NCBI GenBank assembly: GCA_951799445.1
Contig: OX637289.1
Coordinates: 29,636,245-29,700,244, forward strand
Source of the DNA: Pseudisothecium myosuroides
Taxonomy: Eukaryota; Streptophyta; Bryopsida; Hypnales; Lembophyllaceae
Reading direction: 5' to 3'
DNA length: 64,000 nt
Shown here: positions 1 through 64,000 of the stretch, piece after piece
Layout of the letters: every line of letters begins with the position of its first letter
How positions within the stretch are numbered: position 1 is the stretch's first letter
The notes under the pieces: generated by a model
What the model was told of the DNA's origin: nothing
Database searches by the model: none
Seen by the model: only the letters and a program-made list of their open reading frames with translations
Made by a program: the position numbers and the translations under genes

Positions 1-758
1 TTGGTTCTTTTGCGGAATCTTTCCATCAGCGGCTTGATGATGCAGCCGATGACTGACTCACGAGTCACGAGGGTTTCGTTGCGCTCAAGCATTCATAAAG
101 ACTAATTGCCGTGCACTGGCGCAAGAGACAGAACGGTGCTCACGCGTATTCTGTGGAAGAACGCGAAAAGACTTTTTACATATTAAAAAGTAATAAGTTA
201 AGGCACTTCATCACGGGTCACAACTCACAACTCACAAGGTCAGTCTTCTATACTTTTGGCAGAGCTTTACACTCGGCTGACACCAGTCACCAGAGGTGAA
301 GCGGATGGCCTCGAAGGTCGACCCAGACCTAACTTACATAGCTTAATGAACGCAGAACTAGAGATGGAGCTCTCTTTCTTCTCCCTGCAGCTTGATTCTC
401 GTCAGCAAAAGGCCGTGAGTGCAGAAATTTCCACTGACGACTATGAAGGGGGAAAAAATATTACGCCACAGTCGTTAAGTCCGTAATCACTGCCGCAAAT
501 ATTGTAGACATTATCCTATTCTGAGGTGTGCTCAACAGGGTACCTTCCAAGCAATTCAAAGAATGGCGTCTAATAGTCTAAACAAATATCAACTCTGCAC
601 AATGCCCAAAGGTGCACGATCCCCGACGAACACAATCCGAGGTGCACAAGCACTCTTCCGTGATGTGATGTCCACAAGTGCAACCCTAAAATAAAGAATC
701 ATGGGGGAAAACTGGTCCTGAGACTTGAGAACGCCGAAGCTGGACAGTCAAGGCCTGA
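1..758. other. 3' flank of the LysM receptor gene, no gene seen
   Basis: This stretch follows the stop codon of the minus-strand LysM receptor gene and probably contains its 3' UTR and terminator. The short open frames here have no recognisable domain or coding character. I see no RNA gene or repeat. Confidence 0.4.
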
Positions 759-3440
759 TCACCGAGCTTGAATGCCAGCGCCCGCGTAGCGATTGGACGA
801 TTCCCACTCCTGCGAAGCTTGACACAGCTTCGACAACGCGAAGCTAATCTCTTTCATGTCAGGGCGCTTGCTGGGGTCTGTCTCCACGCACGTCTTGGCC
901 AAGCTCGCAGCGCTGTAGGCGATCTCCCGGGGGTAGGCGTCTTGCAGGCGCGGGTCCACCCACGCGGCCAGCTTCGCCATATGATCCTCCGTACCCAGCA
1001 CGTCGAAGATCGTTGCTGACAAGTGTGTCACTTCACCATTGTTGCTCGGGAACATAGCCTCCCGGCCGGACAGAATCTCCAGGAGCACCACGCCGAAGGA
1101 GAACACGTCCGCGCGCGTGGTGACCAGTCCGTGCTCGAGATACTCCGGCGCCATGTAGCCTTGCGTCCCCACGATGTGCTCGGTCATCATGGGACCCTGC
1201 ACGTCTTCCTCCGCGGATTTGGCCATGCCGAAATTGGCCACTTTGGCACGGAACTGACGGTCGAGCAGAATGTTGCTGGACTTCACGTCCTTGTGCACTA
1301 AACTGGGTTTAGTGTAGTTGTGCAAATACTCGAGCCCGGATGCGACGTCCAGGGCGATCTGCACGCGGAGCTTCCATGATAACAACCCCACCGTTCGAGA
1401 GAAGCTGGAATCCGGGTAAGCGATTTGGTAGTGAAGACAATCACTGAGGGACCCGTTCTCGGCGTACTCGTAGACGAGGTAGAGACTCTCGGATCGACTG
1501 GCGCACACACCAACCAACCTCACCTGCACGAGAAGATAGAGATCGCCCACATCACAGTTAGGCTCAAAGAAAGCAAACAAATCGCAAAAGAAGAATCGAT
1601 CCATTTTCCAGGTAGATTCAAGGAATTTCAATAAACCTTTCCTCCACATTCGTGACAAATGTGATTTCTAGACTCCAACTTTGATTGAATGATTTGATTA
1701 TTTGGGGCAAATTCAACTCTCCCTAATGGCACACTTGGCAATTGCACATTCTAAGAATCATTACACTCAGACTTTGTCATGTGGTGCACACATCTGACTG
1801 GACCACTTCCACATGCCAAAATGTGAAATGTGCATGCAATTAGAAGCCCATTTGTTCCTCGAGGTGCCAGTAGTGTCATTAGAGAGAGGATTGACTGTGC
1901 TGGACCCGTAAAATAATAGGGGTGTCGGAGTTTGGGGCTTTGAAAATGTGACATTTTGAGCTCTCTTTCTACACTCGAAGGTCTGACCAAGTATTTCTAA
2001 AAGAAATGTGAAAACCCGAAACTCATAATTCTGACACAGCCTAGCGAGGAAAAAATCTTAGAAAAAAATCGATTTTCTTTTCTCTCCGAAGGAAGAACAA
2101 ACTGAAAGGAAAAATCAGTGAGGAAACAATCGATCCTATTCACTAAGGAAACATGATTCCATTAGGCCATGGAAAAAGAGTGACAAGCTTACCACATTGC
2201 CGTGGTGAACCTGGGAGAGGATCTTGAGCTCATCCGACATGCTCCCCTTCATTTGCTTGATGGCCACGAACGAGCCGTTCAGTTTTCCCAGGAAAACGGA
2301 GCCCTGGATGCGATTCTCATCGCTGAAATGGTTGGTGGCGGTGAGCAGCTCCTCATATGAAAATCTCGCTGGCTTGTCCGAGCCCAAGACGCCCGTCATG
2401 CCCACCAGGAAGCTGGGCGTCCCGCTACTCCCTGTGTTCCTGTCGCCATTAGAGCTCGAGATCGACGGCTTCATCAAGGTTCGTTTGGAGCTCTGATCGC
2501 CGTCCTCCTTCTCACGAATGATCTTCTTGTACCGCGCAATCGTGGCACAGAGCAAACAGGCCAGAATCGCCGCCAGCGTCAACCCCGCCGCGCCCACGGC
2601 GATGCCGATGTACAAGGGCGTGTTAGAGGGGTCCTTGGCGCGAGCTGCTTCTATGGTGGCCGGCGCCGGAGTTGGAGCAAGAGCATTGGGCGGGGGTGCA
2701 GGCGGTGCCAAGGTGCTGGAATTCAGAGGGACGAGCGCCGGGAGAGGAATGAGCAGCGTGGAAAACGCGAGGAGCGTCGACGGATCCGTGACGGTGTTGG
2801 CGGCTTCAATGTCCGCGACGGAGACGTTGAACTGGCCGCTGATCACGCTCAGGATCTCCCCGGGGAAGATGGCATAGCTGAGCAGCAGCCGCGACCCGCC
2901 TTCTCGCTGCGCAGTCGAAGGGCAGGCGCAGCGCAAAGGGATGTTGAGCAGCTGCCCTATGTCCATATTGCCGGGATCCACGGCCGGGTTCGCCGCTTCG
3001 ATCGCTTGGAACGTCGTCAAGCCCTCGTACGTGGAGTTGGCGATGATGTACATCGTCTCGTCCGACGCCACCACGTGACTTGTGTTCGCTTGATATGTGC
3101 CATTGACGCAGTGACAGGCCAGCGGGATGTAGATTAGGGTTTGGTCGGGGAAGGGCGTCGTCTGGCCGGGGTCGATGCCGCTGACGTTTGCGATTCCACT
3201 GCTGCTCGTGTTGAACAGCGTCGCGATGGACGCTAGAGTGGATTCACTGCCTTGTGTTCTGTAGAAAGCGTAGGTCTGGCAGCTGGTGGCCGCTCCTGTG
3301 CACGCATAGCCACTGACGTTGTTGTATTGTTGTTGCGCACTGGCTGGCTGCCAGAATGCTACAGCAAGCAGCAGGAGGGTGATCCGTCGCCATTCAATTT
3401 GCACTAATCTCGTCATGACGACGCATACGCTTGTTGACAT
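759..3440 (-). CDS. LysM receptor-like pseudokinase (LYK4/LYK5/NFP, LYR type)
   Basis: Two exons, 3440-2193 and 1523-759, joined through a GT-AG intron (2192-1524), give 670 aa. Residues 1-35 are a signal peptide (M9 is an alternative start). The ectodomain has the LysM-RLK cysteine pattern, with CxC pairs at C109/C111 and C171/C173 and three LysM-like segments to about residue 232. A Pro-rich linker and one membrane helix (about 276-299) lead to a cytoplasmic kinase fold (about 360-650). The glycine loop is degenerate (IQGSVFLG). The lysine of VAIKQM is kept, HRD reads HKD (493-495), and DFG reads NFG (513-515), so metal binding and catalysis are probably lost. This is typical of LYK4/5 and NFP co-receptors, which bind chitin-type or lipo-chitooligosaccharide ligands at the plasma membrane and signal through an active LYK partner. 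Ligand specificity cannot be read from sequence. The frame is intact. Confidence 0.9.
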
Positions 3441-4600
3441 GAAATTCTCCTCCTTACATTCACCCTTCTCTGGAGTCCGAAAAAATCAATCAATCGCGGG
3501 TCTTGTCCACGCCGAATTGGTCACCACCTGCTCCAATCCAAGCACCATTTCCTGCTTAGAAACTCCATCGTTTCTTCCAAAGACTTCAAATTCATTTATC
3601 GCATGCCTCAGTCTCGCCGAATCTCACATCCAGCAGCAGGAAACAAGCGAAATTCAACTCCCGTCACTCACTCAATGTTTCGCCTCATCTGATATTCGAA
3701 CTGTTAGATAGCATTGATAATTTCACACGTTCAAAATAACCTCACACTCCTGAAAATGGGAATTTCACCGAACTTGGCACAGATTCAGTCACCCAACTGT
3801 ATCCTCATATCTAATCCAGTCACAAAGCTGCAGGCACTTGAGCGTCACAACACTAGAGCTTGGAGACACGACACTTTAACAAACCGAGGGAGGAAACCAA
3901 AACAAGGCACTACTAAAAGCGGTGACACCACCAAACTCGACGTGTTCCAAACAGACCAACCCCGAGAAATCAAAAGCAGCGCAGAACACTAATCTAGCTG
4001 CCGCTGCTCCCACGGCACACAACTGCACCACCTGGATCACACAATAACGGAAACCGAACGCAGAACGCACCTGACCAACCGGAGATTGAAATGGCGGGGG
4101 ATGGGATTCGAAGCTGGCAGATCTCGCTCGTTACCTCCAGATCGAAAAGAAGAGCAGCTGCATCCCGCGCTGCGAATTGCTCGGAAGTTCAAATGGATGC
4201 TTCATCGATCTCACGCACTCCCTTCCCCGATGAGATATTGAATCTCTGAAAACAACACTAGCGCTGCCACGTACCTTCCCAAAATCCGCTGCGAATGGTA
4301 CCAGGCTTCCAGCCCATTGAGTTGACTGATCGACTCGACATTGAATGAAGTTGTGGCCTTACAGCCCCGAGTTTGACCGAAGCCGGGACCGACGGGCGAG
4401 CGCCCTTCGTCGTTGGTCGAGTAGGAATCGGGGCTGGCTACGCGGGTTTCGGAGGGAGCCCCGCGGGTTTCTGGGTTGGCTGCGGCTCCGACGGCGAGTG
4501 AACTCCGGCGTCGCCATCGCCGCAACTCAAGCTCCGACTTCCCAACTGGCTGGCGGTAAAATGGATATTTAAGTTATTCAGGATCCGCGTTGTTATTCAA
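3441..4600 (-). promoter_or_regulatory. Probable 5' leader and promoter region of the LysM receptor gene
   Basis: The DNA upstream of the receptor start stays GC-richer than the intergenic background up to about 4.6 kb, then turns strongly AT-rich. The open frames at 4211-4572 are Arg-rich on both strands and resemble no family, so I read the region as 5' UTR (perhaps with an intron) and promoter. No exact transcription start can be given. Confidence 0.35.
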
Positions 4601-4776
4601 CGCCATCATGTCAACTGAGGAAGCTCTTCGGAGTCTTCGGGATCATCGTGAATCGTGACCAGTATTTTTCCTACAGTAGTGAACAGTAACCCCTTTGCTG
4701 TCCGCGCTTCATTCACGAATATCTGCAGGGGGACGTCACAATTACTTAGAGGTCGCTTTCAGTGCGACCTGGCACA

Positions 4777-5518
4777 ATAGAACCTCGCTACGGTGGAACA
4801 CCTCAAACCGTCAATATTAGCAATTCAATATAGTTGGAGGCACCTTTTCCTGAAACTAATATTTTTGAAGTAACAGGAAGTGAAAATCATGAGTATTCAA
4901 AAAAAAAAATTTAAAATCAAATGAGGTATGTAATTTCTATGATTTTTTCAAAGTGCTGGCTTCTTAGACCATTGAAACTGTCATATAGGTGGACCCTAAA
5001 CCAAAATCTGCAAAAATTAGTAGTCAGCAAATGAAAGTTAAGTATGTGTCCTTCAAATGCGTCAACAAATCAAAGTTAAACATTTGAAAGACACATTAAT
5101 GGAAAGCTAGGGACAGATTTAGTGGCAATTTAGGGTACAAGAATGAGAACAAGGATGCTTTTGGATGTTTCTACATTAAGCTAATACAAACAACATAAAT
5201 GCAATGACCATCCCTAATGTAATATAATGACTCTAGCCTAGCACTATAAGATAAACTACCCCATTCCAAACCAAATGGGAGCAAGCCCATGGTGGGCTAA
5301 ATTATGTTCCGTCCCTAATGTAATATAGTTAGTCCAGCCCCAGCTTTATAAGATAAACTATCCCATTCCAGCCCAAATGGGAGCAAGCACATTGTGGGCT
5401 AAATTATATTGATAGTATACATTTCAGAACTTAAATGTAACATAATTTACCCCCCAATGGGCTTGCTCCCATTTGGTCCAAAATGGAGTAGTTTACCTTA
5501 CTTTTAGAAAGGTTCTAT
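4777..5518. mobile_element. Possible pogo-like (Tc1/mariner) miniature element
   Basis: The left end reads TAGAACCTCGCTACGGTGG and the right end AAAGGTTCTATTATAGTGGG, so both ends carry the inverted AGAACCT motif next to TA. This resembles the GAACCTC start of pogo/Tigger inverted repeats. A further GAGGTTCTACTATAGTGG end, in the same orientation as the right end, lies at about 25510-25530. The interior is AT-rich and has no transposase. The pairing of the ends is uncertain. Confidence 0.3.
5211..5506. repeat. About 100-bp tandem repeat plus an inverted third copy
   Basis: Two direct units of about 100 bp (from about 5211 and about 5312) share CCCTAATGTAATATA, ATAAGATAAACTA, CCCATTCCA and AAATGGGAGCAAGC. 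A third, partial unit at about 5440-5506 is in reverse orientation (GCTTGCTCCCATTTGG, then TAGTTTACCTTA). The copies are clearly diverged. Confidence 0.7.
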
Positions 5519-5739
5519 TATAGTGGGATCAAAGGAAGTTTGGCATTGCTTTAAATAATCCCTAAATGATCCAAAGGGGGTATACTTTCAAATTGGGCCA
5601 AAAATGCCAAAGACAATTTGTTTGCTCATTTTGTCTTAAGATCAAATAGAATGTAACCATAGTATCTTAAAGTTCACATTAAGAGTGAGCACCTCAAAAA
5701 AATTCAAATTATTTGATTGCACGGTTTATGAGACATTTA

Positions 5740-6280
5740 AGTTTAAAGTTTCATTTGGGTCAATGGAAATACAAGGCAATGCACTTCGAAGGAGCATATC
5801 TTTTGAGAATATTTTAAAATGATGCCCTTTTGTGCTCAGATGAAAAGTAAAAGAGAGTTGAGAATGTACAATGCCTTGGACAAAATAAAGTAACCTCCAA
5901 TTTTGACGTACAAGAATTTTTTTAAAATTTGACCTTTTTAGACTATTTTTCAAAACTAACCTATTAAATTTATTGTTTTATGCGATCTTGATTAACACAC
6001 CAAATTTAGAATTAAAAAAAAAAAAAATCATTTTTGGTGAACTGTTCTGTGTGTTTTTCATTGTATTATATAATAACTAATTGAAAAATATGGGTGATGA
6101 ATTTTTAAAATTTTATTGCACAAATATTTAAGAAACATCAATGTGTACATCTCAATTTGAGGGAAAAACTACATTATCAAGGAAAATTTTTGCACTTTAG
6201 AGAATTTAATGTGAAGGTGTCACTAATCAATAATTTGTACATTGAATTCTCTGTAGTGGGTGATTGCAAGAAACACTTGT
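5740..6280 (+). repeat. Left arm of the long inverted repeat
   Basis: The core, about 5855-6195, matches the reverse complement of about 24735-25060 at roughly 80-85% by eye. Shared words include CCTATTAAATTTATTGTTTT, TTTTCATTGTATTATATAAT and AAGAAACATCAATGTG. The match ends on the inner side at TTGCAAGAAACACTT (about 6264-6278). Confidence 0.85.
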
Positions 6281-7806
6281 CCTATTTCTTGTCCCCTTGC
6301 ACCTTGACGGGTGGTTTCTGGCTCATAACTTTTGCGTTACTTATCCATTTGGCATGAAATTTGGAAGGAAGGTAGATGCTATAGTTGCCAACCTTCGGTA
6401 TTTTTTTCAGATTTTTAAAAATTATTTTACTATTTTTAACCTGCCCCTGATTGGGTGTCTACCTTGGCCATTTTAGAGGTTTTTAGTCCTATTTTCGACC
6501 AAAAAATGCGAATTCGAAGCCACAAAGTGGAGGTGTTGGAGTTCTCATATCATTAGAGGGCTTCATGAAGAGTTTTCAAGAGAACGGTAAGGTATCGCTT
6601 GTGCACATTGGGCCAAAGTGCCCTCCCTTTGTGCAGATGTCAGGACTAGGGGATAAATTCCCTAAAGTGATTCTTTGGTGCATTGTGAGCGCAAGGTAGT
6701 CCCCCAAAATGGCTTTTTTTTGGGTAATTTTTTGGAATTGTATGTGAATTACTAAAAATGAAAACGTGGACAGGCCTGTTTTTGGCGATCTCTGGCTTCT
6801 GCACTCTCGCGAAGCGCTGCGTAGTCCTTCGTAGTCCTGCATAGTACCCATACCGCATCCAACTCCTGGGAACGCATTAACTGCTTTGTGTGAACACCTG
6901 TCACGTTCTGTTAAGATAGTTGAGCTGCCCGGTTGTCGTCGGAAACTCCGCGCCGCCATTCTCTCCGGACTTCGCGTTGCGGCGAGAGAGTTGTTTGTCG
7001 CACCTCATGCCGATCGGGCTCCTCGTCGAAGTCCGGAGCCCATGCAACGTCGTGGTCAGCCGCCGTCGCGGCTTGGACCTGCGACGAGGCGGGCGACCGA
7101 GATGGCGGAGGAGGAGGAACGCTGGCGGCGTTGGAGGAAGAAACAACAGCGCTTCAGGGCTAGGCTTAGGGAGAGGCATGAGGCAGAATTCGAGGACGAA
7201 ACGCGCGTAGAGGAGGACGACAGCGGCCGCTCTGAGAGTACCTTGAGGAGGAGGGCAGCGGAATTCTCGAGGGACCTTATTTGGCACTTGGAGAGGCTCG
7301 GGGACGAAGAGATCAGGGCGGCAGTTCTTGATATTGTCTTCAAAAACGAGACTGTACGCATGCTCATGCCAGACTATTATCCTTCTCCGGAGGATGCGCG
7401 AGCGCAGCGGGACATTTTGCAGAACATTCGTCTTGACTTACAGGCCATGAAGATTCCGCATTGCAGCGGAATGTTGGCACGGAAGCGGTCGATACTCGAA
7501 GCCGTCATCTCGGACTTGGAGATCGATTCAAGTCGGTTCCCTCGGATTCTGGGAATTCAGAGGCAAAATGTCGTTTTCGCTGCGCGGAGGCTGTCTGACG
7601 CAGCAGCAACGGAGACATCGTCACGTTTCAAAGTGCCTGGGCGGAAGAAACGTGACGGTGGCATTCCTGAGGAAGTGCGGGAACTGGTGATCGGGTGGTG
7701 GACGGACGAGACTAGGGTCTCCCCGGATCGCAAACAAGTTCAAAAAAAAAGGCTTGGACGACGGCTGTACGACAGGCACGCAGCTCATCTTCTCCTTAAA
7801 AGTCAG

Positions 7807-9340
7807 GCATTACTTTCTGGCCCTACCTGTCCTAAATTTGTTTGTCATGAGATTATTTCCTGCTGCGCTGATTTCCTCACTGATTACCACGATGTCACAT
7901 TCCCTCGTCGTCCATAAATCGGGACGAAGGACATTCACAAACGGACCCATGCTCTGTTTCCGCGTTTTGGTTTTACATTGAGGACTCAAGTTTTCTCGCA
8001 GTAGGTCCACTACATGCCGGAGGGTCAATGTCTTGCCGACCTCTGTCGTTTCATGCAATGCAATTGTACTCCCAATCTGCCTACCTACTGCGTGTTGCGC
8101 ATTCGTCCCCTATATGGCAGTTTGTGTCTTAATTCCTCCCCTACGATCATGCTTTCTACTAGCGGGCTCCATGTACTCATATACAACGTCCATGGCTTCA
8201 TTGACCGGCTGCACTATGCAGACGCTGCAACGTCTGTGCAGGGTGCGGCAGTGCTCTCTATTCCAGTAAACGGAGCAAATTCAGCGAAGTCAGATAAGAG
8301 GACTGAGTGCTCCGATCACTGCGAGGGCAGTCTGGATGTGTCCTCGCGCTACTGCATCCGGCCTCGCCGTAGAGAGAGGAAATTCCGGCCGCAGTGTTTC
8401 CCAAGGCGTATCGACCACTAACGGAGCAAGATGACTCCTACCGACGCTGCATTGGACCGCAGTACCGTCCGCAATCCTGGATTGCAGTTCGACACTGTCC
8501 TGGAAGCTGGGTCCAACACCACATTCGGCCACAGCATAGTACTCGTGTTGTGTTTTGTGACTATGTGTGGCCCGTTCGCTGCGGCGTCTTCCTCAGTGGG
8601 TTCGCTTTGCGAGCTGCGGAGGAAAACATCCGGACGAGTCCTCCTCCTCCTAGTACTGACGCCGCGACCGGCACTGGTGCTTCACGGACTCAGCAGAATT
8701 TTGACGCGCTTCTTCCGCGTCGCACTCAACGACTTCTTGCGGTATTAGGGTGGCAAAGGACTCACAGGAACAGTCCTGTGCAGCACTTTCTCATGCGCAC
8801 GTCATACTCCTTGTACCCCGACGCCTGCATAGGAGTGATCCGCGTCCCGGATGCTGTCCTCCTGGTCCTCGACACCACTCAGCGTACCGTCGTAGGAGTG
8901 CGCACATGTGACGGTTAGCGGCGGACGACGTCGACGAGTACTGAAACATGCAGCCATAGGGCGGGCGTAGCATTACGCATGACCCTCAGGTGGTGCGAAC
9001 TTCCGGCCACAATACTCCATGTCCGTTGCCACTACGTTATCGCTAGTACTTGTAGTCCTTCAAGTGTGCAGTAGTACTCTGCGGGCGTCCTCTATACGAC
9101 TTCTAGCACTCCGTATCTGCACTGCGTGTCCTTCTAGCGACATCCAGGAGTGGTGACCAGCGGGTAGAGGACTCTTCCGCCTCGTTGTTCAGCGTCCTAC
9201 CGCTATTATTGCGAGTCCTTCAAGGCCTGTAGTACCCTGCGGGCGTCCTCGATAGTGCTTCCAGTACTTCATTTTTGCAGTGCCGGTCCTTCTAGCGCCA
9301 TCCACAAGTGCTGACAGCGACTGATGGTATTCCTGTGTAG
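7807..9340 (+). other. Large intron of the transposase-like gene
   Basis: No conserved coding segment was found between the exon ending HLLLKSQ and the exon beginning VDMYKHF. Its open frames (for example 8394-8918) look random. The 3' part holds the 9049-9313 tandem repeat. Confidence 0.45.
9049..9313. repeat. Diverged direct repeat, about 158-bp period
   Basis: Two units (about 9049-9155 and about 9207-9313) share GTCCTTCAAG, AGTACYCTGCGGGCGTCCTC, TCCTTCTAGCG and CATCCA. The AGTCCT/AGTACT-rich style recurs at about 12028-12260, 22265-22420 and 24640-24680, always inside the GC-rich block. Confidence 0.7.
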
Positions 9341-12027
9341 GTGGACATGTACAAGCATTTCGTAGAAGCTAATCCGCGGTGCCCCATTATGTTGCGATCC
9401 TTCATCAAGTTACGGCCTTTCTTCGTCATCAAGTGCAAGGAACGCAACGTCTGCTGCTGCAGGTACCACATTCAGGTGCTTTTCCTCCTCGAGGCTCTGA
9501 ATGCTTTCCGTGACCCAAGAAACGGGGCGCACACTTTATTCCGTTGCATTTGCCATTGCGTAGTTTGTGGTTCCAACATGGAGGGCATCTGCCACGTCGG
9601 TGAAAGCCGATTCTCTGGTGTGACGTCGATGTGGATGTCCATCCTCTGCGAGAAAGCGGAGCATTCCGAATTCCACAATCTCAGGTACGATTTCAGCCCA
9701 TTTTTGCGCTGCTCACACGCCCATGATGACCTCCGACATGCCACATCCTTCATTTTCTGCTTGCTTACGACGATCACAATGCTCCGTTCTAGAATTCGGA
9801 AACCCAGCCCCCACAGTCTGATAGCTGCGGACCATCCGTGCCAGTGATCTGTCTTCCTCTTCCTTGATGTGCATGGTCGTCGTGGCATTGTACGTGTCTT
9901 CCTCCTGTGATTGTAGGAGTTGTCGTCTTGCTGCAGCGCCAGTCCCGCAGTTCCGAGTCAAGCGACATTGTCGAAACCTCACGTGAAGTTATCTTTCTCT
10001 GCGCAGCTGTTTGACAGGAGCTTGCAACGCGTGTGGAGTGCACAAGTTTCCGCTTTGCCCGCAGGAAAGAATTGAAGGACCCGAAAGGACTATAAAGTGG
10101 AAGAAATTCCAGTAGAAAACGGACCCCCCATCGGCTGATGGGAACGCCCGTAAACGCATCACCGAGGTCACCTTGAGTACTTCGTTTTCTGCTTTCATGG
10201 ACTTCTTTAAGCCCACGTTGGAGTGGTTCGTCTACCACAACTTCTGTGCAAGGTGGCAGAGCGAGCAAGCCAAGCTAGCGAAGGAGTTTTTGCCTAGAAC
10301 TGTCGTCTTGACCCACATTGATTTTGCAGAGAATTACACCTTCCAGGTGAAGAACGAAATCTAGTCCATGTATTACCATTCCATGCAGATAACTATTATG
10401 GTGCAAGTTGTGTATCGCGTGCAGGAGGCTGAAGATGCAAATGACGGCAATCCGGAACTCATTCGAGAAACTCATTACTGGATATCCGACGACAAGGCAC
10501 ACGACACACTTTTTGTGCAGCATTGCCTGCTCCGTCATTGGCAGTGGCTGCAGTCGCACGGTTGCTGCCCAGACACCCACATCGTCTTCAGCGACGGATG
10601 CTCCGCACAATTCAAAGGTGCACGCTCCCTGTATTTTATTGCTAGGTACGTGTCACTCTTCCAATGCCATGCACTCGATGCTTCTGCTCACACTCTTCTG
10701 ACAGCATGTACCACGTATAGGCGAAAGAGAGAGCGGCTTCGCAGCCTCCTTGCCAACATACAGCGATGCCACCCTAGTAACACGTGAACTTGTGACAGTA
10801 CCTCTCAGCACAGAACACGTCGCCGTTCGCCACCTGTGCCCTGACAAAGTGCATTGTGGGTTCTGTTTGTCGGCCAGATACCCGTCTCTAACGGGAGGTT
10901 GCAAAATGGTATGGAATTTTTTTGGCTCCAGGCACGGCAAGGGCGAGTGGGATGGTGCCGGCGTAGTTGTCAAGAGGGCGCTCCAGTCTGAGCAGCTGCT
11001 CAATCCAAACCAACCACTGCGAGACGCACGCGAGTGTGTCACGTTCCTCGACGCCACTATGGCTGGGCAGGTTCCGGTCCGCGGTGGACGCATGAGGTGA
11101 GGCCCGGCACCACCGCGCTCTGACCGCCTGAAGCGCTGCTGCCCAGCAGTCGTCACATTGTCGGCGGAGTCCTGGAATCATGAACCACGTCCACAAATTT
11201 AGCAGGCTAGGTTTCGGCGTAGTTTCTATTCTGTAATTTCATATACTCTTCCGGTGTTTTTCATGCAGGTCATTCCGGTACTTTCATCTTGTTGGAGTTG
11301 ACGAGGTGGACCGCGCTTGTTCACATGCTTGTCGGAAGATTGCAGGATCCTCCAGATTGCACTCGGTCTTTGCTCCAGACTCTAGAGACCCCATGAAGAT
11401 TTTAATGCGAACATTGTCTTGCATGTTTGGACCGTGTTTGGAGGAAGACTTCGGCCACTATGAGCAACAGGCGTACGTCAAAACATGGAAGGTACACAAA
11501 ATTGAGCCACTGAACGTCCATTACGCACAGGAAGTACTCGAAGCCGGCGATCCGGAAGATGAGGAGAACTGGAAGTATGAGCAGGACGAAGATCGCATGG
11601 CAGACCTAGTGCAGCTGGGAGATAACTTTGGTATACCTGCCGAAGCAAACAACAACGAAGGCGTCTCCTATTACGTTTTGCAGTGCTAGAAGGCGAAGCA
11701 TTGTGTGGAGGAGGACTTCGAGTGCCCTTGGGGTGGAAAATTCAAGCGAGGAGACTTAATCATTACTGGAACTTACTACCAAAAGTGGGGCAGGGCGACA
11801 TCACAAAACTACGTGTACTTGAAGGACTCTAGGCCCGCCCATATTGACGCTGACATAGTCCTAGCTTGTAAATTCCAAATGATCCCGAGAGAGCATAGAG
11901 TGAAAGGAGGGGATCCTGTGTACTCCTTTCCACCTGAGAGTGTCAATGTAATTGCATGTGCATTGGAGGAATACCAGGATTGCCATTGACGGCTTCGTTA
12001 TTTCTATATTCCCTCACATGCACTGCT

Positions 12028-12206
12028 CCCAAAGTACCCGTGACAATCCTTACAGTACTCTAGTCGCACTCCGATAGGACTGGCGTTAGCCCGTAGTCCT
12101 CTCAAAGGGCCCGAGCTTCCTAAGTGCCCGTGCCAGTCCTTGCAGTACTCTAGTCGCAGTCCCATAGGACTGTGGCGTCAGCCCGTAGTCCTCTCAGAGG
12201 GCCCGA
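12028..12206. repeat. Tandem repeat, about 88-bp unit, two copies
   Basis: Two adjacent units share AGTACTCTAGTCGCA, GATAGGACTG/CATAGGACTG, GCCCGTAGTCCTCTCA and GGGCCCGAG. They lie just downstream of the transposase-like gene and upstream (plus sense) of the convergent SET gene, so they may mark a shared 3' region or a subterminal binding array. Confidence 0.75.
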
Positions 12207-13719
12207 GGGACTAAGCAAGCATGCTTGCGGGACTGGAAACGAGTCCTACGAGACGGGTCCTCCATAGGATGTCATCCTTGAAGTGCCAGACATACATGGA
12301 AGGCACAGAGCAGTATAAGCAAACATTGCAGTCGTATTCATAAAATACGGATAATTACATAGAGTACGAAAAGGCCATTGCAAGCGCATACTGCGAGGTG
12401 CAATGATGTGCATACCTACATTTCCCTAGAATACCTGATGCCTCAGTCCCGAAGTCCTAATGACCGAGTTCCTACATGACTACTCCGCTGCAATCATCCA
12501 TGCCTAAGGAAGTGGCTCCTTATTTATGTTTCCACTCACTATTGTAGTTACACAGATACTGCAGGCAAGGCAATCTTTGCTCTGCACAAAACACTACCAC
12601 ATGCACATTGAAAGGGTTCCATGTCATTTCCGCTTTCTAAGACAATTGTGGAACTTCCGTAGCAAGTGAACTCCACGCCATAATCCTAGGTGAGCTCTTC
12701 TCCGGCCGCAATGTCTCTGTTAGCAAAAAAAGCAACCTACATTGAAGTCGTAGTGAGAAACGTCAGAAACGCATCGTGAAAATGAAAACTGACGTACAGT
12801 CACGTTTCTGAGATCGGTAGTCAGTGCAGCGGTAGATTCACCTGGTAAAGCGTTGGCAGACAAGTGCCCATCCACACAGGCATCTCCATGACATTTGCAT
12901 CCCCGCACCTGCAAAAGAAGGGAAGGTCAGGTCACAATGCACTAGTCCGGCGTTAAACTGCACACCCACTTCACCATGCACGTCTTACCTATGATTCATC
13001 CACCGCGCCACATTCGTGCACTCCGAGGCATCTATACATAACAACTCCTTATCGCTTTTGAAGGCCTCCGACTGCTAGTGCGCATCCAAGAGAATGCAGA
13101 AAGTTGAACCAGTTTCCCGTCGGAACAACTCAGCATTCGTCCTCTCCTGCGTATTCGAACAGAAAGGTGCCTTGTGGGCACGCTTCAAGCGTTCGGATGC
13201 CCCATCCTTTCTCATTGCTCACCCAAAACACCTGCATTGGACAAGAGCATGAGGACCTCCATGGCAGCGGGAACGTGGACATTGACCGTTGACAGAGACG
13301 GGTATTAAAAAAAAAGCGAAATACCTCGAAAGGTTTCGTCACTCCTTGGACGACTCTATTGCCACAGTCTCCAGCGCACCCGCATGCTTTTGAACACTCC
13401 AGTATGTACTTCCGCTCCACATGACCTGCACAGGCTCCCTTCCAATACCCCTTGCACAGGAATTCTCCACGGCAGTGGACTAAGTGCTCGTATCCTCCAT
13501 CCCTGCGCTTCAAATACTGCACGACCAACACACAAGCGGTTTAGAAACAGCAATATGTGGACTGCGCACATATAGGGAAACATCGTGGAAGAAGAAACGT
13601 CTGAAAACGGGCAGTGCGCCATTCAAAACATTAAAAGAACATCATGCAAGGCGAGGCGGAGGCAACGTCTATTACCTCTTTCACGTGTTCGAGACGCAGT
13701 GTGGGAGTACGGAAACTTA

Positions 13720-16700
13720 GAATAAAGAAAAATAGCATAGGAATAGGATAGAAGTAAGGCAAAAATTTCAAAACTTTGGTAAGAAGTAAGAAATTAGATC
13801 TGGATACAGATAAATTCCGGATAGTTAGAAACCGAGATTCCAGATCCGTTAAACCGGGTTCTTTCGAGAGCAGGAACGGATCTTAAATCCGAGTTAGGTC
13901 GGATCGGAACGAGCTACGGAATAGGTATCCGACCTACGCCGCTAGGGAACCGCTACAGGAACGGACCTCTTTCCGTTCGCCAAGGGGAACGGTCGGCAGC
14001 TCGACTAGTACTTAAGCCGTCGCCAGACCTAATCTTCCTCATTCTTCACTTTGCTGATTGTCTTGCGCATTTAGCTGAGAGAAAGAGTGGCGAGTTAGAG
14101 ATCGCGACAGGGAGAGAAAGGTGAGGTCGGTGCCGATTGCACCGGATTTAGTGGTCGGTGTCGGTAAACTATGGTAGAGTCCAGCAATCCGATAGCGCGT
14201 CGGTTTTCAGTCACAGCTCGGATAGTTAGACCGGCTATTCCCACCGACCCAACTCACCGGAAGGAGTTAGAGACATACCTGACCCGGATGGGGTGCGTAG
14301 GTTTGATCCACCGACCGTAGAATGTTAAGGACCCAGAGATGCTGGAGCAGCTGATTTCAAGGGTCCCAAATCAGTTTGAGTTGACCGTGAGAGGCCAACC
14401 CGGAGCATGGACAGCGGACGTTTGGTCTAACGTGTACGAGTTTGAGGAGAATGGATCCGGGCTAGGTTCTCGGGTAGAAAAGTACAGCATAGGAAAGTTC
14501 CGTAATCCGGTTACCACTAAGGACGGATACCCCGTGAGTGACTGTAAGGACGCTAGGCAGAAACGGGTGTTGGAATTTTTGATTCCGATCCTGTATCCGG
14601 AAAAGCCCACCCGAGTTACGGTTACGGTGGCCAACACTATCTTTGGGGCTTTAGAAGATAAGGTAGTCCACTGGGGGAAAGTCCTAGCAGGTATAGTGAA
14701 GAAACTAGTGTCGCACGTAGGGAAGGGGAAGCCGAGTCTTCTCAGTCCGTATCTGTTTCACCTGTACCACCATCAGGAGGTGCTGACTGGTGAAGAGGTG
14801 GTGATTTACAACACCGGATTAGAAATAGTGAAGTATGGTCTCACGCACGAAATTCCACCGAATACTCCAATTGAGGGAGAGGAGGAGGAAGAAGAAGAAG
14901 ACAAAGACGATGAAGAAGAACCGCAGCAGTAGGACCTGGTCGACAAACGGGAGAAGAGAAGGAAGTCGACCGATCCGAACTCAAGGGTGGGGCAATTGAC
15001 CCCGGAACAAGGAGAGCCGAGTCAAGCCCTGGGACCGGAACTGCAGTCAGACTTTTTCGAAGTCGAACATCAGTGGATGGAGGAGGCCGAGCACATGCAT
15101 TTTGGCATGTCGGATATGATCCTGGGGATTGCTGCGGAGCTGAAGGTGGAGCCGGAAGATACTATAAAGGAGATCCGGCGACGGCCAAACCCGGATCTGC
15201 TTCATGAGAAGGACGAGCGGATCAAGAGCGTGGAGAAAGAAAGGGATGACCTGTTAGATCGGGTGAATTGGGCGGAGACGGATGCCGCAGCTGCACGGCA
15301 AAAGGATTCGGAAGCTCTCCAACTCGTCCACAATTTGACCGCGTTGGTGGAGCAGCCCTCAGAAGCTATGATCAAGTCCCGACTCTTCAGCAATCAGTTG
15401 AGTGGTACAGGCCACTTATCCGGGTCCAAGGTGGTAACTATCTTGGTGGATTTCTAGGCCTGGATGGAAGGAATTTTGAAGGAGATGGCGAACCTGTTGG
15501 GGCACCTCGACCCAAACAAGCCCTTGGACTTCACCCACTTTCCGGAGCTGCCCAACGTCGACTTGTTGAAGACGCCCCAGAAGCCGGGGCCAGGGACCAT
15601 TCTACAGCCATCCCCAAGACCTACTTCAAGCCAGACACGAATTCAAACGACGGTCACAACGGAGGGCCAAACAAGGAGTATCCAGTCAATTCCGGTAGTG
15701 AAAGGGGGTTCCGTCCCAACAACTGGAACTTCCGTCCGGAGCGACTTAATCCAACGGATCGGGGCCTTCACGAACCCAGCTCGGACCAATCCGACGGACT
15801 TTCCGCACATGCAGAAAGAGTCGCCAAAGCGGGATACAGCACCTATCCTCCTAGATGATTCGCCGGAGAAGGCAGTACGCAGGGAGATGATCGAAGAGTC
15901 CAAGAAGGGGGAATTCACTTCCGGGGATGAGACGGCCTCGGATGACAATCCTCCACCAATCAAGCGGAAGATTCCGACCCAGGCTGCTACAAAGACCACC
16001 CCACCGAAACCGAACAGGAAGCCACTTGCAGGGCCGAGTAGCAGCGCGAAGAAATCAAAGCGAGGGAGGTAGTTAGTTAACAGGTTTGCAGTTAAGTTAG
16101 GATTTTTGAATCTGGAGCGGATTTTCCGTGCGTGGGGCCCGGTTCAGGATTCTTAGGAGTAGTTGACTTTGAACTTTCCGGATATTACGGTTAGTTACTA
16201 ATTGGTCACCTAGATTTTCAGGTGTTGTTTTTTTGGCTTTTTGTTTGGGCTTTTAAAGGGAGGGCAGCATGTTGCCCTCTCATTCCATCCTTGCCCATTT
16301 TATGTGCATTAGTTTATGTTCATTCTTCTTTTCTCTAATCTGAGCCACTAAGTGGACATTCGGATTTCTGGCTATGAGCGCATTTTCTGATACTTTTTGC
16401 GAAGTGTGAAGGTGTGAGAGAGGAATGGTGAGGGTGAATCCGGGTCAAGGGTGTTTTAGAGCTGATTTGAGCGAGTAAGTTTGTGAGGAAGTTTGGCTAG
16501 ACTTGTGAGTAAGGATTTGTGCGTAGTGCCTTTAATTTGCCGTAACGGTGATCCGGTTTTAAGGAGTGGTGCGGATGCGAGTCCGAAATCCAGGGAGGGT
16601 TCCGAGCGGAGATAAGCGACCGCCAGCAGAAAATCCCCACTCACCGGAAGGTCTGCCAACCGTAGGATCAATCTGATAGATAGGCGCATGAATCTCTGTC

Positions 16701-17150
16701 AGACTCGGATATCTTGACCTGTCGTTGTAGTAAAGACGGAAGGATATAGTTCTGAGTGATTTGTTTCCGGGCAAGCTAGTCGGGGAATTGTGAGGACTAT
16801 TACTTTCTCTTGTCTATGATAAAAATCATGTAAGTACTGTGTAGTGTAAGTTTATTATAGAAGAATTAGGAGTCTATGAGTGGTGAGTTCCTACCCCTCT
16901 AAAAGATCAAAAGCGAATACCCTGAGGGTAAAACAGGGAGATATAAAACCAGTCTGTGTTGTGAAACCCGGAATCCGGATCAAATCGGAAACCGGATAGG
17001 GAAATACCCAGATTGGAATCCGGAAGATGTTTGTGTCGAAAAGTAAATAGAAAGGGAAAGAGGTTTCGCTTGGGTTTTGGGTTGTTTTGGAAATACCCGG
17101 ATAAACCTTAGCTTGCCAAAACATACTAGGATCTCCTGGGACGATATTCC
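13720..17150 (+). mobile_element. Retroelement-like insertion with a gag-type ORF, boundaries approximate
   Basis: Between two exons of the SET gene lies about 3.4 kb of different character: a leader rich in CCGGAT/GGATCCG-like words, one long plus-strand ORF (14171-16072), a long 3' non-coding part and a purine-rich tract (AAAGGGAGGGCAG, about 16255-16268). No reverse transcriptase, integrase or clear long terminal repeat pair was seen. It could be a gag-only non-autonomous LTR element or another element class. Confidence 0.45.
14171..16072 (+). pseudogene. Gag-like ORF of the intronic insertion, three internal TAG stops
   Basis: One reading frame runs from ATG 14171 to TAG 16070 (634 codons), interrupted only by TAG at 14318-14320, 14930-14932 and 15455-15457. 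The first third is a globular domain (LEQLISRVPNQFELTVRG, GYPVSDCKDARQKRVLEFLI, TVTVANTIFGALEDKV), followed by an acidic run (EEEEEEEDKDDEEE). The middle is coiled-coil-like (HEKDERIKSVEKERDDLLDR). The C-terminal third is Pro/Thr/Lys-rich and ends in a basic tail (SSAKKSKRGR). This layout fits a capsid-like retroelement protein, but I cannot name a family. All internal stops are amber and can derive from CAG. Confidence 0.6.
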
Positions 17151-17789
17151 GTGTCATCTTATCATCTTTTTGGTGTTAAGGATACTTATGACTATATCAC
17201 GCACACAACACGCAACAACCCCCCGGCTGTATACGCGCAGCCTCCAGATACGGCAACGCACTGGCAACGAGTGTTCTCCTCGGTGCAAGAACCCCTACAT
17301 GTGCACCCAAGGTTTGTGTCCACACATGACTTGATTAAATCCCGAGGCAACGAGTGGTGCAGCAGTGGATTCCGTATGTATTGGTACGATGACGCGTCCC
17401 AGTATGGGGCTTCACCTACGCCACCATGTCTAGTGCAATGCACCGGCACGGACTCGTTACCACGGGAGCAGTCGAAGAGGACGCATTCCTGTTATGATAA
17501 TGGCAGAAAACACAGCAATAGACTTACACTTGTGCTCATTGCAAATGATCTCTCGGGCCATTCTCGAAGACAATATGCGCAGTTAGTAACAGTATAGTGA
17601 CGCAGACACAAGAATGAAGAAAACAATTCTGCAGTACATAAGGAGGGAAGTGCGCACAAAGTGAGCACCATTTTACATAAGCACTAAAGAGCGAGAAATA
17701 CACCCCTGTCCAACGTTGGCGGGGAAAATACCACACTGCGAACGACAAGAAATCGCACTTCTACCAATTTTTAACTGCACTCATCATAC

Positions 17790-18000
17790 TGAGGGCCCCT
17801 GAAGCAAGCGGATACTTGAACGACCAACCTTGCGGAAAGGACGGCCGTGCTCCAAATCTCTTTGGGGGCAATCGTCGCGAGCAGCAGGAACGAAGACTGA
17901 GGGCCCCTGAAGCAAGCGGATACTTGAACGACCGCACCTGCGATCAGGGCGGCCATGCTCCAAATCTCTTCGGGGGCGATCCTCAAGCGCAGCACCAACG
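17790..18000. repeat. 108-bp tandem duplication
   Basis: Two copies start GAGGGCCCCTGAAGCAAGCG (about 17792 and about 17900) and share TACTTGAACGACC and CATGCTCCAAATCTCTT/CGTGCTCCAAATCTCTT. The 108-bp period is a multiple of three and stays open on the minus strand as a 36-residue repeat (RRDLEHGRP, RSSIRLLQGPSV), so it may be a coding repeat in the N-terminal region of the minus-strand SET gene. Coding status is unproven. Confidence 0.75.
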
Positions 18001-18030
18001 CACTGCACTTGGAATAAGGGCTCAGAGATA

Positions 18031-19400
18031 TCATCCCTTCTTGTGTACCTTTGTCTTTCTCGGTGGTACAAAAGCCTCGGTCCTCTCTGCAGACGACTTT
18101 GGTGCTTGCTTCAACGATCTCAGGTGCCTTGTTCCTGCGCCCGGTGGACAGTCTTGCTTCTTCGGGGAACGACCCTTAACGCCCTTACTTGTGACCTGCG
18201 AGGTGTCGTTTTTCTCAGCAGAACCCGGTGCCCTGTCTTCGTCGGCAGCACTCCTCTCAGCAGCCGCGGCTCCAGAAATCGCAGCAGCGTTCTTCTTGTC
18301 TGCCACATCGGAAAAGGGTAAAACAGCGCAGTCAGTAACAATACATGCAAACTCCCAAAGCCAAACGGAGGCGAACCAAAGACGTGGCCAATGCTGCAGT
18401 GCTGTAGTGGTACCTGAGACTGCACTCCTGCTCCTGTACACGACGGGGCTAACGACCTGCCGTGGTGCATCCGGCGAGACGCACCCCGCTCCCTGGGATC
18501 CCTTTGCTTCCTCCTCAAAGAATTCCGTGTAAGGGTCAGTCGCACATGCAATAACCTTAGCAGCCTCGGCAGAAACGGGACACTAACTCTGTGATGGGGT
18601 TGCAGGTTTCGCAGGCAAAGTGCCACACACCTTATACAGCCGCAAGCATACAATAAAGCAACCCCATCAGCAGTGATAATGTCAGTGTCTGCAATTGAAA
18701 ACTGCTAGAAACACTCTTGGCAAGGAATACACACCCACCTGCGCAGAATCCTCCACCGGCAATGCGTCCAGGACGGATTGCTCCTCTGCAGTGAGCAGCG
18801 CCTCCGCCTGAACAGCGCCTGTGACCGTACCGGACTCCTGTAGTTGTGAATTCTTCTCGTCCGCCAGACTCCGGTGGGTGTCCCGGCCCGCAGTTGGCTG
18901 CATTGCCTCCCCCGCGTGACCGTCGTCTGGTACCCTCGCATTGCTGGGAGTCTTCGACTGAGTGGACATAGCACTATAACAAAACTTGGTAAAAAAAACT
19001 GCGCAGAGATTTGACTACGGTTTTTTTATCCACGCTTTTGTGCGCGTGCGCGTAGTGGACAAAATACCTTTCCAATAGTATATTACATGCTTCCAAATTC
19101 CAAAAATTGCAGTGGAAAACTGCAAAAAACACTATTTGTCCACTACGCGCACGTGCACAAAAGCGTGGATAAAAAAACCGTAGTCGAATCTCTGTGCGGG
19201 TTTTTTTTACCAAGTTTTGTTATAGTGTAGGCATCATAGAATTCCTACGCCCGGGGAAGTCTTCCGTCAAGCTCTGTGACGCCTGCTGCCCAACACTCCG
19301 CGTAGCACCGTCGAGCCCGTCGGTGATGCACTTGGACACCGTACTCCCAGAAGCGGAAGCTGTGGGCGCTCCCTGACCCAACTTATTCAACACTGGCCCA
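18031..19400 (-). pseudogene. Disordered N-terminal exons of the SET gene, split by a CACTA miniature
   Basis: Minus-strand open segments of low-complexity, Ala/Ser/Lys-rich protein lie directly 5' of the pre-SET exon: 19400-19228 (…EDFPGRRNSMMP), 18971-18701 (MSTQSKTPSNARVPDDGHAG…, donor CAG|GTGGGT) and about 18320-18040 (KKNAAAISGAAAAERSAADE, PPRKTKVHKKG). Removing the 256-bp CACTA miniature and one 3-bp duplication rejoins the first two segments in the same frame, so they were one exon. SUVR proteins have long disordered N-termini, which fits, but splicing to the pre-SET exon is inferred. No WIYLD domain could be identified with confidence. Confidence 0.5.
18972..19227. mobile_element. CACTA-type miniature transposon, 256-bp hairpin, TSD TAG
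   Basis: The element starts CACTATAACAAAACTTGGTA and ends TACCAAGTTTTGTTATAGTG. Its arms are inverted for about 100 bp each (shared internal words include ATCCACGCTTTTGTGC and GTAGTGGACAAA). It is flanked by TAG on both sides (18969-18971 and 19228-19230), the 3-bp duplication expected of CACTA/EnSpm elements. It has no coding capacity and would need a transposase supplied in trans. It interrupts an open frame on the minus strand and introduces a stop almost immediately. Confidence 0.9.
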
Positions 19401-19841
19401 TGCACACGGAGTGAGAAGAAAGACGAGAAGGAGCACAAGACAAAGGGGTCAAAGCATAACATGTTTACTTGAAGCCAGTCTACAACTTGAGAGTGCTCTA
19501 CAGGCCACTGACGTGTTCTCTACACACGTACCAGCCCTTGCAATTGCGGAGCAGCGCTTCCAGCAAAGAGGACTGGCAGTGCACATTGACTGAAGACGTA
19601 AAGGCACTTGTAAAAGGTCGTTCGTGGACTGATGACATGGTTACTCCGGCACGCCTACGAGTGCTGTCTACTGTACATGACGTAATTGACCTACATATGC
19701 TACCGTGAACACCTACAGCACTCCTTCCGTCATGAAGGAGGAGCCAGTAAAAACGGAAGTGAAGGATTGCAGTAAGAGGACAGCTACACAGCGAGAAGGC
19801 ACTTTGAAAATCAACCCTCCATGGCGAGAAAGAGGCGACCG

Positions 19842-22180
19842 TCACTTACGAGGGCCTTTGTCAATGATTGGCGCAGGAGGCGTGCAGAGGGAGTCCGGAT
19901 TCAGTCCTTCCAGAGCTGCAGTAACATGATCCCGGGTTGCAACGCTGCGGTCCTCCTCTACGGTTGCAGAGAAGCCAAACGCTTTCAGCCACATTGGATG
20001 AACCCGCCCGCAGCCCGGTGATGCGCAGTCGGAGTGGTCCCTGAACCATGCCGCGGCACACCAAGGATGGCAAAGGTGCTTGCAACTGCAGATCAGGGTA
20101 TGCCATAAGGGAAAGTGTTCTAAGCACAGAGCACAAAGTGCAGGAGCTGCCATAACCCCAAAGTCAGGCTCCTCATCCATGTTCCCATGACCGAGAGGGA
20201 GCGGATTCGGGTGCATCAAGCACGCAATTTCACCGGACTGCAAGGAGGTCTGCTCTAACAGCAGCGCATCCAGGTAACGGCGGGCGCCCTCCAACCTCAG
20301 TGAGACTTCCTGCTGCCTAGCCTGGATGACGCGCCGTTTCGCCTGCTGAGCCTTTAGCTCGGTCAAACTGTTTCAAAGCATATCGTGCATAGGTGTTTCA
20401 CTGAGAACCTGCAGCACCACCTCCTGGCAGCTGTCACCCCCAAGCAGTTCGTATTTTTCTCCGTACTTGGCGAATTGCTTGATGATGTGCTCCACCATTC
20501 CAGATTGGAAATCAGAAACCCTCTTGCAGTCCTCAGCCTGCTGCTCCACTACCGCCAAGTCCAGTCCGAAACTGCCGACCTTGTCTTCTACTTGGAAGAC
20601 TGCAGCGTCCATGTCCACGTTCCTGCATCACACGCAGCGGCAATAAGGAGATGACGAGCATCGACACGAGCCTTACCAGAATGCCGATATTGAAGGCAAG
20701 GGATGGCAACATGTTTTGGTAGCGGCGTATGCAAAGGCCGGACGGCGGAAAAAGTACTTGGCAGCGAGCATGTCAAAATCAAGGGCCGGCGCGAGGGACC
20801 GTCCGACTCCGGGCTTCGTATCCTCAATCAGCATTGGGATGGAGTGCGGCTTCTTGAAGTCCTGCGGCGACAGTGGGTTCCATTGTCGGCTGTCCATGTC
20901 TTTAAGGAACTCCTTCAGATCCTGTTGTATGTCGATTTCCGTGCCTACCACCGCCTTCAGCCGCTTGAGCCAAGTCCTCACTCTGATCACGTAATTTGCG
21001 TGCCGGAGCTGGTTAGTCTCCGTTGCAAATTCAGCCCAGTCCACCTGCTCTTGTCTCGCACTTTTGGAAAACCCACCCAATAGCCAACTCCTTGGCGACG
21101 TGGTTGGGCGCAAATTCTTTTTGGTAGCAGATGCAGTATAGTCGTTCCACTTCCCTCCGGTCCTCCAAAGACAATTTGTCACCTAAACTGTACCCGTTCC
21201 TACCCCGCTCAGGCCTGAAGACTGCCTCCACATCTTCTGGCGGGATGTGTTTGCCGATTTTGAGCTTGTGCGGATTATGTCCGACGTTGCTTAGGCTGAA
21301 TTTGCTGCAGAAGTCTTCCTTCGTCATGCGCTTTGGCGGCAATTTAGGGGCGGTCTTCAGGTCTTCAAGGGCCTTCCTGCATTCCGGCTCCGAGAAAACC
21401 ATCTTCTGTCCCTTCTTGTCTTTCCTCGCTCTCTGCACAGAATCACAGGAATATGAGAACGCAGATTGAAGCCAGTCACAGAGCGGGGCGACAGCAACGA
21501 AGAGGAAAACAAAGAAATTTACCTTTTGCCCTGAAAGCTTCTCCTCGGAATCGACACTGTCGCCTTCCTCCACGGTGTGGTACGTGGAGTCGCAGTTGTC
21601 ATCCTTCCTCGGCTTCTTCCCCTTCGACTGTTGCATACGTCCGGCCAGTGGGGACTTTGCAGCGGCCTTGGTGCCTTCGGAGGTCCCTCTGCGTTTGTCG
21701 CCTATGGGCGTGACATTGCGCGCCTGAGTCCCCTCCTTCCTCTTTCTCGACGTCGCCGCCGGAGCACGTCTAGGAGTGGAGCCCGTGGCCTCGGAGTCTG
21801 AGCCCTCGACGCCGTGAACGGCTTCCTCCACAGAAGCCGACCTGCCAGTACTCTCTCGTCCTCTCCGGTCCTGTACTTTCCACCACCCCGCAATCTCTTC
21901 CCCCTCCTCGAAGACAGCCTTTGTCGTTGCCCGTCTTGTTCTTGGAGAGCCAGGCGGAGGTGTCGCTGACTTGTGCACGGACCCGAAAGGTTTGTACCCG
22001 GATTTGGTGCTCCTCGCCTGAGCAGTCTTGGAGAACGTCTCGGGTGTCCTGTCATCCTCTTCGTCAGAGAGGTCAAGCCGATCCATGGGTCGTTGGTTTT
22101 CCGTGGGACCCTTGCTAGCCTTCACATGAGCATTGTCGTTGCGGACGAACTTCCGCTTTGCACATTTGGATGCCTCCATG
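19842..22180 (-). pseudogene. Basic nuclear-type protein with C-terminal RING/PHD-like zinc finger
   Basis: Three exons, 22180-21523, 21432-20677 and 20622-19842, with GT-AG introns and matching phases give about 731 codons once one lost base is allowed for. The N-terminal 200 residues are disordered and rich in Lys/Arg/Ser/Thr. The middle is globular (KMVFSEPECRKALEDLKT, HNPHKLKIGKHIPPEDVEAV, FRRPAFAYAATKTCCHPL). A coiled-coil stretch (about 20590-20280) follows, and the end is a zinc finger: CALC, 11 residues, CSCKHLCHPWC, then CASPGC. Defects: a one-base frameshift near 21066-21085 and an in-frame TGA at 20373-20375 (probably CGA to TGA). No enzymatic function can be assigned. Similar proteins lie next to transposases in other plant mobile elements, as far as I recall; a DNA- or chromatin-binding accessory role is a guess. 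M at 22180 is chosen because it follows a possible splice acceptor. Confidence 0.6.
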
Positions 22181-22264
22181 ACCGTGAGCTCCCGGTCTGA
22201 AGGAAAGTACGAAACCGCAAAGGAAAGCTTCAATAAACGATTGGTGCTGTTCAGTCAACCTACA

Positions 22265-22930
22265 GTTCTACGAATGAGTACTTCGAGTACTCGAAGCTGC
22301 TCCTAGTCCGGAGTACTACAGCACTGTCTAGGGACTACGTGCGGTCATTGAGTGGTCGTGAGGACTACAAATGCCACTCCGTAGTACTCCCTAGAGCGTC
22401 AGTAGGACCTTGCCTTGCAGTGCTTGGGATATTGGAGGGATAGCCGGTGCGGCAGCAGTATTGCTGTAGCGCCGACAGTTCCACACGCGTCCTGAGCATG
22501 CGCGAAATTGGAGACTGCAGTACATCTGCCTAAACCGCAGGTATTGCGCGTAGTGATCCACGGATTACTTAGTTCCTGCACTTGTCCTATTCCAACCTGG
22601 CGAGCACTACAAGTAGCAGCGAGCAGTCCTGACGCTTGCGAAGGAGTGAACCCACTGACTGCAGCACTTTCTGATGCGCACAGTGAAGATCCTAACCCGC
22701 GGAACTTAAGCGCTGGATAGTACCGTGCAGTCCTATGGCACTCTCGTAGTCCACGAAGTATCACCTAAATCTGTGGTAGGCGTCACGAGGAGGACGCCGA
22801 ATCGTGCAAACATGTGGACTACGGCGGCCAGAGGACACTCTAAACCCCCAAGTACTGGAAAGAGCTGTACATGCAGCAGGAAGGAGAGGACTCAGACAGT
22901 CCTATGCGCGCATTTGTAAAGAGCGCTACA
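22265..22930. other. Spacer with AGTACT/AGTCCT-type short repeats
   Basis: This stretch upstream of the zinc-finger gene is rich in AGTACTCGAAG, GTAGTACTCC and CAGTCCTATG words like those at 9.05-9.31 and 12.03-12.26 kb. No conserved protein is visible. It may hold the promoter of the minus-strand gene and element-specific repeats. Confidence 0.4.
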
Positions 22931-23192
22931 ACGCACCGAGTAGTGGTGACAGCATGAGTCCACTACACCAGGTAAGCACGCACGTGTGTCACTGAACAAT
23001 ACAAAGTGCACTGTCCTGGATGCAGAGCAGCAGCATGGCCTCACATTCAAACGCCTGCTGTGAAGAGAAGGGCACATGAAGCCAACAGCAGAGCAACATG
23101 ACATCAACATGAAGGCAGAACACGGAAAAAATGTCCCTGAAATCAAAGCTTTACTGAAGTGGTTTGAACATTTCAGACAGAGAAAATGTCTT

Positions 23193-23650
23193 TCACTGGG
23201 ATGCGCAGCGGTGAACTATACCGAGGACTACCTCTTCGTCTATGCAATCTACTTCGGATCGAGCTGCTGTCCTGCCGCATTCCTCTAGAATGCCTTTGCT
23301 TTCAAGCAGCAATTCGTGAACCCTAGCTTTGTAACTAACCCGGGGCTTCTCAAAGACCGGCTTAGACACGGACTCCGGCATAGAGACACCGGCAAATGCG
23401 CAGAGCACCTCTGTCGAACCTGTGCGTCCGTGCTTGCAAACGGTAGACGAGGCAAAATCGTCCTCGAGCCTAGGTCTCCCACGGGCTTCCCTGGATGTGC
23501 TGTTTCCTCAGCGGGAGTGGCCACCGGAGTCCCCTTTGTTCTCAGAGTCCGAGGTTCTCGCTCTACGTCTTTTCCTCCTGGAAAGCGGAGCAGCTCGGAG
23601 TCGTCCCTGCTCCGGCATTGCTGCAGGAGCTTGCGGTCTACCCTAAATAT
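23193..23650 (-). pseudogene. Unrecognised coding remnant
   Basis: A minus-strand frame from about 23650 to 23193 has coding-like composition, with LEDDFASSTVCKHGRTGS, then SYKARVHELLLESKGILEE and SEVDCIDEEVVLGIVHR. It is interrupted by TGA at 23508-23510 (a possible CGA to TGA change). It resembles no family I know. It may be part of another accessory gene of the GC-rich block. Confidence 0.3.
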
Positions 23651-24033
23651 GCCGTAGTCTGTGAAATCGAGTGAAGTAATCTGTTCACATTTGTGAACGG
23701 CAAAGAGGAATTCGCAGCCCAGAAAATGTAACCTAACACCTACCGGAAGAAACTGCAGACTGACGCCGTGGAGAGGACGTCGGCAATCTCTATGCGCTCT
23801 ATAAATTGTTGTTGTCGCGTCCTCTGCACCAAAGCTAAAACCCTAAACCCTGAAGTGGGAAGACTCTCACCAAACAGAAGTGCCCATGCGGAGGGAGTAA
23901 GCTCGCAAAGTACCTTCCGACATTTCTCTACCAAAGCCTAAAAGCTTAGAACCGCGGCCGACCAAAGCTAAAACAAAAGAGTCTCCCACAGCCGACTACA
24001 GCAACTTCGGAAAATCTACAAGGGGAAGCACAG

Positions 24034-24589
24034 TTGACAGGAGGACATCACGGGGCTTGGACAAACCTGAAACACTATGGAAACCACTCGAAGTCCGCAC
24101 TAAATCCGTCGACGGCTGCTCAAATCGCGTCTTCCTTCCTCGCGGCTTCTCTCCTCGCAACCACGGGGTCCTCCTACGCCTTCGCGAAGTCCCTGGCAGT
24201 GCACGCGCGGAAGACTCCTCTCACAAGCAGCCCGCACTACCGGGCGGCCTTCACCTCTTCCTCGCCGCAGCGCCGACGTTTTCCTCCTCCTTTCCACGGC
24301 ACACCAGCGACGCCGACAACACTTCCTTCACAATTCCGGCATCCGCGCACAGAGAATCGGAAGCTGCACTCAGACCGGTGTGGACCCAGAAAAATCGATC
24401 CAGAGTTGGCAGCGGACAAAGACGACAACGGAAAGCCCACGGAAAACCGTCCTCCGTTCCCGAAATCTGTTCATCCTCCCCTGTCCAAATGGATGAATTT
24501 TCTAATGTGAGACGTTGAACGACCCAGTTCAATGCGGCAACTTTAATGCGCTGCAGCCCTGCCCAGCCAGCTGTCGAGAGCGCAGGCAA
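24034..24589. other. GC-rich region open on both strands, coding strand unclear
   Basis: Overlapping open frames on both strands (plus 24034-24518, minus 24589-24100) are rich in Arg, Pro and Ser and resemble no domain. The overlap is probably a composition effect. It may be a 5' exon or promoter of a minus-strand gene. Confidence 0.3.
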
Positions 24590-24689
24590 TCTTGAACTCC
24601 AAACCGACGGTCAGGATTCTCCACGTCCACTGTCGCCCAGTACTTGTAGGACCCGTAGTACTGCCAGTCCTATGGCCTGAAAACGCGTT

Positions 24690-25140
24690 TTTGACGGAAA
24701 AACGTTAAGTGTTTCTTGCAACTACCCTAGTATAAAAAAATTTCTAGGTAATGTGGTTTTTCCTTCAAAATGAAATGTGCACATTGATGTTTCTTAAACA
24801 TTTGCACAATAAAATTATAAAATTTCACCACCCATATTTTTCAATCAATTATTATATAATACAATGAAAAACACACAAAACAATTCACCAAAAATGAAAT
24901 TTTTGTTTTTTTAAATTGAAATTTGGTGTGTTGATCAAGCTTGCATAAAACAATAAATTTAATAGGTTACTCTTGAAAAATCGGTCTAGAAAGGTCAAAT
25001 TTGAAATATATTTTTGTAAGTTGGAATTAGAAGTTACTTTACTTCACCTAGGGCATTATACATGTAAAATTTCACAACATTCCAAGCATTTTTCAATTCA
25101 TGGTGGAGCTTGCAATGCATGGTGGTCATTGAAATGAGAT
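24690..25140 (-). repeat. Right arm of the long inverted repeat
   Basis: This is the reverse complement of the 5740-6280 arm. On the plus strand it reads AAGTGTTTCTTGCAA (24709-24723), CACATTGATGTTTCTTAAAC, ATTATATAATACAATGAAAA and AAACAATAAATTTAATAGG. The transition from GC-rich to AT-rich DNA falls within about 50 bp of its inner end. Confidence 0.85.
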
Positions 25141-26754
25141 TAGTGTTTCTAAGAGAAAAAAATGATGGGACACTTTTCTTTTCCTTGAACTCCTTAGATA
25201 TGCCCTATTGAGGTGGTTGTGCCCTTTTTGAGGTGGGCAAGAATCACATTGGATGGCTGATTTTTTAGTCCATGCCCCAACCGAACCCAAAATAATGAGA
25301 TGTAAACTACACTAAACCACTTAACTTTGAAAAATTCCACAAGGCGGAGTTTAATTTGGAATTTGCTGAAACTACCGCTATTGGATTTATATTGCCGTCT
25401 AATTTTTGAAAATAATTTTTAATTTTAATAAAATCAAAATTTGAGAACGGAAAGCTCAAAAAAGAGGGGCAACAATCAAAAAATGGTCACTTGGGTCATC
25501 AGGGGTAATAGAGGTTCTACTATAGTGGAATCAAAGAGTATAGGCAAAAAAGTTGAAATGTTGAAGTTATTTACATCACTATATGGATATGGATGAAACA
25601 TGTAAAATATGGATGAACTTAAAATACTCGTTCAAAAGAGTATACTTTTGTCCAAGAAGAACAATATTGTTTAAGAGTTTGTAGTAATTCAACAATTTCA
25701 TTGGTTGCAAAAGTAAAAATATATCTCCAAATATTCTCTCAAAAAATATTGTATTGAATATGGAAGAAATATTTCTAAAAAAATACTTGCCATGCCCATG
25801 CTTTCAAATGGTTAAATATCATTGCAATTTCTTGTTTTAAGCCCTAAGTGCTCAAGTTAGACATATTTTGTTTTCAACAAATTTTTGCCATAATCTTACA
25901 TCATTTAGGTATGGGCTATTTTACTTCACAAAGAAAATAGATAAGACAAGGAATGAAATTATCAAATCCATGACAAAAGATAAAAAAATTGTCAATATTT
26001 GGATGAAAGTTATTGTTAATAGATTGTTTTGTAAATGAATGTATACATATGGATGATTATGTCCATTTTTTCCTTACTTGCATATATCCCAAGGTACAAG
26101 TTGCTCTATCCAAAATAAAAGAGGGACCAAACTAAAGGAAAGTAAAAATATTCTTAAGAATGTAAACTAAATGATTGAAATTAATCCCTCCAAAAATCTA
26201 TATCATTGATTCATATAGGTCATTTTTTCTTCTTTTCGTCGATATAAAATATAATTCTCCTTAAAGCATCCTCAATGAATATCAATTGATGAAGTGTAAT
26301 TTTAACAACATTCATCATGCAGCCAATGGATGGTTGAGCGCTTAGAGATTAATTCTAGACAAAATTTCTCTTTCTTTTGTTTCTTAGAAGTTAATTCCAT
26401 TGCAAAAAATTCATTAATGAATTTAATCCCAAATTAAAAAATCAATCCAAAAGTGGTCGCTGATAATTTTCATTGTCAAGTTTGAATGGAGTTCTTTTCC
26501 ATTTCTCCCCCTCTTCCTGAATTCCTACTTTGAAGGAAATTTCATCTTCTTTGATTATAATGCCAACAAATTAAAGCCATTTGGAACTTGAGTAACGATG
26601 GACAATTAATCTTGATGTCATGGTCAAACACTGTCCATCAACTTCAAAAATGTTTCAAACCTCTACATAGCACATTGCCTTGTTTTTGAAAATTTTCAAC
26701 TTTTCCTACGAGTTCAAGGTCACTTGCGATAGTTGGAATGTTAGGACCAATCCA

Positions 26755-26880
26755 TAACATACAAGTTTGGGCCTCTGTATATGGTTTTATGTAGAAGACC
26801 AACCCACACTACATAAGTTTGGGCCTCAATGCATGGTTTAGGATTTTAGATTCAATCTATACCATAGGAGTTGGTGTGAA
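26755..26880. repeat. Imperfect tandem repeat, about 53-bp unit
   Basis: Units share CCATAACATACAAGTTTGGGCCTC / CACACTACATAAGTTTGGGCCTC, followed by ATGGTTT, with a weaker third unit (CTATACCATAGGAGTTGGTG). Confidence 0.6.
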
Positions 26881-27164
26881 TGTGTATTGGATGTAGCTTT
26901 TTAAAGCATCCTAATAATTTCTTGGATTTTTTTGTATCTCCTAGAAGATCTTGGGTTTCTTCAAATCAACTTCAAAATATAGTGATTGTATATATTGAAG
27001 GCAAGATGAGAAGTAACTCAATCTTGCCAACAAAAGTCTAGAAGACATTTAGCAAAGTTTATTTTTTATAATTTTTGATACAATACTTGCATTCTTCCTA
27101 GTCTTGCTACTTGTCATTGGCTTCAAATCTTTCTGTTTTGAACATCAATTCCTTGTCCTTGACA

Positions 27165-27355
27165 CTTGAAGGCTTGAATAGCTAATTGTGTATTTGCTTT
27201 TCCAATCTTATTATTTGGACAACTAATCTTGAAGACTTAGCTACCTATTAGTACATTTGTTCTTTTAACCTTATTAATTTGAACAACTAGTCTTGAAGAC
27301 TTAGTTGTATAATAGTGTATTTGTTCTTCAAACCTTATTAATTTAGAATATTTTT
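27165..27355. repeat. 63-64 bp tandem repeat, three copies
   Basis: Units begin CTTGAAGRCTT at about 27165, 27228 and 27292 and share a word near TGTATTTGTTCTT and CTTATTAATTTG plus ACAACTARTCTTGAAG. The copies are diverged. Confidence 0.7.
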
Positions 27356-30051
27356 TTCTATTAGAAATATATTGAAATTTTATATCGAGCATAAACAAAC
27401 CTATATAAATTCTACATTCTAATGGTATTTTTGTCCTTACATCTTTGTTGTAAGATTTTAGTATTATAGATGAATAAGTTCAAATTGCTTCTACAAAACA
27501 AAGTATTACTGCATAAATGTTGCAATGTGAATTGCTTATAATTATTTTCTATTGGTCTAATTAAACTTGGGGTTCAACATTTGCTTTGCAATTGATTTAA
27601 GTATTAAAACCTAAAATTTCTTTCTCAAAAATCACAACAAAGTTTTTTGGTATTGTCCATTTTTAGAAATTAAATGTCTTTGTAAGCAACAAAAATCTTC
27701 AATTCTCATAAAGAACTTCTCTCATCCAATAGAAATGCACACTAAGTCTTCAAATGGCTATGAGTAACTACTTTAACATCTTTAGGTGTTGCAAACCATT
27801 GTTGTTAATATGATATATATAGATAGTTTTTTCACGGACTGTAGTGGAAGTGTTCTTGTAATTAATGGAAACTAATCCTTTAATGCAAAATGTTACATAC
27901 ATGTAGCAATCATTTTCTTAAAAGTAGTTTTCATTGAATAGCAACTTTTGAGAAGATGATTGACATTAGTGAATGCACAAAGAAGATACCTATCATAAAA
28001 TGTTGATGGTTTCTTATAGAAAAAACACTTAATTCATATCATATTACTAAAAATATGAAGTGAGCATTCAAGTATGTTATTTCCTTTGTTGAAAATTTCA
28101 CATTATATAGAAAATTTTGTTACTTTATATACAAATACTAAAATACTAAAATTCATAGTATTCCATGTTGACAACCTCAAGTTAGTCTATCACACAAAAA
28201 TCAAAGCACTTAAAATAAAAATTGTACTTTTAATAAAGTTAATAAAGTAAAATGAATCTAAATTGATTCTACAAATATTTATGAATATTTTCTAAAATTC
28301 TATCACCGGTGGATTTCTGTAAAGCATGTCCAACATCTAGTTTGATAATGCAAACAAAAAGTGTTGAAGAAGTCATAAATAATACGGAGTATTACCTAGT
28401 ACATTTAGATATTGTTCAATACCACCTAGTAATATGGCATGCAATGCTGTATTTTTGAAAAGTTGAATCTTAAATATTTGAAAATAAATTTCATCTAAAT
28501 CCCTAAATTACTCGCCTAAACTCAATCATAACCTTGATAGTATCCATTTTTAAAATTTGATTTACATAATGAAGTCAAATAAATTTAGTTTTTATTCCAC
28601 TTGCAAAACTTAAAAAAATATATAAATTTAAGCAATTATAGCAATTGCAATCTTAATATGACAGAATCTAGATTGTGCAGATTTACAATAGTTTTTTTAG
28701 TTTTTTTGTTATTTCTAATATATTTCAAACTATGATATATATGGTATTACTTCTTTTATATCCTTTATTCTTAAGAAAAACTTGCGATTATATTTTAAAT
28801 AGATACAAATATATAATTTGATTTATAAATAGATATTTTATAATTAGTACTATAAATTAGTACAATTTTTTTTTGAAAAAATATGCATTGAAGGTCATAA
28901 CTAGAAGTGTTTGGATTGTAAGAAATAAATTAGTTTCTTAAGAAAATTTCACACTCTTTGTCATTGTTACAAGTTGTATCTTGAAAAGTTATTTCTAATA
29001 ATTAAATTGATATGTACCAGTTTTTGTGCATGTTGTCTTACAAAAATTAGAAATCCCATATTATTTCATTAAGCTAATTGAGATTTCCTTCATGATATAT
29101 TTTTATTAAAATGACTATTGAATATTACATTCCCTTCATTACATGATACATCCAATTGTTGTCCATTACATAATATATTTTTATTACATGACTATTGAAT
29201 ATTACATTGAGAATTGATGAAAATGTTTTGAAAATTGGTAATGCCATTTCCATGGTTTTCTTCCTTGAGCATGCTTTTGTCTTTGATACAATATTTTTTT
29301 TTTACTTTTATCTTGCTTCTAATGGACTCAATGTTAATCGTCCAAACTCCAAATCTAGATTCTTGAGCATGCTTTGTCTTCAATGTAGTATATATTACTT
29401 TCAATGTGCTTCCAATGTGCTATCAATGATGGTAATCTCAAGTGCTAATTTTATATCCATCAAAAGATAGTAATATATTTAATGTGAATTTTTTTGAGTT
29501 TGATTAATGATACCCTCAAGATATACCTCCTAAGTGTCTCGACAGTTATGTTATGGATGATGAACAAAGTGCTGCAAGTCAATGCTTTGTCCATATGTCT
29601 TTTCATTATCCAAAGCAATTTTTGAATCTTTAAGAGATGACATTTCTTTATGATCAATTTGATAATATGGGTTTAAGATAGAAGTACCTATTTCGGATAG
29701 CCCCCTTGTAATGGCTTTATAGGGTGACATGTAGTGGACAACAATTGGATGTATTGTTCATTGAAAAAGATTTTCTTTTTCCACCTTGTCCACTCATCTC
29801 TCTTCCCTCCTTAATTAGGGAGAAGTTCCAAAGCTCACCATTATAGGCAAGTCTATGAGACCGGGATGCATTTGGATGAAAAATTCACATTTATATTGAA
29901 TAAAATATTCATTCTTAAGAAAATAAGTTCTTTTTTGTATTCTTCCTCATACTTATTTCTATACACATTAGGCTCAATTTCTCAACGAATTTCCTATATT
30001 CTACATGCTGAAATGCTTAAGTTATCTGTTATAAGTACCTCTACCTTAATA

Positions 30052-30635
30052 CTCCCTCCATCCCGAAATAAATCCGGGGTTTCCAAATATACTTGCATGT
30101 TCCAAATTAAAATCAAAATTGGCTCTCTACAACTTGATTGACAATAATTGAAGCTAGTTTGAACACCCTAATGCAAAAGAATCCGCAAATGTCACGCTTT
30201 AGAGTCTACAAAACAATTTGACCCCTACAAAGGGAATCAAGACGCAACCTCTAACCAACCAAAGGTGAGGAATTCAACCCACAATTGTACTAAACCTACT
30301 ACTAACAAATCTCTTATTGATAATATCCTAGAATTGGATTACAAGACATCGTTGGAATTGATTATAGAGGACATCATTGAACTTCCTTGCACCAACGTTG
30401 CTAAGAGAATGATCCAAATTAATAGCACTAGGGCAGTTCCAGAAAAGGGAGAAATTTGTTAATTTTGTTTCATGTTTTCAACTTGCACCACTTCACTATT
30501 GGCTTCCATTCTTTCACGCCTAGTAGGGTTGACTAGAAGCTACAATAACTACGCAATCCCCTAAAAATAGGAGCAACTCACACACTAATCTAGCCATTTC
30601 CAGGAAACCCGGGACTTATTTTGGGATGGAGTGAG
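30052..30635. mobile_element. Stowaway/mariner-like miniature element, 584 bp
   Basis: The left end CTCCCTCCATCCCGAAATAA and right end TTATTTTGGGATGGAGTGAG form terminal inverted repeats, flanked by TA on both sides. No transposase is present. The short frame at 30265-30462 is not recognised. Confidence 0.85.
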
Positions 30636-31277
30636 TATGCTCAATTGGTATGATTTGGAAATTTTGGAATGGAGATTCAATGTTGACTTCATAGATTGAG
30701 CATTTTACAACAAGTTACACGGCAACTCTTAATGATTGTACTGTACTTCCTGCCTTGTAGTTTTGTAATTGTTCTGAACTTTTGTAATTTGTACTTTCGC
30801 TGTCTGGTGTGAGGTTGTTGACCCGGCCAGCTTGGGAACCAAGTCGGCCTTTGTTCATGACATGTTCTGCAACTCGCCTCTCAATTGTCAATGGACATAT
30901 TATATTTTACAGGTAATGTAGACTTCTCATGACTCATGAGGAAGATGAGGCAAGAGTGGCATAGGAGGAACAAACATCTGGAGAACCAAGTATTATAAAG
31001 AAACCTTGTAGGCCAGAGGAATTACGTTGTATTGGACCATTTTCCACACACAATAGAGTTAATCTTATAGTGTATGCAATGTGGGAACAGGAGCCGGAGT
31101 TTAAGAAAAACAAAAGTCAAAAAATCTCTAGAGTGCCAAAACTAATTAAAGGTATGTTCTCATTCAGTGTTAAAGAGTGTTGTTACTGAGGGTCTTAGGA
31201 ACTAATTTAGACCTACTTCTGGACCGGATTCACATTGCAAACATCACCCCTAACACCAAGTGCAAACATATCCTTAA

Positions 31278-31913
31278 CCCCTAAATGCCCAAGGCCTGTT
31301 TTGAGCCTCTTGGAATTTGGTTTAAATTGAACAAAAAGTCAACATTTTGATAAGTTGAATCACTTTCTTTTGAATTGTAGCCGTATAAATTCAAACTAGA
31401 CATGTTAGAGATCACATAGGAAAAAAAAAAAAAAAAACATCACTTAAGGATTGAAAGATTATAATGTTTAATCATCAGGGTGTTAAAACTATGAAAATCT
31501 TTGAGCTCTCTTTTTGCATGTCAAATCTAAAAAGTTGGTCACCCAAAAAATATGAGGTTCAAGGGCCTAACATGCATAACCCCAACAATTTATGTCTTCT
31601 CAAAATCTACTCTACAATTTTTTTAAATGAATTTCTAGTGTGATTTTTTCTCCAAGATCTAGTGTATTTGAGGCTCATTTCCAAAAGCCCTCAACACTAC
31701 AAAAAGTCAAGATTGCAATGAGTACCTTTGCATAAAATCTTGAATAGAAAAATCATAATCATTCATTTTCCAAATTGGATTTTTAATGCTAAAACTAGAC
31801 TTCAAAAAGAATCTTTCAAAAATATAAACTACTAAAAATAGCAATTTGGTAAGATTTTATTTAACTTCAAAGTTTCTTCAGCACCACATTTGGGTGCCTT
31901 GGGCATTTAGGGG
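31278..31913. mobile_element. piggyBac-like miniature element, TTAA-flanked, 636 bp
   Basis: TTAA at 31274-31277 precedes CCCCTAAATGCCCAAGG, and CCTTGGGCATTTAGGGG precedes TTAA at 31914-31917. TTAA target duplications and CCC-starting ends are typical of the piggyBac superfamily. The interior is AT-rich and non-coding. Confidence 0.75.
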
Positions 31914-32063
31914 TTAAGTAGGTCTTATGAGTTTGGTGTTGTGTTTCTTTTATAATATTCTTAGTTAAACCTTCCTCTAACAAGCACTTTTACAACTAAG
32001 GACGACCCTTTACGATTAACTCTAGTAGGACAACTTTACAACAAATGCAAATGGGTTGGAACA

Positions 32064-32350
32064 TTAAGGTGGGCACCCCCAACACCGCCATCTTCGGTAC
32101 GGTGATTATTTACTATTATTGGAATGGTTAATTTTTTCACATTTTCTTGTCAGCATGTGAAAGGAGGTTCCAATATACCAGAGAACATAACACTTGAATC
32201 ATGTATGCAAAAGTTACAAAGGGTCAAAGTTTTTTTGGTTGAGGTTTTGAAATTGTTTCTCTTACGTAGGTACATATTGATTTTGGAGATGTACACAAAG
32301 ATGATGATGGCAATTTGGGATTAGTGGCACATTGGAGGGGCCCACTTTAG
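32064..32350. repeat. TTAAGGTRGGCACCCC element, copy 1
   Basis: The left end is TTAAGGTGGGCACCCCCAAC; the right end is degenerate. Shared internal words with copies at 38.47 and 63.32 kb are GTGAAAGGAGGTTCCAA, GTATGCAAAAGTTA and ACATATTGATTTTGGAGATG. Confidence 0.75.
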
Positions 32351-33589
32351 TTGAAAGGAAGGTTTGCGAGGTTGCATGCAATAAATGGCACTATTGAGGT
32401 CCTCAAATCAAATCCCTAGTAAAGTACGGTCAACGCCCTTGTTATATAATGGAGTACAAAATCACACGTTTTTTTTAAAAAGTTATGTGGTTTCTAACTA
32501 AATTTTAATTTGATTAAAAATATATATTTTAGACCAAGTATGAATAAGCTACAAATTTTTGAAGTGCTAAAAAAAGATGTATCCATAAAATTTAATTCAT
32601 TTTTAACCATTATTTAAAGCGATTTAACTATCCAAAAATACACAAAGTAAATTTAATAATGCATAAAATTGCAACCTACAAGTTCTCCAAAACAACTATA
32701 ATCAATAAGTCATGGTCATTGTGTCTGGTTGATTCCATCAAAATATTGCAAATGCTTTTTAAAAGAATATTTTTTACATTTTGATAATATTTTATAAATT
32801 TATATGAATTCTTTTCAAATTTTGATTATATTGGGTTTTATTTGGTTTATAAAAACATGCAACGTGGTATCCAAAGACTTTTTGACCTCAAAATTCAAAC
32901 ATTAATAAAATTGGAGTGAGTTCTAGAAAAAGCTTCTAAAACTAAATCAACATACCAAATCAACTAAAAGCATACATAGAATAAAAAAAAATTGTAAATT
33001 TTTTCAAAATTTAAAGAGCTATGTCCCACTTCATGCTTAAAAACTTCATTTTCAAAGAATTTGATTTTTTCTAGTTTGCTCAATTCATTGTAATCTAAAT
33101 TTCATTGTTACAATGACAGACTAAGGCACAAGAGATTATGGGAGTGTGAATTCCATTGTTCTAGACCTTATGTATACTTCATTTACCATAAATGAAAATT
33201 TTACTATTTCTATAACTTTCCACTTTGCACAAGTCATCTTCTTAAGTCATCTTCTTAAATCATCCCATGAATTAATGAGAAGATATATATAATATACAAA
33301 ATTTTATAAATGTTGTATCCAAGTTTTGTTTTGTTTTAGAATTGAAAAAAAAAATAGAAATTGAACTCAATAGGCTTTTATATACATAAAATTTTAACCA
33401 ATGAATGTGAATCCTAGATCAAAAAATAAACTTGACCACCAAGGTCATTAATATAATTAAGGTTTTAAATTTGAGCTAGAAGTTCTAAAAGTGTCAAAGT
33501 AACATGTGCATTTTTGATAGAAAAGGCTCTAGTTTTACATAAATTGGTCTTGAAGTGGAGATTTGTACCTTAAGTTAGTCTATTTGTTT

Positions 33590-33800
33590 TGTTTGTTATG
33601 GAAAGATCTCCTAAACTATGCATCCCTCAGTCACGTTCTTGGTATTGTCACAAAACCCTTAGCAAAGAGGGTGCAAAAGATTTTTTTTGTGGTATCTGGA
33701 CCTATAATGTGAAAGTAATTGAATTTCAAACTTAAAATTAATTGAAAAATTGAAAATTACTTTTACTTTAACTTTGACCGTGGCAACAATACAAGATACC
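33590..33800. repeat. Dispersed repeat related to the 59.15-59.66 kb array
   Basis: It shares CTTAGCAAAGAGGGTGCA, GGACCTATAATGTGAAAG, TATTGAATTTCAAA-like words and CTTTGACCGTGGCAAC with the array 5' of the AP-3 mu gene. It has no coding capacity. Confidence 0.6.
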
Positions 33801-34300
33801 ATATGTGAAGGTCTGATCCGGCACCTGAGTGCCGGAAAACTTTACTTTTGGCGCACAAATGGTTTTGGCAGGTGGGATATTCTAGGATATTCCAAAAATT
33901 CACTTGTAATCTTCTTAAAATTTCACTTGTAATATTTTCAAAAATTCAGACATCCCAAAAAATACTTAATTTATGTCCGAATCTGACCTTCACAAAGGGT
34001 ACACTAGTAAGGTTTTTAATTTTGAAGTCTTTTCAATGTGAAAGCTACAAGAATAAGTAAATGAAGCTTGCCAAATAAAAATAAATAAAAACATAAGCAA
34101 AGAAAAAATTTCAAAAAATAACATTTAAAAGGAGCCTGGTAGACCAGGTATAATAACAAGATACTGAATTTCAATTTGTTTCATCATAAAATTGCAAAAT
34201 TACAAAAATTAACTAGGGTTTAATTATCTCCATACTACTGGTACTAACCAATTAAAATTTTGAAATTTGATAATCTTAAATTTTTGAAAGCTATGAACTA

Positions 34301-35395
34301 CTTCCTCTGTCCCACTAAAAACTTCCAAATCAAGGATAGTTTCTGTCCCACTAAAAACCTTCGTTTACTAATTTCGACCATTCAGTAAGCATTGGCCATG
34401 CTAAACGACCTTGTGGGACAAGTTAATGATTTTTTTGACGAAAATGAAATGGAATTTCATCGTAAGAGTAAAATAAATGATCTGCTAGCTACACAAGTGT
34501 GTGGTAGGAAGCACGAAACGACACAGTGGGACACCAAGCACAAAAGGATCGGAAATTGAAGCGATGTTAGGAACCAAAAGGGGTGAAGGCTTGGGATAGG
34601 AATATATCTTGGCTTAATTGTGAATGCAAAAATCTTGAAAAACATGTGGAAAATTTCAAGGTTTCAGGTCCTTGCCATATCAAAATCGGCGCATGAATAT
34701 TGCCGATTCAATGGAATCAGTTGATGTTACTGTAAAAGAGCCAGCACACACAAGTTACATGTGCGGTATAGAAGGTCAATTGATCAATTGATTGATATTG
34801 ATGAGTAACTCCCTGACTTCATTTTGTGTATGCGATTCCTATTAGTGTATTGTAACGATCTAGTCGAAATTGAGTAAAGCAAACTATAGAGGACATATCA
34901 ATGCAATCACTTACTCCTAATACATTGAATTTGAACGATCCAAATTAATCTCGCATACTGCGGACGTCTTTTGCACTCTCGATGATGTTGTCGCTATGCT
35001 TATGTGAGACAATGCAATATTGTCAACAACCTCACACAGGAATATCGGCGTGCTCATCTCAAGCAGGTGGACATAACAATAAGACAACTCATGCACCACA
35101 ACTCCAACGTTATGCTCCAAGACCAACACTCCCTAGCTGATTGAAACCCGATCTCTCATAATCCAACAATGATGAGCCGACAGCATTCACAACTTGTGCT
35201 CAAAAACGATGAAAACGGCATGGATTTTGGTTGCCAAAATGACAGCGCCTCAGTTGCAACTTTTGCATAGATCTAAGGGATGGATTATTGCTTCTTGAAT
35301 GCATTCATCTCTGGTGCAAAGACTGAAAATACATGAAAATACAGTTAATTTCTAGTAAGGAAGAAATTTGGAGGTTTTTAGTGGAACAGAGGGAG
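34301..35395. mobile_element. Mariner/Stowaway-like element, 1095 bp
   Basis: The left end CTTCCTCTGTCCCACTAAAA and right end TTTTAGTGGAACAGAGGGAG are inverted and flanked by TA. The left end carries a second internal copy (TGTCCCACTAAAAACCTTCG at about 34348). No transposase frame is intact. Confidence 0.85.
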
Positions 35396-35743
35396 TATAA
35401 GATTGTAAAATTTTGAAATTTGTAACATTTTAACTTACACTCTGCAATTTTTAATTTATTGGATTCCAAATGCAAATGCAAAACACGGAAGTCAAAATCA
35501 CAAACTCCAAATTACTACCTAACAAAAGCACTATATATAGAAGGACATATTGGTAAGAGTATATTACTCTATATCAAGTCATAAAACGGACCAAAGGCCA
35601 GCCAAAATAATTATATAGAGTCCAAATTATATAGAAGTCATAATATCTCAAGGAATGTTGTATACTACCACCCACAAAAAAACTAGCTATTGGAAGATTG
35701 ACAATTGGACCCTACATGCATCAAAGCATGCATTGGCTTTGAC

Positions 35744-37233
35744 TTAACCTCTAAAGTACCAAAGTCCCCTCGGGGACACTTGAGATTTTGGGCAAGCCCG
35801 TGTGGTCTCAAATTTTGACCTGATTTTTTGAAACTTTTTTTGAAGATAGGAAATCACATTAGCTTTTTAAAAATATATAATTTTTTTTTCAATCAGTGCC
35901 TGGGAGCAAAAGTTATGCCATCCTAAAGCAAAAAAGCAGTTCGCTGGGCAGAAAAAACAACAGAAAAATGTTTTTTTTAAAATATTTTTTCTCAAAGATC
36001 ATGTTTTTGTCTACATCTGAAGCTTTGATTCGTTCTATTTGGACTAATAATGAAAAAGTTATGGACAATCTTGTTTTTCGGGCATTTTAAGCATCTTCTT
36101 CAAAAAACAACTTATAGAATTCATTTTTGAATGCAATTTTCAATTTTTTTCAATTTTTTTTTGACAAGGTCAAACTTGTTTGCAAGAACAATCCCACCGT
36201 TGGGATTATGGTGTTTAACCCCTAAAGGACCATGAGTGCAGATTTTGAACAATGAATGAACGGAAACACGTCCCAAACTCACCGAAATGCATTTTTTCAT
36301 CCATCAGTTTTTTTTAAGATTCTTATATTAGTTCTTTAACTTTTGTATGGTTTAGATTATGAAGATTTTGCTGTGCAAATATCCTATAATTCAAAAGGTA
36401 TCGGGAGGTCTAGCCTCAAAAAGTAACTTTTTCAGTTTAAAAAATGACCCTTCAATAATGACTTGAATCAAAAAATCAAATCAAAATCTTCAAAGATCAC
36501 TATAATTAGAACTCAATATTTTAAACTTATAGAAAAAAATATATTTTAAAAATCATAAATATTTAATCTACAATTGATTTTAGAAGGAATTTCCAATTTC
36601 TGGCTTCAAATTTTATTGAAAAATATTGGTATGTGTTTTTGTTGATCTACCCATATGGATGTGATCTATAAATAGTATTTTACAACTATTGTTTGAGAGT
36701 CATCATTAAAATATTCTTCTAAGTTGCATTTTATAACAGATCTTCACAATTTTGGAAATCTGGACACCCCTCCGGTCCTTTAGGGGTTAAATTCCATCTA
36801 AGAGCTATTAACAATTTAGTGTTTCAATCAATTTTGGACCTACTTCTACTTAACAATTTTCTTATATGTGAAAATCAAGTTTTGATGTGCTAAATTTTTT
36901 TCATCAACTCTCAACTCAGATTTTCAACATAAATTTTTTAACTTTATGTTGTGTAGTGAAAAAAAAAATCCACTAATGGCCGTCAAAGTCATCTGAAATT
37001 GTAGGAAACAGTTCAAAAAAATTTCCTTTTCCAACTTCAAATGTTAATATCTTCCAATCTGTACGGTCAAATTTCATGAAATTATTACCACATGATCTGA
37101 GACAAGTCAAGTACAAGATCCTACGGTTAGATTTTTTTTAAAGTTTTTTTGTGGTTTAGGGAGTGATTGCAAAAGAAATGGTAGTTTTCAGTGGTTCCAA
37201 AGTCAGAAAATGCCTTGGTATTTTAGGGATTAA
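35744..37233 (-). mobile_element. piggyBac-like element (reverse copy) with a nested insertion
   Basis: TTAACCTCTAAAGTACC on the left and GGTATTTTAGGGATTAA on the right are inverted ends. In reverse orientation it matches the 50220-51149 element: ACTGAAAACTACCATTTC near its 3' end, and ATCTAACCGTAGGATCTTG. It is longer because a second TTAA element (36219-36786) sits inside it. Confidence 0.7.
36219..36786. mobile_element. piggyBac-like miniature element nested in the previous one, 568 bp
   Basis: TTAA (36215-36218) precedes CCCCTAAAGGACC, and GGTCCTTTAGGGG precedes TTAA (36787-36790). Its ends are less diverged than those of the host copy, consistent with a later insertion. Confidence 0.75.
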
Positions 37234-38472
37234 AGATCATCATCCTATAATGAATTGAGTTCTCAAGCACATGAATTTAAAATAGTTTATGCCATTTATT
37301 TGGTTTTTGTTTCTATTTATCTTTTTTCTTTGTATGAATGGATGATTGCAATATTTTTTGTCCTTGGCCTTTTGAAACGGTGGTATTTCAGCCTTGTTTT
37401 TGCATTAAACCTAAAATTCATACCAAAGGTATTGGACATTGTTAAACCTTGAAAATATTTTGTTTATTTCTAAAAATAATTAACTATTAAAGAAAAATTC
37501 CTTTGAAATCTTATTTTTATCACTAGTGGAACTTTAGACTTTTAGAACTATTTAAGCCCCCCAAGGCATTAATTGGATTTCATCTTTTAGGATTACAAAG
37601 ATTGACCCAAAGATTTTGTAAAATACTGAAATCTCCATTGTGCATATGTCCTCAGAGTGAAGAAATGTAGGATAATATTGTTCTTTTTAGACAAACGTAT
37701 TGTTTAGAAATTTCTAAGTATATACATGATGTAGCAAATTAGAATAATATTGTTTTTTTATAATGAATGTACACAACATTTGGATGTACTTTTGGCTTCC
37801 ATCCATGTTTTTCATATTTCATCCATACCTTTGGATATAGATAGCTTCATCAATCCAATAGAGAGAACTTTTGGCATTGCCCAAAATAAATGAAATAAAA
37901 AAAAACTGAGTTTTTGATAGGCATTTCATTTAGTATATGGTTCAATTAGGTAAAGAAGCCCATTGTATGCACTTTGCTCATTGCAAATACCTATGAAATA
38001 GCTTCATTACAATCTTCCACTCAGACTATAGTAGATTTTCTTTAGTAAGTGAGACTTGGGTTTCAATGGCTCAACTTAGTATCCACAACCACAATCTTAT
38101 TTGTCAATAATAGAGTGATTTAGTGACAACAATAGAAACTTCTACCTTTTGAGCGTAAAATCATTTCAAAAAATGGTTCTTTTAGGGCCTTATTTTGTGA
38201 CTATTTAAGAAAAACATTGTGATTGCTTTAGAAGAACAAGGTGATCATTTTGAATGCACATTTTAGTAGTAGGATAGCCTAGAGACTCTTTAGGACCGTT
38301 TGGGCAACACCCTTAAAAAACTTGTAGCAAATTCACTCTAGTACATATTTGGTTTGGGTACATTAGTGAAAGAACCCACAAGAAACCCACATGACAAACT
38401 TGACTACTAGTGGGTCTTCTTGTAGTCATTTTTCTTGTTTCTACAGCCCAAGTTTTCAGTAACTTAATGTCA

Positions 38473-38747
38473 TAAGGTAGGTATCCCAAAATCTCCAGTA
38501 ATTGCTACTGTGCCTAATTACTATTGTTAGACTGTTCAAATTCTTATATATTCTTATTGGCAAGGGAAAGGAGGTTCCAAAGCACCAAAGAACATGACAT
38601 TTGGATATTGTATGCAAAAGTTATGAAGGAACAAAGTTTGGTTCTAAAAGCGTTTCTTTCACAGAGGTACATAACTGATTTTGGAGATGTACACGCACTG
38701 AAGATGGCGGTTTAAGGTCAGTGGCGCATTTGGGGTGCCTACCTTAA
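38473..38747. repeat. TTAAGGTRGGCACCCC element, copy 2
   Basis: The left end is ATAAGGTAGGTATCCC and the right end GGGGTGCCTACCTTAA. The interior matches copies 1 and 3 (GGAAAGGAGGTTCCAA, ATGACATTTGGATA, GATTTTGGAGATGTACAC). Confidence 0.8.
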
Positions 38748-40236
38748 TCTAATGTCATAATCTGATCTTCTCTCACGTTTGAGATAATTGTGTGAAGAAT
38801 AAAAATTACAAATTTCAATGATCCCATGGGGGCAAGGCAGTCATTGTGTCCATGTCTTCCTCACTGTTATCCAAGGCTCCTAACGTACTGTAACTTATAG
38901 CTGAAATTAGTGATGGTTTTGTGAAACACCAAAAGCTTGCATAACTTAAGGTGAACTAACTTATTTAACACCCCCATCACAAATTCTGCCGTTATGTACT
39001 CATAGGGTTCATTTCAGAATGAAAATATACACAGTGGATACATAAAGGCGGAATTCTAATTCGGGTGGTAGTAGGTTGGTTCACCTTACATGTAAGTATG
39101 TAACCTTTCCTACTTGAACTGAATCTATTTGCTTGTACATTAAATAGGGGTATTAAGGGGACCCATTCTAATTAATCAACATTTCACACTATATAAATAT
39201 CCACCTTTTTTGTACATCAATAGTTATTGAAGTGTCCGGGGGTTGTACATCATGTTTCAAACATCTACAATTTTCCAAGATAAGTCCCTTCAGTTTTTTG
39301 GTCCCCTTAATACCTCTATTCAATGTAATACATTTATACTTAAGGTAGGAGGTCCCTAAAGCAAGCCTTTAATCCCTAAAGGCCTAAGTGACCATTCAAT
39401 GTTCAATGAATATTAAAAAACTTGGATAGGGTTATATGAAGTCAATTTTTGATGAATGTTCTCAAATGTTGACACAATTGGAAACATTCACCATTTCATC
39501 CCCTTCATGGGAATTAAAAAATTCCAATCAGATGCCTAAATCAAAAGTTAATGTTGCCCCAAAAAATCCAAGCAATTCGGGTAGTTTGGACATCTCTTGT
39601 TGAATTCTTCATCTACTTTTGAAATTTGGCATTTTTTTAACTAACATGATATAGTATGTAGTTGGAAAAAAATCCTATGTTTAGTACAAAAATCTCATTT
39701 TAAGAGGAGTTATACTATATATTAACCCCGCCATGCAAGTTTGAGAATAACATTTTTTTTCCACTGCAAACGCTATTATCTTGAAATTTGTAATTTCAAA
39801 GTTCTTGAAGTATTTCCCATATATTCCACATGTTTTGTCTTTGTATAGATTTCAACTATAAAACTTCCTCACTACATAAGAAATCATTACAAAATGACTA
39901 GAATATTGCTAATTTATTTAACCTCCTTACATTGCAAGGTGATTTAGAGTTAGCTAGATTCCAAATTTGCTACTGAATTTTTACCTAATAAGATTTACAA
40001 CTCAACGGTTGAAAGACGCAAATTCATCAAGAACAAATTTTTTATTCCAAGAGAGCTTGAAGTCTCCTAACCCTGTTTTTTAAGAATGAAAAAATGGTAT
40101 TTTTTCCTCTTCAAACGTTATAATATTTCAATCCATGTAGTCAAATGGGCTGAATTTTTTTCCACAAATTGTAATAATATTCTACTACACTTTTGTATAG
40201 AAGAATTCGTGTTAGTGCATCCTCTCTTAGTATATA

Positions 40237-40844
40237 CTCCCTCCGTCCCAAATTGATCTTCCGGTTAGCTTGATTTTCTTGTCCCAAAATGATGTTCTTG
40301 GAGTGACGTGGAAGATGGGACCACACTTTTTGAAAATGCCTAAGAATACACAGACCAAAGCATTTCTAGTCTAATCTTGTCTAACTACTCTGGACATTAA
40401 CCTCGTTACAAACACTAGCACAAACTGCCACCTCACTCCTGACAAGCCGTTACATCAGCTAAACTACATGCTCCCAAACCACATGCTCCAAATAGGATGA
40501 TTTTGTCTTCATTCCAAGGATTTGCTAGCTTACTTAGCAGCAGTGTACCAGACATTTTTTTTTGCCCTTGGACTAACAACGCAGGAAGACAGGAGGTTGC
40601 ATAAGCATCGCGGGAATTTCTACGAACGATTAGCTACTGGTGCTCCATTAAAATGGCCCCCAAATCCCACTTTCCAAAGTGCCATAAGTACTTTTTAAAA
40701 ACTTATTCAAAATTGAAATTTTTAGGATTGTACAAATACATGACACTCTACAAAAGAACTCAAAACAAATTCCAATTTTTTAAATTTTCAACCTTAATTT
40801 AGAGCATTTTGTCTAACAAGAAGATCATCTTGGGACGGAGGGAC
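40237..40844. mobile_element. Stowaway/mariner-like miniature element, 608 bp
   Basis: CTCCCTCCGTCCCAAATTGA at the left and ATCTTGGGACGGAGGGAC at the right are inverted ends flanked by TA. No coding frame is present. Confidence 0.9.
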
Positions 40845-42576
40845 TAACTATTAATTATGCAGAGTAGGTAGGCCCACTTTCAAGCACTTTTTCTGAAAAG
40901 CCTAGTGTAGTTGGAACCAACATTAGTTAGGTGAACATTACTACACCCTTCATAGTCCCGGCACTATGCGTCGAGACAAATTCTATTGTACACTTGAATT
41001 TTTTTATTTTATTTTTCCAATTTTGAATAAAGCAATAAAAAATACCAGTAGCAAGTTTTGGTCCTTTACAAGTTAAGAGCTGATTGCATTTTGGAAGAAG
41101 ATAAACTCCTTGAAATATTTTTTAATAAATCTTTATAGAAAGATAAATGGAATTGGCATATTAGTGGAATTAGTTATGGATTTTTGAAGGTGAAAGGCAA
41201 TGGTCACTAAAAGTTGTCCACCCGCCTAAAACAGACACTACTTGTAAAGTACATTGATGATGCATTGAAGAAAGCAAAATGTACCTCTTCCTTACAGAAC
41301 GCTCTTTTAGATCCTGTTCTAAAAAGTTTTAGGACCTCCTCCCTTACAGGCTGTCGTAATGTTCCTTAGTACCAAGAGTCCAAATCTCACTCATCCTTTT
41401 CCATGCATGCCTGCACTTTCTCAAATTCATTGGATCTGTCCATCGGTCAGAGCAAGTGGTCCTAGACGCACCGGTCAGGTGCAGAATGATGCTACAGTCC
41501 TTTATACAATAAATTTATCCTAAAAGAAAGATTTAGCAAATTTTGCAAAGCCTTCGGTTCAGTCAGTCCTCCACACAAGTGTACTCATGAACCAGAGAAC
41601 CCCCGCCAGAGGAGCATTTTTTCTTGTGAAATGAAGAGTCTCAAAGCCTCAATAGATTTTTCCAATCAATGGTCTAGCTTCAGAATTGAAAAGAAGTTTC
41701 AGAGATTACGAGTACAGTACACTGTTTCTTACACTGGCATTCAAATCTAGCAAGGTTTATTGACTATCAAGGTCTCCGTTCGAAATGTCAGATTGTCCTG
41801 GATTTTGAAGGTCCTACGCATTTTTACCTACTGAAGTGGATCTTCTACACTTCTTGTTGAGCAATCAATAAGGTCTCGAACCATTGGCATCACTTGTCTC
41901 TACAAGCCAAAAGATCTGGCTCCCATCTAGATGTCGACATGTACACCACATGGTCTAATTAGCCCTTTTGATGTTCAATAAAATCCACAAAGGAGTGTAA
42001 TATTACCACTGAGAGGTACACATAAAAACAAAAGAAAATAGCAGAGCTGAGTTCTCTGTACTTGGAACTAAATAATCCAACTCTCTTAGGTGTCACATCC
42101 AGACATTCTCACACAGTGAGGACCTTGTAGTTCCTATTGAAGTAGCTCGCACCGAGTGACAGAGCCAATTCCATTCCACGAGAGACTTGTTGGGCCGTGC
42201 ACATTACAGTTCGCGTCTGGATGGTCTTGTCCAATAAGAACTCCTTCAAAGCCTTCATCCATTGTCCACCCATTCAACAAAACTGGAAAACCTCCTCAAA
42301 TATCACCCAAATATTCACACAACTCCCAACTTGATGATGGCCAATTTGATGAGGGCTGTGCATCACGAATTGATGACTCAAGAGGCAGTGCAAAATTGCA
42401 AAGGTGCATGCCCAAACAATCACAAAGCACTCGATACTCTCTCTAAGGTTACAAGAAGTTGCATACCAATGTGATAGTAAGGAATTCTCAAAAGAGCAGG
42501 TTGGGATGTTTACCTCTTCAAGCCACTTGCTGCCTCTGGGTACCCAAGAAAAAGGAGGAGCCAAAACCAAATGTTT

Positions 42577-43269
42577 TCAAGGGGACTGCTGCTGCTTTTC
42601 TTCTAGTTTCTGTTGTGCAGCACACTCCTTGCTATACTGCTGCTCGGAGATTTGGGCCAAAGACTTGAGATTACAACGCACCACAGTGTCCACAAACATG
42701 TGCGTCTCCTCCCTCGTGTTTCCGTCTGGAACGTCCACCACATACGACTCCAAGACCAAAGTACCAGGACGCCCGTCAATTTCCAGTTCGTGCAAGGAGG
42801 TCACTGAGGAGTAGTTCTGCAGCCTGTGGCCACCCCCAAGCACCCGAAAGCTGATCACATGATTTTCATCATCTAAAATCTCCAAACGCTCCACACTGGA
42901 AGTGGCCGGCACGCTGGACACCAAGTGAATCTCCCGGATGCTCCCCACTCCCCCGTTACCTTCAATAATATTACAAGATTGAATAAACCGCTTGTAAACC
43001 TGGGGCTCATCAAAGCGGCGCACAAAGGACCACACAATCCCTAAAGAAACCTTGATCTGTTGCTGACTAATGCTCCCACACTGGTGGAGCTCCGTATGGC
43101 GCGTGTGGTAGCGAGAGATCCACTCCTGCTGCTTCTCTAGCAGATCCTGCTGCTTCTTATCTAGCAAATCCTGGCGCCCCTTCACATGCTCCAGCAATCC
43201 CATCGGCTGGGTTGGAGGCATGCTCCCACTCCCTCCTCCTACTGATACTGTCCCTGGCATTGAGGTCAT
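42577..43269 (-). CDS. PYR/PYL/RCAR abscisic acid receptor
   Basis: A single-exon, intact 230-residue protein with the Bet v 1/START-like PYL fold. Family landmarks: [19 protein letters not shown] (79-95) with the ABA-carboxylate lysine K93; [12 protein letters not shown] (126-137) with E127; latch HRL (148-150); NYSS (152-155); [20 protein letters not shown] (165-184); and RCNLKSL (198-204). In the cytosol and nucleus, PYLs bind abscisic acid and inhibit clade A PP2C phosphatases, which releases SnRK2 kinases. The gate loop, normally SGLPA, reads SSVPA (118-122): Gly to Ser and Leu to Val, unusual at positions that close over the hormone. The N-terminus is longer than usual, with a Gly/Met/Pro-rich start and a Gln/Lys-rich helix (26-50), and the tail is Gln/Lys-rich. 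The first ATG is used; no in-frame intron is needed. Confidence 0.93.
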
Positions 43270-44900
43270 TTGTCCGTCAAATGGCTATTCCGGAAGTACA
43301 TGACAATCGGACGCGATGACCTGAAAGGATGGGAAAAGAAACCAAAACCCACTGCGGGTGTTAACCCTCCTCTAAGGACTACTGAACCATCATATCGCAC
43401 AAAATATAACAAGAATGGGGAAAACTTTTATATCACCAGACTGAGTGAAGAGCATTGCGTGTGATAGCTGAAAATTATAATCTCTGGAGCAAATAAGAAT
43501 CCCTATACCGTATGGACTCCCCAAACAGCTTAAAACAACGTGGCCAAATATGGCATCTTAGTCCTTAAAGGGTACACCTTGACTGCGACTAACCCTAATT
43601 TCGCACCTGCACAAATGTGCACTCTTGAAACCACGCAAAACCAAAAAGAACACAACCCCCCTTCCCAAGCGAGTACCTGCGGGAAGATATCCTTCTTGCG
43701 AGTCCAATCTGGTCGCCCACTCCTACTGCACTGGCTTTCGTCTCCTCCTCCTCCTAAGCGATCATCCACAGTTGAGATAGCCCTTCTTCTAAGTCCAGAT
43801 CGCAGCCCAAGAGGTTCACAGTCACTCCCCCAAGTCCCTGCATCCATAGATTGGAGCCTCCGACTGCGCTCTCCTTCTCATGAACAGACCGCAAACACCA
43901 CTTCACGCGTCGACGTTTCCCAGCGTGAGCCAATTCTCATCGTCTCCACACGCTCCCCTGTCGACGTTCACAGAAGCCCCCTTCTACCTATTCTTCAATT
44001 CAATCCGAAATGACGGAACCCCCTACCTACAAGGAACACGGTTGTCGTCAGTGGCAACAACCACACCACCCAAACTCCATGCCTTCTAAAAAACCTCGAT
44101 CAACGCTACCACTAACTTACTCTCAGCAACCCCCACCCCCTTTCTAACGTACAATTTCCAAGAGGAATTCTCTCATCAGACACCCGCCTCCACCTCTCCC
44201 ACCTCCAAACCGCTCACTCCTACGAATGCGGTTACGACGGAAGTGCCAAGCCGATGAGCTCGCTCTCCTGGAACCAAAGAAAGATAGGACCCTGCCGAAA
44301 GATAGAAAAACAGAGCGAGAGAAAGAACACCACGGCGAAAGCTCGAATGGGTTCTTGTCAATGCAGTCGGGAGAACCCCATCCTCCCCAACCAAGAGGAC
44401 ATAGTGACGAAACTCTTCAGTGACTTACTCCACCGCAAGTGGTCAGTGGCCAAACTCCCCACTTGCACGATCGAGAAGAAGAAGCCACGAGACTGAGACT
44501 ACTGAGAAGGGAAGAGTGTGAGGAAGCAAGGAAGGAAAGCGGTGAAGCTCGCTGCTTTACTGCGGATGAAACCGACGGCCCAGTTGCATGGCGAGCTTGG
44601 GGGTGCAAAAGGGGAGAGGGGAGCTGCAGAAGCAACCCTTTGGAGTTCGGATCGGATCACCGCCGTTCGGCAATCGGCATGCTGGGGCCGGGGGGCGAAG
44701 TATCATCCATCCGGGGTGGGTGAGCCTGCGGAGGGATGAATGTCGTTCGTCGTCGGAACTGAAGGGGCGTCGAAGTCTTCCCTGGCTGTCGGACCCTGTC
44801 CTGTCGAGGATAGGGTGCAGGGGCTCATTGGTTCATTCATTTGGGGCAGGGCAGAAACGGAGCGCTCTTCAGCAGTAAGAAGTCACTTGTGAGTCTTTCA
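43270..44900 (-). promoter_or_regulatory. Probable 5' leader and promoter region of the PYL gene
   Basis: About 1.6 kb of GC-richer DNA upstream of the PYL start ends abruptly in AT-rich DNA at about 44.9 kb. On the minus strand it contains C/T-rich stretches (for example near 44420-44640) typical of plant 5' UTRs. The open frames here resemble no family. An upstream exon of the plus-strand MurD gene was looked for but not recognised. Confidence 0.35.
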
Positions 44901-45377
44901 TGTCCTAATTTAGTTTAGTTGAGGCTGTTACCCTACATGTGGGTCAGTTTTGTAAATAATTAGAGAAAAATTGGAACATGTCTAAAATATGAAAAATTGT
45001 ACAACTATTTCTGAAAATTTGAGAAAATTTCATTGTTGAATATTCAAAAATTATTCTTAAGAAAATTTAGAAAAAACAATACATTTACATATGAATAACA
45101 AAAAAAACATTACTGCAATGAAAAGTGTCAAAAAATTAGGAAGAGCTATGTGCTGAAAGTCAAGAAAATATGATCATGTTGCCGAATTGTCTAAATGCCA
45201 AAGTTAAATTATTTCGACATGAAGGTGACAAATTTGACATGAATGTATGGTGGTTCTGGTGAACTTTTGTAAAATAGTTTTGTTATTTAGGTAACGACAA
45301 TAATATTTTTGGTGATGTACAACAAACTTGTCAACAAAATTACCGTAACTAGGCTACATAATCACAAATTTCTCCTG

Positions 45378-46292
45378 AATCCCTAAAGTATCATGGCTTT
45401 TTTTTCCATAAAAAAACACTCAAAACTGCCATTTCTATTGCGAAGAGCTAAAAACTTGAAAAATTGTGTTTTTTTGCACATCTAACCATAGGATCTTATA
45501 CTAGATTAGTATAAGTATGTATAGAAGAAATTTTAGAAACTTTGACCGCCTAGATTGCAAATCCAAAGTGAAGAAAAGAAGTCTTTTTACACCTTGTATG
45601 ACTAGATGTTTTGGCTCTGAATCTACCTAGCTTAAATTTTTTGTACTACTGATTTTGATTTTTTAACTTTTTATGTTGAATATTTGAATTGCAAATCTAA
45701 AAAAAAAATTCAAGGTAAAAAAACAAAAATTTCACTCATTAAGAAATTATTAAGCAATAGTAGGTTCAAGAATGAAGGAAAAACAAAACCATCAATAGCT
45801 TTAAGATGGAATTGAAACACAATAATTCCAATGGTGAGATTGTTTAAGCAACCAAATTTAACCATGTCTTTTTCTTTTGGAAAATTGTAAAAATTGCATT
45901 CAAAAATGAATCCTATAAATTATTTTTTCACAAAGATGCTTAGATTGCCCAAAAAGCTAAGATTGTCCATAACTTTTTCATGACAAGTCCAAATTGAATG
46001 AATCAAAGCTTCACTTGTAGAAAAAAATATATTATTTTTAGAAAAAAAAACTTGAAAATTTATTTTGACTTTTTGTGATTTTTTTGTGTTGCCCACCGAT
46101 CTCCATTTTTGGCTTATTGTGCCATAATTTTTGCTCCCAAGAACCGATTGAAATAAAATTATATATCCACAAGCTCTTGCAAATCTACACAACCTCAAAA
46201 AATTCAAAAAAATTCACTACAAATTAAGACAATAGGAACCTACCTAGACCCAAATTGTTCCCTGAGGGGACAAACGATCCTTTAGGGGTTAA
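45378..46292 (+). mobile_element. piggyBac-like element, copy of the 0.93-kb family
   Basis: The left end GAATCCCTAAAGTATCATGG (TTAA lost) and right end GATCCTTTAGGGGTTAA are inverted. The interior follows the 50220-51149 copy in order: AAAAACACTCAAAACTGCCA, ATCTAACCATAGGATCTTA, AATGGTGAGATTGTT. The short frames inside are not coding. Confidence 0.75.
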
Positions 46293-47099
46293 ATTTCTTT
46301 TAGTTTGTGGCTAGACCACAATATTTATAGAAATCTGACAATATTGAACTCAAAAATAATGATTGCTTCTACCATACACCAAATAGGCTCATTGGGTTGG
46401 CCCTACACTAGTTTATGTAATCAATAAAATGATGTATAAAATACTTTTAAGTTTCTTATTATGTAGCCAAAGTGTTGTAGATTTTGAAATCTATTTTTAC
46501 ATTGTGTACCTATACATTGGGTTTGGGCAACCTCATTAGAAAAGAACCTATTCAATACAATGGGCTTTCTTTGAAAGGAAAAATTTAAAGTCCAACTTTT
46601 TACCTTTTGAAAAAATGCAGTTCCTTATGATTTGTCGTAAATGATAAAATTTGAATTTGGAACCAATGACTTTGAATTAGTAAGTAGCGATTATGTAATA
46701 CAAAATTAATTACTCCAAAGCAAGGGCCAAGTTTTATTACCGTCTATAGACATTGGGGGAAAAAATCTCCCCTTGTTGTGGAACGTTGATAGTACTTTTT
46801 TTTATAACTTTTGTAGTAACCAATCTTCATCATCACCAGAGTGAAGAAGATCTCTTTACATCTATGGGCACAAAGGTAATAAGCAAACTAGGGATGAAGA
46901 TTCATTTATTTATCCATATATGTATTCATTCATTCAAAGAGACTCATACCATCCTTGAGTTTTGTAGCAATTTAGAAACTTCATTCAATGAAAAAAAGAA
47001 AACCTATTATTGAATATGCCATCAAACTTCCAATGATGTCTTTTATGTTAGAGTTGATTTATGCATTTGACATACTTAAGGTCTTCTTGTTGAAAGACT

Positions 47100-47410
47100 A
47101 AGGTCATTAATATTTCATAAAAAAACACTTAAGACTATCACTTCTATTGCAACATTTATATTTTTAAACTTTTTTTTACATATCTAATTGGAGGATCTTG
47201 AACCAAACTAATATACGAATTTATGGAAGAATTTTCAAAAACATTTGGCCATGCATGTGCATTGCAAGATATTTGCGTTTGTAATAAAAAAAAAAAAAAA
47301 CATTCTTTCTTATACCATGCCTAACTAGATTATAAGGCTTTGAATCTTCTTTTCTGAATTTTTTTGCAATACAGATCTTGAATTAAAGATTTTGTGTTGA
47401 AGAATCAAAT
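47100..47410 (+). mobile_element. Partial copy of the 0.93-kb piggyBac-like family
   Basis: AAAAACACTTAAGACTATCA and ATCTAATTGGAGGATCTTGA align with the 5' third of the copies at 45378 and 50220. The rest is missing. It lies just upstream of the first recognised MurD exon. Confidence 0.65.
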
Positions 47411-47676
47411 TGAGAGTCTTTGAAAAAGCGTTGCAATCTTAACTCAGTGTGAGGCACATATCACCTCTTTTCATATTCTTTGCATGTATCTAGTCTTGAG
47501 AAAACTTTGTGGGTTGTAGTTCCAGTGTGTAGGCTTCTCTCTGATTGCTTTATGAGTGATGAAAGTTCTCACCATAGGAGTGTGCAAATTTGTGACAGTG
47601 TTCGCGGATATGTGTACAAATATATGAAAGTGTGTCCTGAAAATTGAAAACACTCTCAATTGTCTCTTTATGTCAG

Positions 47677-49849
47677 ATGATTCTCTTTTGAGGCGCCTGG
47701 CTGCAATGTCTGGGTCACAAGCAACCAGAGCATGGATGGGAGGACTTCCTGGTGTACAGGTGAGTATAGTTGGGGTCATTTCCAAATTTGCTACCTATGT
47801 TTCAAATTTTTTTATCCACTATTGAATGGCACTAATTGCTTTTTTGTCTTCTTTGCACTGCTGGGTTGCGCACTTCCTGTCTGCACTGCAAACAGCAACT
47901 TACAATTCAACTGTGTCAGCGGTGCACAACGTTCTGATACTAGTTTTCAGCTCAGTAGATATTTTAGATGCTGTAACAGAAGGGGAAAGTGCTGTGTCCT
48001 GAATCTCGCAAAACTATTGATCAAAAGAGAGTGTGTGTGTATCATAAATCATAAGACTTCGTGAGTACGTGTTGAGTAATTTTGCATAAATGGTTCTGAA
48101 CGTTGTTGATTTCAAAGTTGGACAGAGATGCTCAAAGGGCTATTATTGTAGTGCCAACTACAGTTATAGAGGCACACCTTTGCCTAAGTGGTCTACAAGT
48201 TGTCGGTTCGCACAATGCGTACAATGCGGGAACAGCTGCTCTTCTTGCCCTGTCCTTAGATGTTGGTCTGCAATCAGAAGATATTCAAGCAGCTCTCCCT
48301 CTTTTAAGAACTCCTGCACATTGCATGAAAACAGGTACGTTGTCTATTTTCTTAAATTTCTCTTTTCATTTGAAGCTCAATTGCCGCTCCGAATTTCAAT
48401 GACTTCCAACCATTTTGATATTACCCCTTCATTGCCCAAATGACCCCTTCCGTATTTTTAGGAGTTGAAATATATAATTTAGGAAGCTTCAAGGTAACAA
48501 AATGTATCATTAGAAAGAAGCAACAATTTTCTTCATTTTTGAAAATAAGAAACATGTTTGGAAAGTCACTATAATCAACTATTAGCTTCCTAATTGGGCT
48601 TTCATTTTTAGCTTGGGCACTTAGGGTTAAAGCCGCCACAAGCTATCATTGATGCATTCATGTGTTTGGTCAGTGTGTCTAGACGACCGGCAGGTGTTAT
48701 GGGTGAACAACAGTACGGCCACCAATGTGGATGCCACCTTGGTTGGTCTGAGATGCATTGTAGGCAGGAAAGAAGTGGTCTTGCTTGGAGGCCTAGCTAA
48801 GGTTGTTGCCTTACCATTTTGTTTTCTACTTCAAAGTATGTTGGAGTTTCTTGAGCAAAAGTTTGTGCTCGTTGCCTTTGGGGAAGATGCTAAATTATAG
48901 TAATTTTTTTTAATTGACTTGCTATTTGATGCCAGAGGTACAGATTTTTACAAGTCATTGATGAAGCAAGCTTAGTGTATTTTTACAGAAACATAGTGTA
49001 ATATAAGAAGTCATGCCATATCTTTGGTCCATCTTTTATTGAAGTGATAACATTCTATTTCAATGTACCAACTAGTGCTTGATCAGGTTGGAGCAGTGGA
49101 GAAGGAATTTGGATTTGGTCTTCTAGTAGAAATCCTGCAGTCTCATCGAGCCGTTGTACTTGTGAGTTACCTCACTCTCAATGCTAGTGCTTTTGTATGA
49201 CAAGCAGACTCAAATGAGAACTAAGGTTAGTGGATAAGCCAAGCTGTGACATCTATGTGCACTTGGTTGTGTGCATTATACTCGTTCATCTGTTTTGATT
49301 GTAGTTTGGAGCATCCAGACTTGCCATAGAAGGAGAATTGCGTATGGCAGGCCTCCATATCCCATGTAAATACTCAGAAAATTTAGCAGAAGCAGTTCGA
49401 TTGGCTCACTCTCTCGCACAACCAGGTAAGAGCTTGCCACCTTGCTAATAACCTGCATATGCTCCATGCTTTGCTCTTTGGGCTAGTTTCAGCTTCATAT
49501 AAGGTATTGCATTTGCATTGGTTCTCCTTGTAATGACCTTTTGTTACCGTAAAACCCTTAAAAGCAACTCTCCAACTTTCGAATGTCTTAAATTGTCTTG
49601 ACCTCAAAGGTTGCCCAGACAAATGTTAACTGGCACAAAGTTTCAGATGTATTAAGTAGAATAGAGAAAGAAATTTTTATATGCCCACAATTGATGAGGC
49701 TACAACTGTTGTTGATTCCATTGTGTGGAATTGCTGTTGCAGGAGACGCTGTTGTCCTGAGTCCTGGCTGTGCCAGCTTTGACGAGTTCAAAAACTTTGA
49801 GCATCGTGGCCAAGTCTTTGCTGAAATTGCCAAAGTGGTATCAACTTGA
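47677..49849 (+). pseudogene. murD: MurD (UDP-N-acetylmuramoyl-alanine:D-glutamate ligase), 3' exons only
   Basis: Six exons with matching phases, 47677-47759, 48118-48334, 48683-48801, 49087-49161, 49305-49425 and 49743-49849, encode the C-terminal 239 residues. Landmarks: VVGSHNAYNAGTAALLAL (central domain), VLWVNNSTATNVDATLVGL, KEVVLLGGLAK, FGASRLAIEGELRMAGL and [20 protein letters not shown]. MurD adds D-glutamate to UDP-MurNAc-L-alanine; plant copies act in the plastid peptidoglycan pathway needed for chloroplast division in mosses. Exons for the UDP-binding domain and the ATP loop were not found in the 3 kb upstream, which holds repeats. Three normally fixed active-site residues differ: HR reads HC (CPAHCM), and NDSKATN reads NNSTATN. 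The gene is therefore probably a truncated or decaying copy, although no stop or frameshift is present; upstream exons beyond 44 kb cannot be excluded. Confidence 0.75.
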
Positions 49850-50219
49850 TTCAGTCTTCATTTTTGTCCCAAGTATTGTCAAGTTTGACACCACATGAGC
49901 AACAAGCTTCAAGCAGGGCATCAACAGGTTACGTTGTCAACTAATATGGTCGTCTATGATTCATTACTTCAAGAACATTGGATGCATATATAAAAGCAAA
50001 ATTTAGCCCCTAAATGCTCAATCATCCATGATGAATGTTTTGAGAAGCTTGCTTCATCCAATTGAAGAAGCTTCAACAAAGCTTGTGTAATATGACAGTG
50101 GAAAGAAGAACAAATGCTCTACATGAATTCATGACATAGACATAACATTCAGTAGCCTTCAGAGAGTCTGCCTTCCTCTCTGGAGTCCTCATCCACGAAT
50201 TTCATCCTCACATAATTAA

Positions 50220-51149
50220 CCCCTAAAGGCCCAAGGTCTTTTTCTGCCAAAAAACACTGAAAACTGTCATTTCTATAGCAAAAAGTTAAAAAAAATTAAA
50301 ATTGTTTTTTTTCCACATCTAACCGTAGGACCTTACACCTAATTGGTATGAGAATGTGTGGAAAAAATTTCAGAATTTTTGACCGCACAGATTGCAAGAT
50401 ATCTGCGTTTAAAGTGGAAAAAACAAGTTTTTCAGCACATTGCGGGACCAGATTTTTTGTCTTTAAACAATTTTAACTTAAAATTTTTGCACTACAGCGT
50501 TTTGGGCTTTAAATCTTTATAGTAGAGAATTGAGTTGAGAGTCTAGGAAAAAAAAAGAAACTCAAAAAAACTTAATTATCATTCTTAAAAAAATTGTTAA
50601 GTAGAATTAGGTATGAGATAGAAGGAAAATCTAAAACATTAATATATTTTAGATGGAATTAAAATACACTAATCCCAATGGTGAGATTGTTCTAGCAAGT
50701 AAACTAAACCATGCCAAAAAAAAATTTGAAAAATTTGAAAAATTGCATTCAGAAATGAGTCCTACAGTTATTTTTTTCAAGAAGATGCTCAAACTGCCCG
50801 AAAAACAAGAATGTCCATAACTTTCTCATAACATATCCAAATGAAATGAATAAAAGATTTCTAGATAGACAAAAATATAATCTATGAGAAAAAAAATATT
50901 AAAAAAAAAAATTCAAATTTTTGTCCATTTTTTTTTGCTGCCCGGGCTGCCCCCCGTCCCCTGTTTTGAGCTTATTTGGTCATAACTTTTTTTCCCGGGC
51001 ACCGATTGAGAAAAAAATTATATTCCCACGAAGCTTATCAGTTTTTCTATCTCCAAAAAAAAATTCAAAAAATCAGAACACAATTTCAGCCCGTAGGTAC
51101 CTGCCCGAAAACGCATTTGTCCCTCGAAGGGACAACGGGCTTTTAGGGG
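50220..51149 (+). mobile_element. piggyBac-like non-autonomous element, full-length 930 bp, TTAA-flanked
   Basis: TTAA (50216-50219) precedes CCCCTAAAGGCCCAAGG, and CGGGCTTTTAGGGG precedes TTAA (51150-51153). This is the best-preserved copy and can serve as reference for those at 35744, 45378 and 47100. A GC-rich patch at about 50938-50960 and GTCCCTCGAAGGGAC near the right end are family features. Confidence 0.8.
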
Positions 51150-51340
51150 TTAATGTAAGCTTCGGTGATAGTACATTACAATATGTTCCATTTTCTTTTC
51201 TTAATTTTAGGACTAGACATACAAATCAACAAATATTTGTAGAGAAAGACATTGGCCAAATATCGAATGAGTAATACACTAATGCATTACGAACATTTGC
51301 CATCAATCACTTTCTTTGAATTTTCACGTGAAATACAACT

Positions 51341-51930
51341 CTATATATACACATGGGGTGGTAGGAGGTAGAGCAACCCATGTGGGATAAATAAATTAGA
51401 ATTTATAGGTTCTCAAGCACTCATAGCTAAGTCGCAAACAAATAATTGTGTTAAAAGTAGAATTTTAGACCTCATTTAGGCATAGTAAAATGACTTTTTT
51501 CAAAACTTTGAACTACAAAAAGTTGGTAAATGAAAATAAATTTTACCTCCAAAAATCCGTTTAAGATTTTGAATCTTCAATCAAAAGTTATGGACACATT
51601 TCGGAAAGGGGTTGGAATGGACATTTTCTTTAACATTTTTAAAAATATATTCCAATCCCTCTCCAAAATGTATCCATAACTTTTGATTGGAGATTCAAAA
51701 TCCCAAACGGATTTTTGGAGGTGAAACTTATCTTCATTTATCAACTTTTTGTAGTTCAAAGTTTTTTGAGAAAAGTTATTTTACTATGCCTAAATGAGGT
51801 CTGAAATTCTACTTTTAACACAATTATTTGTTTTTGACTTAACTATGAGTGCTTGAGAACCTAAAAATTCTAATTTATTTATCCCACATGGGTTGTTCTA
51901 CCTCTTACCACTCCATGTGTATATATATAG
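51341..51930. repeat. Fold-back hairpin, arms about 277 bp, loop about 33 bp
   Basis: The left arm 51341-51617 pairs with 51651-51930. Shared inverted words include AAAAGTTATGGA/TCCATAACTTTT, TTTTGGAGGTGAAA-type words, CTCATTTAGGCATAGTAAAA and CCCATGTGGGATAAATAAAT. The arms are roughly 85-90% alike by eye. A transcript through it would form a long double-stranded RNA. Confidence 0.85.
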
Positions 51931-51950
51931 CCTTTCTTACCCTTTCAAAA

Positions 51951-52110
51951 CTCAAAATATAATTGGTTTGTATGAGTGCAAGCTAATTGGTTCATTATTT
52001 ATTCATTTTTATTTGTGTGTCTTGTAACATTACAAAACACACAAATGAAAATGAATAAATAATGAACCAATTAACTTGCATTCATACAAAACTAATTATA
52101 TTTTGAGCTT
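51951..52110. repeat. Second hairpin, arms about 75 bp, loop about 9 bp
   Basis: CTCAAAATATAATTGGTTTG … TTGTGTGTCTTGTAACATTA … CAAACTAATTATATTTTGAG-type arms are almost perfectly complementary (GGTTCATTATTTATTCATTT against AAATGAATAAATAATGAACC-type sequence). Confidence 0.85.
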
Positions 52111-52267
52111 TCAAAATACACAATATATGGGTGTAGAACGTTGGTTATTGTGTGTTTGGTTTAATGGGTGTATAAACTCTGGTTTTGTTTTAATTTTTAA
52201 TGTACCTTGTACAGTTAACGCAAGCTGACTTACTCTGACAAAATTGACGCGCGTATTTGAGCTACTG

Positions 52268-52334
52268 ATGATGTGGTATATTCCACATCATCTCATCCAG
52301 CAAATGAAATGGTGTGGAATATACCACACCATTC
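52268..52334. repeat. Two adjacent short perfect palindromes
   Basis: GATGATGTGGTA centred on TATA-like TATATT at 52268-52293, and AATGGTGTGGAATATACCAC at 52309-52333, are each self-complementary and related to each other (GGTATATTCCACA and TGTGGAATATACC). Confidence 0.8.
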
Positions 52335-52641
52335 CGTCCGGAGGAAGGCAATCCACCAGTCTGCTACTGAATGTTATGGATATTTTAGGAGTTACTATTA
52401 TTTATCATGAATATTTCAAATAATTTTTAATTTTAGCACTTAGGGGTTAATTTCAGTCACAGTTGAAAACTTTGTTTGTTGGGAATTAATAAATGTCATG
52501 AACTTAGGATTGGACCTTGTTATGCTTAGATGCTAAGTTATGGTCAAACTTGGTGTGTTAGTGGGGTTGTGAGGGATACATTTTGACACACCTTTACATT
52601 AGATTCAATTTGTTAACACTATCTGTATCACCAAGTGCAAA

Positions 52642-52767
52642 CACTATAAGAAACCCGTGTTTTAGGTGTCAAGTATAGATTTTAGGAGACGGATTTTATT
52701 GGACGTCCTCTAAAATCCGTCTCCTAAAATCTGTACTCGTCACCTAAAACATGGGTCTCTTATAGTG
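52642..52767. mobile_element. CACTA-type miniature hairpin, 126 bp, TSD AAA
   Basis: CACTATAAGAAACCCGTGTT at the left and ATGGGTCTCTTATAGTG at the right are inverted, with almost the whole element forming one hairpin (TTTTAGGAGACGGATTTTA against TAAAATCCGTCTCCTAAAA). It is flanked by AAA on both sides. CACTATAAGAAA is close to the canonical CACTACAAGAAA end of CACTA/EnSpm elements. Confidence 0.9.
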
Positions 52768-54296
52768 AAATATTTTGTTTGGTGCTATTTTTCAACTAGA
52801 TATGAATGAAATTTTCATATCTATTTTTTAGAAATGAGGCTATATGTCTACTACAAGTCGTAAAATTTTCAAATTTTTTGAAGAAAATTTGAAATTATTA
52901 TGAACTTTTTAAGGAAAAAATGAAGAAAATTCATACAAAATATAGAATGTACTTGTAAAATCTGAAATTTTCAATATAGATGTATATTATAGTGTAGGAT
53001 ATCCTAGTATAAATCAAAATTATTGGCTATCACTCTAAAATTAGAAAATTAACAAACCATAATAATAGGTCCAAAGTTCACATTGCTATAAAATATTGAA
53101 ATTTACGAATTTTTCAAAATTTTGAATTGGAGTAGAAAGTATACTTGATAAACTTCATTTTTTTAATTGACCTCAAATTCAAAAATATATTTTTTGTGGC
53201 TAAAATTCACATCAAGAATATATAGCAAGAAATGAGCAAAATACACTACAAGGGTGTTCCATGGATTAAGCATCTTCTTCTTTAAAAAAAGTCAATAAAA
53301 CCATAGTGAGGAAATTTGCAATACTATTTATTGAAAATGTAGTCAAGTATCTTGGCAACAAACAAAAAATTAGATGAAAAAAATATTTTTTTCCATCTTA
53401 CAATTTGAAGTGAAGTCATCCGTCAGGCACTCAGTGTGCGTAGCAACGTTATAGGGTTAAAGCTTTGATGTGAATTTTGAAGACAGTGGCTTGCTTTCTA
53501 GAAGATCAAAAAGTAGGAAACTACATTGCATGCAATGGGTGTTACATTTGACAACCATTTGTTAGTTTCATCAAGTATGACATCCAATTGTTTGTTTACA
53601 TCTAGGGAGTGCTAGTGTATGAGTATAGAATCTATTAGCCCATGAAACTAGGAGTCTATATTATAAATACCTTCTATGGTTATAGGTGTCTATGTTATAA
53701 ATTATAAACACATTCAAATGGATGTAGGTACATATATATAACAAGGTTCAAGGCTCACATCTCTGCGCTCATGGGCTAGCATTGTTATTTACATCTCACT
53801 CACAGCATAGGCAAAAAGATTGTGCACCTAAGTGCATCCAACTAAGCATTAATGGCATGGTTTCTACTAGTAGATTGCCTCAATTTTTTAAAGGTCTTAT
53901 TGGCAATTAACCCCTAAAGGACCAAATGACATTTTTTTTGGCAATATAGCAATTCTAGGTAGCTCACTAACAACGGAATTTTTATTTTTCTGCTTTGAAA
54001 TTTTCACACAATATGTAACTAAGGAGTAGCTTAAGGCGTAACAATTTTCTTAATTTTGATTACATAGTTAAAAGGTTATTGTATGATATGTGGTTTCCAT
54101 TGTTCCCTGGGTAGTCCGAGCAGCTCAAAAAAATAGTTCTTTTCAGAAATAAAAGTTTGAACTTGATTTCCTAGGGTTTCATATATGTAGAAAGCTTTGA
54201 ATAATTCCATTTTGATTGACAAGATGAAAGTATAAGGAGTTTTAGCTTGCATGCAATTACAGAAATTCTACTCTAAAATAAACTTTAAAGTCCTTC
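52768..54296. other. AT-rich DNA with isolated repeat ends, no gene
   Basis: A piggyBac-like left end (TTAACCCCTAAAGGACC, about 53908) has no obvious partner. A degenerate end lies at about 53452. Nothing coding was recognised. Confidence 0.5.
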
Positions 54297-54580
54297 CATT
54301 AGAAGAGATCTGAGGCCTCTAGAAGACTGTGAGTTCCGAGGGCGTTTCCAGCCTAGGAACTTTGCCACATGTGCAATCTGACGTGGCCGAGAGAGTGCCA
54401 CGTCATATTTTTTGACAAAAATAAATAAAAATAATATATATATATATTTTAATTTTTTTTTTCACTTTTGGATTTAAAAAAATAAAATTCTAACAACATT
54501 ACTGATGGTTCAGAATAGGGGAACTGGGAAAGGGAACAACCCTGAAACGGCCCTTTGGAGGCCTCAAATCTCTTCTAATG
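54297..54580. mobile_element. Miniature inverted-repeat element, 284 bp
   Basis: CATTAGAAGAGATCTGAGGC at the left and GCCTCAAATCTCTTCTAATG at the right are inverted for about 22 bp. The superfamily is unclear; no convincing target duplication was found. Confidence 0.7.
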
Positions 54581-55757
54581 ATTTAATTCAATTTTTAGGG
54601 AACCTAGGTGGGTAGGAGGGACATCCTCATACAAGGCCTTTTTTTATTTATTAATTTTATAAAAATCACAAACTTTACAAGATTCATAATTTCCAAAATC
54701 TAATTGACAAGATAGAAGCCCCTTGGATCAAGCCATTTATTCACCAAAACCATCAAGTCATCCCAACACTTCTTAGTTAGTTATCTTCTACAAAGAAGTA
54801 TTCGTATAAATCAAATATAGATCAAATCAAGATTGATACATGGTAAAATTTCTAATAGAATAAAATGTAAGATATTTAAAGACTATACAACTAATCATGC
54901 CATAAATTGAGTCTTGCAAGTAATGTAATTTAGATCCCCAATTTTTAAAAAATTGCTATAAACTTGGAGTAAGTTGCATTGGTGAATTATCCAAAGAGTT
55001 TGTAGACCTCACCTATACTTGTAACCAAGGCTTTTTTTTTCATTTTTGAAGAAGTGCCATAGTGGCGATATAAAATGTTATAGTGGTGCTCCAAATTGCA
55101 GCATTCATCCACTTATTGGATGTATAGTATGGTTTTCATCTACAATTAGGTGATTTCATCTAATATATTTTTTAATTTCAAAGTTGTCTGGCGATTTCAT
55201 CCAATTTTTTTGGCATTTTTTATAACCTGTTTTAGCCAGATTTTTTTTTCTGGTGCAATCTGGCACCAAAAAGCCAAAAAAAAAAGCCCTCCTTGTAACA
55301 TCCAACTTTACACATTGAAGTTATGTGCTGCAGGCAAAGTGTCTTTGGCCCACAACAGCTTCTATTGCAATTACAATAGAAAAGAACAACTAGCAAAGCT
55401 CGACATTACTTAAGAAAATGCACAAGAAATCACAATCCAACAAATTGTAAATCACAAGGGACCTAAGAAGTTGCTTTCTATATATAATCTCCTCACTCCA
55501 AACACCCATAGTCACTTCCAAACTCCTTATAGAAACCAGTCAACAAACCAAATTGTACAAGATCAAGACTGGTTTCAACTATCTATTTGTACTTCATCAT
55601 CCCTAGGTAACCTATGCCTTAGGCTCCAAGAAAATAGAGCCTTTGTAACTAGAAAATTGTCAATTGAAGATTAAAAACATTTAACTAATGTGACTAATGC
55701 CTTACAAGTATATTACTCACATTAAGTCACAATGCACTAAATCTTCTACAATGCCTA

Positions 55758-56153
55758 AGGTACCCCCCCCCCCATTCCCGACCATTAACCCATTCCCGAC
55801 CTATAGGTGCACGTATTTCTGACCATGCTTAGAATGCGGATTTTTTTCATTTTCAAGGTTGGAACTAATAAATACGTGACACATGTTCCAAGTTGTGAAA
55901 AAAAAGTGGGAAATAATGATTAGGTAAAAAGTTATTGAATGATCGGAATTGGAAGAGTATATATATTGGCCATGGGTCCGGCGCACTTTTTGCCTCCCAA
56001 AATTCATAGGAATTTCAATTTAAGCGATAAAATTACCAAATTTTTTGCAATATGTGTCTTTTCAATTTATGTACCTCTGAAAAATATTTATTTTGCCTTC
56101 ACTACTCTAGATCATGTTGAAATTCCTTATTCGGTCGGTTATGGGGGGTAACT
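55758..56153. mobile_element. TA-flanked 396-bp insertion inside the fold-back left arm
   Basis: It starts AGGTACCCCCC and ends GGGGGGTAACT, flanked by TA (55756-55757 and 56154-56155). The fold-back right arm lacks it, which defines both ends precisely. It contains a C-homopolymer (about 55764-55776) and CATTCCCGACC twice. A diverged relative lies at about 58740-59110. Confidence 0.8.
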
Positions 56154-57024
56154 TACTTCTTGATTTGCAAAGTCATCTAAGACATTCCCAAAAGTTGCAA
56201 TAAACTCTAAATAGACATCTTAACATATGGAATTGGACATAGCAATGCCAATTTTTATTTATTTTTGAGGGAGGAGTTAAAACAACCCCAAAATTGTGAA
56301 AAAATCTAAAAGTGTCCATGATCACACAAACTATTATCCAAGTATATTATTTAGGATAGAAAACATATACAAGTTCTAAGATAATTGAACCCACTACTAG
56401 AAAGTTGTAGAAGATTTAGTACACTATGACTAGTGTGACTTATATCCTTGTGACTAATGTGACTAATGTTGATTATTAATCACATTTGTTACAATGTACC
56501 AAATCTTGTATGATTCTTTAATGTACTAAATCTTCTATAATCAATATTAACTTCACATGTTTGTTTGCAAATTGATCTCAATCATTCAATCATCCAAAAT
56601 TTAAAATAATGCATTCCATTTTACTTTACTTTTATATATTAATATTTATTGCTCTTGTTTTTGTATTTTACTTTTATTTTTGTGTACTACTTTTAGTTTT
56701 ACTATCTATGTATATTATGTTTGAATTCCTTCTTTTACATACTTCTTAATTTTTTGCACTCTTATTATTGTACAAAGCATATATTTTCTTTTGTTTGAGA
56801 TTTTAAGTTTTTGGATTTTTGAGCATGATGGCCTCTTCATCAAACCCTAAAAGATATAAAAACAAAAATTTGAAGAGTTACACACATCATAAACCACGTG
56901 AGTATGCCAAAGTGGAAGGGTGGACACTTTTGCAAAATGACAATCTTTCTAGTGAATTATCATTTAATGGAATTGGATCCGTTGGATGTACTTAATTTAC
57001 TCATCATAAGCAACAACGTCATTT

Positions 57025-57273
57025 GACATTATTCCTTGTGAATTTACATTAAAAACCCAAACTTTTAGGAAATTATTTTTTGGTAAAGATGTTAATCTAC
57101 CCAAAGGTACAATTATACATGATTGTCATAAAACATGTATTAATTGTCTTAAAAATTTTAAAGATGAAGGGAGAAGGTGTAAATTATGTCCAAATCATAT
57201 GGAATTGAATTACAAAATATATTGTAAGCCATGTTGTGAATTTTTAGCTTTCTTTTTACTTTTGTTTCTATAA
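57025..57273 (+). pseudogene. Cys-rich ORF remnant in the fold-back loop
   Basis: An 82-codon frame contains CHKTCINCLKNF and RRCKLCPNHMELNY, then YCKPCCEF: paired CxxC motifs (CxxC, CxxC, CxxC) suggesting a small zinc-binding domain. The left arm carries a separate short frame starting MMASSSNPKRYKNK and, further on, VEGWTLLQNDNLSSELSFN, which may be the N-terminal part of the same lost protein. I recognise no family. It may be a captured gene fragment. Confidence 0.4.
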
Positions 57274-58739
57274 AGAAGGGCCCCTTCATAATAAACATTT
57301 GCTAATCTTGATGTAGATTTTGATTTATGTTCTATATGCCTTCATTTAACATATGTAGAACAATTCCATTAAATGATAATTCACTAGAAAGATTGTCATT
57401 TTGCAAAAGTGTCCACCCTTCCACTTTGGCATACTCATGTGGTTTATGATGTGTGTAACTCTTCAAATTTTTGTTTTTATATCTTTTAGGGTTTGATGAA
57501 GAGGCCATCATGCTCAAAAATCCAAAAACTTAAAATCTCAAACAAAAGAAAATATATGCTTTGTACAATAATAAGAGTGCAAAAAATTAAGAAGTATGTA
57601 AAAGAAGGAATTCAAACATAATATACATAGATAGTAAAACTAAAAGTCGTACACAAAAATAAAAGTAAAATACAAAAACAAGAGCAATAAATATTAATAT
57701 ATAAAAGTAAAGTAAAATGGAATGCATTATTTTAAATTTTGGATGATTGAATGATTGAGATCAATTTGCAAACAAACATGTGAAGTTAATATTGATTATA
57801 GAAGATTTAGTACATTAAAGAATCATACAAGATTTGGTACATTGTAACAAATGTGATTAATAATCAACATTAGTCACATTAGTCACAAGGATATAAGTCA
57901 CACTAGTCATAGTGTACTAAATCTTCTACAACTTTCTAGTAGTGGGTTCAATTATCTTAGAACTTGTATATGTTTTCTATCCTAAATAATATACTTGGAT
58001 AATAGTTTGTGTGATCATGGACACTTTTAGATTTTTTCACAATTTTGGGGTTGTTTTAACTCCTCCCTCAAAAATAAATAAAAATTGGCATTGCCATGTC
58101 CAATTCCATATGTTAAGATGTCTATTTAGAGTTTATTGCAACTTTTGGGAATGTCTTAGATGACTTTGCAAATCAAGAAGTAGGCGTTGTAGAAGATTTA
58201 GTGCATTGTGACTAAATCTTGGACAAGTTTCTAGTAGGGAATGTAAATTTACTTTGAATTTGTTCATATCTGCTAGTTTGTGTGATCATAGGACACTTTA
58301 AGATTTATTCATAATTCACTAGAAGAAATTTGCATTATTCTTACTGATTTTTTTCATTAATTATAACGCAAATATGTTGAAAATAACTCAAATTTTTAGA
58401 ATTGTAACTAAAATAATGCTAAAATTGCCATTATCCACTATGCACGAACTACTCTATCTCAACCCGCTGAAACAAACTTGAACCAATTACTACTTGTCTT
58501 TTACTACAACTTCCCTACATCATCCACATCTTTATACCATCTCTCTTTCAATAACAAATACAATAAATAAATTAGGTAGCTCAGAGCCCCCCTTTTTGTG
58601 AAGATACATATATATATAATGTAGTGTCACTCAAAATAGCTTTTTAGAGCCTACTATGGGATCCTAATTGAATAAGGAAGAACCACCCAATTCCAATCGG
58701 AAAGTCATGCCCAACGTGTAGGGTGTACTATTTCAAGCC

Positions 58740-59110
58740 AAGTAGGGCGCTCACTCTTGGAGAGTGTTTTTCTCCCTTGGAATGTGTGTTTTTCTCCTTT
58801 TCGAGTTTGGGATGAATAAAGTCATGACACATGTCCCAAAGTGTGCGGGAAGTAGTGAGCAAGATAGTAGGAAATGACAAGTGGGAAAGTAGAATTTAGC
58901 TATAAGTGGAATCGGAAGACTCTAGACATTGGCCATGCGTTTTGAACACTTTTCTGGCTCCTAAAATTTATAAAAATTTCAACTTCCGCAATAAAATTAC
59001 AAAAGTTCACAATCCCAATATTTCTTATCTTTCGACGCGAGAAAATTTTCCACTGCCTCACATTGCTCTTCATCTATACCATAAATTGAGTTGTTTGTTC
59101 TATTTGTTTT
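58740..59110. repeat. Diverged relative of the 55758-56153 insertion
   Basis: It shares GTCATGACACATGTCCCA, TGGAATCGGAAGA, CATTGGCCATG and TTTCAACTTCCGCAATAAAA-type words with that insertion. The ends are not recognisable. Confidence 0.65.
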
Positions 59111-59149
59111 GTTTTACTTGAAACAATGAGATCTAAGAAACCGTTAGGG

Positions 59150-59660
59150 GTCCGTGGCGTTCTTGAAACCGCTCGCAAGCTCTTGGCAAAGAGGGGTGCA
59201 CAAACTTTGTTTCGTGGCGTTTGGACCTACAACGTGAAAGATATTGAATTTCAAAGTTTTTATGAATTAAGAAATTGAATTAAATTATCTATTATTTTGG
59301 AAAAACCATATCTTTTAGGTTGTAAGACCTAACACCACAAAACAAAGCCCTTGCACTCCTTCGTGCATAGAGCTTTCTATTTGTGCCAATTTCATGGCGT
59401 TTGGTCCTACGATATGAAATTTACGGATTTTTTAAATTAGAAAGTTGAATAAAATTATTTAGTATTTTGGAAAAACCATAACTTTCACATTGAATGTCCA
59501 AACAACACAAAACAAAGCCCTTGCACTCCTTTGTGGATAAAGCTTTTTATTTGTACCAAAATGCAACCTCTCGCACTACAATGTGAAAGTTATTGAATTT
59601 CAAAATTTTAATGAATTAAAAAATTAGAAAATTATTTGTACTTTGACTTTGACTATGGCA
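59150..59660. repeat. Diverged tandem array, about 180-bp units, upstream of AP-3 mu
   Basis: Two to three units share ATGGCGTTTGGWCCTACRA, TTTTGGAAAAACCATA, CACAAAACAAAGCCCTTGCA and CTCCTTYGTG. A related single unit is at about 33.6 kb. The array ends about 200 bp before the AP-3 mu start and so lies in or next to its promoter. Confidence 0.7.
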
Positions 59661-59877
59661 ACGTCTCTCTTAAAATCGCCTAAGTGATCGGGTATAGGTG
59701 GTTCTACTTTAGACTCTTCATGTACGCCAACTACTCAAGTGGTTGGAGTTACTATTATTCCTCAGAAGCAACCCTAAGACCGACGTTGAAGAAACTCCGA
59801 AGCCCTAATCTCGCGTTCTGTCTTCTTCTTCGTATGCTTTGCTTCATGTGCTGCACTGATCGATCAAGCTCGCCACC

Positions 59878-62800
59878 ATGTTGCACTGCGCCTTCCTTCT
59901 CTCAGACACCGGGTGCGTCTTTCCATTCCATCGCGTTAAGCCATTGCGCTGCAGTGCAATCTCCACTTTTGTATCAATGTTTCTCACAGAGATTTTGAGT
60001 TTGGAACGAAATTTGTGCGCTCCATTCCGAATCACCGCCAAAGAAAATCGATATTCGGGAGATCCTGCTTCCGAGATCGCGGAATTTAGTTGCTTATCGG
60101 AATTGATGATTTTTAAGGCTATTTCTTGAGCGGAGGATTTGCCAACCGTGAGCACTAGGGTTCTAAATCTGCTGTAAAATAGGGATCATGGAGGAAACTG
60201 TTGAGCCAGGTCACTTGGAAGCTATATAAAATCTGTGATCATCAGGCGTTGATTGTATTGGAGCGATTTCACGCCACATTCTCGTTTCTTTGAATTTCGA
60301 TATGTGATGGAAGTGCTTATTACAATTCGGGTTTTGGAAATGCAGGGAGGTAATGCTGGAGAAGCATTGGATGGGGCAGCAGGTGGACCGCTCCATCTGT
60401 GCCTGGTTTTGGAAACAAGCGCATCCTCCAGTATGAAATTCTGATCTTAAATCGAGTTAATTGTGTTCTGTGTGATCCTTATCATGCTTGGGTTTTCTGA
60501 TGTTGTTGTTTAAATGCATTAGAGATTTTGCTTTTCTGGAGCTGAATTTTATATATCTGATTATTGTATCGATTGATGTATATAGGACAGGCAACAAACC
60601 ATTGAGGTGCCAACAGTTATAGCGGCACCTACTTATTATGTGTTACATATTGTTCGTGACGCTGTTACCTTCTTAGCTTGTGCAAAGTCAGAGATGCCTC
60701 CTTTGCTTGGAATTGAGGTGAGCAACCTTGGAACTTGCTTAAACTGAAGGCTTTGATTGGTTACAGAAGGATGGAAAGCTATTGTGAGAGTCGAATTCTC
60801 GAGTTTTTTTCCTTCTTGATTGCTGAGAGAAGTAGTTCGTTTGGTTGTGGCTCTTAGTTTTGAAATTCGGCTAGTGTATCTGTCCAGAGCTTAGAAATTT
60901 GATGCAGGGATGTCTGATTGGGTCACCGCTGATGCGGAAGTTTTTGGGCAGGGTCGCAGATGTCCTAACAGAGTATTTGGGTGGTCTTAGTGAAGACCTG
61001 GTTAAGGATAACTTCGTTACCATCTATCAGGTAAGGCTAATGGTAATTTCATCGCTTCAATTTTGAGTCTCATGCACGTTTTTATATTATGTGTTATTTT
61101 ATCTTGATAATAAACGGATTGCACACATGGAGTATTTCCAATGCTAGGTAGTAGTTCTCACTTGGAATTTCTATTGCTTTCTTGGCGAATCGATTCATAT
61201 TCTGCCGAGAGTACGAGTTTGATGTTTCTGGAAATATGTCGCTGCTTTTTTTCAGCTTTTGGATGAGATGATGGACAATGGGTTTCCATTGACGACTGAG
61301 CCAAGTATTCTGAAGGAGATGATACTTCCAACGAATCTGGTTAGTAGGGTACTTAGCGTGGTAACAGGCTCGTCGGCGACTTTGAGCAACACTCTCCCAT
61401 CTGCTACTTCGTCAGGTGTTCCTTGGCGAGCAAGTGGTATCAAGCACTCCAAGAACGAGATCTACTTTGACCTGGTGGAAGAAATGGATGCCACTGTTAA
61501 TAAGTAAGCATTTAACACCCTTGTCATCTTATTGTTACAACTCAGAGATAGGGGTTTCTTCACTTGGGTTGATGAGCAATGCACAAATGATATGAAATTG
61601 TGGGAGCACTGAAGCTCTTGGGACCATAGGGATGGATTTCTTGCCAGGAGTGAAGTCTACGGTGAGGTGCTGGCCTCATCACGGCTGTCAGGCATGCCAG
61701 ATGTATCTTTATCATTCACAAATCCCCAGATTTTGAACGATGTCAGCTTTCATCCATGTGTCCGATTTCAATCTTGGGAGAGCAACCAAAAGCTCTCCTT
61801 TGTGCCCCCAGATGGTTCCTTCAAGCTCATGAGTTACAGGTTTCGTTATTCAGCCCTCCTTACAGCCCTTGTTATGACCTATGGTTCCTTCTAGTGCTTT
61901 CATCTGAGCATGTTATACTTCTAGTAGTATTTATCCGTTCATGGTGTTTTTTTTTCTCGTCTTCTGTTCGGACTGTACATTTAGTCTCCACTCACCATAT
62001 TTTATTTTCTGAATTTCATTTCGTTAAGTCTTGGAATGCTTTAGATCATAGCAATGGTTTCTACTGATGTGAAGAGAGATCAGCCGTTTGAGTTTGTCCA
62101 TTCTCAACCCATGTGCAACTTTGAATTATATTTATTTGTGTAAGCTTCTGAATCTTGTACGTACACGTTCTTTATCCTATCAGAGTCAAGAATCTCAAGA
62201 ATACCCCTATTTATGTACGACCCCAGTTCAGTTCTGGTGGGGGAGTGGTGACAGTTACTGTCATGGTGGGGATACGGGCCAATGTAGGGAAGCCTGTTGA
62301 CAATATCACGCTTCAATTAGTATTACCACCGTCAGTAGCTTCTTCAGACTTGACAGCTAATCATGGCTCTGTATTACCGAACCACAATACAAGGGTACTT
62401 TCTACTTTCTCCAAGTTTTGATGGCTGTTGCTTTTTGACTCTACTCTGTAATGAGATTTGTGACAAAGAGATAATGAATCAATCCGTTTGTAGTGATTTG
62501 TCTGCAGTAATCTGTGACTCTATTTTCAATGGCTGATTCAAAACTATTTTTAATGCAGGTTGGGTCTTACAGTGAGCAGCTCATTAGAGGTTTTGATTGT
62601 TGGTTTATTTAGCACTTAAAACGAAACTCATTAAGGTTAATAGGTTAATGTCTGCATTGATAGTGTCGCTTCACAAGCAGGTGTGCGCATGTAGGACTGT
62701 CATCTTCTCATAGCTTGAGACTTATTGTGGATGGCATTTTGGCAGGTTACTACTTGGACTTTAGGTCGGATTCCCAAAGACAAGGCACCGTGTCTGAATG

Positions 62801-62991
62801 GGAAACTGCAGCTAGAAGCTGGACTGGAGCGACTACGGGAGTATCCAACTTTCCTGGTGGGATTCAAGATCATGGGTGTTGCTCTCTCTGGTTTGAGATC
62901 GGACAAAGTCGATATTAACCGTGTTGATTATTCGGCCTACAAAGGTTTCCGTGCTGTAACTCGAGGTGGAAACTATGAAATAAGAAGTTGA
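59878..62991 (+). CDS. AP3M: AP-3 complex subunit mu (medium adaptin)
   Basis: Eight exons: 59878-59912, 60346-60430, 60586-60717, 60941-61030, 61256-61503, 61630-61839, 62184-62394 and 62746-62991. All phases agree and give 418 residues without internal stops, the usual length for plant AP-3 mu. The protein begins MLHCAFLLSDTG and continues VMLEKHWMGQQVDRSICAWF. The N-terminal sigma/mu longin domain includes FLGRVADVLTEYLGG and LLDEMMDNGFPLTTEPSILK. The mu-homology domain follows (EVYGEVLASSRLSGMPDVSL, FHPCVRFQSWESNQKLSFVP, WTLGRIPKDKAPCLNGKLQL, YKGFRAVTRGGNYEIRS). AP-3 sorts cargo from the Golgi/endosome to the vacuole; the mu subunit binds tyrosine-based signals. The acceptor for exon 4 is placed at 60941 because it gives LLGIE followed by FLGRV as in the family; an upstream acceptor (60908) would add 11 residues. 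Confidence 0.95.
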
Positions 62992-63314
62992 TAATACTGG
63001 CAGCTTCTAGTTAGAATAGTTTGATGGAAAATAGGTTGTCAGTCACAGGGGCCCTTGTATATTCGAATTGCACCTTTTTGTGACAGTCAATTCTGCCAGC
63101 ATTTATATGATTCAATTAAATGGCATGGCGAATATTTCTTGCAGAAACGGGCTTTATTATCCTTGAGTAAATCTGTGCAGTTCATGCTGTGAGAGACAAC
63201 CGACTCTGGGATTGCTCTCCTTGAATAGATTCTTTCCTAGCAGCCCTGCCGTATGTCAATGTGATTGTGTCTGTAAATTTTGCTGAAGCACTCGACCAGT
63301 GTTTTTTGCCAGAA

Positions 63315-63596
63315 CTAAGGTGTGCACCCCCTAAACTGCCACTTTTTGCTAGTGTGCACAGTTACTATTATTAGACTTGTCAAAATTTCATATTTTCTTG
63401 TTGGCAAGTGAAAGGAGGTTTCAACCTACCAAAGACGATGACATTTGGATACCGTATGCAAAAGTTCATTTTGGTAGATGTTCTAAAATCTTTTCTTTCA
63501 CATAGATACATATTGATTTTGGAGATTTCCATAGGGTGATGATGGTGGTTTTAGACAAGGTGTGGTTTGGGGGGTGCCTTCCTTAATCAGTGTCCA
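63315..63596. repeat. TTAAGGTRGGCACCCC element, copy 3
   Basis: The left end is CTAAGGTGTGCACCCCC and the right end GGGGGGTGCCTTCCTTAA. The interior matches copies at 32.06 and 38.47 kb (AAGTGAAAGGAGGTTTCAA, GTATGCAAAAGTT, TTGATTTTGGAGAT). It lies just past the AP-3 mu 3' UTR. Confidence 0.8.
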
Positions 63597-64000
63597 CTAT
63601 CCAGTAGTGAAGGATGATGATTTGGATCAACAAAGAGAATGGTCTTTGACAACATTGAGTAGAAGGATTTTGGACCTGAAATTGTTGCTAAAGAAATATT
63701 TCATGTTTAACCAAATAAATTAAGAATAATTAACATGTATTCCAATTTTATAAATGGATTGAAGGAATGGAAGATTTTTTCCAATGCCTAGCAAAGGATA
63801 GAGGTACAAAGGGGAATCCAATATTTATTTGAAATGAATGTGCCCATGAAGTCCTCCCCAATAGGAATTGATGAGATTTGGTTCAACTAATCATGTCCAT
63901 GTCCACTTGCCCACTGGCCTTGTCCATAGAATATATTTTCTTGTTGCTTCTTATTGGCAAAGTTTATCTTTCCATTTCAAGGCAACTTGCAATAAGCATC
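63597..64000. other. AT-rich intergenic DNA, nothing recognised
   Basis: No frame, repeat or RNA gene was identified up to the end of the window. Confidence 0.5.

Follow-up and report, generated by a model that had tools for sequence, protein, structure and literature searches.

Gene content of the element

The stretch of DNA analysed here (the window) comprises 64,000 nt of the genome of the moss Pseudisothecium myosuroides (OX637289.1:29,636,245-29,700,244, forward strand). Positions 6258..24727 (18,470 bp) hold what we interpret as a decayed copy of a giant transposon, delimited by its ends, its target duplication and the extent of its similarity to a sister element on contig C7 (~92% identical). 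The plus strand carries the transposase gene, whose N-terminal part is probably an open frame of 361 codons (6835..7917) with relatives upstream of the transposase in C7 (two), C8, C10 and one C11 region. Exons were located by tblastn of protein P0001 at 9350..9682, 10008..10658 (DFAENY and SDGC motifs, two in-frame stops), 10873..11097 (HGKGEWDGAG motif) and 11270..11968 (one in-frame stop), which makes three in-frame stops in total. These exons, together with protein homologues that belong to no named family (E ≤ 1.1e-27 for 26 of 27 matches, the best at 5e-118), confirm the transposase-like HGKG gene of the original prediction. Conserved acidic residues lie in the motifs DFAENY, SDGC and HGKGEWDG, and the core is predicted to adopt a retroviral integrase-like fold, i.e. 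a DDE/RNase H fold. The Pfam scan of the transposase pieces and the PDB sequence search with the transposase profile returned no match, no P0001 relatives were found in the viral contigs searched, and a literature search for the HGKG motif coupled with a transposase found none.

On the minus strand, a SUVR-type gene with pre-SET, SET and post-SET regions, also predicted at the outset, is present at 12581..13540, interrupted by at least two stops; the SET of the C7 sister also carries a stop. A coiled-coil and RING-like gene follows on the same strand (19842..22254), weak in the window and spread over several open frames. In a second giant element on C7, nested inside the sister, this gene forms single frames of 526 and 599 aa, and the RING of a relative matches zf-RING_2 at E 2.4e-5 (25.0 bits, Pfam cut-off 27.3). 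A RING/PHD-like gene had been proposed: its RING-like character holds, if weakly in the window and below the cut-off in the relative, but its PHD character does not, as the Pfam scans of the sequence pieces given reported no PHD finger. The RING protein also occurs in a SET-less relative and more probably serves as a core factor for transposition or targeting. HGKG transposase, SUVR-type SET gene and RING gene are all found in both the window element and the C7 giant element.

The short repeats anticipated within the block were detected as direct repeat pairs at 9071..9315, 12025..12207 and 17788..18000 (the last of 105 nt). Two later insertions, each absent at its place in the C7 copy, interrupt the element: one of ~3.5 kb that is bounded by TG...CA and includes a gag-like frame (13700..17209), and a CACTA-type MITE of ~256 bp with the duplication TAG (18972..19227). 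Given the stops and these insertions, the window copy is dead.

Boundaries and past mobility

The element ends in terminal inverted repeats of 31 nt (6258..6288 on the plus strand, pairing with 24697..24727 on the minus strand) that are 81% complementary, with mismatches at 2 of the 20 outer bases. They are flanked by an exact 4-bp target duplication, TAGT, at 6254..6257 and 24728..24731, and similarity to the C7 sister begins and stops at 6258 and 24727. Ten shuffled 30-kb windows gave no end pair with at most 3/20 mismatches and an exact duplication, against two in the real window, the second of which lies inside a hairpin and has a palindromic flank. This AT-rich hairpin, now split, lies outside the element (left arm 5864..6191, plus strand; right arm 24736..25063, minus strand); its arms form a 328-bp inverted repeat, 85% identical, that the giant element interrupted on insertion. 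A long inverted repeat bracketing a GC-rich block had originally been taken as the edge of a mobile unit; both the GC-richness and the repeat are real, but the terminal repeats, the TAGT duplication and the limits of C7 similarity rule it out as the element ends.

The second giant element within the C7 sister measures 25,624 bp and has the target duplication CCCT; the corresponding site is intact in the window (10627..10630). Ends are established for five elements, with exact 4-bp duplications at four of them and 3 of 4 bases duplicated at the fifth. Proven ends enclose the SET gene in the window element, in the outer and nested elements of C7 and in the D-type copies of C10. The inner element of C10 lacks a SET gene and has the duplication CAAT, so SET-less relatives have moved as well. 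No ends were found in the two C11 regions searched, nor for the C9 copy in the pieces of sequence examined. A candidate element on C8 (13119-30570 in region coordinates, duplication GCGC) was discarded, as a longer inverted repeat contains its ends and GCGC is self-complementary. The proposed comparison of block edges with an empty site yielded two intact sites, both paralogous, and with the duplications they establish past mobility of the family. The contents of the block therefore do form one mobile unit, as had been supposed, with ends other than those first proposed.

Pairing of SET and transposase genes across the genome

Among the matches listed, a convergent transposase lies less than 40 kb from 46 of 59 SUVR/SUVH-like loci, in one order and orientation, whereas chance would give such pairing at ~0.8% of loci, or ~4.6% on contig C11. 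The 59 loci derive from 129 matches, reduced to one start per locus or part-locus (62, and 59 after merging). Locus lists are lower bounds (one took in 150 of 266 matches), and another match list, of 139 rows, was entered by hand without a recount. Only 5 of the 13 loci without a convergent transposase are clear host genes. The search for the same gene pair elsewhere, suggested originally, thus recovered it repeatedly in the same convergent layout. Because so many of the listed loci adjoin a transposase, genome annotation may mistake SUVR genes borne by transposons for an expansion of the host family.

That transposons merely happened to land near an expanded SUVR family is hardly tenable. The SET is indeed a separate gene and few elements have proven ends, but the shared order and orientation and the presence of the SET inside those ends speak against coincidence, and the nested C7 insertion, which carries a SET of its own, already contradicts it.

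Type and evolution of the SET gene

In the C8 copy, the SET and Pre-SET domains exceed the Pfam cut-offs (64.8 and 41.4 bits, respectively). Post-SET cysteines and the NHRC and LTWDY motifs are present in the element SETs, catalytic motifs are mostly retained, and one intron position is common to them and a host SUVR gene. A tree of 23 element copies, 5 host genes and 24 of 52 collected proteins, from which intron translations were removed by hand, contains a branch (97/96) that parts the SUVR-type rows from two SUVH rows and a SUVR3-like row, the names of host rows being our reading. The clade formed by SUVR genes of the host and of flowering plants does not include the transposase-adjacent copies, the separation that the original prediction had suggested looking for; one or two element clades are both compatible with the data (AU p of 0.28 and 0.29 for one versus two captures).

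The main split agrees between the SET and transposase trees, the latter including four SET-less transposases, of which the C10 inner one has known ends and the others are so labelled because no SET match lies nearby among the matches listed. This shared split and the fixed convergent layout beside the transposase would also suit a SET protein that modifies the transposition machinery instead of chromatin, with the transposase or the RING protein, for example, as its substrate for methylation. We consider this quite improbable: the solved structures closest to the element SET are histone H3K9 enzymes (the sequence matches include a SETMAR chain), and the SET-less relatives moved too.

Pairwise dN/dS of the SET gene (plain NG86 counts on a partial gene, 393-912 nt) is 0.31-0.59 between C sublineages and 0.32-0.47 between D and its C2 relative, but reaches 0.81-2.76 among near-identical D copies and 0.40-1.04 among B copies, so that recent copies drift. 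The many decayed, stop-bearing SETs and the ratios around or above 1 in recent D copies are what would be expected of a passenger, an ancient capture carried without benefit. Such a passenger is nevertheless improbable, as the gene is constrained between sublineages, and four divergent sublineages in this genome have retained it.

Taken together, these data indicate, with a probability of roughly 0.9, that the block in the window is a dead copy of a giant DNA-transposon family with terminal inverted repeats, an integrase-like transposase and a 4-bp target duplication, one clade of which carries a SUVR-type SET gene. The combined claim, this identity plus a conserved role of the SET as an enzyme, also appears likely.

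Possible role in silencing

A SUVR1/2/4-type H3K9 methyltransferase would have been captured from a plant gene by one transposon clade and then maintained by purifying selection. The enzyme is predicted to be active and may write H3K9 methylation in trans on element copies and landing sites, a use that we propose tentatively, at somewhat less than even odds. Self-written marks could let the family settle in and tolerate heterochromatin, with less harm to the host. More tentative still is the full scenario of a giant plant-transposon clade that has had an active SUVR-type enzyme since its common ancestor, silences itself in trans and, sparing its host, builds up on a single chromosome rich in repeats (C11, which may be a sex chromosome).

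A search of the genome with the WIYLD profile gave a single match, near one host SUVR gene, and none at element loci, although it likewise failed to detect the other host SUVR gene; the element enzyme may thus lack normal SUVR targeting. A SUVR-like protein without its usual targeting domain might compete with host SUVR for substrate or partners and so weaken the silencing of the family, and transposons that counter silencing are on record (Vandal, TET-bearing elements; PMC12730594). Such interference seems unlikely. C/T divergence at CG and CHG sites of the copies is ~2-5 times that at CHH sites, with the same bias in a SET-less pair, so that the SET has no visible influence on silencing, which counts against self-silencing as well as against interference; a pure decoy would not need the catalytic motifs that are mostly retained. 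Self-silencing in trans remains our preferred account of the enzyme's use.

H3K9 methylation is a main brake on plant transposons, and a transposon lineage in which selection maintains an enzyme for writing a silencing-type mark raises the question of why it holds a tool normally used against transposons. A long-standing question also becomes testable, namely whether elements gain by self-silencing or self-placement or by disturbing the host enzyme, with a built-in control, as relatives with and without SET occur in the same genome and even inside one another.

Comparison with known systems

Mutator (MULE) elements have a MULE transposase domain and 9-11 bp duplications, and HarbingerS elements a Harbinger-type transposase and 3-bp duplications; membership in either was rejected, since the moss transposase has no Pfam match and its duplications are of 4 bp. 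Sola elements, with a DDD catalytic triad, typically make 4-bp duplications, as the moss elements do.

A SET histone methyltransferase in HarbingerS and oomycete MuDR families (Kojima and Jurka 2014, as cited in PMC12730594) provides a close parallel in kind, a DNA transposon bearing a SET-domain lysine methyltransferase. The moss element differs in its size (15-26 kb), its 4-bp duplication, its land-plant SUVR-type SET and its transposase without Pfam match. SET-carrying DNA transposons are thus already in print, and as far as the literature surveyed shows it is the SUVR type and the plant host that appear to set this family apart. In Ectocarpus, a giant element of the Sola-1 type (21.5 kb) has a gene for a ParB-like/DNA methyltransferase on the strand opposite to the transposase (PMC12477816); it is likewise giant, with an epigenetic enzyme transcribed against the transposase, whereas the moss enzyme belongs to the histone methyltransferases and not to those of DNA. 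In fungi, DNA transposon lineages have also retained an enzyme that modifies chromatin or DNA, a TET/JBP dioxygenase (PMC12730594), but theirs removes a mark and is paired with other transposases. Compared with the land-plant histone methyltransferases SUVR1/2/4 (PMC7218100 for SUVR4), the element SET has the same domains and motifs and shares an intron position with a host gene, but is transposon-borne and on separate branches, with WIYLD not detected at element loci. The literature surveyed, mostly as titles and abstract openings on giant and methyltransferase-encoding transposons, HarbingerS, Sola and moss genomes, contained no SET-bearing transposon in plants or with a SUVR-type SET.

In SETMAR of primates, a SET domain is joined to a mariner transposase. 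SET and transposase were brought together there as in the moss element, but in SETMAR a host gene absorbed a transposon, whereas here transposons would have absorbed a host gene and spread it.

Limits of the giant element and nested copies

The original prediction placed a giant DNA transposon at 5740-25140 of the window, which lies on contig C3; it was to be bounded by a long inverted repeat and to hold genes for a transposase-like, a SUVR-type SET and a RING/PHD-like protein. The mobile unit stands, but the repeat does not form its ends. Similarity to a sister copy on contig C7 (blocks 90-94% identical) spans 6257 to 24728 and stops there, and the termini consist of GGGTGATTGCAAGAAACACTT at one end and GGGTAGTTGCAAGAAACACTT, inverted, at the other, with TAGT flanking both; such a terminal pair with duplication occurred in none of ten shuffled windows. 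The 328-bp inverted repeat (5864-6191 and 24736-25063, arms 85% alike) is present as an AT-rich hairpin and is ruled out as the unit ends, the similarity to the sister copy ending between its arms. The element ends and TAGT lie between the arms, so the arms represent two halves of a hairpin split by the giant element. Direct and inverted repeats of about 100 nt cluster at 5208-5500, directly left of the hairpin, and similar stretches occur in the sequences L002 and L006. Flanking frames resemble, by their look, those of a LysM receptor-like kinase and of a PYR/PYL-type receptor; with two host genes that group with flowering-plant SUVR genes, they suggest a land-plant host, probably a bryophyte. 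Elsewhere in the window, an 822-bp inverted repeat (56154-56975 and 57361-58182, 99.6% identical, spacer of about 385 bp) may be a young hairpin or inverted pair.

Inserted in the sister copy (C7:13778305-13823196, duplication TTTT versus TTCT, matching at three of four bases) is a second giant element of 25,624 bp (C7:13782372-13807995), which has terminal repeats of its own and is flanked by CCCT, duplicated exactly. A copy of this second element on contig C10 (C10:1266239-1306424, 97-99% identical, duplication CGAA) is itself split by a third element (C10:1282798-1297505, 14,708 bp, duplication CAAT), which harbors a transposase and a RING gene, with no SET match. Intact insertion sites were read for two of these elements: CCCT, the site of the second element, is uninterrupted in the window at 10627-10630, and CAAT, the site of the third, is intact in the C7 copy of the second element.

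Association of SET and transposase genes

Other loci pairing the SET gene with this transposase had been predicted and were found: 46 of the 59 SUVR/SUVH-like loci listed have a convergent transposase within 40 kb (17/21 on contig C11, 29/38 elsewhere), and at 44 of the 59 a transposase lies no more than 20 kb away, chance pairing being 0.8% per locus, or 4.6% on the enriched C11. The count sets at least 152 transposase loci against at least 59 SUVR/SUVH-like loci in an assembly of 388 Mb and 222 contigs, where a SET-domain profile scan gave at least 64 matches. Five of the 13 listed loci lacking a convergent transposase are the host rows of the SET tree (C1:47.56, C1:49.48, C7:9.55, C7:21.3 and C8:1.44 Mb). 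A transposase was also present in all five SET regions picked before the genome-wide transposase search. An earlier count on PF00856 loci, a set mixing other SET classes, gave a transposase within 20 kb in 32 of 61, convergent in 29.

Five loci (C10:371042, C105:391146, C6:29637582, C49:401569 and C217:98651) share equal or near-equal transposase scores and uninterrupted 651-aa frames, with no nearby SET match among those listed, and possibly represent a young SET-less lineage.

Origin and maintenance of the SET gene

In the SET tree, one clade (95/99) unites seven flowering-plant rows with the two SUVR genes of the host. The element copies, predicted to form a clade apart from host SUVR genes, do fall outside it, as groups A+D (95/88) and B+C (100/97), the latter mixed with 17 unsourced database proteins; their unity is less clear, as AU tests reject neither a single element clade (p 0.28) nor A+D joined to host genes (p 0.29). 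The transposase tree repeats this division (A+D 92/90, B+C 100/100, database proteins mixed into each) and separates nine rows with a SET from four without (95/91), the long branches of the latter calling for caution. One old capture followed by joint descent of SET and transposase would be the simplest reading of both trees. The intron after the NHR motif is common to the element SET and host gene C1:49.48, which makes capture of a genomic copy probable.

Constraint between lineages and drift among recent copies is the usual transposon pattern. For dN/dS, comparisons between C subgroups give 0.31-0.59 and those within them 0.38-0.52; D against its C2 relative gives 0.32-0.47, pairs within B 0.40-1.04 and pairs of the remaining D copies 0.81-2.76, which reads as constraint between sublineages and drift in recent copies. 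That the SET is a passenger appears improbable to us; it would sit with the drift more easily than with the constraint.

Silencing and possible function of the SET

The window copy is decayed: its transposase exons contain three stops, and its SET is also broken by stops. Several of these look by eye like CAG-to-TAG changes. At the corresponding positions the sister copy lacks two later arrivals, a 3.5-kb insertion (13700-17209, TG...CA ends, gag-like frame) and a CACTA-type MITE; no long terminal repeat was found between the first and last 1,200 bases of the insertion. Among sister copies on C7 and C10 (L009-L030, L050, L051), C/T differences at CG and CHG sites reach about 2-5 times the CHH frequency (Fisher test, CHG versus CHH, p 1e-15 and 5e-14), as expected of CG/CHG-methylated DNA and suggestive of a fossil trace of plant-type methylation. 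Because a SET-less pair is equally biased, the pattern supports silencing of the family and lends no support to a SET role in it.

The catalytic motifs of the element SETs are mostly retained, which speaks more for an active enzyme than for a simple decoy. Arabidopsis SUVR4 converts H3K9me1 to higher methylation states and uses WIYLD to bind ubiquitin (PMC7218100); a profile search found no WIYLD at the element loci, and also missed one host SUVR gene. We consider self-directed heterochromatin formation most likely (probability about 0.4). C11 (16.9 Mb, 4.4% of the assembly; by a guess, it may be a sex chromosome) holds 39 of the 152 listed transposase loci and 21 of the 59 listed SUVR/SUVH-like loci, and elements are nested in two of five extracted SET regions, compatible with settling in heterochromatin, though any silenced element may look so. 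An anti-silencing role ranks second, as a rather unlikely option, ahead of the passenger reading; action on the transposition machinery, which the SET-less third element hardly favours, comes last and seems slightly less probable still.

Comparison with known elements

SET genes have already been published for HarbingerS and for MuDR elements of oomycetes (PMC12730594), and a giant Sola-1 of Ectocarpus is described as carrying a DNA methyltransferase gene (PMC12477816). The 4-bp duplication of the giant element resembles that of Sola, a likeness that concerns duplication length. Within the literature searched, the host group and the SET class are new, and the element is set apart further by a transposase without Pfam family and by sequence evidence suggesting long upkeep of its SET.
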